Shown here one piece after another: positions 1 to 64,000 of a stretch of DNA of 64,000 bases. How positions within the stretch are numbered: position 1 is the first letter of the stretch; each line of letters begins with the position of its first letter. The notes beneath the pieces were generated by a model, which did not search any database, had not been told where the DNA came from, and saw only the letters and a list, made by a program, of their open reading frames with translations. The stretch comes from Musicola paradisiaca NCPPB 2511 (GTDB lineage: Bacteria; Pseudomonadota; Gammaproteobacteria; Enterobacterales; Enterobacteriaceae), in the NCBI RefSeq assembly GCF_000400505.1, contig NZ_CM001857.1:3468390-3532389 (forward strand), written 5' to 3'. Position numbers and translations under genes: made by a program.

Positions 1-270
1 CCTTTTGTCGAGGAAAGCATCGGCGAGATGGCCTGTGTAGCCGTGCATCCGGAATACCGCAGCTCATCACGCGGCGACCAACTGCTGCACCATATCGCCG
101 CACAGGCCCGCCAGCAGGGGCTGAAACGTCTGTTCGTGCTCACCACGCACAGCATTCACTGGTTCCAGGAAAGAGGTTTCCTGCCTGCGGAGATCGCAGT
201 GCTGCCCCGCCGCAAACAGGAGTTGTACAACTACCAGCGCCGTTCAAAAATTCTGGTGACAGACCTCTAA
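1..270 (+). CDS. argA: N-acetylglutamate synthase, C-terminal part
   Basis: This is the last 89 codons of amino-acid N-acetyltransferase, which makes N-acetylglutamate in the first step of arginine synthesis. The open frame runs in from the window edge with no start. The visible part is the end of the GNAT acetyltransferase domain, and its residues ([18 protein letters not shown], then [10 protein letters not shown] and LYNYQRRSK) match the E. coli ArgA C-terminus closely as I remember it. It converges with recD, with a short GC-rich hairpin between them. The same arrangement next to recD in E. coli supports the call. Confidence 0.96.
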
Positions 271-289
271 ACTTCCGTGTCTCCCCGCT

Positions 290-308
290 CCCGCATACTT
301 CGTGCGGG
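290..308. terminator. Hairpin between convergent argA and recD
   Basis: Six-base stem CCCGCA/TGCGGG around a seven-base loop, in the 86-base gap between the convergent argA and recD stop codons. There is no clear T-run on either side, so intrinsic termination is only plausible. It may be a weak bidirectional terminator. Confidence 0.45.
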
Positions 309-356
309 GGCCGTTTCCCGACTAGCACCGACATCCCCCGCAGTGGTGGAAAAACG

Positions 357-2207
357 CTACTGCGCCAGCATCAGAATACGCTGCGCCAGGCCGCTATAAC
401 GCCGGGTAGCGGCGCACACGGACTGACACAGAATGTCTTCGTCGGCAAATATCGACAACTGCTGGCGTGCGCGAGTTATTGCGGTGTAAATCAATTCTCG
501 GGTCAGCAGAGGCAGCATCATGTTGGGCAACACCAATGCCGTATGTTCAAACTCAGACCCTTGAGATTTATGCACCGTCATGACAAACGCAGTTTCATGC
601 GGTGGCAGACGGCTGGGCGGCACCGGTTTGACGCTGCCATCCGGCAATGGGAAGCAGACCCGCAGTTCACCCTGCGCATTCAGCAATGCGATACCGATAT
701 CACCGTTAAACAGCCCCAGAATAGTGTCATTACGCGCGATCATCACCGGCCTTCCGACGTACCAACGAGAGCCATTGGCGGGTAACGCGGGGATCAACCT
801 GGCGCTGCGCAATGCCTGCTCGATACCCTGATTCAACCCCTCTACGCCGAACGGCCCTTCCCGCAGAGCGCAAAGCAGGCGAAATTGCTGGAACGCGCGC
901 AGCACCACCGCCGGTTCGGCGCCGTCGTCGATCGCCTGTAGATAACGTCGATACTCCGTCACCGCCAGCGTCAGCAACTGTTGGTAATCCGACGCTTCCC
1001 GCAACGGATGACATCCGACGTCGCTATAGCCGCCGTGCCAAACGTCTTTCACCCGCCGTTCATCTCCCTGATTCACCGCCTGCGCCAGCAACCCGATGCC
1101 TGACGATGCGGCAAAACGGTAGCTTTTGCGCAACAGGCAGATGCTATCCGCCACGCTGGATGCCTTTGGCGATGGCGGCGGCAACGCACACCCGGTCAAA
1201 CGTTGTAGCTGTTCGGTACGAGCCGGGCTATACCCCTGCCCGGTGAAATGACAGATATCGCCCAGCACCGCACCCGCCTCCACGGACGCCAACTGATCGC
1301 GATCCCCCAGAAAGATAACGCGGGCATGCGCAGGCAGAGCCGCCATCACATGCGCCATCATCGGTAAATCCACCATTGAGGCTTCATCCACCACCAACAG
1401 ATCAAGATGCAAGGGATTATCACGATGATGACGCAACTGCTGGCTATCCGGCATCGCACCCAGCAAACGATGCAATGTGCATGCGGCTTGCGGAAAACTG
1501 CGCAACTGCGCCTCGCTCAGCGTCAATTGGCGAAGCGCAACGCCCAGAGATTCCGTCAGACGGGCGGCGGCCTTGCCGGTCGGCGCAGCCAGTTGGATAC
1601 GCAACGGCTGGGCGTCGCCACGCAACGCAATCAGCGCCGCCAGCAGTTTGGCGACCGTAGTGGTTTTCCCTGTACCGGGACCGCCGGAAATCACCGCCAT
1701 GCGGCTGGTCAACGCCACGGCAGCCGCAATCTTCTGCCAGTCGACCTCTTTTTCCACCGTCGGGAACAGAGTGTCTAGTACCTGACGGATATGGCGCTCA
1801 TCCATATCCGTCGTCAGTTGCCCGTTGGCGATAAAATGCGCTACCTGACATTCGTTCCGCCAACTGCGCTGTAGATAGAGCATATCCCTCTCCAGCACCA
1901 ACGGCGTTGGCCGATGACCATCGTCGACCGGCTCACACCGCTGCAACTCGCTACGCCAGCGCTCCACATTTGGAGAGCCGAGCAACTGCATTATCTGGCG
2001 AGCCAACACAGGGTCACGTCCGTCAAACAAACGATCACCCTGTAACTGCTCCAAAGGCAGGCAGACATGCCCCGCCCCGGCATGATTGCTCAGACATGCC
2101 GCCGCCAGCAGCAGGTAGGGTTCATCCCCTGCCAGCATGTGGGCAAACTGCACATCCAGCGGGCGCAACAGATGCCTGCGCTGAGCCTCAAGCAGTAACT
2201 CAAGCAT
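357..2207 (-). CDS. recD: RecBCD exonuclease V, alpha subunit
   Basis: RecD is the fast 5'-3' superfamily 1B helicase of the RecBCD complex, which processes double-strand ends and degrades foreign DNA until Chi is met. The protein is 616 residues (E. coli 608). It shows the Walker A motif GGPGTGKTT near residue 175, LVVDEASM (motif II), a motif III-like ARVIFLGDRDQLASVE, and the C-terminal helicase motif VMTVHKSQGSEF. I chose the ATG at 2207, which overlaps the recB stop by eight bases and has GAGGG eight bases upstream. A GTG at 2216 is also open but has no spacing to that site. It is the last gene of ptrA-recB-recD and is translationally coupled to recB. Confidence 0.97.
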   Translation of the reverse strand: MLELLLEAQRRHLLRPLDVQFAHMLAGDEPYLLLAAACLSNHAGAGHVCLPLEQLQGDRLFDGRDPVLARQIMQLLGSPNVERWRSELQRCEPVDDGHRPTPLVLERDMLYLQRSWRNECQVAHFIANGQLTTDMDERHIRQVLDTLFPTVEKEVDWQKIAAAVALTSRMAVISGGPGTGKTTTVAKLLAALIALRGDAQPLRIQLAAPTGKAAARLTESLGVALRQLTLSEAQLRSFPQAACTLHRLLGAMPDSQQLRHHRDNPLHLDLLVVDEASMVDLPMMAHVMAALPAHARVIFLGDRDQLASVEAGAVLGDICHFTGQGYSPARTEQLQRLTGCALPPPSPKASSVADSICLLRKSYRFAASSGIGLLAQAVNQGDERRVKDVWHGGYSDVGCHPLREASDYQQLLTLAVTEYRRYLQAIDDGAEPAVVLRAFQQFRLLCALREGPFGVEGLNQGIEQALRSARLIPALPANGSRWYVGRPVMIARNDTILGLFNGDIGIALLNAQGELRVCFPLPDGSVKPVPPSRLPPHETAFVMTVHKSQGSEFEHTALVLPNMMLPLLTRELIYTAITRARQQLSIFADEDILCQSVCAATRRYSGLAQRILMLAQ

Positions 2208-5200
2208 TACCGGCACCCTCGTCGTCCATTATCGTCGTATCGCCCTGAAACAGCAGATCCAGCCCATCCACCAGTAGCTGCGCCGGTTTGGTAAAAAACA
2301 CGCCATGTCCCGGATACGCTGCGCTGATTCCACGTAAAAACAAATAGATAACACCGCCAAAATGGCGCTGATAGTCATAACCAGGAACACGATGGCGGAG
2401 ATAACGGTGCAATGCCAACGAATAAAGCTGGTATTGCAGATCATAACGATGCTCGGCCATCGCCCGGTGCATAGCCGGCTGCGTGTAAGCGCCCGCATCC
2501 GGCCCCAGCCAGTTAGATTTGTAATCCAGCAGGTAATAACGCCCCTGCCAGAAAAAGACCAGATCGATAAAACCTTTCAGCATGCCTTTCACCTGCTGAA
2601 AATCGAGTGCAGGGCAATCAGCCGACAACGGATCGTGAGTTTTCGCCAGTCGATCCAACTTACCGGCATCCAGCATCGAGGCTATCGGCAGGTAGAATTG
2701 CAGTTCGGACTGACGGAAACGGCTTTCCAGTGCCGACAGCCGGATATGCTCCGGCGTCAGCGGCGTATCCAGCACGGTTGCCAACCACGCCTTCACAACA
2801 GGTTGCCACTCCTCCGCCATACCTTGCTGCCGAAGTTGCTCCAACAGCCATGGCTCATCAATGGCAGCGGTAAACTCCAGTTGTTCAAACAGACTGTGTA
2901 GAAAAGTGCCGGGCGCTGCTCCACGCGGAAAGGTATGCGGCGTGAATGCCTCATCCGGCGCCTGCGCCTCCTCGCCCTTCGTTTCAAGATCCAATCGGGG
3001 AAACAGTTCCTGTATCGCCGATGCGCCGTGCTGCTGTAACCCGGAATAACTGGTGACGCGCCAGCGATCGTGCAATTGCCGCTTATTCTGACGCACCTGC
3101 AGTAAAGGCGCGGTTTCCAACGCTGGGCGCCAGGGCTCCCCGTCTTCAGCCACCACATCGGCGATATCGATGTCATCCCCGGCCATCGCTTCCAGCGCCG
3201 CCACCAACACATCGGCTGGCGCTGCGGCCCCCCGTTGCAAGAGATAACCCAGCGCACTCGAATGCATATCGCTGTTTCCCTCTTTCTTCTGCGAGCGTAA
3301 GTAGAGCGGAGCCACCCCCACGGCACAGTGGTAAATGGAGCGGGTCAGCGCGACATAAAGCAAGCGCAGATCTTCCGCCAAACGCTCTTCTTCCGCCAAC
3401 GTGCGGCTCTCCTCACCGCCATTGAGATCCAATGTCGGCAGCAAGGTCTGGCGATCGTGGTAAATCCCCTGTGGCTGCGCCCTGAAATTGCAAATAAACG
3501 GCAACCACACCAGCGCATATTCCAACCCCTTTGACTTGTGGATCGTCACGATCTGCACCAGATGACGATCGCTTTCCAGTCTCAATTGTTGGCTTTCCGA
3601 CTGACTATTAGGTTGGGCAATCTGTTGCGCCAGCCAGCGCACCAGCGCGTGCTCGCTATCCAGCGCGGCGGAGGCTTCCTGCAATAGTTCGCCAATGTGC
3701 AAAACATCCGTCAATCGTCGTTCGCCCTCTGGGCTGGCCAGCAGGTTTTCCGCCAGCCGATGCTGCTGCATCAACCGTCTTAGCATGGGCAAAACACCGC
3801 GCTGCCCCCAAATATGCCGATACCCGGCGAACTCATCGACCAACGCATCCCACTGCGATTCATTGCGGCATAGTTCATCCAGCGCCGCAGCATCCATTCC
3901 CATCAGGCTGGTCGCCATCGCACCGCGCAGCAACCGCTCCTGCTCCGGCGCCAGCACCGCCTGCAACAGCCACAACAATTCAGTGGCCTCAGACGCGGCA
4001 AATACGCTATCGCGATTAGAAAGATACACCGAAGGAATATTCAGCCGTCCCAGCGCCTGGCGGATAAGCGCCGCTTCATAGCGGCTGCGCACCAACACCG
4101 TGATATCCGATGCGACCACCGGCCGACGCATTTCGCCACGAGTTAACCAAGCCTCGCCGCGCTGCCCGGCGCTGAGCCAACTACAGATACTGTCGGCGCA
4201 CTGGCGCGCCATCGCCTGTTGGTAATCGCCAACGCCCACGCCCTCCCGGCCAGTTAGCCAGAATCGCATCGCCGGCATGCGACTACCCTGGTATTCAAAC
4301 GTTAGCGAGCGGTTGTTATCGGCGGCATTGACCGGCAAAAACGGGATCTGCGAAAACACAAACGGTGTGTCGGCACATTGAAACAGGCGGTTGACCGCTT
4401 CGACCATCCCAGGCGTCGAACGCCAGTTAGTATCGAGCGTATAGTGCGACGGCACATCTTCCCTGGCACGCATATAAGTGAAGATATCCGCGCCGCGAAA
4501 AGCATAGATCGCCTGTTTGGGATCACCGATCATCAGCCAGCCGCACTGTGGCTGGTCGGCATAAATGGTACTGAAAATCCGGTATTGTTGGGCATCGGTG
4601 TCTTGAAATTCATCGATCATCGCCAGCGGATAACGCTCACGGATCGCTTGCGCCAACGCCTGGCCGGCGTCCTGCTGCAACGCCTCATCCAATCGGGATA
4701 ACAAATCATCAAATCCCAATTCGGCGCGGCGCTGTTTTTCCTCACGGATCGACAATCGCACCTCGGACAATGCCAGACTGATCGCCAGATCGCGTAGCGT
4801 CAGCGATGACTGCAGCAGGTCATCCACAGCCAGGAAGATAGCGTGTTGCGGCGGCTCGCCCTTGATGGTTCGCTGATTCAGTTCCCGCTGTCCAAAACGC
4901 TCCAGCTCTTTGGGTAGCTGATAATTGCGCGTCGGCTGCTGCGCCCATGCCGTCACATTGCTCAGCCACAACGGCAGATAGCGGCTGCTGTAACGCCGCT
5001 TGTCGACGCCGGAACTCCCGATCAGCGCCTCCAGTTCTTTCGCCACGCCCAGCCAGGCGGCCTTGAACGTCTCCAGTCTGGCAATAATATTCTGATGCCG
5101 CGCCAGCAGGGTTTCATCCGGGTCAGGGGGCCGACGCAATAACGGCATCTCGCCATGTAAATAAGGCATCAAGTCCTGCAACAACGCATCCGGCCCCGCC

Positions 5201-5769
5201 CATTCACGCCCCAACTCGCTGGCCACCGATAACGGCAACGGATAGCAGAATCGACGCCAGAAATCCGCGCATGCCTGACGGTAAAGCGGCGTTTCATCCT
5301 CCACCAACCGTTGCTCGAACAAAACCCCGGATTCAAAAGCGTTGGTCGCCAGCATACGCTGGCAAAACCCATGAATGGTGTGGACAGCCGCTTCGTCCAT
5401 CTGCCGTTCCGCCCGTAGCAAAACCTGAGCCGCCTCAGCACGAAACGCATCCGGAATTTCCGCCAATAACAACTTGACCAGCGGTTCATCACTTTCATTG
5501 CGCAAACAGGCGAGATACAAACTGTGAATCTTATCCCGGATACGATCCCGCAGTTCCTGCGTCGCGGCTTCGGTAAACGTCACAACCAGAATCTCTTCCA
5601 CCGATAAAGGCCGCGGATAAGCGTTTTCTCCCCCCAGCCCCAGCAATAGCCGGAGATAAAGACCGGCAAGGGTATAGGTTTTCCCTGTTCCCGCCGACGC
5701 CTCTATCAGCCGTTCGCCCAGCAACGGTAGCGTCAGCAGGTTTAACGATTCTGACCGACGTTCGTTCAT
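2200..5769 (-). CDS. recB: RecBCD exonuclease V, beta subunit
   Basis: RecB is the 3'-5' helicase and the only nuclease of RecBCD. The 1189-residue protein (E. coli 1180) begins with a UvrD-like helicase: Walker A ASAGTGKTYTL near residue 23, then MIDEFQDTD as motif II and LLYVALTR as a late motif. It ends with the nuclease domain, including LLDYKSNWLG, which carries the catalytic Asp and Lys. The frame is open to 5898, but the ATG at 5769 overlaps the ptrA stop as ATGA and matches the E. coli start region, so I use it. The extra upstream residues would lie inside ptrA. Confidence 0.97.
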   Translation of the reverse strand: MNERRSESLNLLTLPLLGERLIEASAGTGKTYTLAGLYLRLLLGLGGENAYPRPLSVEEILVVTFTEAATQELRDRIRDKIHSLYLACLRNESDEPLVKLLLAEIPDAFRAEAAQVLLRAERQMDEAAVHTIHGFCQRMLATNAFESGVLFEQRLVEDETPLYRQACADFWRRFCYPLPLSVASELGREWAGPDALLQDLMPYLHGEMPLLRRPPDPDETLLARHQNIIARLETFKAAWLGVAKELEALIGSSGVDKRRYSSRYLPLWLSNVTAWAQQPTRNYQLPKELERFGQRELNQRTIKGEPPQHAIFLAVDDLLQSSLTLRDLAISLALSEVRLSIREEKQRRAELGFDDLLSRLDEALQQDAGQALAQAIRERYPLAMIDEFQDTDAQQYRIFSTIYADQPQCGWLMIGDPKQAIYAFRGADIFTYMRAREDVPSHYTLDTNWRSTPGMVEAVNRLFQCADTPFVFSQIPFLPVNAADNNRSLTFEYQGSRMPAMRFWLTGREGVGVGDYQQAMARQCADSICSWLSAGQRGEAWLTRGEMRRPVVASDITVLVRSRYEAALIRQALGRLNIPSVYLSNRDSVFAASEATELLWLLQAVLAPEQERLLRGAMATSLMGMDAAALDELCRNESQWDALVDEFAGYRHIWGQRGVLPMLRRLMQQHRLAENLLASPEGERRLTDVLHIGELLQEASAALDSEHALVRWLAQQIAQPNSQSESQQLRLESDRHLVQIVTIHKSKGLEYALVWLPFICNFRAQPQGIYHDRQTLLPTLDLNGGEESRTLAEEERLAEDLRLLYVALTRSIYHCAVGVAPLYLRSQKKEGNSDMHSSALGYLLQRGAAAPADVLVAALEAMAGDDIDIADVVAEDGEPWRPALETAPLLQVRQNKRQLHDRWRVTSYSGLQQHGASAIQELFPRLDLETKGEEAQAPDEAFTPHTFPRGAAPGTFLHSLFEQLEFTAAIDEPWLLEQLRQQGMAEEWQPVVKAWLATVLDTPLTPEHIRLSALESRFRQSELQFYLPIASMLDAGKLDRLAKTHDPLSADCPALDFQQVKGMLKGFIDLVFFWQGRYYLLDYKSNWLGPDAGAYTQPAMHRAMAEHRYDLQYQLYSLALHRYLRHRVPGYDYQRHFGGVIYLFLRGISAAYPGHGVFFTKPAQLLVDGLDLLFQGDTTIMDDEGAGNA

Positions 5770-8711
5770 TGCGACACCGCAACGACGGCTGTTTCCGGTT
5801 TGGTCGGCGACGATGACGGCAGTGTCGATACTACGGCGCCTTCTGTGCGGATATTCAGCGTCTGCTGTAGCGCCGAAGTGGTGGCATAAGTTCGCCAACC
5901 GGCAGGCATGGCATAATCGGACTGCCCTTGGCTACTGCCCGAAACCTGCGACAAAACCGCCAACCCCTGTGGCTGTAGCGCCTGCTGAAAGAAATTCGCC
6001 AGTTGCTCCACAGTCATCGCCGACAGACGGGTAATCAGTTGCTGACGGGTATCGAATGCGAAATTCTCGCGCTCCAGGTCGCTGCGCAGACGCCCAACCT
6101 CTTCTTCCAGCGTTTGCGGCGGCTGACTGATGGTATTAATCAGGCCCTGCTTATTCTGCGCAAAACTCTCCGGACTCATGGCCCGCAAACGCGGAATGGC
6201 TTTGGCGAAAAAATCCTGATAGCGCTGATACAAATAGGCCGGCTGCTGACTGTTGCTCTGCATCAGAAACCCAATCCCCCACTGCCGATCGACCACAATC
6301 GGCATAGCGAACACCGCATAGCCTAACTGTTCCTCCGTGCGCAATTGATTGAAAAACCAGGGATGAATAATCTGTCCCAGCAATTTACTGTAGGCAGCGC
6401 CCTGAATCTCGTCATACCCGGTCGGGATATACGCCGCCGCCAACGCCGAATCTGTACTGGCGCCCATCTTTTGCACCAGTGCGCGCTGCGACTGATCAAT
6501 GCTAATCTCCGGAGCCTTCCACCAGACCGTGCCGCCGCAACCGAGGCGCTCACGCAGCATCCGCGCCAGAGCCGTTACCCGTTCCGCCGGCAGATTACCC
6601 ACTACCAGCATCTCCGGCGCGGCGTGCTGCAACAATTGGCCGCGATACGCCATCAACTCCTTAAGCGTAATGTCATTCAGTAGTTGCCGACGCTCAGAAC
6701 GTTCACTGTAAGGCACCCGAGACAAACCCTGTATCGGATGCATCGCCTGTTCATAGGCTTTAGCCTTGTCTGCGGCATCCAGTTGCTCGGCATACCAGGA
6801 TTTCGCCTGAGCCAGTTGCTCTTCGGTGACGCTAAAACCGGCATACTCACTAACCAGATTAAGCAGCAGTTCCGGCAAATGCTGGGTATAGCCGCTGGCT
6901 TTCATCACCAGCCCGTTATTGATTCCGGTGGAAAAATTGATCCCGCCCACCGAGGCCTGATAGCTCAACGCATCCAGCGCCAGCCCGGCAAGATAGTCAT
7001 TTAGCGCAAACAGCACCTGATGACGGGCAGTATCACTGGAGATCTGATTGCGCAACATCAGTGTGATATCGGCTTTGGGTTCGTTGGCGAAATAACGGCT
7101 CGGCATATAAAACAACCGCAGCCCAGGTTCATTGATCAACACATTCGGATGGGTAATGGCCGCATCGGCGGTAATCAGCGAGAAATCATCAGGAATATAG
7201 GGATTCGTCGCCGGCAGGCTGAGCGCGAGTGTCTTTTCCCGTTGCCGCCATGCTTCGATACGCGCGGCACTAATGCGATCCACCTGATAAGGGGCATCAA
7301 CGAAATAGGCGACCCGATTGTGCGGCTGTTCAGGGCTTATCACCCAGATACGGGCTTTTTCCGGCGTCATGTCATCAAGCCGGGCGGCTACCGACGCCGG
7401 GTCGAACTTATCGGCGAGATAAGGTGCCGCCAGCGTATATTCGACCGGCACGCGCAGCATGGTATCCACCAGCCACTCAACATACCCCATGTCACGGCTG
7501 ATGGACGGGTAGCGAAAATCGACGTTCAGCATCCGGGAGATTTCATCAAAATAGCGCTGCTGGATACCGTCCCGGCGAATCTGCTTCAGATAACCGAACA
7601 CGGCGGCGATCACGTCATCCTGCTGCGCCAACCCTTTGTCCGTCAGATCCACCGTAATGGTGAATACGCCGCTGTTGCGCTCGGACATAGGATCCGCGCC
7701 GGCATAAACGGAGTCGGCCAGCCCCTGTTTCTGCAACCATTCAGACAGCGTGTTCTGGCTGCGGTTGCCAATCAGGTAACTGATGTAGCCATCCGTTTTA
7801 CTGCGGAAAAACGGGCTGTTGTCATCAATCCGGAACTCAAGCCGCAATTGTTTGTTCGGACGGGCGGGCACGTAATGAATGAATAAGCCGCGTTGTTCGT
7901 CGGTCACTACCGGCACCGCCATTTTAGGGACGCTGGCCTGCCGATTGGGGATACGGCCAAAGGTTGAAACGGCAATCGACGCCATTTGCGGCAAAGGCAG
8001 ATTGCTGTAGATAACACCTTTCATCAGATTGGCTGAGTAGTAGTGCTGGTAAAAACGCAACAATTCATCATGCAGCTTGCTGCCCGGTTTATCGCTCAGC
8101 GTTTCCAGATTTCCACCGGCAAAGCGCGAGCCGGGATGGGCGGGATTGATGGTTTCCGCCCCTACCTGCGCCATACGCAAACCATCGCGAGAACGGGCCA
8201 TGGTCAATTCGGCATTGACCGCGTTGCGTTCTTTATCCGCGTTAACGGGGTCAAGCAGCGGCTCGGCTATTGCATCGGCCAGCCGGTCGGTCGCTTGCTC
8301 CAGCGCGGCGTTTTCCACTTCCAGATAAAATGCGGTGCGGTAGGAGGCCGTGCTGGCGTTATGGCTGCCGCCGTGCATTTTCAGAAACTCCGACAAACTT
8401 TCCGGCTGCGGGTAACGGTGTGACCCCATCAGCAGCATATGTTCCAGGTAGTGCGCCAGCCCAGGCTGCTGAGGCGGGTTATCCAACGAACCGATAGGTA
8501 ATGCCAGCGCAACCAACGACTTGACGGCCTGCGGGTCTGACACCAGCAATACCGTCATGGCGTTATCCAACCGGATAGCCTGATATTGACGAGGATCCTG
8601 CTCACTTTTCCGGATCGTTTCAGGCAACGGCTGCCACCCTTCGGCCGCCTGGCTGAACGGCATCCAGAACAACAACAGCGCCAGACTCACCCAGCTAACA
8701 GACTTTCGCAT
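5766..8711 (-). CDS. ptrA: Pitrilysin (protease III), periplasmic zinc protease
   Basis: Protease III is an inverzincin (M16) that cuts small peptides in the periplasm. The 981-residue protein starts with a clear Sec signal peptide (basic MRKS, hydrophobic core, likely cut after SQA). It has the inverted zinc motif HYLEH near residue 74, followed by the second glutamate region NAVNAELTM. I chose the ATG at 8711 because GGAG lies nine bases upstream and the signal peptide begins there; an in-frame GTG at 8753 would bury it. As in E. coli the gene sits between recC and recB although it plays no known part in recombination. A 155-base gap to recC may hold its promoter. Confidence 0.96.
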   Translation of the reverse strand: MRKSVSWVSLALLLFWMPFSQAAEGWQPLPETIRKSEQDPRQYQAIRLDNAMTVLLVSDPQAVKSLVALALPIGSLDNPPQQPGLAHYLEHMLLMGSHRYPQPESLSEFLKMHGGSHNASTASYRTAFYLEVENAALEQATDRLADAIAEPLLDPVNADKERNAVNAELTMARSRDGLRMAQVGAETINPAHPGSRFAGGNLETLSDKPGSKLHDELLRFYQHYYSANLMKGVIYSNLPLPQMASIAVSTFGRIPNRQASVPKMAVPVVTDEQRGLFIHYVPARPNKQLRLEFRIDDNSPFFRSKTDGYISYLIGNRSQNTLSEWLQKQGLADSVYAGADPMSERNSGVFTITVDLTDKGLAQQDDVIAAVFGYLKQIRRDGIQQRYFDEISRMLNVDFRYPSISRDMGYVEWLVDTMLRVPVEYTLAAPYLADKFDPASVAARLDDMTPEKARIWVISPEQPHNRVAYFVDAPYQVDRISAARIEAWRQREKTLALSLPATNPYIPDDFSLITADAAITHPNVLINEPGLRLFYMPSRYFANEPKADITLMLRNQISSDTARHQVLFALNDYLAGLALDALSYQASVGGINFSTGINNGLVMKASGYTQHLPELLLNLVSEYAGFSVTEEQLAQAKSWYAEQLDAADKAKAYEQAMHPIQGLSRVPYSERSERRQLLNDITLKELMAYRGQLLQHAAPEMLVVGNLPAERVTALARMLRERLGCGGTVWWKAPEISIDQSQRALVQKMGASTDSALAAAYIPTGYDEIQGAAYSKLLGQIIHPWFFNQLRTEEQLGYAVFAMPIVVDRQWGIGFLMQSNSQQPAYLYQRYQDFFAKAIPRLRAMSPESFAQNKQGLINTISQPPQTLEEEVGRLRSDLERENFAFDTRQQLITRLSAMTVEQLANFFQQALQPQGLAVLSQVSGSSQGQSDYAMPAGWRTYATTSALQQTLNIRTEGAVVSTLPSSSPTKPETAVVAVSQ

Positions 8712-8866
8712 GCCTTTCTCCACTCGCTTACACCTTTTATGACCGACAACCACTCGTTACCCACCCCATTGCGGGCTGTGCGAAAATCGCCGCCCGCTAC
8801 GCCATCCGGTTTATACACAGGCGGTCGCCCACTGCGCGAATAAGCCGGATCATGGCCCAACACAGC

Positions 8867-11800
8867 CTAACACTGATTCATTCTCAGCGGCGGCAATAGC
8901 CAGATTTTTGCCGCGTCCATCACCTGCACGATACGTTCGTCGTCCATAGCGCGAACAATGCGCCGCAGGTAGTCATCTTCACTTTCGCCACTGACCATCT
9001 GGTTTCCCTGCCAGGCATCCAGCAACTTTTGCCGTGCTTTGCGTTGCGCCGTTGCATCATCCAGCAAACGATCGGTATCGCGATCGTAGACGGCCTCCAG
9101 CCAGGCGCCGCCAGTACGATTAAGCAACAACAACGGCCGGTTCATCCCCTGACGGTAGCCGTCGATCAACGACGCCATCTCATCCCCGGCCTGCTGCCGG
9201 GACATGGCGGGGAAACGCCACCCCGTCGATTGACGACCATAGATTCGACTTTCCCCCTGCCCGCCGGCCAGGCACCAGGCAAGATGCTCCAGCCATAGCA
9301 TCATGCCGTCCGTCATGGACAATTTCCCAGGCCGCCAGCGCAGCAGGCCGTCGTCCTGAACCTGTTTTAACCAACCGCTGAGCCTGACGCCGTTTATCGT
9401 CAGATTCAGCTCGCGTGTGTGGTGGGTTTCCGGCCGCCACTCTCCCCGCACCCGTTCTGCCAGTTCCCGGATGTCCTCCTGCTGGGTCTGCCAGTAGAGC
9501 TCACCGAACGCGCCATACGGCAAACCACCCGCCGCACGCATGCGTCGATACAAGGCATCCGTATCACCTTGTTCTATCAACGCATTAAGCAACTGTACAT
9601 TCATCTGATAACGGCTGAGGTTATCCACCTCGAAAGGCTCTTGATCCTGCATTTCCTGATCGTCGAGCTGAAAATAAACGCCAAGGCGTAACTGAAAGAA
9701 TGCGCGCACCGGATGACGATAAAATCGTTGCAGGTCATCCAGCGTGATGTCGCTGTCATAACGCTCCGGCAAGGCGCGATCGAAATCAGGTTGGCATACC
9801 CCTTTGCCTCCGGCAGCCGGCAACCACTCCGCCGCGAAACTTTCCGGCTCCGGGGCACAAAAACCGGCGGGATCGAACGGCATACGCGGGTGCTCATGAC
9901 TCAACGCCTGAATAACGCGCTCGCTGCTGGCGTCAAGATCCAGGCTTTCATCTCCCGGCAAGCAGTAGCTTTGGCCGATATAATTCATCAGTTCCGTTAC
10001 CAGCACTGAAGGGTAACGCCGGGTGTTGTCCTGTATTGAATGCCCCATGAAGCTGATGTAGAGACGCTGCCCAGCGGACAAAAGCGCCTCCAGAAACAGG
10101 TAGCGATCGTCTTCGCGGCGGCTGCGATCCCCCCGCCGACGGGAGCGCGCCATTAGATCGAACCCCAGCGGCGGCAGAACACGCGGATACACGCCATCGT
10201 TCATGCCCAGCAGGCATACCACCCGAAATGGAATGGAACGCATCGGCATCAGAGTACAGAAGTTGATGGCCCCGGCGAGAAAACGCTGGCTGAGGCGTTC
10301 ACTCTCCAGACGAGCAGCCAGCTCATCGCGCAACGTACCGACCGGCACATTCTGTGCGTATCCCGTCAACATGGCGGTAGACAGAATTTGTTGCCACTGG
10401 GTTTCAATCAGCGTCAACGCCGCTTCGGTATCGGCATCCGGCAGAAAAAAACCGTCTAATAACTGGCGGCATAACGGCTGCCAATCCGTCAGCGAGCGCG
10501 CTTCCTGCAAACGCTGTTTCCACTGACTTAGCTGCATCAGAAAATCCGCCAGATTGCCGGCCAGTTCGGCAACAAGACCACTCGATTCGTCGTAAGGCAG
10601 CACACCTAACCAATCACCCGCTCTACTCTCCATCGCATAGCCCAGCAGCATGCGAGTCAGGCCGAAGCGCCAGGTGTGCTGCCCCGTCACCGGCAACAGC
10701 AGCTCTCGTACATTGTCATCATCCAGTCCCCAACGTACACCGGATTCGGCCACCCACATCCTTAGGTGCCGCAGCCCTTCTTCGTCGATGGCGAATTTGC
10801 CCGCCAACGACGGCACCTCCAGTAACGCCAACACCTGTTCAGCCGTGAAACGACTATCCGGCAACGCCAGCAGCGACAACACCGCCTGCAGCGCGGGGTG
10901 AGCGTGACGCGCACGCTGATCTGACAATGCAAAGGGTAAATAGCGATTTTCCGGCGCATTGCCGAACACCGCCTGAATAAAAGGGGAATAGCTATCGATA
11001 TCCGCCACCATCACAATGATGTCCCGCGGCATCAGGGTACTGTCCTCCGCCATCATCGCCAGCAATTGATCATGCAACACTTCCACCTCGCGTTGCGGGC
11101 TGTGGCAAGCGTGCAACGACACAGAGCGATCCGCTGGCGAAAGCGTGCGTTTACGGCTGCTGCTCGCCAGCGTTATGCCGTCCGTAGCGATAATGCGGCT
11201 ATCCTCCAGTTCCAGAATATCCCTCTGCAGCGAAGCCAACAGCGTATCGGAAGCCATGTCGGCAAATGCATCAATGCCTACGGTTTCGTCCAGTTGTTCC
11301 AGCAGGAACAGATTATCGCGCCCCAGTTTTCCCCACGATGCGAGCAGGGGATTGCCCACCTGTTGTTCGCCGTCATCGCCGAATAGCCCATCGGCACGCT
11401 CCGGCTGACGAAACAGCGGCCGCACATCCGATGTCACCTGTTTTTCGCGATAACGCTGCCACTGCCGTGTTTTCAAGCGGGAAAGGAAAGATTCGTCCTG
11501 AATATCCCCCCAATAGTAGCGGCATGGATTGGTGAACAGCAGGTGGATATCGATGTGTTTGCCCAACGCTTTCAAGGCTTGCAGATAGATGGGCGGTAAG
11601 GCGGCAATACCGCAGATGAACACCCGCTCCGGCAAACCGGGCGGGCAAGTATCAGCCAGTTCCAGACGGCCGATAAACTGCTGATACAGGCTGGAATGGT
11701 GCCACTCCGGCTGCCCAAGTTGATGAGTATGCGCGACCAACGCCCGCCACAGCGGTGCTTGCCAGCGCTGCGCCTCTCCGGCGTCCTCCACCCATGCGCC

Positions 11801-12253
11801 GCGTTGCCAGGCGTTAATCCAGTCGGGCCGATAAATCAGATACTGGTCGAACAGATCCGCCACGCGGGCGGACAACTGATGCAGTTTGCGCCCGTCGGCA
11901 TCATCCCGAAGGTAGTTGGCGAGCAGCGCAAAGTCAGGCTCCGCAAGCTGTTGCGGCAGCAGGTGCATCAGCTTCCAGCTCATCGCCGCTTTGCTGAATA
12001 CGCTCTCTTTGGGGATATCCGGCATCAGGCGTCGGCACATATCCCACAAAAAGACCCCCGGCAGCGGAAACTGAATATTAGCGGCAATGTGAAAGCAATT
12101 CGCCAGTTCAATCTGTAGCCATTGCGCCATACCGGGGCTTTGCACCAGTATCATTTCAGGCTCGAACGGATCCCTGATCGGATGCCGTTTCATCAGCTCA
12201 ACCATCAGTTCTTTCAACACATCGAGTTGATTGGAGTGGTAGACCCTGAACAT
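8867..12253 (-). CDS. recC: RecBCD exonuclease V, gamma subunit
   Basis: RecC is the scaffold of RecBCD. It splits the DNA strands and reads the Chi sequence through a dead helicase/nuclease fold. The protein is 1128 residues (E. coli 1122) and starts MFRVYHSNQLDVLK. Strongly conserved stretches include LLFTNPCRYYWGDI, CHSPQREVEVLHD and VCLLGMNDGVYPR. The frame extends 24 codons upstream to 12325, but the ATG at 12253 fits the family start and stays clear of ppdC. It lies 20 bases after ppdC and is probably the last gene of the pseudopilin operon. Confidence 0.97.
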   Translation of the reverse strand: MFRVYHSNQLDVLKELMVELMKRHPIRDPFEPEMILVQSPGMAQWLQIELANCFHIAANIQFPLPGVFLWDMCRRLMPDIPKESVFSKAAMSWKLMHLLPQQLAEPDFALLANYLRDDADGRKLHQLSARVADLFDQYLIYRPDWINAWQRGAWVEDAGEAQRWQAPLWRALVAHTHQLGQPEWHHSSLYQQFIGRLELADTCPPGLPERVFICGIAALPPIYLQALKALGKHIDIHLLFTNPCRYYWGDIQDESFLSRLKTRQWQRYREKQVTSDVRPLFRQPERADGLFGDDGEQQVGNPLLASWGKLGRDNLFLLEQLDETVGIDAFADMASDTLLASLQRDILELEDSRIIATDGITLASSSRKRTLSPADRSVSLHACHSPQREVEVLHDQLLAMMAEDSTLMPRDIIVMVADIDSYSPFIQAVFGNAPENRYLPFALSDQRARHAHPALQAVLSLLALPDSRFTAEQVLALLEVPSLAGKFAIDEEGLRHLRMWVAESGVRWGLDDDNVRELLLPVTGQHTWRFGLTRMLLGYAMESRAGDWLGVLPYDESSGLVAELAGNLADFLMQLSQWKQRLQEARSLTDWQPLCRQLLDGFFLPDADTEAALTLIETQWQQILSTAMLTGYAQNVPVGTLRDELAARLESERLSQRFLAGAINFCTLMPMRSIPFRVVCLLGMNDGVYPRVLPPLGFDLMARSRRRGDRSRREDDRYLFLEALLSAGQRLYISFMGHSIQDNTRRYPSVLVTELMNYIGQSYCLPGDESLDLDASSERVIQALSHEHPRMPFDPAGFCAPEPESFAAEWLPAAGGKGVCQPDFDRALPERYDSDITLDDLQRFYRHPVRAFFQLRLGVYFQLDDQEMQDQEPFEVDNLSRYQMNVQLLNALIEQGDTDALYRRMRAAGGLPYGAFGELYWQTQQEDIRELAERVRGEWRPETHHTRELNLTINGVRLSGWLKQVQDDGLLRWRPGKLSMTDGMMLWLEHLAWCLAGGQGESRIYGRQSTGWRFPAMSRQQAGDEMASLIDGYRQGMNRPLLLLNRTGGAWLEAVYDRDTDRLLDDATAQRKARQKLLDAWQGNQMVSGESEDDYLRRIVRAMDDERIVQVMDAAKIWLLPPLRMNQC

Positions 12254-12273
12254 GCAAACTCCCGACCCTGCGG

Positions 12274-12645
12274 TCACTGTGGTGGTGTTTCCGTTTCCGG
12301 TGCCGCGACAGGCGGCGTTTCGCAAAACCAGCGCCCAAGTCTGGCCTGATAGTGATAAGGCGTCGCTACCGCGATCGTGATTTTACGACAGCCTGCCGAA
12401 ACCCGTGTTTCGGCCTGCGTTACCGTCCAGCCGTCCGGCGCCTGCATCCGTGCATCAGCGCCGCCGGCCTCATAGACCTCCAGGTACTGATGGGCCAACC
12501 GCCAGGCCTGCCGTTGCAGCCGCAGATGCTGCCAGGACTGCTGGAGCACCTGATGATATTGCAATAACCCTGCCAGAGAAACCGCGAACAGCAACGCCGC
12601 CGCCAATGTTTCCAACAAGCTGAAACCTCGCTGCGCATGGGCCAT
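12274..12645 (-). CDS. ppdC: Prepilin-type protein PpdC
   Basis: A 123-residue minor pseudopilin. The N-terminus has the type IV prepilin motif QRG|FSLLETLAAALL: cleavage after Gly, methylated Phe, Glu at +5, then a hydrophobic helix. Such proteins prime assembly of type IV pili or pseudopili in the inner membrane. The start at 12645 lies seven bases after the ygdB stop; an alternative at 12669 would overlap ygdB. It is one of four consecutive pilin-like genes between thyA and recC, the same set and order as in E. coli. Confidence 0.88.
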   Translation of the reverse strand: MAHAQRGFSLLETLAAALLFAVSLAGLLQYHQVLQQSWQHLRLQRQAWRLAHQYLEVYEAGGADARMQAPDGWTVTQAETRVSAGCRKITIAVATPYHYQARLGRWFCETPPVAAPETETPPQ

Positions 12646-12652
12646 CGACAGA

Positions 12653-13102
12653 CTATTCCGCCGGCCCACAATTCTGCGCTCCCGCTACCGGACACACATC
12701 CAGCCAGCCGCCGGCGATCGGCTGTATGATCGGACGTTCGTTGACGAGCGCAGGCACGACCCGATAGTAAAACGCCGCCGGGCGCGCCACTCCGGTAACG
12801 AGACGTTCCCCTCGCAGCAACCCGATTCGCCCTCCTGCGTTCAAACGCAGGCAAGCCCGTAAAGCATCAACACCGGCGGACTGGCATTGCCATCCATCGT
12901 CATCAATACGCCATTCCAGCGTGAGCCCCCATTTCAGTGCGGAACTCGCCAGGTTAAAGTCCTCCAGCGCCCGTTGTTCATCCCGATCCTGCAGCATTTG
13001 CGCCTCCAACTGTCGTTGCAGCCCACTTAATATCAGCATCCCGATGACCAACATCAGCATCGCCATCAATACGGTGCTCCCTCGTTGCGGATTAGCCGGC
13101 AT
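12653..13102 (-). CDS. ygdB: Minor pseudopilin-cluster protein YgdB
   Basis: A 149-residue protein with a short N-terminal leader (PQRGS), one hydrophobic helix (STVLMAMLMLVIGMLIL) and a cysteine-containing C-terminal domain. It is a PilX/YgdB-like minor pilin. The ATG at 13102 overlaps the ppdB stop and has a strong GGGAGGA site six bases upstream, which decides it over an in-frame start at 13117. It lacks the canonical Phe +1 and Glu +5 of a prepilin, like other PilX-type proteins. Confidence 0.85.
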   Translation of the reverse strand: MPANPQRGSTVLMAMLMLVIGMLILSGLQRQLEAQMLQDRDEQRALEDFNLASSALKWGLTLEWRIDDDGWQCQSAGVDALRACLRLNAGGRIGLLRGERLVTGVARPAAFYYRVVPALVNERPIIQPIAGGWLDVCPVAGAQNCGPAE

Positions 13103-13679
13103 CGTTCCTCCCGGCAACCCAGCGGGTGACGTTGAGGCTTATCGCCGGGTGAGACGTCCAATGCCCTTCCAATGTCAGGAAATACAACCTCTGATGCTCG
13201 CCGGCCTGCCGTCGCACGACAAACCGGGTTAGCTTAATTTCGGCCGGATCCAGCAGTTTTTCCCAGCGGCTCCCCTGGCAGCCGGCACCGCCGGTTTGTA
13301 CCTCAAGAGCGCCGTTGCGTAGACGGTAGCCATAATGTTCCGCATCGCCCCGTTCTCCCTGTTCCCACTGACCGTTGGCATTGATGTCATACGCCAGCGA
13401 AAAACATAACGCTTGCCCATCCTCCCCCGTATTCAGCGTCACGGGTAAGCCGCCGCACGCCCCTGCGCAAAAACCGGCTCTGCGAACATCCTTTTCTATG
13501 GTGAACAGCGCCTGACTAAGCGCCTGTTCCAGACGAAAATAACTCGCGCTGCTCTGAACCCGTGCGTGCAATACCGGCAATACGCCAGCGGCGGCCAGCG
13601 TGATCAGGCTGCCGAACCCCATAGCCAGCATCACTTCCGGCAAGGTAAAACCCCGCTGTTGTTTCATAACGTTCAGCAT
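13092..13679 (-). CDS. ppdB: Prepilin-type protein PpdB
   Basis: A 195-residue minor pseudopilin with the prepilin motif QQRG|FTLPEVMLAMG and a hydrophobic helix, followed by a PilW-like domain with cysteine-rich AGFCAGACGG. I chose the ATG at 13679, which overlaps the ppdA stop; a second Met four codons in (13667) is equally possible. The open frame continues upstream to 13931 but lies inside ppdA. Its place in the ppdA-ppdB-ygdB-ppdC block and the overlaps on both sides indicate one co-translated operon. Confidence 0.88.
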   Translation of the reverse strand: MLNVMKQQRGFTLPEVMLAMGFGSLITLAAAGVLPVLHARVQSSASYFRLEQALSQALFTIEKDVRRAGFCAGACGGLPVTLNTGEDGQALCFSLAYDINANGQWEQGERGDAEHYGYRLRNGALEVQTGGAGCQGSRWEKLLDPAEIKLTRFVVRRQAGEHQRLYFLTLEGHWTSHPAISLNVTRWVAGRNDAG

Positions 13680-14164
13680 GCGGGAATCGCCAACAACGGG
13701 CCGGACTCGCCGCACAACCGCAAGCGGCCACGAACCGAAACAACCAGACGTACCCGGCCAGCGCCGTTGCCCAGCGTGATATGCCCGGACTGCGAGGTAT
13801 TGCGGACACCATAGAACACCAACCGCTCGCTGGTTGTTTCCACTAGCGCGACTGTTTTCTCCGGGCGTGTGAATGTCCGGTTGCCGTCCGGCGGGCACTG
13901 CAATGGCGGTTCGCCGCTCCCCACACACCAACGTTCAGGCTGACGGAACAACCACAGGGCCTCGTTGCGGTTATGCCAGTAAGCGCTCATCTGTACCCCG
14001 GACATAAAATGCAACAGCTGACGCGCCTGCTGCTCCAGCGTTATCGCTTGCTGCTGCGCCAGCCATCCACGAACGCCGATGTTCAGGACCAGGGCGACGA
14101 TGACCATCACCATCATCAACTCCACCAGGGTGAACCCCTGCTGCCATCCATGGTTTCTTTTCAT
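13673..14164 (-). CDS. ppdA: Prepilin-type protein PpdA
   Basis: A 163-residue GspH/FimT-like pseudopilin. The motif QQG|FTLVELMMVMVIVALVL is a textbook type IV prepilin signal: peptidase site after Gly, Phe +1, Glu +5. It is the first gene of the pseudopilin cluster, and the start at 14164 (MKRNHGW) places the leader at normal length. The function is inferred from family: a tip or priming subunit of a type IV-like pilus. Confidence 0.9.
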   Translation of the reverse strand: MKRNHGWQQGFTLVELMMVMVIVALVLNIGVRGWLAQQQAITLEQQARQLLHFMSGVQMSAYWHNRNEALWLFRQPERWCVGSGEPPLQCPPDGNRTFTRPEKTVALVETTSERLVFYGVRNTSQSGHITLGNGAGRVRLVVSVRGRLRLCGESGPLLAIPAC

Positions 14165-14222
14165 GGCGTTATTGTAGACAGCTGGTGATGACAAAGAAGT
14201 TCGGTGATGGAGATCCCTGAAG

Positions 14223-14286
14223 CGCTTCGCAACCTATCGTTGCGGGGTGGAAAGGCATGCATAAAATTGCGAAACGCTTCGCAACC
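14223..14286. repeat. 12-bp direct repeat in the ppdA-thyA gap
   Basis: The sequence CGCTTCGCAACC occurs at 14223-14234 and again at 14275-14286, upstream of ppdA on the - strand side. The spacing is 52 bases, close to five helical turns, so these could be operator half-sites for the pseudopilin operon. This is an inference with no known factor. Confidence 0.35.
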
Positions 14287-14332
14287 CGAAGCCAGCGGAA
14301 AATATCTCAGCGAAGAAAGAGGGATAAGTCGG

Positions 14333-14360
14333 GAAAAATCCTCCCCGGAAAATGGGGAGG
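14333..14360 (-). terminator. Rho-independent terminator of thyA
   Basis: On the - strand a perfect seven-base stem CCTCCCC/GGGGAGG with a seven-base loop is followed by ATTTTT. It lies about 55 bases after the thyA stop, which is the right place to end the lgt-thyA transcript before the pseudopilin operon. Confidence 0.85.
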
Positions 14361-14413
14361 AGGGAGAGAACGGACGAGTATGTGCCGCGCCTTATCGTCA
14401 GGCCGCGAAATGG

Positions 14414-15208
14414 TCAGATGGCAACCGGCGCCTTGATCGCCGGGTGCGGGTCGTAACCGTCAATGTCGAAATCATCGAACTGATAGTCAAACAGCGATTC
14501 GGGGCGGCGTTTGATGACCAGTTTCGGCAATGGACGCGGTTCACGCCCGAGTTGCAGGCGCGTCTGCTCCAGATGGTTGCTATACAGGTGCGTATCGCCG
14601 CCCGTCCAGACGAAATCACCCACATCCAGATCGCACTGTTGCGCCATCATGTGCACCAGCAACGCATAGCTGGCAATGTTGAACGGCAACCCCAGGAAAA
14701 TATCGCAGGAACGCTGATAAAGCTGGCAGGACAGCTTGCCGTCCGCCACGTAGAACTGGAAAAACGCATGACAGGGCGCCAGCGCCATCTGATCCAGTTC
14801 GCCCACGTTCCAGGCGGAGACAATAATTCGGCGGGAGTCGGGGTCTTGCTTCAGTTGATGCAACACCGTCTGCAACTGGTCGATCTGACGTCCGTCCGCC
14901 GCGCCCCAGGCACGCCATTGTTTGCCGTAGACCGGGCCCAGGTTGCCGTTTTCATCCGCCCATTCATCCCAGATAGAGACCTTGTTATCGCGCAGATAAC
15001 CGATGTTGGTGTCCCCATTCAGAAACCACAGCAGTTCATGGATGATGGAGCGTAAATGGCAGCGTTTGGTAGTCACCAGCGGAAAACCTTCCTGCAGATT
15101 GAACCGCATCTGATGACCAAAAATCGACAGCGTGCCGGTGCCGGTGCGATCATTCTTCGGCGTTCCCTCTTCCAGCACCTTCTTCATCAGATCCAAATAC
15201 TGTTTCAT
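14414..15208 (-). CDS. thyA: Thymidylate synthase
   Basis: Converts dUMP to dTMP using methylene-tetrahydrofolate. The protein is 264 residues, the same as E. coli. The catalytic cysteine is Cys146 in [14 protein letters not shown], with the substrate-binding arginines in [14 protein letters not shown] just before it. Start at 15208 with GAGGTGGT directly upstream. It follows lgt by 34 bases and shares its transcript. Confidence 0.98.
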
Positions 15209-15242
15209 ACCACCTCACCTACTTTATTTTGTTATGCGCTAT

Positions 15243-16106
15243 TTATTGCCGTACCGGCTGACGGCGATAGGCCCAGAGCATCATCAGCAAACCGATCAAC
15301 ACCATCGGCACCGACAGTATCTGCCCCATGCTGATGCCGCTGAACAGCCCCAGTTGGGCGTCCGGTTGACGGAAGAATTCGATAATAATGCGGAAAATGC
15401 CATATCCAACCAGAAACAGCCCGGATACGCTGCCCATCGGACGCGATTTGCGGATGAATACATTCAGGACGATGAACAACACAACCCCTTCCAGCAGCAT
15501 TTCATACAGTTGTGACGGGTGACGGGGCAACATGCCGTACTGGGCGAAAATCGGTTGCCATTCCGGATGGGACGCCGCCAGCGCCATGTCTTCGCCGCGC
15601 GCGCCAGGAAACAACATCGCCCAAGGCGTGTCCGTGGAGACGCGCCCCCACAATTCGCCGTTGATAAAATTCCCCAGACGCCCGGCGCCCAGGCCGAATG
15701 GGATTAACGGCGCGATGAAATCGGAAACCTGGAAAAAGGTTCGGCGGGTGCGATGAGCGAACCAGGCCATCACGGTAATCACGCCCACCAATCCGCCGTG
15801 GAAGGACATCCCGCCATCCCACACCCGGAACAAATACAATGGATTATCAAGGAACAGAGGAAGTGCGTAGAACAGAACATATCCCAGACGTCCGCCGACA
15901 AATACCCCCAAAAAACCGAAATACAGCAGATTTTCCACTTCATCTTTCGTCCAGCCGCTGCCCGGTTTGTTAGCCCGCCGCACCGCTAGCCACATGGCGA
16001 AGACAAAACCGACCAGATACATCAGCCCATACCAATGCAGGGCAGCCGGCCCTATCGAAAAAATCACCGGATCAAACTGGGGAAACACCAAATAGCTCGT
16101 CGTCAT
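15243..16106 (-). CDS. lgt: Prolipoprotein diacylglyceryl transferase
   Basis: Inner-membrane enzyme that transfers diacylglycerol from phosphatidylglycerol to the lipobox cysteine, the first step of lipoprotein maturation. The 287-residue protein has about seven hydrophobic helices and the Lgt signature [14 protein letters not shown], plus the essential His in [10 protein letters not shown]. It is first in lgt-thyA. Clients in this window include MltC and YgdR. Confidence 0.97.
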
Positions 16107-16263
16107 CGATCACCACATTCGTTATTTTGTCACTGATTTCAGGGCGATTTACCCACTAAGCGCAGAGTCATACCCGCCGCGGTTCGCGGCTGCGCATGAT
16201 ACCACACAGCAGGCTACATGATGACGACAGCAGGAAAAGAACTGTAAACAAATATCGACAGGT

Positions 16264-18510
16264 TTAGCGGCCGCCGCGGATCAAACCGCCCAGACCACGT
16301 TCCTCAATAAAGATGGATACCCATTGACGCACTTCGCTGGCAGTTTGCGCATTCAGCACCTTGAGTGCCAGTTGCTGCGCCTCATGCTGACCGATGCGCC
16401 GCAGCAGATATTTGATGCGGGCCACGCTGCGACCGTTCATGCTGAGCGTCCGATAACCGAGGCCAATCAGCAGCAAAGCCCCCATGGGTTCCCCCGCCAG
16501 TTCGCCGCATACGGATACCGACAGCCCATGCTGCCGGCAAAGCGTCACCACCATGTTTAACGCCTGTAAAACAGCAGGATGCAAACTGTCGTACAAAGAC
16601 CCCACATGCGGATTATTGCGATCCACCGCCAGCAAATACTGCGTGAGGTCGTTCGTTCCCACGGAGACGAAATCGATGCGGGAAGCCAAATGCGGCAACA
16701 TAAACAGCACCGAAGGCACTTCAATCATGATCCCGATGCGCGGCCGTGGCTGCGGAACCCCAAGCATCTCTTCGACTTCCCGCGCGGCACGGTCGATCAG
16801 CCGCCGGGCTTCGTCTATCTCATCCATGCAGTTGATCATCGGCAACAGGATACTCAGATTGCCGACCTGAGCATTGGCGCGCAGCATCGCCCGCACCTGG
16901 ATCATGAAGATCTCCGGCTGATCGAGCGTAACGCGGATGCCACGCCACCCCAGGCAGGGGTTTTCTTCGCTGATGGAAAGATAAGGCAACTGCTTATCCG
17001 CGCCGATATCCAGCGTGCGCAGCATCACAGGACGGGAAGGATACAGCCGCAGCATCGCCTCATACTGGGCGACCTGTTCTTCTTCAGAAGGAAAGCCGTT
17101 TTGCAGCATGAAAGGGATTTCCGTGCGATACAACCCCACGCCATCCACCAAATTGATAAAGCGCTTTTCATGCTCGGAGCTCAAACCGGCATTCAGCATC
17201 ACCTCGACCCGTTCGCCGCTTTTCAGTTCCGCCGGGCATGAAACATTGTCCTCCGCCAGCCGGGTCAACTCATTCTCTTCACTGAGTAAACGCTGATACT
17301 CTTGCACCAGCACGGGTTCCGGATCCACCAACAGTTCGCCGCGATAACCATCCAGAATCAGCAACCGCTGATGCAACAAGTCAGGCTGAATATCCGCCCC
17401 CATCAGGGTGGGAATGCCCATGGCACGCACGATAATGGCGGCATGGGAATTAGCGGCGCCATCGTAGGCGACAACACCGGCCAGACGATCATGCGGCACC
17501 TCAGCCAACAGCGTAGCCGTAAGTTCATCAGCCACCAGAATGAATCGTTCCGGCCATTGAGCGCTATTTTGTGCATTATCGCCAAGATGGAAAAGCAACC
17601 GCTGCCCCAACGCCCGCAAGTCGCCGGCCCGTTCCCGCAGGTAGGTATCCTGCAAACTGGCGAACTGGGCGGCAAACCGCTCGATCACGACTTTTACCGC
17701 CCATTCCGCGACACTGCCGGTATCAATCTCCTGCAGCAACTCGCGTTTCAGCCGCGCATCATTCAACAGATGAATGTAGAAATCGAAGATAGCGGCGCTT
17801 TCTTTCTGCGCACTGGCGCTGAAACGCTTGCTAAAACGCCGAAATTCAACGCCCGCCTCGCCAATCGCCGCCAGTAGCCGGGCTCGTTCCCGATCGCTGT
17901 CCAGACTGGAGGCGGGAAAGACCAGTTCCAAAGAGGGTTGACTGCGATCCTGCCAGCCGGTGGCAATCGCTACGCCGGGCGCAGCAGGCAGCGCCTTGAT
18001 GCGCGTCTGACGATATTGCCCAAACAGGGCTTTCATCTGTGATTGCGACAGGGTGGCGGCCATCTGGGTCGCCAGCGTCACCATGAAGGATTCTTCGTTT
18101 TTATCGAACTGACGGTGCTCACGCTGTTGCACCACCAGCACGCCCAACAACTGGCGTCGGTGGATAATCGGCACGCCGAGAAATGAACGGAAATGCTGCT
18201 CGCGCACGGCAGGAATGAACTTGAAACTGGGATGACGTTGAGCATCCGCTAGATTGATGGGCTCAGCGCGTTCCCCCACCAGCCCCACGATCCCCTGGCC
18301 AAACGCCAGGGTAATGGTGCGTCCGCGCGGTTTCTTCAGCCCGCGCGTCGCCATCAGGTAATAACACTGACGATCATGATCCGCCAGATAGATGGAACAG
18401 ACTTCCGTATCCATCGCCAGGCAAATCTCGTTCACCAGAATCTCCAGCGCATCGCTCAGCCTGGCTGTTGCCGCAACCTTTTCAATGATTTCTCGCAGTC
18501 GCGTGAGCAT
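16264..18510 (-). CDS. ptsP: PTS-Ntr enzyme I (GAF-EI protein)
   Basis: First kinase of the nitrogen-related phosphotransfer chain (PtsP to NPr to PtsN), which uses phosphoenolpyruvate. The protein is 748 residues, as in E. coli. Residues 1 to about 160 form a GAF sensor domain. The phosphorylated histidine is in GAANSHAAIIVRAMG, and the PEP-binding TIM barrel follows with PFMLQNGFPSEEEQ, LRTLDIGADKQ and the signature VSVGTNDLTQYLLAVDR. It lies 11 bases after rppH and is probably co-transcribed with it. Confidence 0.97.
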   Translation of the reverse strand: MLTRLREIIEKVAATARLSDALEILVNEICLAMDTEVCSIYLADHDRQCYYLMATRGLKKPRGRTITLAFGQGIVGLVGERAEPINLADAQRHPSFKFIPAVREQHFRSFLGVPIIHRRQLLGVLVVQQREHRQFDKNEESFMVTLATQMAATLSQSQMKALFGQYRQTRIKALPAAPGVAIATGWQDRSQPSLELVFPASSLDSDRERARLLAAIGEAGVEFRRFSKRFSASAQKESAAIFDFYIHLLNDARLKRELLQEIDTGSVAEWAVKVVIERFAAQFASLQDTYLRERAGDLRALGQRLLFHLGDNAQNSAQWPERFILVADELTATLLAEVPHDRLAGVVAYDGAANSHAAIIVRAMGIPTLMGADIQPDLLHQRLLILDGYRGELLVDPEPVLVQEYQRLLSEENELTRLAEDNVSCPAELKSGERVEVMLNAGLSSEHEKRFINLVDGVGLYRTEIPFMLQNGFPSEEEQVAQYEAMLRLYPSRPVMLRTLDIGADKQLPYLSISEENPCLGWRGIRVTLDQPEIFMIQVRAMLRANAQVGNLSILLPMINCMDEIDEARRLIDRAAREVEEMLGVPQPRPRIGIMIEVPSVLFMLPHLASRIDFVSVGTNDLTQYLLAVDRNNPHVGSLYDSLHPAVLQALNMVVTLCRQHGLSVSVCGELAGEPMGALLLIGLGYRTLSMNGRSVARIKYLLRRIGQHEAQQLALKVLNAQTASEVRQWVSIFIEERGLGGLIRGGR

Positions 18511-18521
18511 GATGTGCCGAG

Positions 18522-19049
18522 CTATCCTCTTTTTCGTCGCGGGCCTGATGACATCCGGGCAGCCGTATTCTCCTGTAGCTGTATCACTGAGGTGACGAAC
18601 TCCTTCATCACCTTCCGGTAAACATCACGCTTGAAAGACACCACCTGACGCACCGGGTACCAATAACTGACCCAGCGCCACCCATCGAACTCCGGCGTAC
18701 CGCTGCTCTGCATATTGATGTCTGATTCGTTACACATTAACTGTAGCAGAAACCATTTTTGCTTCTGGCCGATACACACCGGTTTTGTATCCCAACGCAC
18801 CAAACGTTTTGGCAATTTATAGCGCAGCCAGCTTCGGGTTGAAGCCAGAATACGAACATCCTTTTTCCGCAGCCCCACTTCTTCGAACAGTTCGCGGTAC
18901 ATAGCCTGTTCCGCGCTTTCTCCGGGATTAATCCCTCCCTGGGGAAACTGCCAGGAGTGCTGGCCATAACGACGGGCCCACAATACCTGACCCTGCCGAT
19001 TACAAATTACGATACCAACATTCGGGCGGTAGCCATCATCATCGATCAC
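18522..19049 (-). CDS. rppH: RNA pyrophosphohydrolase
   Basis: Nudix hydrolase that removes pyrophosphate from the 5' end of mRNA and so starts RNase E-dependent decay. The Nudix box begins [17 protein letters not shown] and ends FEEVGL. I chose a GTG start at 19049: GAGG lies seven bases upstream and the protein then begins V(M)[11 protein letters not shown] with 175 residues, matching E. coli (176). The frame is open to an ATG at 19097, which would add 16 residues that the family lacks. It is divergent from mutH. Confidence 0.95.
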
Positions 19050-19742
19050 CGGACTACCTCGATAAACTGAAAATGCAAGATGACTTGATTGTTTCACACT
19101 CCCGCAAAACGGTAAACTCCCGCTTCACATTGGGTTCTTTCTAATAAAATGACGTTAACCCACAGATAAAATCGAAGTTATAAACACGCTCAGGTAATCA
19201 GCGGCAGTTTATTCACTTTTTCTGTGGACATCTTTGTGCAGAACGTCATGAAAAAGTGAGTAAAACTCATCGCACACCACACAGCCCAAAAATGGACTAG
19301 AGAAAATAGTTATATTTTTTCAAACAATTAAACTACTTTTCCCCATATCACGCCTCTATACACAACAGCCTTGAACAGGATCTTTCTCAGAGTGGCGAAA
19401 GATCGCTCTACCTCAACTTTATCCACAAGTCAGTTGCGCAAACGAGCCAAAAAATCAACGAAACCAGCAAAAAAGCGTGACGTCAAGGCTGTAAATGGAA
19501 ACAGTGCTCTCAAATTATCCCGGTTATCCCAAAAAACTGTGGATAACATGGTGTAAAATCCTGTTCATTCCCGGTGTCTTATCATGAACAACATGCCGGG
19601 CAAAAATCTTTCTCTCGCAACAAGAGAAGAAAAAAACCAGCATAATCATGCTATTATTATTTTTTTCATCGAGAATTAATAGGATCAGGGTTATCCCCGC
19701 CCGATACTGTTCCTTTTTTAATCACATCATGGCCCGGCATAC
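19050..19742. other. Long divergent intergenic region, rppH to mutH
   Basis: About 690 AT-rich bases between the divergent rppH and mutH genes with no gene I can support. A 61-codon Lys-rich frame at 19371-19556 begins with TTG, lacks a ribosome site and is probably chance. The stretch contains two perfect DnaA boxes (listed separately) and other TTATCC-like words. The promoters of both flanking genes should lie here. Confidence 0.7.
19419..19546. promoter_or_regulatory. Pair of perfect DnaA boxes in opposite orientation
   Basis: TTATCCACA occurs on the + strand at 19419-19427 and on the - strand (read as TGTGGATAA) at 19538-19546. Both match the strict R-type consensus. They lie 200 to 320 bases upstream of mutH and over 370 bases upstream of rppH. 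They could tie transcription to DnaA-ATP or titrate DnaA; no unwinding element or iteron set is visible, so this is not called an origin. Confidence 0.5.
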
Positions 19743-20429
19743 ATGAATATTCCAATGATCCACAATGACTCACCGCACAGCGAGCAGGCGTTGGCGCAAC
19801 GCGCGCAAGCGCTGGCAGGCTACACGCTGGGGGAACTGGCGCGCATCGCACAATTACCGATCCCGCCGGATCTGCGCAGAGATAAGGGGTGGACGGGGAT
19901 CTTGCTGGAGCGTTTTCTCGGCGCCAGCGCCGGCAGTAAACCGGAACAGGATTTCCCCGATATCGGCGTGGAGTTGAAAACCATCCCCGTGGACAGCGAA
20001 GGAAAACCGCTGGAAACCACGTTCGTGTGCGTAGCGCCGCTAACCGGCAACAGCGGCGTAACCTGGGAGAACAGCCATGTCCGCCACAAACTCGCGCGAG
20101 TGTTATGGATCCCGGTAGAAGGCGCCCGTTCAATTCCGCTGTCGCAACGCCATGTCGGTACGCCGCTTCTCTGGAGCCCCAGTCAGAAAGAAGAAGAGCA
20201 ACTCCGTCAGGATTGGGAAGAACTGATGGATCTGATCGTATTAGGGAAAGTGGAAAGCATTACCGCGAGACACGGAGAGGTATTGCAATTGCGCCCCAAG
20301 GCCGCCAACAGCCGCATACTGACTGAAGCCATCGGCGAGCACGGCCAACCGATCATGACGCTGCCACGCGGTTTTTACCTGAAAAAAACCTTTACCGCGC
20401 CGTTACTAGCCCGCCACTTTCTGCTTTAA
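19743..20429 (+). CDS. mutH: DNA mismatch repair endonuclease MutH
   Basis: Nicks the unmethylated strand at hemimethylated GATC after activation by MutS-MutL. The 228-residue protein (E. coli 229) keeps the active site at the same numbers: Asp70, Glu77 and Lys79 in [12 protein letters not shown] conserved Lys appears again in YLKKTFTAP near the C-terminus. The start at 19743 fits the family. It is followed by ygdQ 70 bases downstream. Confidence 0.97.
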
Positions 20430-20499
20430 TGCCCAACATCGGTTTTTTACCCGTATCCCCGGTTATGTATAATCGGCGTTTACTCTTCGTTTAAGGTAC

Positions 20500-21225
20500 A
20501 TGGATAGCATGTTCGCTTGGATCGTTGATCCCAACGCCTGGTTGGCGCTAGGGACTCTTACCATTCTGGAAATCGTTCTCGGCATCGACAACATCATCTT
20601 TCTGTCACTGGTTGTCGCCAAACTCCCTAAAGCGCAACAAAACAAAGCGCGACGTCTTGGGCTGTTGGGCGCCATGCTGATGCGTCTGGCGCTGCTGGCG
20701 TCGATTGCCTGGGTGATCAGGTTAACCAATCCGTTATTCACACTCTTTGGGCAGGATATTTCACTGCGGGATATGATTCTGTTTTTCGGTGGCCTATTCC
20801 TGATTTGGAAAGCCAGCCGTGAAATCCACGAAACCATAGAAGGCGGTACCGAAGAACATACCTCCCAGGTGCATTCATTCTTCGGCGCTATCCTGCAAAT
20901 CATGCTGCTGGATATTATCTTCAGCCTGGATTCCGTCATCACCGCCGTTGGCCTGTCCGATCATCTGTTTATCATGATGGCGGCAGTGGTCATCGCTGTG
21001 GGTGTCATGATGTTTTCCGCCCGCCCGATCGGCGAATTCGTCGAGCGCCACCCGTCGGTAAAAATGCTGGCCTTGTCTTTTCTGATCCTGGTGGGCTTTA
21101 CCCTGATTCTGGAAAGCGTCGGCATCCACGTACCGAAAGGCTACATCTACTTTGCCATGTTCTTCTCCATGTCGGTGGAAACACTCAATCTGCTGCGTGG
21201 GAAAAAATCAAAAGAAACAGTGTAA
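20500..21225 (+). CDS. ygdQ: TerC-family inner-membrane protein YgdQ
   Basis: A 241-residue TerC/YoaE-type integral membrane protein with about seven hydrophobic helices. Conserved acidic motifs lie within helices: LEIVLGIDNIIFLSLV and LLDIIFSLDSVITAVGL, the family's likely metal-binding sites. The exact function is unknown; related TerC proteins export manganese or act in metal loading of secreted proteins. AAGG lies five bases before the ATG at 20500; a Met three codons in is possible. Its position between mutH and ygdR matches E. coli. Confidence 0.92.
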   Translation: MDSMFAWIVDPNAWLALGTLTILEIVLGIDNIIFLSLVVAKLPKAQQNKARRLGLLGAMLMRLALLASIAWVIRLTNPLFTLFGQDISLRDMILFFGGLFLIWKASREIHETIEGGTEEHTSQVHSFFGAILQIMLLDIIFSLDSVITAVGLSDHLFIMMAAVVIAVGVMMFSARPIGEFVERHPSVKMLALSFLILVGFTLILESVGIHVPKGYIYFAMFFSMSVETLNLLRGKKSKETV

Positions 21226-21232
21226 TGGCTAT

Positions 21233-21267
21233 CGGGGAACGGCTTTTAACCGTTTCCCGACATTTTT
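21233..21267 (+). terminator. Rho-independent terminator after ygdQ
   Basis: Ten-base stem CGGGGAACGG/CCGTTTCCCG with one G-U pair, followed by a run of six T. It begins eight bases after the ygdQ stop. Confidence 0.9.
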
Positions 21268-21376
21268 TACCTGTTCTACCGGATTTTGGCTTAAATCTTA
21301 ATTCCTACTCGCAAAGGCTCTGCTAGACTGGCTCGCGTTTGTCAATTTTTTTGCGTGTACGATAGGTAGAACGCCC

Positions 21377-21595
21377 ATGACTTCCCGATTCAGACTCTAC
21401 TCCGCCTTTATATTGGCAACCCTGCTTACAGGCTGTTCCAGCCATTACGTCATCGCCACCAAAGAGGGGCAGATGCTATTGACCCAAGGGAAACCCGTGA
21501 TCGATCCCGCGACAGGAATGCTCAGTTATACTGATGAAGAGGGTGTCAGGCATCAGATCAACACCAACAGCGTCTCTCAGGTGATGGAACGTTAA
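21377..21595 (+). CDS. ygdR: Small YgdI/YgdR-family lipoprotein
   Basis: A 72-residue lipoprotein. The signal peptide ends in the lipobox LLTGCSS with Cys20 as the lipidated residue. The mature part (HYVIATKEGQMLLTQGKP...) is the SH3-like DUF903 domain of YgdI/YgdR. The function is unknown. Ser-Ser after the cysteine suggests sorting to the outer membrane. The order ygdQ-ygdR-tas is the same in E. coli. Confidence 0.92.
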   Translation: MTSRFRLYSAFILATLLTGCSSHYVIATKEGQMLLTQGKPVIDPATGMLSYTDEEGVRHQINTNSVSQVMER

Positions 21596-21725
21596 ATGAC
21601 GACGTCATAATGGCAGTCCCCCCACCGTATAAATACGCTTCCCCCCTTGCAATCGCTTGGTTATAGTCGGAAAAGAGGTGCGCGAGCGACCGCACCAGCC
21701 ATCCCATGATAAAAAGGAAGCTGGC

Positions 21726-22766
21726 ATGCAATATCACCGTATTCCACACAGCAGTTTAGAAGTCAGCGTATTGGGTCTGGGCACCATGACCTTTGGTGAA
21801 CAAAATAGTGAAGCAGAAGCCCACGCCCAGTTGGATCACGCCGTTGCCGCTGGGGTCAACCTGATTGATACCGCAGAGATGTATCCCGTTGCGCCCCGTG
21901 CGGAAACTCAGGGGCTGACCGAAAGCTATATCGGCTCCTGGCTGAAGAGCCGTGGCGGGCGCGAGAAACTGATCATCGCCACCAAAGTCTCCGGCCCTTC
22001 GCGCGGTTCCGATAACAGTATCCGCCCCCAGCAAGCCCTTGATCGCAAAAACATTCGTGCCGCACTGGAAGATAGCCTGAAACGGTTGAATACCGACTAT
22101 GTCGACCTCTATCAATTGCACTGGCCACAACGCCAGACCAACTGTTTCGGGAAATTGAGCTACCAGTACACCAGCGAAAAACCCGCAGTTACGCTGCTGG
22201 AAACACTGGAAGCATTGAATGAACAGGTTCGCGCCGGGAAAATCCGCTATATCGGTGTTTCCAATGAAACGCCATGGGGCGTGATGCGCTATCTGCAATT
22301 GGCGGAGAAACACGACTTACCGCGCATCGTTTCCATCCAGAATCCTTACAGCTTGCTCAATCGCGGCTTTGAAGTCGGTCTGGCGGAGATCAGCCAGCAC
22401 GAGGGCGTCGAACTGTTGGCCTATTCCGGCCTGGCATTCGGCACACTGACCGGGAAATACCTCAATGGCGCCAAACCGGCCGGTGCGCGCAACACACTGT
22501 TCAGCCGTTTTGTGCGCTACTCGGCGCCGCATACCCAACAGGCGATTGCCGAGTATGTCGCGCTGGCCCGGCAACACGGATTGGATCCGGCCCAGATGGC
22601 GCTTGCGTTTATCCGTCGTCAACCGTTTGTTGCCAGTACGCTGCTAGGCGCTACGTCGATCGCACAATTGCAAACCAACCTGGACAGTCTGCATTTAACA
22701 CTGAGCGATGATGTCATCACCGGGATCGAAGATATTCACCGCCGTTTCACCATCCCAGCACCTTAA
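21726..22766 (+). CDS. tas: Aldo/keto reductase Tas
   Basis: NADP(H)-dependent aldo-keto reductase, first known for suppressing tyrosine auxotrophy in E. coli; the physiological substrate is unclear. The 346-residue protein has the (beta/alpha)8 signature residues: catalytic Asp/Tyr in NLIDTAEMYP, Lys in LIIATKVSG and His in YQLHWPQR. I chose the ATG at 21726 because AAGGAAG lies just upstream and the sequence matches Tas from its first residue (MQYHRIPHSSLEVS). The frame is open to 21657. Confidence 0.96.
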   Translation: MQYHRIPHSSLEVSVLGLGTMTFGEQNSEAEAHAQLDHAVAAGVNLIDTAEMYPVAPRAETQGLTESYIGSWLKSRGGREKLIIATKVSGPSRGSDNSIRPQQALDRKNIRAALEDSLKRLNTDYVDLYQLHWPQRQTNCFGKLSYQYTSEKPAVTLLETLEALNEQVRAGKIRYIGVSNETPWGVMRYLQLAEKHDLPRIVSIQNPYSLLNRGFEVGLAEISQHEGVELLAYSGLAFGTLTGKYLNGAKPAGARNTLFSRFVRYSAPHTQQAIAEYVALARQHGLDPAQMALAFIRRQPFVASTLLGATSIAQLQTNLDSLHLTLSDDVITGIEDIHRRFTIPAP

Positions 22767-23090
22767 GAGCCAGGCAAAAAATCCCCGCGGCAAACCTGAT
22801 GCAGCGGGGATCTCCACACACAGAGTATCCCATTCAGTATGTCGATATGGTGCAACACCGCCCTAATCCAGTACACCGCACATACACTTGTCATCCACGT
22901 TGTCCACCTCGGTAGGAGAGCTCGCACGGGAGTACGTTTACGTCGCAACCGCCCAAGATAGAACGCCAGAATATCGCCAAAAATGAATGAAGATAAATCG
23001 GTGGTCAAATAGTAGAAATTCATAAAAAACAACGCCCTGATGATCACTCATCAGGGCGCCGACTATCAGAAACATGTTTCCGTTCTTACA
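22767..23090. other. Intergenic region between convergent tas and yggN
   Basis: About 320 bases between convergent genes. A GC-rich inverted repeat (CCCCGC near 22784, GCGGGG near 22804) follows tas but has no T-run, so it is at most a weak terminator. A strong terminator for the opposite strand lies at 23020-23058. Nothing else is supported. Confidence 0.6.
23020..23058 (-). terminator. Rho-independent terminator of yggN
   Basis: On the - strand, an 11-base perfect stem (CGCCCTGATGA with its complement, loop of four) is followed by TTGTTTTTTATG. It starts 33 bases after the yggN stop. Confidence 0.93.
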
Positions 23091-23822
23091 TTAACTACTG
23101 GTTGGCGATGCCTTAATCGACTGGAGCAACGTTTTGCGCTGATTTTCCAGCGAAGTAACGCGGTTGCACACCTCATGGCCGAAACGTTGAAAATCCGCTT
23201 CCTGATTATTCCATTCAGATTTGAGAGCGCCCTGTAACCCCCCCATATTTCCCATCAACGCCTGCAACGGATTACCGCCACTGCTCAACTGCCTGGATCC
23301 CATTTCATTGAGGCTATCCTGCAACACGCCGCCCAGACTCTGCTGCACAATCTGCCGCCCGTCCTGTTCCACCTGTTTAATGGCGCGATGATGGAACACC
23401 AGACCGTCGCTGCGGTGCTCGATGATGCGGTTCATCTGCTGCTTGAGTTGACTATCCAGCGATGTCAAACGACTGCGGACATTACTGCCACTGCCCAGCT
23501 GCTGCACGATAACCTGATCCAACGCCTGACGTGCTTTTTCCAAATGCGCGCGCGCGCCTTCATCAATCCATGGCAGTTGCTGGCGCAGATCGGCCTGATA
23601 AGCTCTGGCCTGCTGGCGTTGAACATCACTGAGCTTAAGCGGCGTACCGTTACGAACGACGTCGCCCTGCGGGGAAAGTTGCAGATCGCCGCTCACGCCG
23701 GCCACTTTCACGCTCTGCGATGTGATGATGATGTCATCCTGCGGCTGAACATTACACTGGTACTCCGCCTGTGCCTGCCAGGCCAGCAACATCAATGCTC
23801 CCAGGGTCATTCTACGCAACAT
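23091..23822 (-). CDS. yggN: DUF2884 periplasmic protein YggN
   Basis: A 243-residue exported protein of unknown function. It has a short Sec signal peptide (MLRRMTLGALMLLAWQAQA) followed by EYQCNVQPQDD, and matches E. coli YggN in most conserved blocks (LPWIDEGA, MNRIIEHRSDGL, GGNPLQALMG). I chose the ATG at 23822: AGGAGGG sits upstream and the signal peptide begins there. The frame is open to 23912. It is probably the last gene of trmB-yggL-yggN. Confidence 0.92.
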   Translation of the reverse strand: MLRRMTLGALMLLAWQAQAEYQCNVQPQDDIIITSQSVKVAGVSGDLQLSPQGDVVRNGTPLKLSDVQRQQARAYQADLRQQLPWIDEGARAHLEKARQALDQVIVQQLGSGSNVRSRLTSLDSQLKQQMNRIIEHRSDGLVFHHRAIKQVEQDGRQIVQQSLGGVLQDSLNEMGSRQLSSGGNPLQALMGNMGGLQGALKSEWNNQEADFQRFGHEVCNRVTSLENQRKTLLQSIKASPTSS

Positions 23823-23884
23823 AGTCCCTCCTGATAAAACCGCACCGGCCGATAATCGGCTTCGGCGCATCGCCCCAGCAGGTA

Positions 23885-24229
23885 TCAGCACAGGCTGGCT
23901 GGCAGATCCCACCAGATATCAAACAGTTCACTCACCGTCACATCCTGCAGTTGGCGATCTTCCAGCCAGCCGCGTACCAAGCTCCGGTGCTCGTCGGTGC
24001 AGTTACCGAGCTTCTGCTGACACACCAGACCTTCCCACTGCAAGTAGCCGCTGCCTTCAAACGCCAGTCCGTTGGGTTCGATCACCTCCGTCACCAGTAA
24101 ATCCAGCACGCGATCAATATCTTCAACCAGCGTACCCTCGGCAAAACGAAAATTGACCGAAAAACCCAGTTCCTGAAACTCATCAATATGCAGTTTCTTA
24201 CGTAAACGACGACTCCGATTCTTAGCCAT
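23885..24229 (-). CDS. yggL: DUF469 (YggL family) protein
   Basis: A 114-residue cytoplasmic protein. It begins [20 protein letters not shown], as in E. coli YggL, and ends with a conserved SELFDIWWD motif plus a short extension. YggL has been linked to the large ribosomal subunit, but its role is not settled. The start codon overlaps the trmB stop as TAATG, so the two genes are translationally coupled. Confidence 0.93.
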   Translation of the reverse strand: MAKNRSRRLRKKLHIDEFQELGFSVNFRFAEGTLVEDIDRVLDLLVTEVIEPNGLAFEGSGYLQWEGLVCQQKLGNCTDEHRSLVRGWLEDRQLQDVTVSELFDIWWDLPASLC

Positions 24230-24948
24230 TATTGTTTCCTCTCAAACATCAGATCCCAGACACCATGCCCCAGTCGCTGACCGCGGGCCTCAAATTTGGT
24301 TAACGGCCGGGACGTCGGTCGCGGCACATAATCATTGTTAGTCGATAGATTGCGATAACCTTCGACAGCATTCATCACTTCGAGCATATGTTGCGCGTAA
24401 GGTTCCCAATCCGTCGCCATATGGAACACGCCGCCGACCGCCAGTTTGCGCAACACCACCTCGACAAAGGGAACCTGAACGATACGGCGTTTGTTATGTC
24501 GGGCTTTGTGCCAGGGATCCGGAAAGAACAATTGCACCATCGCAAGCGAGCCGTCGGGGATCATATCCTCCAACACTTCCACGGCGTCATGGCACATTAC
24601 CCGCAGATTAGCGAGCCCGGCTTCCTGCGCTGATGCGAGGCAGGCGCCGACGCCGGGCAGATGCACTTCAATACCCAGAAAATTCTGCTCCGGGTGCTGT
24701 TGCGCCATCGCCGCCAGCGATGCTCCCATACCGAATCCAATCTCCAGCACTACCGGCGCTTCACGGCCAAACAGATCGCCAAAATTCAGCGCCGCCTTCT
24801 GATACTCCACGCCCATCACCGGCCAGTAGTTATCCAGCGCCAGTTGCTGACCTTTAGTCAGACGCCCCTGGCGACGCACGAAACTGCGAACCTTGCGCAA
24901 CGGGCGTCCTTGTTCATCAAATTCCGGAGAAATGACGTTGTTGATCAT
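24229..24948 (-). CDS. trmB: tRNA (guanine-N7-)-methyltransferase
   Basis: Makes m7G46 in the variable loop of tRNA using S-adenosylmethionine. The 239-residue protein shows the SAM motif [13 protein letters not shown], then [15 protein letters not shown] and the substrate segment [17 protein letters not shown]. Length and motifs match E. coli TrmB. It heads the yggL-yggN operon and is divergent from mutY, with a 145-base shared promoter region. Confidence 0.97.
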
Positions 24949-25093
24949 AGTGCTCTATATAAGTCCGATAGGAGTGGGAAAACGCGCATTATGCAAGGAT
25001 ATGGGTGTTTATCAAGTAGACGGCAGCGGAAAGTTCCGGTTTACAGTACATTAACTCTGTGCTGGAATCGCTGTCACATTTGTTACCTGCCGG

Positions 25094-26200
25094 ATGATGA
25101 CACCCCCTATGATGCAAGCGCAACAGTTCGCGCAACAGGTGCTGGAGTGGTACGAACGCTGCGGCCGCAAAACCCTGCCTTGGCAGATCGAAAAAACCCC
25201 CTATAAGGTCTGGTTGTCCGAAGTCATGCTACAGCAGACGCAGGTAGCTACCGTCATCCCTTATTTCCTGCGCTTCATGGCGCGTTTCCCAACGGTTTCC
25301 GACCTCGCCGCAGCCCCCCTGGATGAAGTCTTGCACCTGTGGACCGGCCTGGGTTACTACGCGCGTGCACGCAATCTGCACAAGGCGGCCGGTATCATCG
25401 TCGAGCGCCATGACGGCGAGTTTCCGACTCACTTTGAAGAGATCGCCGCACTGCCCGGCGTGGGCCGATCCACTGCGGGCGCCGTGCTGTCGCTGGCATT
25501 GGAACAGCACTACCCGATTCTCGACGGTAACGTAAAACGGGTGCTGGCACGCTGCTATGCCGTCGCGGGCTGGCCGGGCAAAAAAGAGGTGGAGCAGCGG
25601 TTATGGTCGCTAAGCGAATCCGTCACCCCGGCGCAAGGGGTGGAAAAATTCAATCAGGCCATGATGGATCTCGGCGCGATGGTCTGTACCCGCAGCCGCC
25701 CTAAATGCGAGCTCTGCCCGCTCAGCAACGGCTGTCTCGCTTACGGAAATCAAAGCTGGGCCCACTATCCCGGTAAAAAGCCCAAACAGATCCTGCCGGA
25801 GAAAACCGCCTGGTTCCTGTTGGCCCAGCAGGGCCAGACCGTCTGGCTGGAGCAGCGGCCGGCAGTGGGTCTCTGGGGCGGCCTGTTCTGTTTCCCTCAG
25901 TTCAGCGTTAAAGAAGAATTAGAGCAATGGCTTGAACAACGCCGGCTCAACGTATCCGGACTGCGCCAAGGCATTGCCTTTCGTCATACATTCAGCCACT
26001 TTCACCTGGATATCGTGCCGATGTGGCTGAATATCGCCGACAGCGGTTGCTGCATGGATGAAGGCACCGGTCTCTGGTATAACTTAGCGCACCCGCCGTC
26101 CGTAGGGCTTGCCGCCCCGGTGGAGCGGTTGCTACGCCAGTTGGCCCAGCCACAGTCCCTGTTTGCCGATGACTGCGCACAAGATGAGGAACACGCATGA
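25094..26200 (+). CDS. mutY: Adenine DNA glycosylase MutY
   Basis: Removes adenine mispaired with 8-oxoguanine. The protein has up to 368 residues. It shows the catalytic Glu in [13 protein letters not shown], the helix-hairpin-helix [13 protein letters not shown], the catalytic Asp in [13 protein letters not shown] and the 4Fe-4S loop C-X6-C-X2-C-X5-C in [18 protein letters not shown] Nudix-like domain that reads 8-oxoG follows. No good ribosome site is seen, and the ATG at 25112, matching the E. coli start, is an alternative. It overlaps yggX. Confidence 0.97.
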
Positions 26201-26469
26201 GCAGAACCATTTTCTGTACTTTTTTACAACGCGAAGCCGAGGGTCTGGACTTCCAGCTTTATCCCGGTGAACTGGGCAAACGCATCTACAGCGACATCTC
26301 GAAAGAAGCCTGGTCGCAATGGCAGACCAAGCAAACCATGCTGATCAACGAGAAAAAACTCAACATGATGCATGTGGAGCACCGCAAACTGCTGGAACAG
26401 GAGATGATCAACTTTCTGTTCGAAGGCAAGGATGTGCACATTGATGGGTATACGCCTCCGCAACCATGA
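26197..26469 (+). CDS. yggX: Iron-trafficking / oxidative-damage protection protein YggX
   Basis: A 90-residue protein nearly identical to YggX. The conserved Cys7 is in [17 protein letters not shown]. The family protects Fe-S clusters and lowers the Fenton-active iron pool. Its start overlaps the mutY stop as ATGA, with GAGG upstream, so it is coupled to a Fe-S glycosylase that removes oxidative lesions, a sensible pairing. Confidence 0.96.
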
Positions 26470-26523
26470 GTGACCACGGGCCGGCAAGGCCCGGATGCCT
26501 CCTTTCCCGTATGGCTTTATACG

Positions 26524-27606
26524 ATGAAGAAACTGTTCGTTTTGCTGCTCGTTGCCCCGTTGCTGATTTCCTGTTCCGGTAAGAAAGGAAATGAATACAA
26601 CGAGGAATTTGTCAAAGATACCAACGCCTTCGATATTCTGATGGGGCAATTCGCCAATAACATCGAGAATATCTGGGGGCTGAACGAAGTCCTGATCGCC
26701 GGGCCCAAGGACTACGTCAAATACTCCGATCAATACCTGACCCGTAGTCATGTCAATTTTGATGCCGGTACCATCACGGTGGAAACCATTTCAGCCACCA
26801 ATTATCAGGCTAGCCTGCGCCAAGCCATCATCACCACATTGTTGATGGGCGACGACGCCAGCAACACCGATCTGTACTCCGACGCCAACGACATCCAGAT
26901 CAGCCGCGAACCGTTGCTGTACGGGCAGGTGCTTGACAACACCGGGCAGCCGATCCGCTGGGAAGGTCGGGCGGGCAGCTATGCCGACTATTTGCTGCAA
27001 ACCCGACTGCAACAGCGCACGTCCGGTATGAAGGTGATCTGGTCCGTGACCATTCAGCTAGTGCCGAACCATCTGGACAAACGTGCGCACAAATTCCTGC
27101 CGATAGTACGTAAGGCATCCGAACGTTACGGCATCGATATCCCCTTGATTCTGGCCATCATGCAGACCGAATCCAGTTTCAACCCTTACGCTGTCAGCCG
27201 TTCCGATGCGCTCGGCTTGATGCAGGTGGTGCAACACAGCGCCGGCCGCGACGTGTTCAAGATGAAGGGTAAATGGGGGCAACCAAGCCGTAACTACCTG
27301 TTCGATCCGGAAAACAATATTGATACCGGCACCGCGTATCTGGCCATGCTGAAAAATGTCTATCTGGCTGGGATCCAGAACCCGACGTCACAACGTTATG
27401 CCATGATCACCGCCTACAACGGCGGCGCCGGCAGCGTGCTGCGCGTCTTTTCCAGCGACAAAGAAAACGCGGTAAGTATCATCAACCGCATGTCGCCGGG
27501 CGACGTTTATCAGACGCTGACCACCCGCCACCCGTCTTCCGAATCGCGTAATTATCTTTACAAGGTCAATAACGCGCAGAAGAACTACCGTGTTTACAAC
27601 CGGTAA
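26524..27606 (+). CDS. mltC: Membrane-bound lytic murein transglycosylase C
   Basis: Cleaves the glycan strands of peptidoglycan to 1,6-anhydro products. The 360-residue lipoprotein has a signal peptide with lipobox LLISC (Cys17), a DUF3393 N-terminal domain and a C-terminal SLT domain. The catalytic Glu is in [14 protein letters not shown], followed by ALGLMQV and AYNGGAG. I chose the ATG at 26524 so that the signal peptide starts the protein; the frame is open to 26470. It follows yggX by 54 bases, and a strong terminator lies downstream. Confidence 0.96.
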
Positions 27607-27637
27607 GGCCTGACCCCATCGCCTTTCCATTGACGAT

Positions 27638-27672
27638 AAAAAAACAGCCAGCGCGTTTGCTGGCTGTTTTTT
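27638..27672. terminator. Bidirectional rho-independent terminator
   Basis: Nine-base perfect stem ACAGCCAGC/GCTGGCTGT with a six-base loop, flanked by A7 on the left and T6 on the right. It lies between mltC and the convergent PEP-hydrolase-like gene and should stop transcripts from both sides. Confidence 0.95.
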
Positions 27673-27714
27673 CCCTGGCGTCAGCGTTGTGACGTGTGTG
27701 CACTACTCCGGTCT

Positions 27715-28545
27715 TTATCGCCGGATGTTTTTGAACTGGCGGGTCGTTTCCGTCAGCGCAATTTCCGTCGGCAACCGCTCCATAGAGCTGGCGCCGTAAA
27801 ACCCGTCGCATAACGGGCAGCGTTCCAAAATGAAACTCGCATCCTCTGGTGTGGCAATAGGCCCGCCGTGACACAGCACGATCACATCTTCACGCACCGA
27901 TTTGGCCGCCCGAGCCCAGTCATTAATCAATCCCACGCAATCCGGCAGCTTGCGCGATGTTTCCGCGCCGATGTTGCCGCCGGTGGTCAACCCCATATGC
28001 GGCACGATGATATCCGCGCCGGCTTCCGTCATGGCGATGGCATCTTCGGCGCTGAAGACATACGGCGTGGTCAGCATATCTTTCTGATGCGCCAGCCGGA
28101 TCATGTCCACCTCCAGCGCATACCCCATACCGGTTTCTTCCAGATTGGCGCGGAAGTTGCCGTCAATCAGCCCTACCGTCGGGAAGTTCTGCACCCCGGC
28201 AAAACCAAGGGCTTTCAAATCATCGAGAAACTTATCGAACTGACAGAACGGATCCGTGCCGTTCACCCCGGCCAGCACCGGCGTATGTTTCACCACCGGC
28301 AGAACTTCGCTTGCCATATCCACGACAATTTCATTGGCATTACCGTAAGCCAGCAACCCCGCCAGCGATCCGCGCCCCGCCATCCGGTAGCGACCGGAAT
28401 TGTAAATCACGATCAGATCGATACCGCCGGCCTCTTCGCACTTGGCGGACAACCCGGTACCGGCACCACCGCCGATAATGGGTTCGTGACGAGCAATTTT
28501 CTCCCTGAATCTGGCCAACAACTGTTGGCGATGTTGAACGGACAT
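27715..28545 (-). CDS. Phosphoenolpyruvate hydrolase-like TIM-barrel protein
   Basis: A 276-residue protein of the family annotated as phosphoenolpyruvate hydrolase-like or TIM-barrel (PEP mutase/isocitrate lyase fold). Visible family blocks are [35 protein letters not shown] and [18 protein letters not shown]. The reaction is not known from sequence. The ATG at 28545 has AAGGAGAAACGC upstream. It lies ten bases after the UPF0261 gene, and the pair is usually found together in bacteria and, as a fusion, in some fungi and plants (recalled family knowledge). Expression is probably controlled by the divergent TetR-type gene. Confidence 0.8.
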
Positions 28546-28555
28546 GCGTTTCTCC

Positions 28556-29770
28556 TTATTTCAACAGACTTCTGAACATAGCCACCGCCGCACTGGCAAA
28601 TTGCGGGTCATTAATGTGATACGGCAAGCGGATGATCTGACGTTGCGCCGTCTGTTCAACGGTATCTTCCAACGTCTGGATGAACGCCTGGCGGGCATCA
28701 GGATCCCAGAACGCCTGCCCTGGCGCGTCCAGAGCGGAGACCCCGCCCTCCGGGATCAAGAACCGCACTTCACCTTCGCAGCGGTTGAGTTTATCGCCAA
28801 TCCACCGGGCCATTGCGGCATTCTCTTCCGCCGTGGTGCGCATCAGCGTGACTTGCGCATTGTGGTTATAGAACAACCGATGGGCATATTTTTCCGGGAT
28901 CGTCGACGGATGGCCGAAATTCACCATATCCAGCGCGCCGCAGGATGCAACGTAAGGCACTCGTGTGCGGGCGATAGCATCGAAACGTTCAGGCAGGCAG
29001 GCCAGCACGCCGTCAAACAGCAGATCGCAGACCTCAGTGGTAGTCAGGTCAAGCACGCCGGATAACAGACCGCTGTCCACCAGTTTTTCCATCGCTCTGC
29101 CGCCGCTGCCGGTGGCATGGAACACCAGGCAATCAAAATCCCCCTCCAACTGGCGGGAAACGTCCTGGATACAGGGGGTGGTGACGCCGAACATTGTCAG
29201 GCCAATCGCGGGCTTATCCTGAACATCGCCCGGCGCAGTACGCCATTTTACCGCACCGGCGATCTGGTGGGCGGCATTGGCCAGCACCTGCCGGGAAATG
29301 CGATTCAAACCAGAAACATCCGTTACTGAATACATCATGCTGATATCGCTGGCGCCGATATAGCCGGATACATCGCCTGACGCCATGGTGGAAACCATGA
29401 GTTTCGGCACGCCGATCGGTAGCGCCTGCATAGCCGGGGTTATCAGCGCTGTACCGCCGGAACCGCCAAGCCCCAGTAAACCAGCCACATCGTTGCGGGA
29501 TAATAGGAAACGCTCGAACGCCAGCGCCATGGCATTGATAGCGCGGCCGCGATCGCCGCAAAATACGGCCGCAGCACCTTGAGGATGACAGGCGGCGACC
29601 TCTCCGGCGCTGATATCGGCGCCTGTCCGCTCTGTCAGCGCATGAGTGGAAAGATCTACCGTCACGGTTTCTAACCCCGTATCGGCGATTAAATCCCTCA
29701 CATAAATCAGTTCTTTTTCTTTAGTATCCATTGTTGCCGCGAGATAGACACGGCCAGAAACATGTTCCAT
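28556..29770 (-). CDS. UPF0261 / Tm-1-like ATP-binding protein
   Basis: A 404-residue cytoplasmic protein of the UPF0261 family. The N-terminus ([21 protein letters not shown]) and the glycine-rich segment [21 protein letters not shown] match the ATP-binding domain shared with tomato Tm-1, which inhibits tobamovirus replication. The C-terminal half contains [19 protein letters not shown]. The bacterial role is unknown. It is first in a two-gene operon with the PEP-hydrolase-like gene. GGGAGAGGATG precedes the ATG at 29770. A 287-base AT-rich gap separates it from a divergent TetR-family regulator. Confidence 0.82.
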
Positions 29771-30057
29771 TACATCCTCTCCCGCCTGACATGATTAAAT
29801 CAACAACAACATAAGATATTAATTTATATTGATTTTATCATTACCGTATAAAACATGAACTATAATGAGACTGTGGTTTCAAAACATCAATTCATTAATT
29901 ATTCAAATGAGACCTGAATCTCATTTAAATATTGCTATCTCATACGGCTATCATTACATTGACATGGCGATCACGTTCACGGCTTTGCTATATTTGGCGC
30001 AATCTGATGCGATAAGCCGCAGCTAACCATTTAAAAATACAACGAATGAGGTTATAC

Positions 30058-30675
30058 GTGACTGAACAGGATAACGGTCTCTCCTCCACCCGTGCACGAA
30101 CCCGGCGCTTGCTGATCGACACGGCTATGACCCTGTTTGACCAGGGTGTATTCCCTTCCATCACTGATATTGCCGCGCAGGCACAACTTTCCCGTGCTAC
30201 CGCCTATCGTTATTTTCCAACCCAAAGCGATTTGGTCTCCGCCGTCGTCGCTGAAAGTCTGGGCCCGATTCTCGACTGGAATCCGAGCCATCCCGATGCG
30301 CTGGAACGCATACTCGAACTGCTGAATTTCGCTTATCCACGTATGTTTCAGCACGAAGGCGCGCTGCGCGCCGCTCTGCATCTTTCTCTGCAACAATGGG
30401 CCGACAGACAAGCCAACCGGGAAGCCAAGGAAAAATTGGTGCGCGGCAACCGTAAACGCCTGCTGCACATCGCCACGCAACCGCTGGAGGGGCAAGTGCC
30501 CGATGCCATTCGTCAGCGCGTCATACACGCCTTATCGCTGATTTACGGCTCCGAAGTCTTTTTGGTCTTCAAGGATATTTGGGGATTGGACAATCAGGAA
30601 GTACAGGACATTACCTGCTGGATGGCGAAAGCGATTGTGCGTCAAGCGCGCGAAGACGCTGAAAATAACCCGTAG
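30058..30675 (+). CDS. TetR/AcrR-family transcriptional regulator
   Basis: A 205-residue repressor-like protein. The N-terminal helix-turn-helix is clear (LIDTAMTLFDQG, then ITDIAAQAQLSRATAYRYF). The C-terminal ligand domain is not recognised. I chose a GTG start at 30058 because GAGG lies six bases upstream; an ATG at 30046 has no ribosome site. It is divergent from the UPF0261/PEP-hydrolase-like operon and is its most likely regulator (inference from position). The AT-rich region between them (29771-30057) should hold the operator. Confidence 0.85.
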   Translation: MTEQDNGLSSTRARTRRLLIDTAMTLFDQGVFPSITDIAAQAQLSRATAYRYFPTQSDLVSAVVAESLGPILDWNPSHPDALERILELLNFAYPRMFQHEGALRAALHLSLQQWADRQANREAKEKLVRGNRKRLLHIATQPLEGQVPDAIRQRVIHALSLIYGSEVFLVFKDIWGLDNQEVQDITCWMAKAIVRQAREDAENNP

Positions 30676-31015
30676 GACGTGATGCAAACGATTGGTTACA
30701 GTCATAAGCAAATTCTATATCAAAAAACATATCGAGATGACATTCCTTAAAAATCCCAAAACCATAGAATTTAACATCATAAAAAACCAAAAATACAAAA
30801 TATAAAAACACAACAATACCTGCGAAAGCGCAGAGAATTTTTGCCTCCCGAAAAAGGAAAAGGTAGCATCTCTGCGCTTTTCAGCCCGGCCAAACCAGGA
30901 ATCCGGTGCCGGATGGTTCGTACTACCACCACACACCGCGCCCGGCGGGCACCCATCCATGAGAAAAAAATCCACTTCATTCTCCTGAATGACAGACAAG
31001 GGAACCTCACAGGTA
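30676..31015. other. AT-rich intergenic region upstream of ansP
   Basis: About 340 bases with no supported gene. The first half is very A-rich. The second half holds a perfect 12-base inverted repeat (AAAGCGCAGAGA at 30825-30836 and its complement at 30869-30880, 32-base spacer). This could be a terminator-like hairpin of the upstream regulator or a leader structure of the permease gene. The promoter of ansP should lie here. Confidence 0.6.
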
Positions 31016-32473
31016 ATGAACCAACACAACACAGACTCAGAACAGCATGCCAAACGCCGCTGGCTCGATTCACACGAAGCGGGTTATCACAAAAGCATGG
31101 GCAACCGTCAGGTACAGATGATCGCCATCGGCGGCTCCATCGGCACAGGTCTTTTCCTTGGGGCTGGCGCCAGATTGCAAATGGCCGGCCCTGCGCTGGC
31201 GCTGGTTTATCTGGTATGCGGCATTTTTTCGTTCTTCATCCTGCGCGCGTTGGGCGAGCTGATTCTGCACCGGCCGTCCAGCGGCAGCTTCGTCTCCTAC
31301 GCACGGGAATTTCTCGGCGAAAAAGCGTCTTACGTCGCAGGTTGGATGTACTTCCTCAACTGGGCCATGACCGGCATTGTAGATATCACCGCCGTCGCCC
31401 TGTATATGCACTACTGGGGCACCTTTGCCGATATCCCGCAATGGGTGCTGGCTCTGAGTGCATTGACCCTTGTCACCACCATGAACATGATTGGCGTGAA
31501 GTGGTTTGCCGAAATGGAATTCTGGTTTGCGCTCATCAAGGTGGCAGCCATTTCCCTGTTTCTCATCATCGGTACCCTCTATCTTGGCACCGGCCATCCG
31601 TTGGACGGCAACCCGACAGGCATCCACCTGATCTCCGATAATGGCGGCATATTTCCGCACGGTTTACTGCCCGCGCTGGTGCTGGTTCAGGGGGTAATTT
31701 TCGCCTTCGCCGGTATAGAGCTGATCGGTACCGCCGCCGGCGAATGCAAAGATCCGGAAAAAACGCTGCCGCGCGCGGTCAATAGCGTGATCTGGCGGAT
31801 CGGCCTGTTCTATGTAGGGTCCGTTATTTTGCTGGTATGCCTGCTGCCCTGGAACGCCTATCAGGCCGGACAAAGCCCGTTCGTGACCTTTTTCGGTAAT
31901 CTGGGCGTGCCTTACATCGGCACCATCATGAATATCGTCGTGTTATCGGCCGCGCTTTCCAGCCTCAATTCCGGGCTCTACTCCACCGGACGCATCCTGC
32001 GTTCGCTGGCATTGGGCGGCTCCGCCCCCAGGTTTATGGGCAACATGAACGCGCAATCCGTTCCCTACGCCGGAATTTTGGTTACTGTCTGCATCCATGT
32101 GATCGGTGTGTTTCTGAACTATATCGTGCCGTCTCAAGTGTTTGAGATCGTGCTGAATGTGGCGTCCATCGGCATTATCTGCTCCTGGGCGTTCATTGTT
32201 ATCTGTCAGATGAAACTGCGTCAGGCCATCAAGGCGGGTAAGGCGAAGCCGGTGGCGTTTCGCATGCCGGGCGCGCCCTTTACATCCTGGTTGTCGCTGG
32301 CGTTTCTGGCGGGCGTACTGGTACTGATGGCCCTGGACTACCCCAACGGTACCTGGACCATCGCCACCGTTCCCGTGCTGGCGATCTTATTGATTCTGGG
32401 CTGGTTCGGGCTGCGCAAACAAAAAGAGGAAGCCAATCGGCTTCGGGCGGAACACGAAAACGCCGTCGGCTAA
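31016..32473 (+). CDS. ansP: L-asparagine permease (AnsP-like amino acid transporter)
   Basis: A 485-residue APC-family inner-membrane permease with about 12 hydrophobic helices. The start of helix 1 has the family glycine motif QMIAIGGSIGTGLFLGAG. Long stretches match E. coli AnsP (RRWLDSHEAGYHKSMGNRQV, GVKWFAEMEFWFALIKV), so asparagine is the likely substrate. I chose the ATG at 31016, with AGG seven bases upstream; an ATG at 30989 is also open. It converges with speC. Confidence 0.9.
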   Translation: MNQHNTDSEQHAKRRWLDSHEAGYHKSMGNRQVQMIAIGGSIGTGLFLGAGARLQMAGPALALVYLVCGIFSFFILRALGELILHRPSSGSFVSYAREFLGEKASYVAGWMYFLNWAMTGIVDITAVALYMHYWGTFADIPQWVLALSALTLVTTMNMIGVKWFAEMEFWFALIKVAAISLFLIIGTLYLGTGHPLDGNPTGIHLISDNGGIFPHGLLPALVLVQGVIFAFAGIELIGTAAGECKDPEKTLPRAVNSVIWRIGLFYVGSVILLVCLLPWNAYQAGQSPFVTFFGNLGVPYIGTIMNIVVLSAALSSLNSGLYSTGRILRSLALGGSAPRFMGNMNAQSVPYAGILVTVCIHVIGVFLNYIVPSQVFEIVLNVASIGIICSWAFIVICQMKLRQAIKAGKAKPVAFRMPGAPFTSWLSLAFLAGVLVLMALDYPNGTWTIATVPVLAILLILGWFGLRKQKEEANRLRAEHENAVG

Positions 32474-32508
32474 CCGGCAAGGGCGACCACTGGCCGCCCG
32501 CTTTCGAA

Positions 32509-32532
32509 GCAACCGCAGCGCTTGCTGCGGTT
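32509..32532. terminator. Hairpin between convergent ansP and speC
   Basis: Eight-base perfect stem AACCGCAG/CTGCGGTT with a six-base loop in the 89-base convergent gap. It has no long T-run but is symmetric, so it may act in both directions. Confidence 0.6.
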
Positions 32533-32562
32533 AACACGGGGCGGAGACATCCTCCGCCAGCG

Positions 32563-34716
32563 TTACCCGGCAATAACGTAAGCACAAAGACGTTTTTCAC
32601 CGTCCTCCTGCGCCACGCAGTACACCCCTTGCAATTCCGGTGCGAAGCCCGGCATCAGATTGACACCCGCTTCCAGCGCCAGAAAATATTGCAACGCCGC
32701 ACCGCTCCACACTTCACCCGGAACCACGCAAAGCACGCCCGGCGGATATGGCAGCGCGCCTTCCGCTGCGATGCGCCCTTCAGCTTCGTGCAGCGGCACC
32801 AGTTCTACATCGCCGCGAATGAAGGCGCTATGTGCATCCTGTGGCAAAGCCACCATCTGCGGGAACGACGCTTTGCGGAACATTTCTTTCTGCAAGCGTT
32901 TCACATCATGGCTCGCGTAAAAGTCGTGCATTTCCTGACACAAACGACGCAGGGTATAACCGGCATAACGCTGTTCGTACTTGCGATACAGACTTGGCAG
33001 CACCTCGCTCAGCGGCGCGTCCCTTGCGATCAAGTGTTCAAACTGCACCAGCGCAGCGACCAGACGCTCCATCTTCATGCGATCTTCCGCCGGGGTCAGC
33101 AAGAACAGAATGGAATTGAGATCGCATTTTTCCGGGATGATGCCGTGCTCCCGCAGGTAGTTGGCAAGAATAGTGGCAGGTACACCGAACTCGGTATATT
33201 CGCCGGTTTCGGCATGGATCCCCGGCGTCGTCAGCAACAGCTTGCACGGGTCGATAAAATACTGTTCCCGCGCATACCCTTCAAACGCATGCCAATTCTC
33301 GCCCGGTTCAAAATTGAAGAAACGCACATCATGCGCCATCGCTTCCGTCTCATGATCCTGCCAACGCAAGCCGCCCACCATAGCGGGGACAAACGGCCGG
33401 ATCAGAGAACAGTGCTCCAGCAGTTGCTTACGGGTTTCAATCCCCAGCCTGACACACTCCATCCACAACCGACGGCCACTGACGCCTTCGTGCATTTTAG
33501 CGTTGACATCCAACGCAGCGAACAGCGGATAAAACGGACTGGTGGATGCATGCAGCATGAACGCATTATTGAGGCGCTTGTGAGGACAAAAACGCTTCTG
33601 CCCACGGATATGGTTGTCTTTTTTGTGAATTTGCGACGTCTGAGAAAATCCTGCCTGCTGCTTATGCACCGATTGAGTCACGAAAATACCGGGGTCATTT
33701 TCATTCAACTCCAACAGCAGCGGCGAACATTGCTCCATCATCGGAATAAACTGTTCATACCCTACCCAGGCGGAATCAAACAGGATGTAATCACACAGAT
33801 GACCAATACTATCCACGACCTGGCGTGCGTTATAGATGGTGCCGTCGTAAGTGCCTAGTTGAATGACCGCCAGACGGAACGGGCGCGCTTCCAGCGCACG
33901 CTCCGGGGCCACGTCACGCACCAGAGAACGCAGGTAATCTTCGTTGAAACAATGTGCGTCGACACCGCCGATAAAACCAAACGGATTACGAGCGGTTTCC
34001 AGATAAATCGGTGTCGCGCCAGCCTGAATCAACGCGCCGTGATGGTTGGATTTGTGGTTATTGCGGTCAAACAGCACCAGATCGCCGCGGGTCAGCAGCG
34101 CATTGGTCACGACTTTGTTGGCGGCCGAGGTTCCATTCAACACAAAGTAGGTTTTATCCGCGTTAAATACCCGAGCGGCAAACTTCTGCGCTTTTTTGGC
34201 TGCACCTTCATGAATCAGCAAATCGCCCAGTTTGACGTCCGCGTTACAGATATCGGAACGAAACAGATTCTCGCCGTAAAACTCGAAAAATTGACGCCCT
34301 GCCGGATGCTTGCGGAAGAACTCGCCCCCCTGATGCCCGGGACACGCAAAGGTGGTATTACGCATGCCGACATACTTGGCAAGCGTATCGAAAAATGGCG
34401 GTAACAGACGCGCCTGATAGTCCGCCGCGGCTTTCTCCAACTGGATAGCGTGCTCGCCGGCGGCATCCAGACTCAGCCACTCGCTGCCCGGCGGCAACGT
34501 TTCCTCGCTGTGGTGCCAGGGTTCGCGTATGACAAACGCCGGGATGCCGAAACCAGAATGATGCATCACCGACAAGAGACCGCTGCGGGCTTCCTCCACC
34601 GATACCACCACTGCTGCGATGTCGGTAAAATCGGTCTGACTGAGCGCCACAACCGGACGCAGGGTGAGAAGACGGGAGGCAACCGCCGTATTAGCCGCAA
34701 TTTTTAACTGTTTCAT
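32563..34716 (-). CDS. speC: Ornithine decarboxylase (constitutive, SpeC type)
   Basis: PLP enzyme that makes putrescine from ornithine. The 717-residue protein (E. coli SpeC 711) has an N-terminal wing domain, then FACPGHQGGEFFRKHPAGR, YFVLNGTSAANKVV, DSAWVGYEQF and the PLP lysine in SVHKQQAGFSQTSQIHKKDN. It matches SpeC rather than the inducible SpeF. Its place next to a tRNA-Phe gene is the same as E. coli speC-pheV. ATG at 34716. Confidence 0.95.
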   Translation of the reverse strand: MKQLKIAANTAVASRLLTLRPVVALSQTDFTDIAAVVVSVEEARSGLLSVMHHSGFGIPAFVIREPWHHSEETLPPGSEWLSLDAAGEHAIQLEKAAADYQARLLPPFFDTLAKYVGMRNTTFACPGHQGGEFFRKHPAGRQFFEFYGENLFRSDICNADVKLGDLLIHEGAAKKAQKFAARVFNADKTYFVLNGTSAANKVVTNALLTRGDLVLFDRNNHKSNHHGALIQAGATPIYLETARNPFGFIGGVDAHCFNEDYLRSLVRDVAPERALEARPFRLAVIQLGTYDGTIYNARQVVDSIGHLCDYILFDSAWVGYEQFIPMMEQCSPLLLELNENDPGIFVTQSVHKQQAGFSQTSQIHKKDNHIRGQKRFCPHKRLNNAFMLHASTSPFYPLFAALDVNAKMHEGVSGRRLWMECVRLGIETRKQLLEHCSLIRPFVPAMVGGLRWQDHETEAMAHDVRFFNFEPGENWHAFEGYAREQYFIDPCKLLLTTPGIHAETGEYTEFGVPATILANYLREHGIIPEKCDLNSILFLLTPAEDRMKMERLVAALVQFEHLIARDAPLSEVLPSLYRKYEQRYAGYTLRRLCQEMHDFYASHDVKRLQKEMFRKASFPQMVALPQDAHSAFIRGDVELVPLHEAEGRIAAEGALPYPPGVLCVVPGEVWSGAALQYFLALEAGVNLMPGFAPELQGVYCVAQEDGEKRLCAYVIAG

Positions 34717-35270
34717 GTAACCAAACCCAAACGGTTAAGAATGAGTGTACGTGCCTGAAAGACACAGCGCAGGGATAATCATCCCGAAAACCACCACGAT
34801 GCCGACCAAAAACGACAGGCGTATGACTCCGCGCAGTATCGCGGGTCAGGGCTGGAAGAGTTGGGATCAGCACCATCCGATAGACATCAGTAAAATCAGA
34901 GACGACGCTCTATTTTTAATCATGCCTAACAGTGGGCGTAACGACGCCTCACCGCATGGTGGCTGGGGATAATCGGAACGAACGGAATGTGGACAATAAA
35001 CGGCGGGAACGTGGCGACATCATCAAGGCACCGGCGCGAAATGACTGCGCCACGAACATTGAATCCGACATATCAGCAACCCTCGTAACCACAGGTGAAC
35101 GGTAAGTTAAAAACCGCGCAATAGTGGCATTATTTTTCGTCGAATTCAAGAATACGAAACGGCTTGGCGGCTCAACCCGCAACAAAAATCACGGTTCTGC
35201 ATTAATAGCTAGAAAAGTAAAATGTGTTGTCTGAAAATAGAGCAACCACACTGTCTTTGACAGAAACTCG
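34717..35270. other. Intergenic region between speC and tRNA-Phe
   Basis: About 550 bases. The speC promoter should lie close to 34740-34800, where there is also a small hairpin (GGGATAATCATCCC). Short frames on both strands (34745-34972, 34949-35185) look like chance. E. coli has yqgA in the corresponding gap; it is absent here. Confidence 0.55.
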
Positions 35271-35299
35271 TTGACGCCGTGCAGCCAATACGGTTTAAT
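35271..35299 (+). promoter_or_regulatory. Sigma-70 promoter of tRNA-Phe
   Basis: TTGACG at 35271-35276 and TTTAAT at 35294-35299 with a 17-base spacer, followed by the GC-rich discriminator GCGCCCC just before the tRNA. This is the typical layout of a growth-rate-controlled stable-RNA promoter. Confidence 0.8.
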
Positions 35300-35309
35300 G
35301 CGCCCCGTT

Positions 35310-35385
35310 GCCCGGATAGCTCAGTCGGTAGAGCAGGGGATTGAAAATCCCCGTGTCCTTGGTTCGATTCCGAGTCCGGGCACCA
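35310..35385 (+). tRNA. tRNA-Phe (anticodon GAA)
   Basis: A 76-base tRNA with acceptor stem GCCCGGA/TCCGGGC, D loop, anticodon stem GGGGA/TCCCC enclosing the anticodon GAA at 35343-35345, T arm GGTTCGATTCC and encoded CCA. It corresponds to pheV in E. coli by position next to speC. Its 3' 16 bases are the integration site of the island that follows; the integrated copy keeps the whole gene intact. Confidence 0.98.
35370..35385 (+). other. Attachment site attL (tRNA-Phe 3' end)
   Basis: CCGAGTCCGGGCACCA, the end of the tRNA including its CCA, is repeated exactly at 53721-53736. It lies 161 bases before the integrase start, the usual spacing for P4-like islands. Confidence 0.92.
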
Positions 35386-35546
35386 CCTTTCCTTTTTTAT
35401 GCTTCCTTATCAATCCCTATATTGTTGCGATTCAATAAGTTGGCGTGAAAATCTTTTCCGATGCGTTTTGATTTATCCCTTCGTATCGGGGAATTTGTGG
35501 GTCAGATTGCGGGTCATTCAGTTCGATGAACGGGAGTGACCCTCAT

Positions 35547-36806
35547 ATGTTAACTGACAGCAAAGTCCGATCCGCGAAACCTCTCGCAAAATCTTATAAG
35601 CTCACTGACTCGCACGGCCTGTACCTCACGGTATCCGCCAGCGGCGCTAAGCTATGGTATTTCCGCTATCGCCTCGGCGGTAAAGAAAGCCGTCTGGCTT
35701 TTGGCCCCTACCCGCAAACTACGCTGGCGGAAGCCCGTGAAAAGCGCGATGTGGCGCGTAAGCTGCTGGCGTCCGGCATCAGCCCTTCTCAGCTTCGCAA
35801 GGCGAACAACCCCGCCGTTGAGGAATCCCGAACATTCCAGTATGTCGCTCAGGCGTGGCACACCAGCAGCCTGAAACTCTGGTCGGAAGCCCATGCCGAT
35901 AAAATTCTCACCTGCCTGAAACGCTATGTTTTCCCCACGATTGGCGCGATGGATATCGCGCAGGTTGAAACCCGTCATTTAGCGCAGTTGGTTAAGGCGA
36001 TTGACGATAAAGGCGTGCATGACGTCGCCGGACGGGTACGCCAGCATCTGACCAAAATCATGCGTCACGCCGTCCAGCAGGGCGTCATCAAATACAATCC
36101 GGCTTACGATTTGGACGGTGTCGTGACCCCGGTCGTGACCCAACATCACCCCGCCCTGCCGCTGAAACGCCTCCCTGAACTGCTGGAGAAAATGGAAAAC
36201 TACAAAGGCCGGATGCTCACCCGTCTGGCGCTGGAACTGAATCTGCACGTGTTTCTGCGCTCCAGTGAACTGCGTTTTGCCCGCTGGGATGAATTTAACC
36301 TGAAGGCGCATATCTGGAGCGTGCCCGCCCAGCGCGAAGCGGTAAACGGCGTGCGGTTCTCAGAGCGTGGCGCCAAGATGAAGGATGAACATTTGGTGCC
36401 GCTGTCACGGCAGGCGGTCGCCCTGCTGAAACAGATTCAGGCGCTTTCCGGCGAATCGGTCTTCGTTTTTCCCGGCGCACATACCCTGAACAAGCCGATG
36501 AGTGAGAACACCGTCAACAAGGCGCTGCGCGTGATCGGCTACGACACCAAAACCGAAATCTGTGGGCATGGTTTCAGAACGATGGCCTGTAGCGCCCTGA
36601 ACGAGTCTGGACGCTGGTCAAAGGATGCCATTGAGCGGCAGATGAGCCACAAAGAGCGCAACGGCGTGCGGGCGGCTTACGTGCATAAAGCGGAGCATCT
36701 GGAAGCCAGAATCGAAATGATGCAGTGGTGGTCGGATTATCTGGACGTCAACCGTGAGGGCTATGTCGCGCCGTATATTTATGCGCGGAGTCATTCGGCT
36801 GGCTAA
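35547..36806 (+). CDS. P4-type tyrosine integrase
   Basis: A 419-residue integrase that excises and inserts the island at tRNA-Phe. The N-terminal arm-binding domain is DUF4102-like (MLTDSKVRSAKPLAKSYKLT, DSHGLYLTVS). The catalytic domain shows Arg in FLRSSELRFARW, the His-X-X-Arg box GHGFRTMA, and the late His and Tyr in QMSHKERNGVRAAYVH. I chose the ATG at 35547, with GGGAG upstream and the family start sequence; the frame is open to 35526. It is the first gene after the tRNA. Confidence 0.95.
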   Translation: MLTDSKVRSAKPLAKSYKLTDSHGLYLTVSASGAKLWYFRYRLGGKESRLAFGPYPQTTLAEAREKRDVARKLLASGISPSQLRKANNPAVEESRTFQYVAQAWHTSSLKLWSEAHADKILTCLKRYVFPTIGAMDIAQVETRHLAQLVKAIDDKGVHDVAGRVRQHLTKIMRHAVQQGVIKYNPAYDLDGVVTPVVTQHHPALPLKRLPELLEKMENYKGRMLTRLALELNLHVFLRSSELRFARWDEFNLKAHIWSVPAQREAVNGVRFSERGAKMKDEHLVPLSRQAVALLKQIQALSGESVFVFPGAHTLNKPMSENTVNKALRVIGYDTKTEICGHGFRTMACSALNESGRWSKDAIERQMSHKERNGVRAAYVHKAEHLEARIEMMQWWSDYLDVNREGYVAPYIYARSHSAG

Positions 36807-36823
36807 CGCGCTGCGCTTGTTGG

Positions 36824-36866
36824 CTCCTGACACGGGCTTTCTATGTGATAGAAAACCCGTCAGGAG
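36824..36866. terminator. Long imperfect hairpin after the integrase
   Basis: CTCCTGAC...GTCAGGAG encloses CGGG/CCCG and TTTCTAT/ATAGAAA, giving a stem of about 19 pairs with small bulges and a three-base loop. It follows the integrase stop by 17 bases and has no T-run. It may act as a terminator or an RNA stability element. Confidence 0.5.
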
Positions 36867-36913
36867 AGTTGTCGTAAAACCATTCGAGCATTCTGCCAAA
36901 CGTCTCTTACACG

Positions 36914-37108
36914 TTAGGATTTCACTGGCTTATCGCGTTTTGGCGCTGCCAATTTTTGGTTGCAAGCATCCAGAACCCAGGCTGAAAAATTAGCATCGGG
37001 ATCTTCCGTTTTCTCCTGCGCAACGCTGGCGTTTATTTCTTCGATAAGCTCATGCGGGAAGCGAATTCCCTTTGTGGTCGAACGCTTGTTTTTAGAACCT
37101 GTAGGCAT
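36914..37108 (-). CDS. YlcI/YnfO-like ribbon-helix-helix protein
   Basis: A 64-residue protein starting MPTGSKNKRSTTKGIRFPHE. The segment GIRFPHELIEEINASV...FSAWVLDACNQKL looks like a ribbon-helix-helix DNA-binding fold of the DUF3950 group found beside integrases in P4-like islands. AAAGGAAAACGGC precedes the ATG at 37108; the frame is open to 37144. A role in controlling the integrase is plausible but not shown. Confidence 0.7.
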   Translation of the reverse strand: MPTGSKNKRSTTKGIRFPHELIEEINASVAQEKTEDPDANFSAWVLDACNQKLAAPKRDKPVKS

Positions 37109-37293
37109 GCCGTTTTCCTTTCTCGCTGAACGCACACTATACAAGGAAAAATATTTTTAAACACGTTGACGTGTATGTGCACCTAGCGCTAAGGTGTATG
37201 AACACCAAGAGTAAATTCATGGTGAAAAACGAAACCCGGCAGTGCGCCAACACTAACCGGGCTTCTGACCACAACATTATGAGGACTAATGCT

Positions 37294-37635
37294 ATGGCTG
37301 ACACCGATAGTAACACGGGCGCGTCTTATCAATCACTGCCGGATTATGAGAACCGTTACTCTGCCATGAGTGCCGCGCTGGCTCGTCTGGACTTTTCACA
37401 CATGGATAATGACGAACTCTCGCAGGTCACAGAATATTGCGCCGAAACACAGGCCGGGCTTTGCCATTGCCTGAATTTCATTGGCGATGCGCTAATTACC
37501 TTTGCCGATAATGACGTGTGCGAATCGACGCCAGAAAGCTTGTGCCAGTTGGGGCATGGGTTAACTGCAATTAGTTTACTCATCCCTGCCCTTTCCGATA
37601 TGCACAAACGAGCACACTCACTCACCGTCAGATAA
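37294..37635 (+). CDS. Hypothetical island protein
   Basis: A 113-residue acidic, helical protein that I do not recognise. It has YSAMSAALARLDFSHMDNDE and a cysteine-containing middle (YCAETQAGLCHCLNF). GAGGA precedes the ATG at 37294 by eight bases, and an intrinsic terminator follows the stop, so it is probably real. A DUF3077-like small regulator is possible. The frame is open to 37171. Confidence 0.55.
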   Translation: MADTDSNTGASYQSLPDYENRYSAMSAALARLDFSHMDNDELSQVTEYCAETQAGLCHCLNFIGDALITFADNDVCESTPESLCQLGHGLTAISLLIPALSDMHKRAHSLTVR

Positions 37636-37662
37636 CCATCTGAATATAACCTGCCCGATTAA

Positions 37663-37699
37663 AGCTCTGCCGTGGATGACTCACGGTCAGGGCTTTTTT
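37663..37699 (+). terminator. Rho-independent terminator in the island
   Basis: Twelve-pair stem (AGCTCTG/CAGGGCT with one G-U pair and CCGTG/CACGG, one bulged T) followed by six T. It lies 28 bases after the hypothetical gene ending at 37635. Confidence 0.9.
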
Positions 37700-38522
37700 G
37701 CTTTCGTGACTCAATAACAATAACTCTCCCCATCCGATATTGAGTTGTTTGCAGGCAGCCTCCTCCTTTCCCGATAGCCTTCCCTACTGGCTGATTCCAG
37801 CGGGGTAGACATGCCAACACGTTTTATTTTCGCAGCACTCAACATGCCATTAAGCCACGACGCAGGACGCGACGGGGTTAGGCGGTTGAATACCTGCGCC
37901 TCGCGGGCATTCAACCGTGGCGTGAGGCGAGTAAATGCCATTTCGCAGAAAGGGCTCATTTGCGTCGCCCGAACCCACCCGCGAGCGTTTCCCCCAAGGG
38001 AAACCGAGCTGGCCGGGGGAGCCGAATAAATTTTGCCGCCCCAGCGAGCAAAAAGACGCGCCCACGCGTCGGTTTATTTGGGGGGCGTCAGCCCCGCACA
38101 CCGTCGCCGCTAAGTCTCCGGCCACAAGCCGGTAGCGTGGCGCGACTACCCACTTTGAAGGCGTTTTCCCATTTTTTCGCTGACCGGAACGGGCAAAAGA
38201 AAAAGTGGGCGAAAAACGGCGTCTCAAAGGGGGTAGTCGCGCGTAGCGCGCGACGGTGTGCCGCCGTTGACGTTGGGGGTTTTGGCGTGGCGTCCAGCCG
38301 CGACATTACCCCCATGCGACAGGCAATAAGGGCGTCCAGCCCGCATGAACTGGCGCACGCCGTTCTGTGCCGGGAAATGTATTTTCCGGCACAGGGCTGC
38401 GAAGCGGCCACCGCATTCGCCTCATGACGTCGACTCATGCCAGTGGGCGAAGGTATTCCCCCATGCAATGAGGCGATAAAACCGAAAGAGCAAACACCCC
38501 AGTAAAATGCGAAGGAGGAACC
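37700..38522. other. GC-rich island stretch without a clear gene
   Basis: About 820 bases that differ from the AT-richer island genes. Open frames exist on both strands (37960-38427 on +, 38088-38711 on -), but their proteins are Arg/Pro-rich and low in family-like features, typical of chance frames in GC-rich DNA. It contains dyads such as GCGCGTAGCGCGC near 38240 and GTGCCGG...CCGGCAC at about 38368-38393. In P4-like elements the corresponding place can hold structured RNA or origin sequences; I cannot assign one here. Confidence 0.5.
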
Positions 38523-39266
38523 ATGCTGATTTCTGATTACCGTGAACGCCGGGCGCGTAGTCACGAAAAAATGCGACTTCTGCTCACCTTTTTGAGAGAA
38601 GAAACCTACAGCGACTTTAAAACGTTGATGCTGCTTTTTGATTATAAAAATCACAAGCCGCTTTATCTGTTGCTGGCAAAAGCCATCGACATGGGATTGA
38701 TCCAAAAGCATGAAATAAACATCAAAATGGTGAAAACCTCTCTGTGGGGGATCACCAATGACGGATTATCCGTTGTTGCCACACCCCATGAGGATGGTTT
38801 TCCTGCACGGTTTGAGCCCTCGAAAGTCACTGGCTGGACACTGATGCAGCGCCTTGATCGTCAGCTAGCACGGCTCCTTCTTGAAAAGAAAGGCGCTTAT
38901 GGGTGGATCAGCGGCGCTGATTCAACATTCCGCAGTCGCTACAAGGTATATCATCGCCCGGCCGGGGTGATAACGTTACCAGACGGAACCGTCATCGCCG
39001 TTGAGACTGAGCGCCATCTGAAAACCAAGGCCCGTTATCAGGCAATTATCACACAGCATTTGATAACTCGTACTCAAAAACGTTGGATGTACGTCTTCTA
39101 TATCGTGCCAGATCCACAGAAAAAACGGGCTATCGAACTGCTATTAAATAGTGTCAAACACGCCATCGTGAATCATCAGCACATCCCGCTGGAAGCGAAG
39201 CACCGCAATGTTTTTCGGGTTTATACGGTTGAGGAGTTGAGGGGGTTGGATTTGAATCTTGGCTAA
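38523..39266 (+). CDS. MobC-like replication-relaxation family protein
   Basis: A 247-residue protein. The N-terminal third looks like a winged helix (MRLLLTFLREETYSDFKTL, then LLAKAIDMGLI and WGITNDGLSVV). The C-terminal part (DGTVIAVETERHLKTKARY) resembles the restriction-endonuclease-like core of MobC/replication-relaxation proteins of mobilisable elements. Strong AAGGAGG before the ATG at 38523. A role in plasmid- or island-type DNA processing is inferred from family only. Confidence 0.65.
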   Translation: MLISDYRERRARSHEKMRLLLTFLREETYSDFKTLMLLFDYKNHKPLYLLLAKAIDMGLIQKHEINIKMVKTSLWGITNDGLSVVATPHEDGFPARFEPSKVTGWTLMQRLDRQLARLLLEKKGAYGWISGADSTFRSRYKVYHRPAGVITLPDGTVIAVETERHLKTKARYQAIITQHLITRTQKRWMYVFYIVPDPQKKRAIELLLNSVKHAIVNHQHIPLEAKHRNVFRVYTVEELRGLDLNLG

Positions 39267-39324
39267 TTGCTGAACAACCATGCGAAGTATATACTCACAG
39301 TATGCATAAAAGAGGATCACTATC

Positions 39325-39543
39325 ATGAAACACCGTGTCAGCGTTACCGTGGACAAGGACAATTATCAGGTTCTGAGTGCTGCCGGAGTCAATATTTCCG
39401 GGCTGGTGAATGATGCCATTGGCAAAGAAGCCCGCCGCATCAAAGCTGAAGTGTGGAGAAAGGAAAACCGCGAAGGGATGGAGGAAGTCGCCCGACTCAT
39501 CGCACAGCATGGCTCCTTTGCGGATGAAAACAGGAACTGGTGA
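39325..39543 (+). CDS. ccdA: CcdA-family antitoxin
   Basis: A 72-residue antitoxin: N-terminal ribbon-helix-helix ([20 protein letters not shown]) and a C-terminal toxin-binding tail that ends SFADENRNW, like F-plasmid CcdA. It binds its own promoter with CcdB and neutralises the gyrase poison. Its stop lies two bases before the ccdB start. Confidence 0.95.
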
Positions 39544-39545
39544 TC

Positions 39546-39851
39546 ATGCAATTCATTGTTTATGAATACAAACGAGCCAGTCATTACAAAATGTTTGTCG
39601 ATGTGCAAAGTGATATTGTCGAGACTCCCAAGCGGCGTATGGCTATCCCGCTTATCGAATCGCACCACCTGTCTGAGAAAGTGAATAAAACGCTGTTCCC
39701 GCTGATTCGCATCGATGGGGAAGATTATCGGCTGATGACCACTGAGCTATCGAGCGTTCCTGTTGAGGTCATTGGTGAAGTTATCGCGGATCTTGGCGGC
39801 TACGCAGATGAGATCAAGGATGCTATTAATCTTATGTTTTGGGGGATTTGA
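39546..39851 (+). CDS. ccdB: CcdB-family gyrase-poison toxin
   Basis: A 101-residue toxin, the same length as F-plasmid CcdB, starting [20 protein letters not shown] and ending with the conserved INLMFWGI, whose Trp-Gly-Ile end contacts GyrA. I chose the ATG at 39546; a GTG at 39540 is open but would overlap ccdA. With ccdA it forms an addiction module that may keep the island in the chromosome. Confidence 0.95.
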
Positions 39852-39977
39852 GAGGGGGTTCATTGTGCTTGCATCAAGTCTTATGCATAGCGTCTCTTAA
39901 GCTGAGTACAATCAGTATGTCGGAAGAGCTCTAAAAGTGAATGCCTCAGCTTATTGGTATACTTACAGGCCATAGCC

Positions 39978-41237
39978 TTATAACCCAGGGTGTTTCGCAA
40001 CAATTTTCCCAGTCGTATTATCCAGTCGGTACTGCGAAATAGTTCCGTCCACAATGTGCTGGATAACGGCCTGAACTGTAGCCAATGGGACATTAAACCA
40101 CTCTCTTGGAGTATAGATCTGACCATTATGGCTCTTGAGCGTAATGTTGAGCCGACGGGCAGCGAGGAAACCATGTACCAATGCCTCTAATTTTTGGGCA
40201 TTGAGGTTAAAACACTGGCTGGTAGCCACAATCCTGACAGGTGCTTCAAGGAAAGTACGGTCTTTCTCGGCATGCTCAATGCGCTGCTCCACAGTTGTTT
40301 CAGTAAAACCAATTTTGTAAAGACTTTGTTTATAAGGAATAAGCGCTGGGTCTGTACTTGTGGTCGCGAGCACATAAACCAAGCCGGTCGGCACCGCAGT
40401 ATCTGATGGTTGCAACGTCTTGCCATTGAGTTGCACCTTGCGCCCCTCTTTATCCCTCACCAAACCGTGAGTTAAGGATTGATAGAGCATGTTCATTTCG
40501 GTGCCATTCTCAAATATCAGTCGCAATCGGGCGTTGTAAGTACGGTACTGACCCAGACGTTCACCAGCACTATGGACATATCCCAGTAACCCATTAAGAA
40601 TAAAAAAATCGCCTTCAACAATTTTCAATTTATGTGTAAAACGCTCAAGACTAAAAACCCCATTTTTTAATCCCTTATGCAGGCTATAAAACAAGGGTTC
40701 GAAACGCTGGAAGTCTTGACACGGCTGGCGCTGAGCAATGTCATCTGGCTGCTCTTTTTTATCAGCAGAAACATACTGTAAGCTGAAGATATCAGGTTCT
40801 GCAAAATTTAATAAACCGTCCTCATCGTCGGCAAAAATATCCTCTAAAGAAGTCACCAGTTCTGATTTGTTGGCATAGGATAATGGTGTTGGTTCAGCGG
40901 CTAGTGGGGTTCTACCATTTTCAATATGATTTGAAGCCAGAAGCCCCCGGCAATCCAGCGTTTGCAACGAAGCACATATGTTGGGATTTTCTTTAATGAT
41001 GCGCAATCGTCTTGCCAGGCGTTTTTCATCAAGAGAAGCGGCGCTGTTTTCAGTTGGCATACGGCCATGCCGATCGTAAAACGCGGCAATTTCAGCAAAC
41101 TGATTGCCAGCCAAATCGACAGGACTCGCCTTGTGCTTCAGAGGGTGAACATTCAATAAACAGAGATCATCTTCTTCACTGAGGATCTCATCTAATGTTG
41201 ATTTGGCCGCTAATCGCGTTGTCGATAACCGGATCAT
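39978..41237 (-). CDS. GIY-YIG (T5orf172-type) protein, YeeC-like
   Basis: A 419-residue protein. The C-terminal 138 residues carry a T5orf172-type GIY-YIG nuclease-like domain: VYVLATT near 287, YKIGFTETTVEQRI near 307, a glutamate in QKLEALVH and REWF near 378. The N-terminal 280 residues include a region like the C-terminus of the helicase next door (EIAAFYDRHGRMP). It starts one base after the helicase stop, the third gene of a methyltransferase-helicase-GIY-YIG operon that matches Bacillus subtilis yeeA-yeeB-yeeC in gene order. It may be the effector nuclease; that role is inferred. Confidence 0.8.
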   Translation of the reverse strand: MIRLSTTRLAAKSTLDEILSEEDDLCLLNVHPLKHKASPVDLAGNQFAEIAAFYDRHGRMPTENSAASLDEKRLARRLRIIKENPNICASLQTLDCRGLLASNHIENGRTPLAAEPTPLSYANKSELVTSLEDIFADDEDGLLNFAEPDIFSLQYVSADKKEQPDDIAQRQPCQDFQRFEPLFYSLHKGLKNGVFSLERFTHKLKIVEGDFFILNGLLGYVHSAGERLGQYRTYNARLRLIFENGTEMNMLYQSLTHGLVRDKEGRKVQLNGKTLQPSDTAVPTGLVYVLATTSTDPALIPYKQSLYKIGFTETTVEQRIEHAEKDRTFLEAPVRIVATSQCFNLNAQKLEALVHGFLAARRLNITLKSHNGQIYTPREWFNVPLATVQAVIQHIVDGTISQYRLDNTTGKIVAKHPGL

Positions 41238-41238
41238 T

Positions 41239-43248
41239 TTACTGCTCCTGATTAGCCAACTTCTGTTGCTTCATTTTGCGGATAAAGGCGAGCGCTTCGG
41301 CATAACGCTTCTCAATCGGATCACTGGCATTCAGCGACGGCTCTCTCTGTTGCTCTCGGGTGAACTGCTTGATCTTAGGCCAAAGTATAATTGCTTCTTC
41401 TTCGGAGACCTGCGATCGGCTGGCACTTACCGCTTCCTGAATGGTTTTCAGCATAGGCGCAGTTACCGATTTAGAGAGAATTTCATAAGCACCATGGAAC
41501 GGATTAACCGCATCTATCAGGTCTATATCCAAATTATCAATACAGATGAACTTTTCACCCATCTTCAGGAACTGCTTACCTGCGACACTGTTTACTGACT
41601 CTTCTTCAGCGCCATTCGCCATATCCACATTGGCATCCTGCGGCAGGTCTTCCCAATCAACCACGCCCCCTTTCTGAGTGATCAACATACTTTGTAATAC
41701 TCCTATGCGTACCTGTTCCTGCTCTTCGTCGGTCAAATCTGGGTAAAGCGTCTGAATCACAGCAGGCAAAGCCACTTGAGTGAAAGTTTCGGGGGGTGTG
41801 GTTTCACTGATTGTCTCTTTGACCAACTGTTCGTTAGCCATCAGAGTCGCCATAATTTCGTTCTTGTCACTGTTCAGAATATCCAATACTTTCGGGGATA
41901 CCGGTGAGGTTGCGGAATCATCTACAAGCAAAGTATTGGGTGGCAGTGGCTGACCGTCCCATTGAGAACGAGGCTTAAACTGGATGTTGGGAGCCAGGAT
42001 CTGCTCCATCAATAACGACGTGGTGATCGCCTTAAGCATATTATTGACCGATGCCTTCACGTCATCATCCTGTGCATCAGGTTGAGCGATGAGATTGGTA
42101 AACTGAGCATGCGTTTTTCCCGTACAATCTCGGGTCGCCCGGCCGATAATCTGCACAATTTCTGTCAGAGAGCTGCGATAGCCAATCGTCAACACATGCT
42201 CACAGTAAGGCCAATCAAACCCTTCTTTCGCCATGCCTAAGGCGATGATGATGTCCATGTCATCAACCGCTTTGATATTACGTAAATACGCCTGGATTTT
42301 AGGTCGTTCGTTAGGATTATCATCAACCAGATTGGCTAATTTGAGCTCACAGCCATTTTTTCCCGCAATATGGTAAACCCCAGTCAAAGGATCGCGTTTT
42401 ATCACGCTGCCAAGCACATCGATGATAGCATCGACCTCTCCGTATTTATCTTTGGTTGATTCACCGGAATTGACATTCGGAATATGAATAATCGTTTTTT
42501 TGCTGGTATCGAGTACCGTGGGCAATGCATCAATATAACGCCCCTGATAAAAATGATAACCAATACCCAGAGATTTAAGATATTGATAGCCATTCAGCTG
42601 CTCGTAATAGGTGTATGTCACCTTAGTGAACAGCGCTTCATCCTCAGGCAACAGGATCGGCACGGTATCGCCTCGGAAATATGATCCGGTCATGGCAACG
42701 ATATGCGCACTCGATTTTTTTATGAGCTCATCAATAAGATTACCAAGCCGATTATCACCATCGGCAGAAACATGGTGAAACTCATCAATAGCCACCAGGC
42801 AATTATCGAAATCTGTTACCACTAATTTATCAAAGGCAAAACGCAAGGTCGCATGAGTACATATCAGAATACGTTCGTTGCCCTGCATAAAGCGTTGAAA
42901 AGCCTGAACCTTACCCGCTTCCCCACCATCCACACACAGATTGTTCTCGGATGTAACACGCCAGTCAGCAAAAAAACCTTGTTCGGTTAAATTGGTCTCC
43001 TGAAAAGAGCCACCGATAGACTTTTCCGGAACGGCGACAATCACTTTTCGCACGCTCTGATTTTCCAGCTTATCCAGCCCCAGAAACATTAACGCACGCG
43101 ATTTTCCCGAAGCCGGAGGGGCCTTGATCAATAGATACTGACTATTTCGTTCAGCAAAAGCTCGGGCCTGCATTTCACGCATTCCCATCGAATTAAGGCC
43201 GGTACTTTGCCCCGTCTGACCATACTCAACGTGCAATAAATTATTCAT
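41239..43248 (-). CDS. DExH-box helicase, YeeB-like
   Basis: A 669-residue superfamily 2 helicase with Walker A APPASGKS (residues 43-50), motif II DEFHH near 155, motif III AMTGSYF and motif VI VQIIGRATRD. The C-terminal 250 residues have no recognised domain and may bind the partner proteins. It overlaps the methyltransferase stop by eight bases and leads into the GIY-YIG gene with one base between, so all three are co-translated. It is related to YeeB and to type I/III restriction translocases. If the upstream switch is OFF this gene should lose its promoter. Confidence 0.85.
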   Translation of the reverse strand: MNNLLHVEYGQTGQSTGLNSMGMREMQARAFAERNSQYLLIKAPPASGKSRALMFLGLDKLENQSVRKVIVAVPEKSIGGSFQETNLTEQGFFADWRVTSENNLCVDGGEAGKVQAFQRFMQGNERILICTHATLRFAFDKLVVTDFDNCLVAIDEFHHVSADGDNRLGNLIDELIKKSSAHIVAMTGSYFRGDTVPILLPEDEALFTKVTYTYYEQLNGYQYLKSLGIGYHFYQGRYIDALPTVLDTSKKTIIHIPNVNSGESTKDKYGEVDAIIDVLGSVIKRDPLTGVYHIAGKNGCELKLANLVDDNPNERPKIQAYLRNIKAVDDMDIIIALGMAKEGFDWPYCEHVLTIGYRSSLTEIVQIIGRATRDCTGKTHAQFTNLIAQPDAQDDDVKASVNNMLKAITTSLLMEQILAPNIQFKPRSQWDGQPLPPNTLLVDDSATSPVSPKVLDILNSDKNEIMATLMANEQLVKETISETTPPETFTQVALPAVIQTLYPDLTDEEQEQVRIGVLQSMLITQKGGVVDWEDLPQDANVDMANGAEEESVNSVAGKQFLKMGEKFICIDNLDIDLIDAVNPFHGAYEILSKSVTAPMLKTIQEAVSASRSQVSEEEAIILWPKIKQFTREQQREPSLNASDPIEKRYAEALAFIRKMKQQKLANQEQ

Positions 43249-45856
43249 TATGGTTTCCTGCGTTGGCCGGTGTTCTGCTCTTTCTTGGTTTAGCCTGAGT
43301 TACTGTCAGTTTCTGCGTCAGTGCTTCATAACGTGCCAGCAGGCAGCTTAAGCGGTCGGCTGCATCTTTGAATGGGGGCTCACGGTAAAGTCGATCCACC
43401 GCGGTATCGAGAGCCTGATGGGCGGTTAACAGCTTTTGCGGCATCTTATCGGGATCATAGAGTTCAGCGAGTGTACGTCCTGGGAATTCTTCACGGATTA
43501 AAATCACGTCTTCGGCAAGAATCTCGATTTCTTTGCGTTGTATTTCGGTCACTTCAGGCCAGGGAAAAGGGTTGTAAACTACCGATGCAGAATAGCGATA
43601 GTCACTTTTCAACCTACCAGCTACCAACCTCATCCAGTCGTTATGCATTAAAGAAGAAAGTATGCCGAATTCGTATAGTGTGCCGTTGGGAATAATATAA
43701 TTAAGGTTTGTTGAAATTACCTCTGCATTAAAAAAACCTAGGGGAACATAGGTGCGACGCTCTGATGACACGCTGGGAACTAGGATATAGTTATTAGGGT
43801 TATTTAAATCCCGAAATTGATGTGGCCGCTCTGCCATTTTTTGTGCACCTTTATCAGGACTTTTCCTGCGTGTTTCCGCTACACGCTGCACTCGCTGATA
43901 AACAAGTGGCATTGCCTGAAGCTCATCATTTGTTATCCCTACCAGCCATAAACACCAACGCTCTTTGCTATTTAAATACTCATCGGCCCCCAACAATTTC
44001 TTAATCCAGCGTTCAGATTTGGGTTCTTTTTTTAATAACTCATCCCGTTCCTGCCTACTTAACAATAAGTGTCCACCATCAGTTGGCTTATTGCCAAATA
44101 ATAAAGATGACACTCCGTTAACCATCGGTTTATTCCGTGAAAAAATAGTAATATTACTCCCCTCAATCAAATACGGACTAATATTATCAATCTGCTTACA
44201 ATGCCACTCTCTATTAACTCTCTGATATAATTTTCTTGTTCTTGATTGAGCTGATAACCCGATGATAATTACGTGAACAGCTGCTTTATCACGGGCATTG
44301 TTCACCCATGGAAAAGTTGGATAAGCAAAATGGATATTTAGCCCGAGGGAAAAAATTGGCGGCCACAGTGTCGCAACCTGCTCTCCCTGACAAATGGAAT
44401 TGGTTGCTACCAGGGCCAGCTCAGCACATGAATGTTGAATGTATTGCGCCCCTTTCCAGAACCAGCAAGCAACAAAATCTAAGGTTCCTAACGCTTTGAA
44501 GTCGCTAAATACAGCCTGCATATCAGCACGTTGCTCATCTGAACGTCCCAGTGTTCCTAAAAAGGGCGGATTACCGATTACATACACTTCATCATCAACT
44601 TTTTTAGGACAGACCTGATACCAGTCAAGACGCAAGCTATTACCACTATGAATATTTCCACTTTCACGTAACGGCAATGCCAGTGGCGCGAAACCAAACG
44701 CTTTTTCCCACTGACTATTCACCTGGTGCTCCGCCAGCCAGAGGGATAACCGAGCGATCTGGCTGGCGAAGTCATCAATCTCAATGCCGTAAAACTGTGA
44801 CAGATGAAGACCGCTCATTGAAAATGTTTGAGGTTCCAGCTCACGCAGAGCTTCAATCACTTCAATTTCCAGATTGCGTAACGCTTTGTAGGCCACAATC
44901 AGGAAATTACCGGATCCACATGCAGGATCGAATACTTTGATCTTGCCGAGTCGCACCAGTAACGCTTTAAGCCCCTTGGCATTGTTACGTTGTTTATCCA
45001 GTTCAACGCGTAACGGATCAAGAAACAGGGGCTGAATCACCTTCATGATATTGCGATATGAAGTGTAGTGCTGCCCTAAGCGGCTGCGCTGTTCCACATC
45101 AATCACAGCCTGGAACATGCTGCCGAAAATGTCTGGGTTAATCTCACTCCAGTTCATGGTTCCGCATTCGAGTAAGATCTTGCGCCCCTTTTTGCGCAGT
45201 TCGGGAACCGGTTCATCGCTGGCAAACAATCCACCATTTACATACGGAAATGCTGCAAGATGGGCGGGTAGCCTTTGCCGCTGCGGGCTGTCAGGCTTCT
45301 CATCTAACACACCAAATAACTGATAAAGAAATGAATCCAGATCGCTGCCATCTTCTTCGGTAAAACTTTTGACAGCAGACGTGAACTGGGCGAGGGCAAA
45401 AATACCGGTGTCTTCGGCAAAAAGGCAAAATAACAAGCGAGTCAGGAAGACGTTAAGGGCATGGATATCTTCCGACTTACTGAGGTCATTGTGGACTCGG
45501 ATGAGGTCAAACAATCTCCCCATCTTCTCGGCGGCCTTCACATCAGCAGGGTTTTCACTGCTGATAATGGCTTTCTCAAGGCCCACTAACGGCAAAAAGA
45601 AACCATAGTTGCTATGTAACTCGTCCATTTCAATGTCGAGCCGCTCTTTACTTGCGGTATCCCAAGCCAGAAAGCGAGTAAAATCAGTGATCAGCACGAA
45701 GCGGATCTTATTTTTAGCTATCGCTGGGTCATCAATGCACTGATTTAGCAGAGTCTCAAGCTCTTCTCCTTCCGCAGCAGACTGAAACCAGAGTTTATTC
45801 TTGATACCGACCTGACCAGGCTCTTTAGCGATGTTACGGCTACTGCCCTGACGCAC
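43241..45856 (-). CDS. Adenine DNA methyltransferase body, YeeA/DnmA-like, N-terminus detached
   Basis: Large class I N6-adenine methyltransferase. The visible frame gives 871 residues from a poor GTG start at 45856; SAM motif FDPACGSGNF is near 309 and the catalytic NPPF near 429, followed by a target-recognition region and a C-terminal YRYSASVVYNPFPWPE block as in B. subtilis YeeA (DnmA). Family members have about 40 more residues in front, with PK-A/S-TIT-X-L/V-R-X-G crossing the present edge. Those residues are found inverted on the + strand at 45934-46052. The open frame continues upstream to about 45900 without a start, so in this orientation the gene is probably silent. See the invertible-segment entry. 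Confidence 0.8.
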   Translation of the reverse strand: MRQGSSRNIAKEPGQVGIKNKLWFQSAAEGEELETLLNQCIDDPAIAKNKIRFVLITDFTRFLAWDTASKERLDIEMDELHSNYGFFLPLVGLEKAIISSENPADVKAAEKMGRLFDLIRVHNDLSKSEDIHALNVFLTRLLFCLFAEDTGIFALAQFTSAVKSFTEEDGSDLDSFLYQLFGVLDEKPDSPQRQRLPAHLAAFPYVNGGLFASDEPVPELRKKGRKILLECGTMNWSEINPDIFGSMFQAVIDVEQRSRLGQHYTSYRNIMKVIQPLFLDPLRVELDKQRNNAKGLKALLVRLGKIKVFDPACGSGNFLIVAYKALRNLEIEVIEALRELEPQTFSMSGLHLSQFYGIEIDDFASQIARLSLWLAEHQVNSQWEKAFGFAPLALPLRESGNIHSGNSLRLDWYQVCPKKVDDEVYVIGNPPFLGTLGRSDEQRADMQAVFSDFKALGTLDFVACWFWKGAQYIQHSCAELALVATNSICQGEQVATLWPPIFSLGLNIHFAYPTFPWVNNARDKAAVHVIIIGLSAQSRTRKLYQRVNREWHCKQIDNISPYLIEGSNITIFSRNKPMVNGVSSLLFGNKPTDGGHLLLSRQERDELLKKEPKSERWIKKLLGADEYLNSKERWCLWLVGITNDELQAMPLVYQRVQRVAETRRKSPDKGAQKMAERPHQFRDLNNPNNYILVPSVSSERRTYVPLGFFNAEVISTNLNYIIPNGTLYEFGILSSLMHNDWMRLVAGRLKSDYRYSASVVYNPFPWPEVTEIQRKEIEILAEDVILIREEFPGRTLAELYDPDKMPQKLLTAHQALDTAVDRLYREPPFKDAADRLSCLLARYEALTQKLTVTQAKPRKSRTPANAGNHNE

Positions 45857-46059
45857 CTGTGTAATCGTTGGTTTATCTACAAGCGGTATATAGTTATGGC
45901 AAAAAACAAGTTATGCATTCTGAAGGATCATGTATGGCAGTGAATCAGGCGAGGATTTTCGAGCAGCTTGAACAGATAACCCACGAGCTGAATCGTGATG
46001 AATTTATTTATGGTTTTATGGCCGCTTTTGATTTTCCTAAATCAACAATTATGCAGATG
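45854..46059. promoter_or_regulatory. Putative invertible 5'-end switch of the methyltransferase operon
   Basis: The sequence at 45854-45874 read on the - strand and the sequence at 46039-46059 read on the + strand agree at 16 of 21 positions and are in the same codon phase: K-P-T-I-T-Q-V against K-S-T-I-M-Q-M. Both have AA at the centre, as in Hin/Pin sites, and the left copy keeps the AAACCAA core of hix. Recombination at the AA pairs (about 45868 and 46044) would flip about 175 bases and join 39 N-terminal codons, start and ribosome site to the methyltransferase body, giving about 912 residues. A Pin-like invertase begins 53 bases to the right. The geometry is seen; inversion itself is inferred. 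Confidence 0.75.
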
Positions 46060-46146
46060 AGCGTTATCTGGCGATCTGGCATTCTCCGTGCTTTTAGCAG
46101 GAGGAAATGGCGTGTTAATAGGCTATGTCAGGGTATCAACAAATGA
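45934..46146 (+). CDS. Inverted 5' end of the methyltransferase gene (truncated frame)
   Basis: A 70-codon frame starting MAVNQARIFEQLEQ with AAGGA seven bases before the ATG. Residues 1-39, up to DFPKSTI, look like the N-terminal helical segment of YeeA-type methyltransferases (DEFIYGFMAAFDFPKSTI). From the repeat onward it reads unrelated sequence and ends at 46146 inside the invertase gene. In the opposite orientation these codons would open the methyltransferase. In the present one the truncated frame overlaps the invertase start by 35 bases and could couple its translation. Confidence 0.7.
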   Translation: MAVNQARIFEQLEQITHELNRDEFIYGFMAAFDFPKSTIMQMSVIWRSGILRAFSRRKWRVNRLCQGINK

Positions 46147-46681
46147 CCAAAACACCGATTTACAACGCGAAGCGTTGGAACGGCTAGGATGTGAACAGAT
46201 ATTTGAAGAGAAAATCAGTGGGACTACAGAGAAAAAACCGAAACTCAATAGTGCTCTGAAGGCATTACAGGCGGGGGATACGCTCGCGGTGTGGAAACTG
46301 GATCGATTGGGACGAAGCATGAGACAACTTGTCAAATTAATGGACACGTTGCAACAACGCGGGATTCATTTTCGTAGTGTGACCGATTCCATAGATACCG
46401 CCACGCCAATGGGAAGGTTTGTTTTTCACATTATGGGTGCGATGGCTGAAATGGAACGAGAGCTTATTGTCGAACGAACCCGTGCGGGTTTGGCTGCCGC
46501 TAGGGCTAAAGGACGCATAGGCGGACGCAGGCCCAAGCTAACGCCGGAGCAATGGGCGCAAGCCGGACATCTTCTGGCTAATGGCGTCCCGCGCCAGCAG
46601 GTGGCACTGATTTATGACGTAGCAGTAGATACCTTATATCGAAAATTCCCCGTCGGCAGAAAACTGAGGGCCAAAACGTAA
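46112..46681 (+). CDS. Serine recombinase, Pin/Hin-type DNA invertase
   Basis: A 189-residue site-specific recombinase. The catalytic domain starts LIGYVRVSTNDQNTDLQREA with the active serine in VRVSTND, then KLDRLGRSMRQL and MGAMAEMERELIVERT. The C-terminal helix-turn-helix (QVALIYDVAVDTLYRKFP) binds the crossover sites. Size and layout match Pin, Gin and Hin (about 184-193 residues) rather than large resolvases. I chose the GTG at 46112 with AGGAGG seven bases upstream; the frame is open to 46088. Its likely substrate is the adjacent inverted repeat, where the methyltransferase 5' end is flipped. Hin-family enzymes also need Fis and an enhancer, which I did not locate. Confidence 0.93.
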   Translation: MLIGYVRVSTNDQNTDLQREALERLGCEQIFEEKISGTTEKKPKLNSALKALQAGDTLAVWKLDRLGRSMRQLVKLMDTLQQRGIHFRSVTDSIDTATPMGRFVFHIMGAMAEMERELIVERTRAGLAAARAKGRIGGRRPKLTPEQWAQAGHLLANGVPRQQVALIYDVAVDTLYRKFPVGRKLRAKT

Positions 46682-46709
46682 CGTTGAAAAGATCAAGTAA
46701 TCTATTTTT

Positions 46710-46745
46710 GGTAAACCTGTCTTCCAGCAGAGAGACAGGTTTACC
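46710..46745. repeat. Perfect 12-bp inverted repeat between invertase and res
   Basis: GGTAAACCTGTC at 46710-46721 and its exact complement at 46734-46745 with a 12-base loop. It lies between two convergent genes. There is no T-run on the 3' side of either strand, so it may work as a simple hairpin barrier or an intrinsic terminator of low strength. Confidence 0.6.
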
Positions 46746-46794
46746 ACTGATTATCCAGCCTATTCCTCACAGGCCCATGCAGCTACAGCCGACA

Positions 46795-49779
46795 CTAGAT
46801 ATTCCACTGTTCAGGTACGGAAACCGCATACTCGATGCCAATTTCTCTGAAGTGTGCCTCGGCAGACTTGATTTTGGCATTTTCTGAGGGTCTCCTTTTT
46901 TGTTCATCCATGGTGCTCTTGGTTTCGCGAACCATATAGATGCGGTCTTCGCCTTCTTCGGATTTGATGATGGCCCAGTCGGGGTTATAAGGGCCAACCG
47001 GCGTGTCGATCTGGAATCTTGGCGGAAGCTTCATAAACAGCCTGATATCCTCGCGGTGATCGAGAAACTCGGCGAACTTTCGCTCCGGGCTGTCCGGCCC
47101 GCCATCAAACACGACGTAATCAAAATCGGTTTTCTCAGGGTGTTCGACGCGGTACAAATGCTCTTTGAAGAAATCCTTTTCGGCAAGGCCATCGGCTTGC
47201 AACTCGCGGAGTTCATAGATGGAGCCGCCGATCTTTTCATACTGAACGCCTTCAACAATGACGCGCTGTAGTTCACCCTCTACGCAACGGCGTACCATCG
47301 CCATGAAGTCGTTCGGATTGGCAATGAACTCATCCAATCTTCCGCTACCAATGAGAATATCCACCAGCGTCTTGCGTGTAAGAGACGTACCTTGCTGCAA
47401 CTCACCGATAATGTCCGGCAGGTCATAACTGCCTTTGAGATCGACAGTTCGTGCCCCCAGTTCTAGCCCTTGCGTGCCGCCACGTAGCACCCTGACACCA
47501 GCACGAGTGACATCAATACGTAACGGCTGAATTTTGGGTTCAGCCTTGATCGCCTTTATGCACGTCTCAACCAGCATAGGGTGTTTAACTGTCACCCGAT
47601 AAGTGGTTTTCTGGCTGATAGCGCTCCAAAGCCTCTCAAAATCCGGCGAGGCGTAGAGCTCTTTGTTGAATTTCCGTTTGGCCCGCGCACTTACGGGCTT
47701 CACATATTTCTCAATACCCGCATTAAGAATGCAGTGGATAATATCTGTTTCGTAGGGCCTGAACTCAGCCGGCAAATGTAGTGAGAATCCTGCTGCATCC
47801 GGCAGAAACATGGAAGTTGTCTTACCATCCTTGATGAATCCTGAGTTTTCCAGATGCTTGAATATGGCAGAAGACATCCTGAACCCCAGCATGTCATCGG
47901 TCATCGCACCATGAGGATCCCGTTTCATCAACTTGGCAAATTCATTGGGGCGTACCTGTCCGATGGCTACCCCCGCCTCCCTGTATTCAGCTTGCAGGTT
48001 CTGAGCGAACGTAGCATAAGACTCGTTAGCAACTACCGTGAGTTGTGCAACGCTACGATCGGAAACACGCTCATAGCCTTTTACTGTTTTCGCCACTGGC
48101 AGGCGCAGACCACGTCCCAAGGTTTGCCGACGTTCCGTTTCCGCGCCCATTTCACGCAGCGTACAAATCTGAAACACGTTAGGGTTGTCCCAGCCCTCGC
48201 GCAGTGCGGAATGGCTAAAGATGAAGCGTACTGGTTCTGCGTCGTCCAGCAGACGCTGCTTGTCTTGCATAATGAGTTTGTAGGCATCGTCATCTTTAGC
48301 TGTTGTGCCTGACGAATCCACAAAGGTCGTGCCAACACGTGTTTTCAGTTGGGAAAAATACGCCCGCCGTAATTCGCAAGGATCCTGCGGCAGCAATGTT
48401 TGGTAGACGCCAGACTTGCTACGCTCTTCCCTGAACACCTCATCGAACCACTTCGTGAACTCGCCGTTTGCGTCTTCGTTGTTCACCCCGTCGCCGAGAA
48501 AACTCGCCACCTTGTCGACGAAAAACAGACTCAATACTTTAATCCCCTTCGGGCGCAACATCGCTTCCTTGCGCAAATGCTCACGCACGGTTTCCCTAAT
48601 CATTTCCTTGTAAATCGCGCCCGTGGCGCCCCCCAAGGACTCACCTTCGTGCAGCAGATTCCCATTCGGCATCAGTTCAATACTGGCCGGGTCACCGAAC
48701 GCGGCGATGCTTAAAGCATTAATACGCCAGCCAGTATAAGCAGGATTTCCACTGACGTCTGACAATTCCTGATGCGGTTTGACCTTTTTGCTACGACGCG
48801 CGATAGATCCATCGGCCTTGCGACAAGCCAGTTCAAGTTTCGCGGCTTTCGTGTCTTTCACTTCGAGCAACTTGACGTATGGCGCAACGTCCGCACCGTG
48901 CTGTGCGACCTCAGCCACAACGATCTGCTTCACCAAACCGAGATCGTGCGCGTCAACCGGATCGAGCCGGTAGACCAGATTTCGTCGTTGCTTGTGCGTG
49001 GCCGAGTAGCGCAGTGTAAATACGGGATCGAGCTCGCCCACTGCCGACTGCGATAGTAGCGACTCCATATTCTGTGGTTCATCCATGATCACCACGGGAT
49101 GCGTGCCTTTCAGGTAATCCAGCGGACGCAAGCCATTGAGTTTGTCGCGCTGCTGGTGAATGATGCGCGTATTCTTGTTACCGCGTATCGCATCGATCGT
49201 CATCACCAGTATTTGCACGTTGGTCGCAGTAGCAAAGGCCTGTACTTCCTCAGCCTTGTCGCCGCTGTAAACATTCGCATCGAAAGGCTGCGCCGGATAG
49301 AGACTGCGGAAGTGCTCCCGCATCAGACGAATGCTGGTGTTGACCCCCTCACGGATGGCGACGCTGGGAACGAGGACGATAAACTTGGTGAAACCATATT
49401 TCTTGGCCAGTTCGAAAACAGTGCGCAGATAAACGTAAGTTTTGCCCGTACCGGTCTCCATTTCGATGTCGAAATCCAGTTTATCATCAACCAGCTTTTC
49501 GCTGACCTCCAGCCCGTTGCGATCCTGCACCGTTTGTAAGTTAGCAAGGATAGTGCCTTCATCCAGTACCAGATTATTGCCGATAGCGCCGATCTCCTGT
49601 TCGATGCCTAAATCCAGTTCACCTTCCCGGCTAGCAACATTGCCACGCAAGGCAATCGCGATCTTGTCGGCATCCTTTGGCTGACCATCGAACAAATCCA
49701 CCACGGCGTTGATGGCATCAAGCTGATATTGCTGATACGAATCAAATTGAAAGCCCGTATTTTGAGAATGACTGTTCAT
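46795..49779 (-). CDS. Type III restriction enzyme, Res subunit
   Basis: A 994-residue ATP-dependent restriction subunit. The superfamily 2 motor shows Walker A METGTGKTYVYL near 108, IMDEPQNM as motif II, SALREGWDNPNVFQICTL and RRQTLGRGLRLPV as late motifs. The C-terminal nuclease shows Pro-Asp in YNPDWAIIK and Glu-X-Lys in VRETKST. It cuts DNA carrying two inversely oriented unmodified sites when bound to Mod. I use the ATG at 49779, which overlaps the mod stop as TGATG; a GTG at 49782 is also open. Both key sites are intact, so the enzyme should be active. Confidence 0.95.
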   Translation of the reverse strand: MNSHSQNTGFQFDSYQQYQLDAINAVVDLFDGQPKDADKIAIALRGNVASREGELDLGIEQEIGAIGNNLVLDEGTILANLQTVQDRNGLEVSEKLVDDKLDFDIEMETGTGKTYVYLRTVFELAKKYGFTKFIVLVPSVAIREGVNTSIRLMREHFRSLYPAQPFDANVYSGDKAEEVQAFATATNVQILVMTIDAIRGNKNTRIIHQQRDKLNGLRPLDYLKGTHPVVIMDEPQNMESLLSQSAVGELDPVFTLRYSATHKQRRNLVYRLDPVDAHDLGLVKQIVVAEVAQHGADVAPYVKLLEVKDTKAAKLELACRKADGSIARRSKKVKPHQELSDVSGNPAYTGWRINALSIAAFGDPASIELMPNGNLLHEGESLGGATGAIYKEMIRETVREHLRKEAMLRPKGIKVLSLFFVDKVASFLGDGVNNEDANGEFTKWFDEVFREERSKSGVYQTLLPQDPCELRRAYFSQLKTRVGTTFVDSSGTTAKDDDAYKLIMQDKQRLLDDAEPVRFIFSHSALREGWDNPNVFQICTLREMGAETERRQTLGRGLRLPVAKTVKGYERVSDRSVAQLTVVANESYATFAQNLQAEYREAGVAIGQVRPNEFAKLMKRDPHGAMTDDMLGFRMSSAIFKHLENSGFIKDGKTTSMFLPDAAGFSLHLPAEFRPYETDIIHCILNAGIEKYVKPVSARAKRKFNKELYASPDFERLWSAISQKTTYRVTVKHPMLVETCIKAIKAEPKIQPLRIDVTRAGVRVLRGGTQGLELGARTVDLKGSYDLPDIIGELQQGTSLTRKTLVDILIGSGRLDEFIANPNDFMAMVRRCVEGELQRVIVEGVQYEKIGGSIYELRELQADGLAEKDFFKEHLYRVEHPEKTDFDYVVFDGGPDSPERKFAEFLDHREDIRLFMKLPPRFQIDTPVGPYNPDWAIIKSEEGEDRIYMVRETKSTMDEQKRRPSENAKIKSAEAHFREIGIEYAVSVPEQWNI

Positions 49780-51761
49780 CACGCCGTCCTCAGCTCAATA
49801 CCTTTGCTTCTGGCATATTGAGCAATATTGGTTTTCAGTTCGTCGTCACCGTGGAAGGCATCTTCCAGAACGATCAGGCGCGTAGGTTCGGCATTCACCA
49901 GTTCCCGCAATTGTTCCAGTGTGGGTTTAGTTCGCTCGTTTAAGTACGCCAGCAGATGGGGCTTGTCTGCGTCGCCAACGATGGCATGGATGTCCAGCCC
50001 GGCGATAGTCTGTACACTGAGATGTTCGTTCAACGAATAGCCGAGTTTCAGCAGCAGCTCAGTAAGCAGGTCATCGGGACTGGCCTCATCAGTGCTACTG
50101 CCACGCAGGTCGAGCAAATGCTGGGTTAGCTTATCTGGTTCGATATCGCTGGTGACTCGCCATTTGGTGAAATTGGTGTCCGTCAGCTTATAGGCGCGGA
50201 AGCCGGTATCTATATTGCTTTCTGCAACATCGGATTTTATTTTCTCGCCCGCTAGTTCGATGCGCTTGCGCGAGATATCAGCAATAGTGGCAAAGCCTGC
50301 CTTGCGCGCTTCTGAAGCTTCAGGAGTAGGTTCAGGTAGTTGTACCATGATAAAACGACGTTTGCCGTTGTCTTCAGCATTAAGCTGCATTACGGCATGA
50401 GCGGTGGTGGCACTGCCAGCGAAGAAATCAAGGATGATGTCTTCATCACTCATGATTTGCTCGGCAAGTGAAAAAATAAGCGAAACAGGTTTCGGAAAAC
50501 TGAAAACACCATTTCCAATTAGTCCGTTTGTTTCCCTGGTTCCCACAGCGGTATTTGAATCAGTTATTACCGAACTCATATTCTTAAAAAGACTTCGCAT
50601 TTCTTTAAGAAACAATTTATGTCTGGGGCGACCACCAGAAGTCGCTGGGAATAAGATTCTGCCTTCCATGATCTTTTTTCGCATGGTTTCCGGTTCGAAT
50701 CGCCATCCTTTCGGTGGGCACCCATAATTTTCGCAAGTGGCAGGGTTTATCAGGTCATAGTGTAAGTTTGGTCGAGCATCTTTTGCCGCTAATCCTGTAA
50801 GATCGGCACTACGCCATGGGCCACGTGGATCATTGTCTGGATTATTAAACTTCGTTTTGTCTTTTTCCGTTCCACGAAAAACAGCATTCTCAGTTTTTGA
50901 ATAAACGAGAATGTACTCGTGGTCAGTTGAAACACCCGTCGTAGCTCGAGTATCTTCGCTTACTCTAGACTTCCAAATAAGTTGCGCAATAAAGCGCCCT
51001 TCACCAAAAACCTCATTGCAAAGTTTACGAAGGTTCTCCTGTTCATTGTCATCAATCGAAATAAAAATCACTCCATCATCGGTGAGCAAATTACGGGCTA
51101 ACTTAAGGCGCGGGTACATCATGTTCAGCCAGTTGGAGTGATAACGCCCTTCGGTCTCGCTGTTGGTGGAAACTTTCTTACCTTCCTCGTTCACCTGCCG
51201 CGTCCACTCCAGATAACTGTCCAGCCCTTCCTTGTAGTTATCGGGATAAACAAAATCCTTTCCGGTGTTGTAAGGCGGGTCGATATAAATCAGCTTGACC
51301 TTGTTGTGATAATGTCGTTGCAGGATCTTCAGTACTTCGAGATTGTCTCCCTCGATAAACACATTCCGCGTCGTGTCCCACTCTTTCGAATTGACGGAAT
51401 CTGGTTTTAGGGTGGCGGTAGTCGGTGCCTGTGCGGCGCGCAGCGCGCGCTTTTTGCCCGGCCAGAACAGGCCAAAGCGCTCATTACTGTCAGCCACATC
51501 ATCGGCCAGCAGTTCACGAAGTTTTTCGACATCCAGCTTGCCATCCGCAACAACCTCTGGAATTAGTTCGGCAAGCTGACCAGCCAGTTCGGTACGGAAA
51601 TTCGGGGTAGTGCTTGGGATGTCAAAGAGGTCGCTGCTGATATCGGAAGGTGATGAACAAAACTCATCCTGCTGACCCTCAGCCAAGGCATCAATACTGC
51701 AATGTTGTTCCGCATTTTCTTTCTGTTTAGCGCTAAATTCAGTAATACGTTCATTTGCCAT
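49779..51761 (-). CDS. Type III DNA methyltransferase, Mod subunit
   Basis: A 660-residue N6-adenine methyltransferase of the beta class: catalytic DPPYNTG near 161 comes before the SAM motif DFFAGSATTAHAVMQL. Between them is the variable target-recognition region that sets the site for both modification and restriction. The first 100 residues are a low-complexity acidic extension that includes SDISSDLFDIPS. It is followed directly by res with one base of overlap. No simple repeat tract is seen in the gene, so the repeat-type phase variation known for some mod genes is not indicated. Confidence 0.95.
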   Translation of the reverse strand: MANERITEFSAKQKENAEQHCSIDALAEGQQDEFCSSPSDISSDLFDIPSTTPNFRTELAGQLAELIPEVVADGKLDVEKLRELLADDVADSNERFGLFWPGKKRALRAAQAPTTATLKPDSVNSKEWDTTRNVFIEGDNLEVLKILQRHYHNKVKLIYIDPPYNTGKDFVYPDNYKEGLDSYLEWTRQVNEEGKKVSTNSETEGRYHSNWLNMMYPRLKLARNLLTDDGVIFISIDDNEQENLRKLCNEVFGEGRFIAQLIWKSRVSEDTRATTGVSTDHEYILVYSKTENAVFRGTEKDKTKFNNPDNDPRGPWRSADLTGLAAKDARPNLHYDLINPATCENYGCPPKGWRFEPETMRKKIMEGRILFPATSGGRPRHKLFLKEMRSLFKNMSSVITDSNTAVGTRETNGLIGNGVFSFPKPVSLIFSLAEQIMSDEDIILDFFAGSATTAHAVMQLNAEDNGKRRFIMVQLPEPTPEASEARKAGFATIADISRKRIELAGEKIKSDVAESNIDTGFRAYKLTDTNFTKWRVTSDIEPDKLTQHLLDLRGSSTDEASPDDLLTELLLKLGYSLNEHLSVQTIAGLDIHAIVGDADKPHLLAYLNERTKPTLEQLRELVNAEPTRLIVLEDAFHGDDELKTNIAQYARSKGIELRTA

Positions 51762-52013
51762 ACTGATAATCCGGTGTGTTTTAGTGATTGTTGTACGTTA
51801 TATATGGATGTTACGGGTCATTGGTTCGATAGCAATACTTAATTTAGCACTTCAGAGTGAGGATGCCTGCTGATTCTGACTGATGCCGCACCGGATTATC
51901 AGTGTGATATGTAAAACACGTCGTCTGAGTAGACTGCCTGGTAAGTCGGGATTCCCGACATAAAAAATGACGATATTTAGCTCAACATCGTCATCTAAAA
52001 GTTATCTACATCG

Positions 52014-53138
52014 CTACAGTGGGCTGATAAGCACCCTATCAACTGAATTCACTGAGATAGCGCCGGGTGGCGGAAGCCTCTTACCGTTTTTCGCTGCTAT
52101 AGCCTGAAATCGAAGTAATTCCACAGAGGCAATTTTCAAGGCATCATCATGCGTTGAAGCCGTCACAGACAGGTTATCAAGATCGGAAAATTTCAGCGTA
52201 ACCGTTGTATCATCGGCAGCAATATCCGCTGGGTAAGGAACAAAGATGGAGGCGAGTTTTTTAGCCTGTTTCTTATGTGCATCCAGTTTGCTCACGAGGT
52301 GTGTTGCACGAAGGTGGGTGTAGCGTTTCAACATATTCATCGATTTATGACCTGATATCGCCGCCACTTCCATAACATTTAGCGTTCCCAGTTCAAAGAA
52401 TCGGCTGATTGCCTCATGTCTGAGATCGTGAAAATGTAGATCGTCGATAGCCAGAGCCTTCAAAGCCACACGCCATGCGCTTTTAAACCCACTCGACGTG
52501 TAGCTAAAAATATAGCCATTCTCATGATGTGGCCGTTCACCTAAGCCACTCAGAATTTGCCGCGCTTTTGATGACAATGGAACGTCTCGCGATGTCCCAT
52601 TTTTCGTCAAAGGTAAATGGGCAACGCCGAGGCGAAGATCGGTATATTCCCATCGCAACGACAAAATTTCGCCTTGCCGCATTCCCGTTTCCAATGCAAT
52701 GTGAAAAATAGCCAATAATTCAGGATTTTTATCTTTGAAGTATCTGGTTAACCGTCGCTCTTCATGAGTCGTTAACCTCCGGGTACGGCCTGACGATACG
52801 GTAGGCTTGCGAATATTTTCAACAGGGTTTATAGAGCATGTGCCCCACTCAACTTTTGCCAGATTATAAAGCGCCGATAACAATGCTAATTCCAGTCGCA
52901 CAGTATTCGCACTTATCGGCTTTTGCGTTCTGGCGTTAAATTCCGATAATCTAGTATCTCTATATTCTGCAATGTCTATGGATGAAATTTCATCCATATT
53001 TCTGTTAGCCAAACGAGAACGCTTAATAACGTTGATTCGATAGAACTCCTGCAATTGTCCTCGTTTATGTCGCGAAACCGTGGAAAAATATTTATCCAAC
53101 GCTTTACTTAACAGTATATTTTTTATACGTTTTTTCAC
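52014..53138 (-). CDS. Tyrosine recombinase with HicB-like C-terminal tail
   Basis: A 374-residue phage-type integrase. Catalytic residues: Arg in [16 protein letters not shown], Lys in TKNGTSR, His-X-X-Arg in [11 protein letters not shown], late His in [15 protein letters not shown], where the Tyr follows. After residue 310 there is an extra segment ([16 protein letters not shown], then [13 protein letters not shown] and GKRLPPPG) that resembles the HicB-antitoxin fold. Start GTG at 53138, with GGGAAG upstream. It lies near the far end of the island and may be a second integrase from an older insertion. Its target is unknown. Confidence 0.85.
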
Positions 53139-53255
53139 TACTATTGTCTTCCCTATTGGTCAAAGGGAAAGACAATACAACAAATTAGAGAGCGCATTTA
53201 GGTCTCTGCTCGCATGAACCTTCCAATGCGGCGCGGAGTGGCTCAGGGGCTGAGC

Positions 53256-53480
53256 TCATTTTTTCTGTTCCCACGGTGCAAGTGTTTGCATGGTGTTGCG
53301 CAGCGCGGCATTGGGTGCAGGAACCTGATCCAAGCGGGCGAGGAATTCCTGATAAGCATCTGAACCTGCCATGATAATCGGCTGATCGATCAACGTCTCC
53401 TCAGTAACGGCTTGTTCATCTGGCTCGGTACGTAAATTTAATGCCACGTGTTTAGCAGAAACGTCTTTTTCTGCCGACAT
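53256..53480 (-). CDS. Degenerate TacA/DUF1778-type antitoxin
   Basis: A 74-residue protein whose C-terminal half (LIDQPIIMAGSDAYQEFLARLDQVP, then PNAALRNTM) resembles the toxin-binding end of DUF1778 antitoxins. The N-terminal NLRTEPDEQAV also fits the family, but about 25 residues of the ribbon-helix-helix core seem to be missing between them. No GNAT toxin gene is next to it. It is probably a remnant that has lost DNA binding, or a solitary antitoxin. The frame is open to 53528. Confidence 0.55.
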   Translation of the reverse strand: MSAEKDVSAKHVALNLRTEPDEQAVTEETLIDQPIIMAGSDAYQEFLARLDQVPAPNAALRNTMQTLAPWEQKK

Positions 53481-53720
53481 AATGTCATCCACCAACCTTC
53501 TCTTCGGTAGAGTAATTATACAGCTCAAGTTGGGCTTATCTCATTATGATTTACAGGTGATATGGGGAATCGAACCAAAGGAACGAACTGGGCATTCCTT
53601 TATCGGATGTGACCCATCATTATGATCTATCTATGAAAATACGGGTCAACCTACGGGTCTTGACAACAGCCACGGTTAAAATTTATGCTAAACTTCAACT
53701 TAATAGAAAGCTGAATGTTC

Positions 53721-53736
53721 CCGAGTCCGGGCACCA
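53721..53736 (+). other. Attachment site attR
   Basis: Exact copy of the last 16 bases of tRNA-Phe (CCGAGTCCGGGCACCA). The identity stops one base further left, where the tRNA has T and this copy has C. Together with the copy at 35370-35385 it bounds the 18.4-kb island. Confidence 0.92.
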
Positions 53737-53851
53737 TTCTTCAGAGCCTGTTCGTTACGAGGTGTCTACTCATAACGGGCATGTTAAATGGGTTCGATAT
53801 CAGAACTGTGTAACCCTACAAGTACACACAGTGAAGAAGTTGAGACTCACA

Positions 53852-53886
53852 AGCGGGTGCATATTAGCGTATGCGCCCGCTTTTTA
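53852..53886 (+). terminator. Rho-independent terminator, possibly the displaced tRNA-Phe terminator
   Basis: Twelve-pair stem (AGCGGGTGCATA with its complement, one G-U pair), six-base loop, then TTTTT. It lies 116 bases after attR in the same orientation as the tRNA, so before the island inserted it could have ended the tRNA transcript. Confidence 0.75.
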
Positions 53887-53970
53887 TTGCCCGCGGAATA
53901 CTTGCAACTTTTCCTTTTTCTGTCAAGCCAGTGTAAAGAACAACGCTAAATCCGCCTTAACATTAGCCGG

Positions 53971-54923
53971 CTAACAGCGTAACTCACCTTCCAGCGCTGC
54001 ACGGATACTGTCTATATTCGATTCCACATATTCCAGCGTGGTGGTCAAGCTGGAATGCCCTAGCAGGTTTTTCACGATATGCAGGTTCCTGTCCGGGCTC
54101 TTCATCATTTCCGTGGCCAGCGTATGGCGGAAACGGTGAGGACTGACCGTAAAACGGCATTCATTTGACAGTCGTCGGAAGAACGACCGCAGTGGTATCT
54201 CTGACATCGGCGCCATATCATTGCTCGCCCGGCCAATAAACCGATAAACATTAAACAATTGTTCATCCGGTTGCGCCTCACGCGCTATTGATTCCTCTAT
54301 CAGCCGACTCAATCCCTGGTGTAACGCAGAAATTATCGGCACGCGGTGTTCACGATGATTTTTCGACCCTTCCGGGCGCAAATTGATTATCCCCGTATCC
54401 AGGTTCACATCGCTCAGACGGATGTGCAGCAGCTGGTTCTGACGCATACCGGTATAACGCAACGTATCGAGCACCGTTTTCCAGAACCAGGCGGGATACA
54501 GTGCGCATTCATTAAAATGCGCCCCTACTCCCTGACGTTCCTGCTCCAGATGCTGCGCCATGAGGCGATCGATCGCGTCCAACTGCCCCGTTGAAAGTGT
54601 TTTCTTACGCTTCATATCAGGCCGTGTAATCACGTTATTAAACGGATTCTCGGTATGGGGCAGTAATCTTGCTTTTATGCCGTGATTAAATATCGCTCGC
54701 ATGTGAGCCACTTTATTATTCCAGGTTCTTGCCGACACTTTCTTTTCTGTCAGCAAGTGTCGACGCCAGTTCAATACAGCCAATCGGTCTACTCGAGCCG
54801 GCGATATATCAGTAAACCGGATAAATGAATTGGTTACCTTGCGGTAACTCCACTCCGTCGCCGGCCTCAATGATTTAGAAAAAAATAATCATCCAGTAGA
54901 TTTTCATAACCGATATCAGTCAT
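53971..54923 (-). pseudogene. Tyrosine recombinase with a 5' frameshift
   Basis: The main frame from a TTG near 54870 encodes a 299-residue recombinase with a complete catalytic set: Arg in RYTGMRQNQLLHIRLSD, His-X-X-Arg in SPHRFRHTLATEM, His in LLGHSSLTTTLEYVE and the final Tyr. An ATG at 54923 with AAGGA upstream opens 15 codons (MTDIGYENLLDDYFF) that join the main frame perfectly (SKSLRPATEWSYRK) if a T7 run at 54886-54892 gains one T. So the gene is probably a full-length XerC-like integrase broken by a one-base deletion, or a sequencing error. The TTG could still give a shortened protein. It follows a TraI_2-domain gene, as in SPI-7/PFGI-1-like elements. Confidence 0.75.
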
Positions 54924-54937
54924 GGGTTGTCCTTAAT

Positions 54938-56374
54938 TCAATTATTGGGTGAAATAAACAAACTGCTATTTACCAGTCTGTCTTTACAGGTCGGAAATAG
55001 ATTTACCGGTATCATATACCCTGATATTTTCTCGTATCTCCCTTCTTTGTCCGGATTGTCATAAATACGGTAGGTATAAATTCCCTTGCCATTCCGCGTA
55101 TGGTGATATGCGCAGTCTTCAAACGATTGCTGCAGGACGGATTTATCCAGACCGATATGTGATGATGATAAATACCTGAAAAAACATTCCGGTGTTTTCA
55201 GAAATAAAAAATGGCTGACCACATGGGCAATACCGGTTTTCTCATTTACCGATAAAGCATCGGAATAAATATTCTCAGCCAACCAGTCAAAAAATATCTG
55301 GCCCGGTTGCCGTCCATCCGGCGCCTTATCGTCTGGTACGGGAAAAAGCTGACTGTCCAGAATGGAAAGCGTATCAATATCCGTATTATGTTGTGCATCG
55401 ACGTCCTGTGGTTCGTTGTCTTCAGCCCCACCCACGGCAGGTAGTGCGGAAATCAGCCCTTCCCCGGATAGGGTGTTGACAGTCAGATTCAGATTCTCAT
55501 CAGGCTTATTATTATAATGCGTGTTTTGTTTTTCTATTTCGCTGTCTGCCTTTGTAGAAACCGGATGTTCAACTGAATAATTGTCAGCATGCTGCGGTAT
55601 AGTGGCATCCGATGATGCTGCAACACCCGGTAATATCTGGCATTTTTCACCAGAAACCCCGCACTTTTCCCAGGCATCATCGATAATCACGGAAACTATC
55701 CCACCCGTCGCGCCTTCTGCCAGGCTCGACAGTAATGTCTGCAGTACCGATGGCCACTGAGCCAACCAACGTAGCGCAAGCGGTGGGAGCAGACGCCCCG
55801 CCATCATCAAACGCCAGCCCCCGTTCGCCGCCGTGGCATCGTGACGAAAACGGTACGCATCCGACGGCATACTCACTGTCGGGAACCACGACTTACCGGT
55901 ACGCATTTCCCCTTGGTACGCCCCCAGCTCACCCGACAGGCTGAACAGTGCGACATAGTAGATAGCCGTACACCAGGCTGAACTCTGTGCCGCCTGCTCT
56001 TCCGGTGGGGCACCCGGCGGCAACAGGTGGGACTTGGACAATCGAACGGCACACACTGACACCGACAGCATCGCATCCAGTAATCCACCAAGTCTCCCGT
56101 ATGTGCCCGACATCAACGGCAACGCCTGAGCCTGCTCGGCAAGCCCCCGTAGCGGGGCAAGCCATAATACGTCGAACATATCGGCCGACAGTGGGCAGTT
56201 TTCCCATAGCGCCTGCATCAGTCGCGGGCGCTCCGCCTCCGCTAGCAACACCTCGGCTGGATGTGGGTAAATCCAACTCCCGTCCGGTATTCTCCTCTTG
56301 ACCCGAGTTGTGGGGGATCTCTCACCGTTATCCGCTGACAACCTGAATACCTGTTTTTTCAGCCAGCTCAACAT
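54938..56374 (-). CDS. TraI_2-domain (MobH-like) protein, probably not catalytic
   Basis: A 478-residue protein. Residues about 25-230 match the N-terminal TraI_2 domain of MobH relaxases (DGSWIYPHPAEVLLAE, FDVLWLAPLRGLAEQAQ, GRLGGLLDAMLSV). Residues about 355-470 match the C-terminal TraI_2_C domain (IFFDWLAENIYSDALSVNE, AHVVSHFLFL). The histidine triad and the HD pair expected in a MobH relaxase are replaced in MSGTYGRLGGLLD and YYVALFSLSGEL. It lies 15 bases upstream of the recombinase. It may be an accessory homologue or a decayed relaxase; DNA processing activity is unlikely. Confidence 0.65.
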   Translation of the reverse strand: MLSWLKKQVFRLSADNGERSPTTRVKRRIPDGSWIYPHPAEVLLAEAERPRLMQALWENCPLSADMFDVLWLAPLRGLAEQAQALPLMSGTYGRLGGLLDAMLSVSVCAVRLSKSHLLPPGAPPEEQAAQSSAWCTAIYYVALFSLSGELGAYQGEMRTGKSWFPTVSMPSDAYRFRHDATAANGGWRLMMAGRLLPPLALRWLAQWPSVLQTLLSSLAEGATGGIVSVIIDDAWEKCGVSGEKCQILPGVAASSDATIPQHADNYSVEHPVSTKADSEIEKQNTHYNNKPDENLNLTVNTLSGEGLISALPAVGGAEDNEPQDVDAQHNTDIDTLSILDSQLFPVPDDKAPDGRQPGQIFFDWLAENIYSDALSVNEKTGIAHVVSHFLFLKTPECFFRYLSSSHIGLDKSVLQQSFEDCAYHHTRNGKGIYTYRIYDNPDKEGRYEKISGYMIPVNLFPTCKDRLVNSSLFISPNN

Positions 56375-56466
56375 AATTTCCCCTTCTCACATGAAAATGG
56401 GTTATTAAGCTATGAGCCGCTCTGCCCCTTTCAATCACAATTTCATTTCATGGCTGAATACAAAAA

Positions 56467-57099
56467 ATGATAGTTATGTTGCTGGTTATCCTGATATGGC
56501 TGCTCGTTATTTTATTGCTGGCGCTGGTGATTATCGGTTCGTCTCTCGCTGTACTCACGCCCGATATCCCGGTGTTTGCGGCAATCATTATGTTTGCCGC
56601 CTTACTGGCCCCTCCGCTCTGTTTTAAAATGGGGTATTGGCTGATTGGCCATGCCAATCGGTCCTATTTTCTGGTCAAAAAATTGCGCTGCCGTCCCCGT
56701 ATCCCCACTGTGGCACTGCACGTCAATAACGTCAGAAATACCCGCCGACTGCGAACGGCACCGGACGAACTGGAATGTGCCTGGAATGAACTCATCAACC
56801 ATATTAATGGCATCGCTAACGGCAAGACCCAGATCCTGATGCAGTCGCATCTGTTCACCGGCAGCAAAATCAGGCGACTGAAAAATACCTTTCCGCACAT
56901 GCGTATTCACGTCCGGCAATGGCGTATGTCACGGTGGCAGGAGGGCCTGTTCAGGGCTACCGAACTCTGCAAACAGTGGCATTATCCTCAGATCCGTCCT
57001 CGTGGATTTATGCTGGTCATCCGTGCACGCAACGGAAAAATCATTTCAGGTGCAGATACAATTTCTCCTGTCACCTCGTCGACAACGTATTCAACATGA
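56467..57099 (+). CDS. Small inner-membrane protein of an ICE remnant
   Basis: A 210-residue protein I do not recognise. Two hydrophobic helices lie near residues 2-30 and 36-60, and the rest is basic and likely cytoplasmic (RNTRRLRTAPDELECAW). It is divergent from the TraI_2-domain gene. Codon usage and context suggest conjugative-element origin. No function can be given. Confidence 0.55.
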   Translation: MIVMLLVILIWLLVILLLALVIIGSSLAVLTPDIPVFAAIIMFAALLAPPLCFKMGYWLIGHANRSYFLVKKLRCRPRIPTVALHVNNVRNTRRLRTAPDELECAWNELINHINGIANGKTQILMQSHLFTGSKIRRLKNTFPHMRIHVRQWRMSRWQEGLFRATELCKQWHYPQIRPRGFMLVIRARNGKIISGADTISPVTSSTTYST

Positions 57100-57223
57100 C
57101 GACATAAACAGATTCGATCAGAACGATCGAATCTCTCCGTTATACAAAAAACCGTGCTGCGTATTTAATAAGTTCACGTATTCGATTTGAATACAACAGC
57201 GTCAACACCAGGGAAATTTTACG

Positions 57224-57556
57224 ATGAAGCCGAATCTGACATCGCTCATGGCCGAAATGGCAGCCATGGCGCTCAATACAACAGACCAGAATATGGCACC
57301 GAATAATGGCAGTAACAAAGGCCCTTTTTCAGTCAGATTTCGACCGTCAACAAAATTATTTATCGAAAAACAATCCGCATTATTGGGCATATCCGGCTCG
57401 GAACTGGTCAACCTGATGGTTGAAGGCGCCATCAGGGAAATCACGATGCCGTTTGCGCATCAGGCAACCCGTGTTTACGAACGTTTTGTATTACTCATGC
57501 GCGCTCACGATATCGGGATTGTCCAGACGGCAGATCTGTTAAAACCATTTAAATAA
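57224..57556 (+). CDS. Putative ribbon-helix-helix protein
   Basis: A 110-residue protein. The middle (FSVRFRPSTKLFIEKQSALL, then ISGSELVNLMVEGAI) fits a ribbon-helix-helix DNA-binding fold. The N-terminus is Met- and Asn-rich. It ends next to a truncated transposase. Its role may be control of the former conjugative element; this is inferred from position. Confidence 0.55.
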   Translation: MKPNLTSLMAEMAAMALNTTDQNMAPNNGSNKGPFSVRFRPSTKLFIEKQSALLGISGSELVNLMVEGAIREITMPFAHQATRVYERFVLLMRAHDIGIVQTADLLKPFK

Positions 57557-57565
57557 CTTTGCATA

Positions 57566-57952
57566 TTACCGCTCCACTTTAGCCAAGCCGTGTTGATTTC
57601 CGGGGAACGGCGAAGCGGCATTCATAAACAGCTTTACCTGTTCAAGTAACCGCCACATGTGGCGGCACTGATGATTGCGCGTTATCGTTTCGTGTAACGA
57701 CAACCACAGCAACTCTATCGGATTCAGCCACGGCGAATAGGTTGGCAGGAACAGCAACCGGAATTTCGTATTTTTCTCCAGCCAACGTTCTACCTTGCGG
57801 CTTTTATGGATGATGTAATTATCCACGACTAACGTAATGGTTTTTGCTTTTCGGTATGTACGCCGTAATATTTCTAACAGACTGATAGTTTGTTGGGCTT
57901 CTTTACGCATTCGTTGTCGTTCTTCATCTGGGATTGCGGCTATGATCGGCAT
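57566..57952 (-). pseudogene. IS630-family transposase, C-terminal fragment
   Basis: A 128-codon remnant of an IS630/Tc1 DDE transposase. Visible are the second Asp in ITLVVDNYIIHKSRKV and the third acidic residue in FLPTYSPWLNPIELLW. The N-terminal half with the helix-turn-helix domain and first Asp is missing, and 57953-58118 shows only decayed sequence. It marks the edge between the conjugative remnant and the carbamoyltransferase-synthetase locus and suggests that these were joined by transposition. Confidence 0.85.
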
Positions 57953-58118
57953 TGCTCAGTCCGGTTGGTGGTTTGTTTTGATTTGGCGATTGATCAGATC
58001 GCGCAACTCGGACTGAGTTCCTTCCAAGTGATCTACTATTTGGCGAAGTTATTTAGAGTACCAGACCGTTACTGCATTAATAGTTCAATTATGAAGTAAA
58101 TAAAAACAGTCAGTTATC

Positions 58119-60192
58119 TTAATTTATTGAACCATTTGTAGAATCCATCGGCATTTTGTTCAGATAATTTATACTTATTTGTTCAGTGTAATTTCCTGGC
58201 CTAAGCACAATCAGACGCTCAAACCACAGTGTCTTTAATGTATTAAACAGATCTGGCGCTAATTCGGTTATCAATGAAGAGAGTTGATTATTGCCATATT
58301 GGCAGCGGTTGAGTAAATAATACATCGCCTCTGTTATAGGATATTCGGCATGTGTTGTCCTGCCATACAGATAAAAGTTTGTTTGCATCCGTTTTTTATC
58401 TCTCTGCTGAACGTCCTGGCGTAGACCAATATGGGGAGGAAGTGACAACGACAGTTGCAGAAGATTATGTTCGTTCAAGGCCTTCTTGTGGACAATGAAG
58501 TTATCGACAACCAACAAATCCAGCTCACAGGTCAAAAAATTAACAATGGCATCCTCTACCGACGTCACAATAGGCTCTGCATGATTGTTAAACGACGTAT
58601 TCAGTAACACCGGGCAATCAGTGAGTCGGTTGAACTCGCTAATTAATCGCCAAAACTTGGTGTTATCTTCACGTGAAACCGTTTGGATACGTGCGGAACC
58701 GTCAGCATGTGTAACCGCGCCAAGTAATTCACGATAAGGCGCTTTCACGTTAACAACATGCGTCATAAAATCCAACTGACACTGGCTGGAAGGGATATCA
58801 AAAAGCTTACTCGCATAGTCGGATAATACCGCGGGCGCAAATGGCCGGAAATCCTCACGATGTTTGACAATGCGATTGATTCGCTGGCGGTTACTTTTGG
58901 GACGCGGATCGGCCAAAATGCTTCTGTTCCCTAATGCACGAGGGCCATATTCTGCTCGGCCTTGCACCCACCCCACCACATAGTTTTTTTGCCAGATAAG
59001 ACGCAGTTTCACTTTCAATCGCGTCCGAATGGGTTACCTCGATAAAGGGTTGCCACTTTTCCAACGCGGCCTGAATATCTGTTTCGCCACCGATAGCGGG
59101 ACCTAAATACGGATCGAACTTCATGGCGCGAGGTATGATAATACCCGCAGTTTCCGTCGCTAATATTGCTGCCCCCAGGGCACAGCCTCCGTCATGGCTG
59201 ACGGGAGAAACGAAAATCTCATCAAACAGTCCCGAACGTAATATTTTGCCATTCGTGACCGAATTTTGCGCAACGCCCCCTGACATAATCAGGGAACGCG
59301 TCTGGGTGACGTCACGCCAATGGCTGACGATATCAAGAATAATGCCATCCACCGCTTTTTGCAGGGCAGCGGCCAAATCTTTATGCGCCTGAGTAACTTC
59401 TGTATTTTTTCCTCTCGGTGATATCTGCTGCACTAAACGGCAATATATTTCGGGCGCAGAGAGGAACTCATACCTGTTTTGTTTATTTTTGTAGTATAGC
59501 GAACCGACCAATGCCTCAAAAACCGACGGATCACCATACGAACTCATCCCCATCACTTTATATTCGTCATGAAAGGAAAACCCAAGAAAACGAGTAACAC
59601 TCAGATAAAAAAGACCAATAGACTGCGATCTCGATAACGTTTCCAAAACGTCGAAATCACCGTTTGGCGAGAGACACCCGATTAAACCAGAAACCTCCTC
59701 ACCGATGCCATCGACGACAAACACCAGCGACTTTCCCTCACCAGCATAATGAAGCGCACTCTTGGCATGGCACAAATGGTGATCATAAAACCTTATCTTT
59801 CTTGCTATCTGATCAATATCCAGTGCGCTATCGCTCGCCTCTTGTAGTCGTTGCGCAATGATAGAACGCAGGTTCATTTGTATCGACGCCCGTCCAAGTT
59901 CGATTTGGCGAACCATAGCCCCGATGGTCAAAAATGTTTCATTCAAATAAATAGCGCAAACATCAACATCTTCAACGCCGATATTGGCCTGCTGTAACAC
60001 AAACTCGATAGCATTCGATGGAAATAAGTTGGTATGTTTGATCCTGTTAAGGCGTTCTTCTTCCACGGCGGCAATCACGCGCCCATCGATCATTAATGCT
60101 GCCGCGCTGTCATGAGACAGCGTTTCCATACCTAACTTAAAGTCATTGGAGAATAACGTGTCTATACCGCCAGACAACCCTAATGTAATCAT
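58119..60192 (-). pseudogene. NodU-type carbamoyltransferase with a frameshift
   Basis: Carbamoyltransferase of the NodU/CmcH/TobZ family, which transfers carbamoyl from carbamoyl phosphate to a hydroxyl. The N-terminal frame (60192 to about 58990) has LSHDSAAALMIDGRV, EEERLNRIKH, the metal site YDHHLCHAKSALHYAG and IMSGGVAQNS. The C-terminal frame (about 58985 to 58119) has QGRAEYGPRALGNRSIL and CPVLLNTSFNNH, plus a 110-residue extension. The frames meet at an A7 run (plus-strand T7 at 58984-58990); with A6 they join as YLAKNYVVGWVQGR into about 690 residues. So it is broken by one extra A, or the extra base is a sequencing error. It starts 25 bases after the peptide synthetase stop and belongs to the same operon. 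Confidence 0.85.
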
Positions 60193-60217
60193 TGGTGATC
60201 CTTACCCTGTATGAGCA

Positions 60218-63200
60218 TCATAGTGTACGCAGCACGCGATTGAGTAACGGCCCCAGGATCTTAAACGTTCCAGGTGAAATGATATCCACGTGTGAGCAGT
60301 CCAGCTCATGTGCTCTGAGCGTCCCCACAAAGCCAGCCCAGGCTTTCTGCACATTGACCCCCGCGGGTAATGTACGCTTGGCAACAAACAACGTTGCCTC
60401 CCCCTTAAACTCCACCGATTTTGCATGGGACAAGAGCCGCACGGCGTCTGAGTAATTCTGTTCAAGGTCACGCATCATCGCCTGGCGTTGTTCACCCAGC
60501 GCCTGTTCAAGCGTATCTTTTGCGGCCATGAGGAAGGTATCACGCTCGCGCTGGACTTCTTTTATGACGTTATCATTCATCATTACCCCCCAGTTCTGGC
60601 TTTCCGGCGGATACGTATCCAACAGACCAAGGAAGGCAACCTTTTCACCGCGCTCTTGCAGACGCGCCGCGATGTTCTGTGCCAACATTCCCCCCAGGGA
60701 ATAGCCGATAAAATGGTAGGGGCCATGCGGCTGCACCTGCAATACGGTTTCCAGATGTGCATCCACCATCTGAACCATCGTTTCGCTGTTTGCCAGCGGC
60801 CCATTGGGGCGAGGTGACTGAATCCCTACCAGCGACCAATTTTGATCGATATAACGCAACAGCACACTGAACTGCCAGGAAAAACCGGAAGCCGGATGCA
60901 TGCAAAACAACGTTGGACCGTTCGCGATACGTAAAGGCAGTATGCTATCGAAACCCAGGCGCTCAATGTCAATATTGTGATGATCGTCAGTTAAGAGTAA
61001 CTGCGCTAACTCTTCAACTTTTGGCGTCATCATCACTTGCCCTACCGATACCTCCCGTTTGAAATCACGTCGCAACTCGGCAGCAAGACGCATTGCCAGC
61101 AGAGAATGACCGCCCAAAGCAAAGAAATCATCATCGGCATAGACAGGATCGCGTTGTAATAAACGGGAGAAAATACCCGCAATATCTGCCTCCAACCCCG
61201 GTTTAGGTAAACGGCCGATCTTCTTACGCTGAGTCTCTGGCCGCGGTAATGCTTTGCGATCAAGTTTTCCGTTCGCACTCAGGGGTAATTTATCGATTTC
61301 CACCAGCAAGGCGGGCACCATATGCGGCGGCAAACGCTCGGTCAATGCGGTATGGAGCATATCCATATCCAGCGCTACGCCATCTTGGGCGATCAGGTAG
61401 CCGACCAGTTGCCGCTCATCCCCACCGTTGTCCATCGGAGTATTGGTCAATACCACCGCATCAGCAACGGCCTGCTTGACACCCGGCAAGGACTGTAAAG
61501 CATGAACGATCTCATTAAGTTCAATGCGTTGGCCGCGAATTTTCACCAGTTCATCACTGCGTCCCAGGTATTCCACCTCGCCACCAGGCAACCAGCGCAC
61601 CATGTCACCGGTACGGTACATCCGTTCGCCTTGTCCAAACGGGTTGGCCACAAAACGGCTGGCGGTCAAGCCAGGGTTGCACAGATAGCCTTGCGCCAAC
61701 TGCACACCGGTCAAGTACAGCTCGCCGGAGACGCCCGGCGGAACCGGGCGTAACCGCGCATCAAGGATTAGCAACCCCGTGTTCCATATCGGAAAACCGA
61801 TGGGGACGGTAGCACCCGTCACCTTGTCTAACCACTCTCCCCAGGCAGGATAAGCGGTCACATCCACCGCCGCCTCCGTCGGGCCATAGAGATTATAGAG
61901 CGGCACGGATGTCCAACGTTGCCAATGCCGACACAGCTCTGCTGGCAGCGCTTCCCCACTACAAAAAACCTGACGCAGCGAGGCAAGCGCATCCGTCGCC
62001 CGCTCAACGGTCAGCGCATTGGAGAACGCAGCCAACATGGAGGGCACAAAATGTAAGGTGGTAATTTGATAGTCAGCAATCAACCGCCGCAATTGCGCGG
62101 GATCGCGATGCGCCTCTGGCGGTGCCATTACCAACCTGGCCCCCACGATGAGCGGCCAAAAGAACTCCCAGACCGACACGTCAAAACTACAAGGCGTTTT
62201 TTGCAGCACAGCATCTTGTTCGGACAAGGGGTATTGATGCTGCATCCATAACAACCGATTGACGATCGCCTGTTGACCGACGATGACGCCTTTAGGTCGC
62301 CCGGTAGAGCCGGAGGTATAAATAATATAGGCAGGATGCTGCGGCAACGGCCTGTCGATACCCGCCACAGGGTAGCCGACCGTCAGCAGTGCATCGTAGC
62401 TTAGGGTTTTGCTCTTATCGGCGAAACGTTCCTGTTGCTCCGACACGGTGATGATCAATGCCGGTTTAGCCTCTTCCAGCATCATCGCTAACCGCGTGGT
62501 AGGGTATTCGGTATCCAGCGGCAACCAGGCCGCACCGGCGCGGACCACCGCCATCAGCGCCAGCGACAGGAAGACGGAACGCGGCAATGCCACAGCGACA
62601 ATGTCCCCCGGCCGCACGCCCAACTGAATCAATTGGTGCGCAAGTGCATTAACCTGCTCGTCCATTTCGCGGTAGGTGAGGTGGTGATCCCGATCCATCA
62701 AGGCGGGCGCATCAGGCGTTTTCTGCACCTGTTGTCGCAACAACTCGTCAAGCGTCAGATCGGCCACCGGGTGCGCCGTGTTGTTAACCTCGTTGAGTAG
62801 CCGGTGATCTTGTTCGGTTAAGAGATCGACATCTCCCACCTTCAACGCCGGCACGGCCGCGAACTGTTCCAGTAACAAAGGCAACCGTTGAAGGTGGGCC
62901 GCCAGCTCATCGTTGACATAACGCTCAGCATTAGCCAGCAACTCCACCTTTAGCCCGTTATCTTTATCGATAAACAACACAATTTCCAGATCGCGTACCG
63001 GACCAGACGTGATGTGATGGGAAACCCCTTCGATCCCATCAAAATCGAGCCTCTCGTCAAAAAGTTTCAGGTTGAATACCGTACCATACAGCGGCTGGGC
63101 ATCGCCGACCGCGCCCAGATCGCGCTGCAACTGCTCAATACCGTAACGCTGATGGCGGCGGGCTATTTTCAATTCGCTGGCAAGCGATGCTGCCACCTCA

Positions 63201-64000
63201 AACACCGTGGCTTGCGGCGGGCAACTTATTGAGGTGGGCAATACGTTTAGCACCGGTCCTGTCGTGGTGAGTGCGCGTGACCCAAGCCGACACATAAAAA
63301 TAAACCCGGCGGTAAAATCACTTTGGTGACAAAGACGCGAAACCCATATCGCAGTCAGTGCTAAGGCGAGATCGGAGGCACTGATTTTTTGTTTCTCATC
63401 CACCGCCGCCAACAGCTTGGTCATAGACTCCCCAGAGCAGTACTGGGTAACGCGATGGATGTTGGTGGTGGGGATTTGTCCTGCCAGCGGTTGTGCGCTG
63501 ATCGTCGCCGCAACGGGCAGCCTGGCCGCGTGTTCCTGCCAGAAAGCAGCGTCAAGCCGCCATGCGTCTGACTGTTGATATGCCTGATAATCCGCAATGA
63601 TATCCGTAAAAGGCGTAAACCACGCGGTTCTCGGTTGCCGCTTATTTTTTTGTGCGTTATAAATTTCGGCGATACGGCCACTGATGATATTAAAACTGTA
63701 ACCATCAACCAGAATATGATGGTAGCGTTGATACCAATACCAGTGGTTTTCCGCCAGTTGTATCAAAATATGGCGGTAGAGCGGTTTGCCGCCGGTTACC
63801 CGCAATTCACTGGCGAGATCGATTTGGATTAATACCCTGGCGGTGGCAGTTGCGTCTAACGAGTCGGTAAGATCAACGTAATCGACGTTGAGTGGTGCCG
63901 ATGCATCGTGCCACTGCACCAGTTCATTCTCATTCTCTCTGAAACGAAAGCGGAGAGAATCCGCTTCTTCTAGCCCCAAGCCTATTGCTTGCAGCATGCA
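60218..64000 (-). CDS. EntF-like nonribosomal peptide synthetase (C-A-T-TE, serine), 5' partial
   Basis: At least 1260 residues, open at the window edge. Domains in order: condensation (active site HHILVDG), adenylation (YTSGSTGRPKG, NLYGPTEAAVD, YRTGDMV), carrier protein (FALGGHSLLAM with the pantetheine Ser) and thioesterase (GYSLGGMLA, then a final His in HELDCSHVDIISPG). The ten-residue adenylation code reads D-V-W-H-F-S-L-V-D-K, the known serine code of EntF. Similarity to E. coli EntF extends across all domains (AGFIFMCRLGSRALTTTGPV, GPTLFCMHPASGFSWQFSVL). About 45 N-terminal residues are missing if it is EntF-sized; more if it is two-module like chrysobactin CbsF. The likely product is a dihydroxybenzoyl-serine siderophore. 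Confidence 0.92.
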   Translation of the reverse strand, partial: CMLQAIGLGLEEADSLRFRFRENENELVQWHDASAPLNVDYVDLTDSLDATATARVLIQIDLASELRVTGGKPLYRHILIQLAENHWYWYQRYHHILVDGYSFNIISGRIAEIYNAQKNKRQPRTAWFTPFTDIIADYQAYQQSDAWRLDAAFWQEHAARLPVAATISAQPLAGQIPTTNIHRVTQYCSGESMTKLLAAVDEKQKISASDLALALTAIWVSRLCHQSDFTAGFIFMCRLGSRALTTTGPVLNVLPTSISCPPQATVFEVAASLASELKIARRHQRYGIEQLQRDLGAVGDAQPLYGTVFNLKLFDERLDFDGIEGVSHHITSGPVRDLEIVLFIDKDNGLKVELLANAERYVNDELAAHLQRLPLLLEQFAAVPALKVGDVDLLTEQDHRLLNEVNNTAHPVADLTLDELLRQQVQKTPDAPALMDRDHHLTYREMDEQVNALAHQLIQLGVRPGDIVAVALPRSVFLSLALMAVVRAGAAWLPLDTEYPTTRLAMMLEEAKPALIITVSEQQERFADKSKTLSYDALLTVGYPVAGIDRPLPQHPAYIIYTSGSTGRPKGVIVGQQAIVNRLLWMQHQYPLSEQDAVLQKTPCSFDVSVWEFFWPLIVGARLVMAPPEAHRDPAQLRRLIADYQITTLHFVPSMLAAFSNALTVERATDALASLRQVFCSGEALPAELCRHWQRWTSVPLYNLYGPTEAAVDVTAYPAWGEWLDKVTGATVPIGFPIWNTGLLILDARLRPVPPGVSGELYLTGVQLAQGYLCNPGLTASRFVANPFGQGERMYRTGDMVRWLPGGEVEYLGRSDELVKIRGQRIELNEIVHALQSLPGVKQAVADAVVLTNTPMDNGGDERQLVGYLIAQDGVALDMDMLHTALTERLPPHMVPALLVEIDKLPLSANGKLDRKALPRPETQRKKIGRLPKPGLEADIAGIFSRLLQRDPVYADDDFFALGGHSLLAMRLAAELRRDFKREVSVGQVMMTPKVEELAQLLLTDDHHNIDIERLGFDSILPLRIANGPTLFCMHPASGFSWQFSVLLRYIDQNWSLVGIQSPRPNGPLANSETMVQMVDAHLETVLQVQPHGPYHFIGYSLGGMLAQNIAARLQERGEKVAFLGLLDTYPPESQNWGVMMNDNVIKEVQRERDTFLMAAKDTLEQALGEQRQAMMRDLEQNYSDAVRLLSHAKSVEFKGEATLFVAKRTLPAGVNVQKAWAGFVGTLRAHELDCSHVDIISPGTFKILGPLLNRVLRTL

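What the first reader, a model, noticed from the sequence alone, without database searches (positions are those of the whole stretch)
45854..46681. Invertible 5'-end switch controlling a DNA methyltransferase-helicase-GIY-YIG operon
The methyltransferase gene on the - strand has lost its start. Its missing N-terminal 39 codons, start codon and ribosome site lie just beside it in reverse orientation. The two edges form an imperfect inverted repeat (16 of 21 bases) that keeps codon phase, so a flip of about 175 bases restores an in-frame protein of about 912 residues. The rebuilt junction (FDFPKSTITQVRQGSSRN) fits the matching stretch of B. subtilis YeeA as I recall it (YDVPRATITRLKKGN). A Pin/Hin-type invertase starts 53 bases away. 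Invertases are known to flip phage tail fibre and flagellin genes and specificity subunits; an inversion that detaches the N-terminus and promoter of a YeeA-type methyltransferase is not one I know of.
Basis: partly seen in the sequence, partly recalled or inferred. Interest (0 to 1): 0.92.

Follow-up and report, generated by a model that had tools for sequence, protein, structure and literature searches.

The report
Flip switch inside a DNA-methyltransferase gene
The first 39 codons of a bacterial DNA-methylating defence gene lie backwards beside it, next to an invertase gene, here and in one related genome, while other relatives encode the same protein correctly joined, so flipping this 176-base piece likely switches the whole defence operon on and off.

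Summary
The methyltransferase body (MmeI/DnmA-YeeA type, followed by helicase and GIY-YIG genes) lacks its start; its N-terminal 39 codons lie reversed at 45934-46050. Intact homologues carry this N-terminus in front. The two edges are degenerate Pin/Gin crossover sites with the same central AA; the one beside the invertase ends 54 bases before its start, as in all seven e14-Pin-like loci among 80 phage-type loci. A second genome (island 93.6% identical) is in the same reversed state; close database relatives carry the forward product, one matching the predicted rebuilt protein without a difference over 200 residues. Invertase, helicase and nuclease genes show purifying selection. No reads, and no DNA of a forward locus beside this invertase, could be seen, so reversibility is inferred.

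New here: 6 kb away, a 112-base segment between 18-base inverted repeats in front of the type III R-M mod gene is flipped between the two genomes, beside an Rci-like tyrosine recombinase. The island therefore likely carries two independent switches on two R-M systems, run by unrelated recombinases.

The parts
45934..46050 (+). N-terminal 39 codons of the methyltransferase, reversed relative to the body
   Evidence: joined to the body in intact homologues
45856..45881 (-). Left crossover site (reaching into the body's codons), TGTAGATAAACC-AA-CGATTACACAGG
   Evidence: rank 25 of 127,950 26-mers of the window (both strands) against a matrix of 86 distinct phage site sequences; central AA
46032..46057 (+). 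Right crossover site, TTTTCCTAAATC-AA-CAATTATGCAGA, ending 54 bases before the invertase start
   Evidence: rank 4 of 127,950; distance -54 with AA centre as in 7 of 7 e14-Pin-like loci; spacer to the invertase 26-28 of 54 identical to those loci, 19 or fewer to the others scored
45869..46044 (.). Invertible segment, about 176 bases, centre to centre of the two sites
   Evidence: unique in the genome
46112..46681 (+). Serine invertase, 189 aa, Gin/Pin/Hin type
   Evidence: PF00239 5.8e-50, PF02796 1.8e-13; the only match in the genome at E 1e-3
43241..45856 (-). Methyltransferase body, MmeI/DnmA-YeeA type, start missing in this orientation
   Evidence: PF20464, PF20465, PF20473, PF20466, PF20467; MmeI_N matched only from profile position 84, in the complete relative P0012 from position 2
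41239..43248 (-). DEAD/DEAH helicase (YeeB-like), overlapping the body's end by 8 bases
   Evidence: same order in homologous loci
39978..41237 (-). GIY-YIG / T5orf172 nuclease (YeeC-like)
   Evidence: PF13455, PF10544
51759..51906 (.). Second invertible segment: 18-base inverted repeats (51759-51776, 51889-51906) around 112 bases, in front of mod
   Evidence: inverted between the window and G343
52014..53138 (-). Rci-like tyrosine recombinase beside the second segment
   Evidence: PF00589; 63% identity over 373 aa to the integrase beside a pilV shufflon
49779..51761 (-). Type III R-M mod gene; its ATG sits at the edge of the inner repeat
46795..49782 (-). Type III R-M res gene

Best explanation
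This is a phase switch in which the adjacent Pin/Gin-type serine invertase is predicted to flip a 176-base segment that carries the start codon, a likely ribosome site and the first 39 codons of an MmeI/DnmA-type methyltransferase, and so would turn the methyltransferase-helicase-GIY-YIG operon on and off. Shown: in this genome and in G343 the segment is reversed (off form); relatives with a nearly identical body encode the joined protein (on form); the edges are degenerate Pin-type sites with equal central AA, one of them at the canonical place beside the invertase; exchange at these centres restores the frame exactly. Inferred: that this invertase does it, that it is reversible, and that the off form makes no working enzyme. 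Likely origin: an e14-Pin-like invertase with its own site landed beside a methyltransferase whose codons for FPK(S/A)TIT already resembled half a site. In the off form the segment's reading frame runs past the invertase start (stop at 46146, GTG at 46112), so whatever transcribes the segment would also express the invertase and favour a return to on; this last step is a hypothesis.
For: Inversion against intact homologues in DNA and protein. P0010 equals the predicted on product with 0 differences in its first 200 residues; P0012 is a complete on form with the same C-terminal extension; P0245 and P0247 carry the on junction. Off-type starts in P0002-P0005 and P0008, off-junction ORFs P0241-P0243. 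On and off are mixed within one 13-row clade with 100/100 support. Crossover sites: 78 of 80 phage-type loci have one within 400 bases upstream of the invertase; 70 have centre GA at -64 to -66, one AA at -64, seven AA at -54; the window has AA at -54, and its spacer resembles only those seven. None of the 80 stretches holds the methyltransferase, so they are an independent yardstick. Synonymous/non-synonymous changes window to G343: invertase 10/1, helicase 45/13, GIY-YIG 9/2, body residues 1-440 14/5, no stops, although both genomes are off. Three of the nearest relatives start, without a start codon, exactly at (T)ITQVRQG and a fourth inside the segment, as if contigs broke there. Two separate assemblies agree.
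Against: No reads were available, and no DNA was seen in which an on form stands beside this invertase: the on forms are protein records, and so are the off forms other than the window and G343. Both full DNA loci are off, with identical N-terminal codons. The left site ranks only 25th in the window, and the repeat alone is common. Of 11 homologues without this invertase scored at the same codons (9 distinct sites), two score above the predicted on gene site (L037 11.3, L002 7.5; on site 6.9), L009 gets 1.6 and eight are negative, so the gene-side score is not specific. The body as a whole shows 148/127 changes, because its recognition domain was exchanged. Strongly supported branches of the tree force only one change of state, and the four counted changes treat P0007 as on. 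Selection could have acted mostly before the inversion.
Confidence: 0.85

Rival explanations
1. A single, now fixed inversion broke the gene in an ancestor of these strains; the operon is decaying and the neighbouring invertase is incidental.
For: Both genomes seen as DNA are in the same reversed state with identical N-terminal codons; the sites are degenerate; the tree does not force more than one change on strong branches.
Against: On forms lie inside the same close clade; invertase, helicase and nuclease keep low non-synonymous change and no stops; the body's 440 residues before the recognition domain keep 14 synonymous to 5 non-synonymous changes.
Confidence: 0.09
2. The reversed state is not off: the 871-residue body is translated from the internal GTG and works, so the inversion only changes level or activity.
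For: Proteins of several relatives are recorded as starting there (P0002-P0005, P0008); the NPPF motif and the recognition domain are in the body.
Against: By eye no ribosome site precedes the GTG; the MmeI_N domain is cut (profile 84-179 of 181, against 2-179 in P0012); close homologues with an unbroken gene have the N-terminus.
Confidence: 0.12
3. Another recombinase, for instance a prophage invertase acting in trans, flips the segment.
For: Several Pin enzymes can invert the same e14 segment (PMC12529663, passages seen).
Against: The adjacent gene is the only invertase of this type found in the genome at E 1e-3 and sits at the canonical distance from the site.
Confidence: 0.05

Closest known systems
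Gin/Pin/Hin DNA invertase switches (e14 P segment, Mu G segment, Salmonella hin)
   Same: Invertase family, 26-base sites with a central dinucleotide, a site at the same distance upstream of the invertase as in e14-Pin-like loci.
   Different: Segment of only 176 bases; the target is the 5' end of a methyltransferase gene, not tail fibres or a flagellin promoter; the sites are strongly degenerate and one consists of conserved codons.
DnmA-YeeB-YeeC (B. subtilis) and its V. crassostreae homologues
   Same: MmeI-like methyltransferase, helicase and T5orf172 nuclease together (PMC9973331, passages seen, which also cites a phage-sensitivity effect in Vibrio).
   Different: No switch is mentioned in the passages read; here start codon and N-terminus sit on an invertible segment.
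Phase-variable type I R-M by hsdS inversion; type IIG and type III by repeat slippage
   Same: Random on/off or specificity change of a methyltransferase (PMC4948785 and PMC4889913 seen as listings with the start of the abstract; PMC11868660 passages).
   Different: Those shuffle specificity domains or slip in repeats (partly recalled); here an inversion detaches the start of an MmeI-type enzyme.
Intragenic and promoter invertons (Chanin 2024, Jiang 2019)
   Same: Short inversions that recode a gene or flip a promoter; seen only as references and short mentions in PMC11868660, the rest recalled.
   Different: Whether those surveys list this locus is not known to me; the papers themselves were not read.
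Rci shufflon of IncI-type plasmids
   Same: For the second switch: recombinase 63% identical to the one beside pilV, repeats share AATCCGGT with sfx sites.
   Different: One segment in front of a type III mod gene, not a multi-segment pilus-tip shufflon.

Membership tests
Gin/Pin/Hin serine DNA invertase | Resolvase catalytic domain plus HTH_7 DNA-binding domain, about 190 aa | tested here: met
   up to 78% to the nearest relatives outside its own cluster, 76-80% to the viral-contig copies listed
Gin/Pin/Hin serine DNA invertase | Crossover site just upstream of the invertase gene | tested here: met
   ends at -54, spacer like e14-Pin-like loci
Gin/Pin/Hin serine DNA invertase | Two inverted sites with identical central dinucleotide | tested here: met
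   AA in both; arms degenerate, the left one only rank 25
Gin/Pin/Hin serine DNA invertase | Fis-bound enhancer in or near the invertase gene | tested here: inconclusive
   identical codons among synonymous positions 0.51-0.57 in the first 90 bases, 0.14-0.50 later; no Fis site scan
Gin/Pin/Hin serine DNA invertase | Catalysed inversion | not testable with these tools
   needs reads or bench work
DnmA-YeeBC (MmeI-like methyltransferase cluster) | MmeI domain order N, helical, methyltransferase, TRD, C | tested here: met
   MmeI_N complete in the on form P0012, cut in the window
DnmA-YeeBC (MmeI-like methyltransferase cluster) | Helicase and T5orf172 genes directly downstream | tested here: met
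DnmA-YeeBC (MmeI-like methyltransferase cluster) | No endonuclease motif in the methyltransferase | tested here: inconclusive
   no D-x(8-12)-E-x-K in the first 260 residues of P0012; the motif is recalled, not taken from a call
DnmA-YeeBC (MmeI-like methyltransferase cluster) | m6A methylation of an asymmetric site | not testable with these tools
   no methylome
Rci shufflon (second switch) | Rci-type tyrosine recombinase | tested here: met
Rci shufflon (second switch) | sfx sites GTGCCAATCCGGT plus arm | tested here: inconclusive
   CTGATAATCCGGT shares AATCCGGT; core differs
Rci shufflon (second switch) | Several segments at the end of pilV | tested here: not met
   single segment in front of mod

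The most novel reading that the evidence does not exclude
One mobile island carries a two-bit methylation and defence switch: a captured phage serine invertase flips the 5' end of a DnmA-type operon, while an unrelated shufflon-type tyrosine recombinase flips the promoter of a type III R-M system 6 kb away, so a clone splits into four methylome and immunity states; in the off state the first segment drives its own invertase and so pushes cells back to on.
Probability: 0.45. Interest if true: 0.85.

Novelty: new variant of a known kind. Interest (0 to 1): 0.74.

Why it matters
If true, it shows how a phage-type invertase can be captured as a regulator of a bacterial immune operon, using a site made of the target gene's own codons, and why a DnmA-type cluster can look broken or silent in a sequenced genome: such genes would be recorded as truncated or as starting at an internal GTG, so off-state defence systems would be counted as dead. 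Together with the second inversion it offers a simple test case for bet-hedging of restriction-modification: two unrelated recombinases, two systems, one island.

Tried and rejected
Rejected: assembly error (two assemblies agree); duplication of the N-terminus (no second copy). Dropped as evidence: the inverted repeat on its own and the site score of the gene-side site (control). Promoter scoring of both segments gave only weak, undecided candidates.

Searches for an on-form DNA locus beside the invertase failed. E. coli: no match in near mode; distant mode 8 genomes, of which I fetched one (L009), intact and without the invertase. Plasmids: 683 records matched the region, none over 80% of it, and the 40 rows listed all match from query position 633 or later, that is from the right-hand site and the invertase; of 443 records with the methyltransferase I fetched six (L005-L008, L010, L011), none with this invertase beside it (L007 has weak matches to another resolvase). 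Genome contigs: 3 loci, none with the invertase. Viral contigs: one homologue without invertase, no match for the joined junction, and none of the 80 invertase loci holds the methyltransferase. Whole genomes: the counter stood at 1,600 of 2,000 over overlapping samples and mixed queries; the switch was seen only in G000 and G343.

Literature: six searches aimed at such an arrangement listed 15 of 268, 20 of 75, 15 of 158, 15 of 43, 15 of 106 and 12 of 12 papers; none of the listings describes it. They cover open-licence PMC papers only, mostly seen as listings, so this is weak evidence of absence.

Rows dropped: of the 120 listed proteins I read 16; of P0001-P0012, P0011 (starts inside the body) was left out of the tree. 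Of the 12 proteins, six (P0246, P0248-P0252) are other homologues and P0244 has a junction that I could not explain.
Full report
OBSERVATION. The window lies in a 4.63-Mb single-contig genome. On the minus strand, 45856-43241 encodes 871 residues of an MmeI-type methyltransferase (PF20464, PF20465, PF20473, PF20466, PF20467), followed by a DEAD/DEAH helicase (43248-41239) and a GIY-YIG/T5orf172 protein (41237-39978). The ORF begins at a GTG inside a conserved stretch, and the MmeI_N domain is matched only from profile position 84. On the plus strand, 45934-46050 encodes the missing N-terminus. In five plasmid homologues, one E. coli chromosome, Providencia and Serratia this sequence stands in frame in front of the body; tblastn of the 39 residues alone finds 40 plasmid records, 38 of them over at least 80% of the query. 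In the Providencia locus, blastn aligns the body and the N-terminal part on opposite strands of the window. The segment has no second copy in the genome. Some fetched homologues lack a detectable N-terminus: L003, L008, L015 and L038, which are shortened or broken, and distant ones (L039, L040, L042, L044-L055) at E 0.01.

CROSSOVER SITES. The invertase (46112-46681; PF00239, PF02796) is up to 80% identical to invertases of viral contigs and 78% to the nearest database relatives outside its own cluster. I took 80 viral loci with such invertases and looked for 26-base sites of the Pin/Gin type: 78 of 80 have one within 400 bases upstream of codon 1. A full tally gives 70 sites with centre GA at -64 to -66, one with AA at -64 and seven with AA at -54. 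The window's right-hand site, TTTTCCTAAATC-AA-CAATTATGCAGA, ends at -54 and has AA, the e14-Pin-like type. The 54-base spacer shares 26-28 bases with those loci and 19 or fewer with the others scored. The left-hand site, TGTAGATAAACC-AA-CGATTACACAGG, has the same centre. Against a matrix of 86 distinct site sequences from these loci, gathered with a fixed core pattern, the two rank 4th and 25th of 127,950 26-mers in the window. Published e14 repeats read CCTTCTCCCAAACCAA (PMC12529663, passages). Exchange at the two AA centres gives FPKSTI-TQVRQG in frame. As a control, 11 homologues without this invertase (9 distinct sites) were scored at the same codons: L037 (11.3) and L002 (7.5) score above the predicted on gene site (6.9), L009 scores 1.6, and eight (L004-L007, L010, L011, L036, L056) are negative. 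So the gene-side site looks like conserved coding sequence that happens to resemble a site, and its score alone proves nothing.

BOTH STATES IN RELATIVES. A protein search with the body returned 7,404 proteins at E 1e-200 or better among 7,999 scored; the best 120 were listed and I read 16. Of the twelve nearest, five start at the internal MRQGSSRN (off type: P0002-P0005, P0008), P0012 (Klebsiella, 914 aa) and P0010 (Pectobacterium versatile, partial) have the joined N-terminus, P0007 appears joined but in another frame before the site, P0001, P0006 and P0009 start without a start codon exactly at (T)ITQVRQG, and P0011 is uninformative. P0010 equals the predicted product of the window with no difference over its first 200 residues. 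Searching the reversed-frame ORF of the off state gave 12 proteins: P0241-P0243 have the off junction, P0245 (a 250-base contig, Pectobacterium punjabense) and P0247 the on junction, P0244 an unexplained one, six are other homologues. P0005 and P0242, body and reversed ORF of Lonsdalea quercina, both list a longest contig of 1,011,689 bases, as expected of one off locus. In a tree of 455 columns before the recognition domain, the clade with this switch (13 rows) has 100/100 support and mixes on and off; with the outgroup and with P0007 counted as on, four changes are needed, though strongly supported branches force only one. These are protein records: I saw no DNA of an on locus beside the invertase.

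SECOND GENOME. G343, of another genus in the same family, carries the island at 93.6% identity over 14.6 kb, with the same reversed N-terminus and invertase (1,504 bases at 98.5%). Counts of synonymous to non-synonymous changes are: invertase 10 to 1, helicase 45 to 13, GIY-YIG 9 to 2, res 171 to 54, mod 96 to 35, Rci-like gene 30 to 10, with no stops; the 39 N-terminal codons are identical and say nothing. The body as a whole gives 148 to 127, but residues 1-440 differ by 14 to 5 and 441-700 are so divergent (dS about 1.3) that the recognition domain has evidently been exchanged. A gene without a start in both lines should decay if it never returned to the on state; this is an argument, not proof, since part of the selection may predate the inversion.

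SECOND SWITCH. The same comparison showed 148 bases at 51759-51906 aligned in the opposite sense to their flanks at 91%. They are bounded by 18-20-base inverted repeats around CTGATAATCCGGTG, the ATG of the type III mod gene sits at the inner edge, and a tyrosine recombinase (52014-53138) stands beside them. It is 63% identical over 373 residues to the integrase next to a pilV shufflon on an IncK2/Z plasmid, and the repeats share AATCCGGT with Rci's sfx sites (PMC4176322, passages). Here an inversion between two genomes is seen directly in DNA. That it flips a promoter is inferred; simple promoter scoring did not decide which orientation is on. In another genome (L141) a related recombinase (80%) and the same repeats occur with no mod in the 1.2 kb held beyond them.

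FUNCTION. DnmA, formerly YeeA, of B. subtilis is MmeI-like, stands with YeeB and YeeC and makes m6A; in B. subtilis the cluster did not protect from the phages tested, whereas deletion of homologues in Vibrio crassostreae is cited as raising sensitivity to some phages (PMC9973331, passages). The likely effect of the switch is therefore random on/off expression of a methylation and defence operon. In the off state the segment's frame ends at 46146, past the invertase start at 46112, so a transcript from the segment would cover the invertase; this feedback is a hypothesis. Codon identity to phage invertases is raised in the first 90 bases of the gene, roughly where an enhancer about 100 bases from the site would be expected from Hin (PMC3798978, passages), but no Fis sites were tested.

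VERDICT. The finding is real, its reading well supported, and it belongs to the known kind of invertase switches with a new target and a new origin of one site. The pair of switches on two R-M systems in one island is the more novel part. Six paper searches aimed at such an arrangement listed nothing like it; they reach open-licence papers only and I saw mostly listings.

Noticed in passing
window 51759-51906: Second invertible segment, flipped between the window and G343, in front of the type III mod gene and beside an Rci-like tyrosine recombinase.
   Followed up: partly
window 43241-45856, residues about 501-700 of the body: The target recognition domain is exchanged between the window and G343 (50-80% identity per 50 residues, dS about 1.3) while residues 1-440 are nearly identical.
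   Followed up: partly
L141 2778-2907: Rci homologue (80%) with the same inverted repeats and spacing but no mod in the 1.2 kb held beyond them; perhaps a remnant of the cassette.
   Followed up: no
P0007 (895 aa): Appears to be in the on orientation but read in another frame before the site (LNQPTITQ), as if four bases were duplicated at the crossover; imprecise exchange or an assembly mix (protein only).
   Followed up: no
P0244 (53 aa, contig of 1,195 bases): The same N-terminus runs into a different sequence after FPKS; a third junction type.
   Followed up: no
window 35310-39266: tRNA-Phe followed by an integrase (35526-36806) and, at 38523, a MobC-like gene: the R-M genes probably lie in an island at tRNA-Phe.
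   Followed up: no
window 46709-46746: Perfect 14-base inverted repeat with a 10-base loop between invertase and res, perhaps a two-way terminator.
   Followed up: no
L019 2-429 against window 39309-39968: A second, 77-79% similar copy of stretches downstream of the GIY-YIG gene lies at the other end of the fetched G343 stretch.
   Followed up: no
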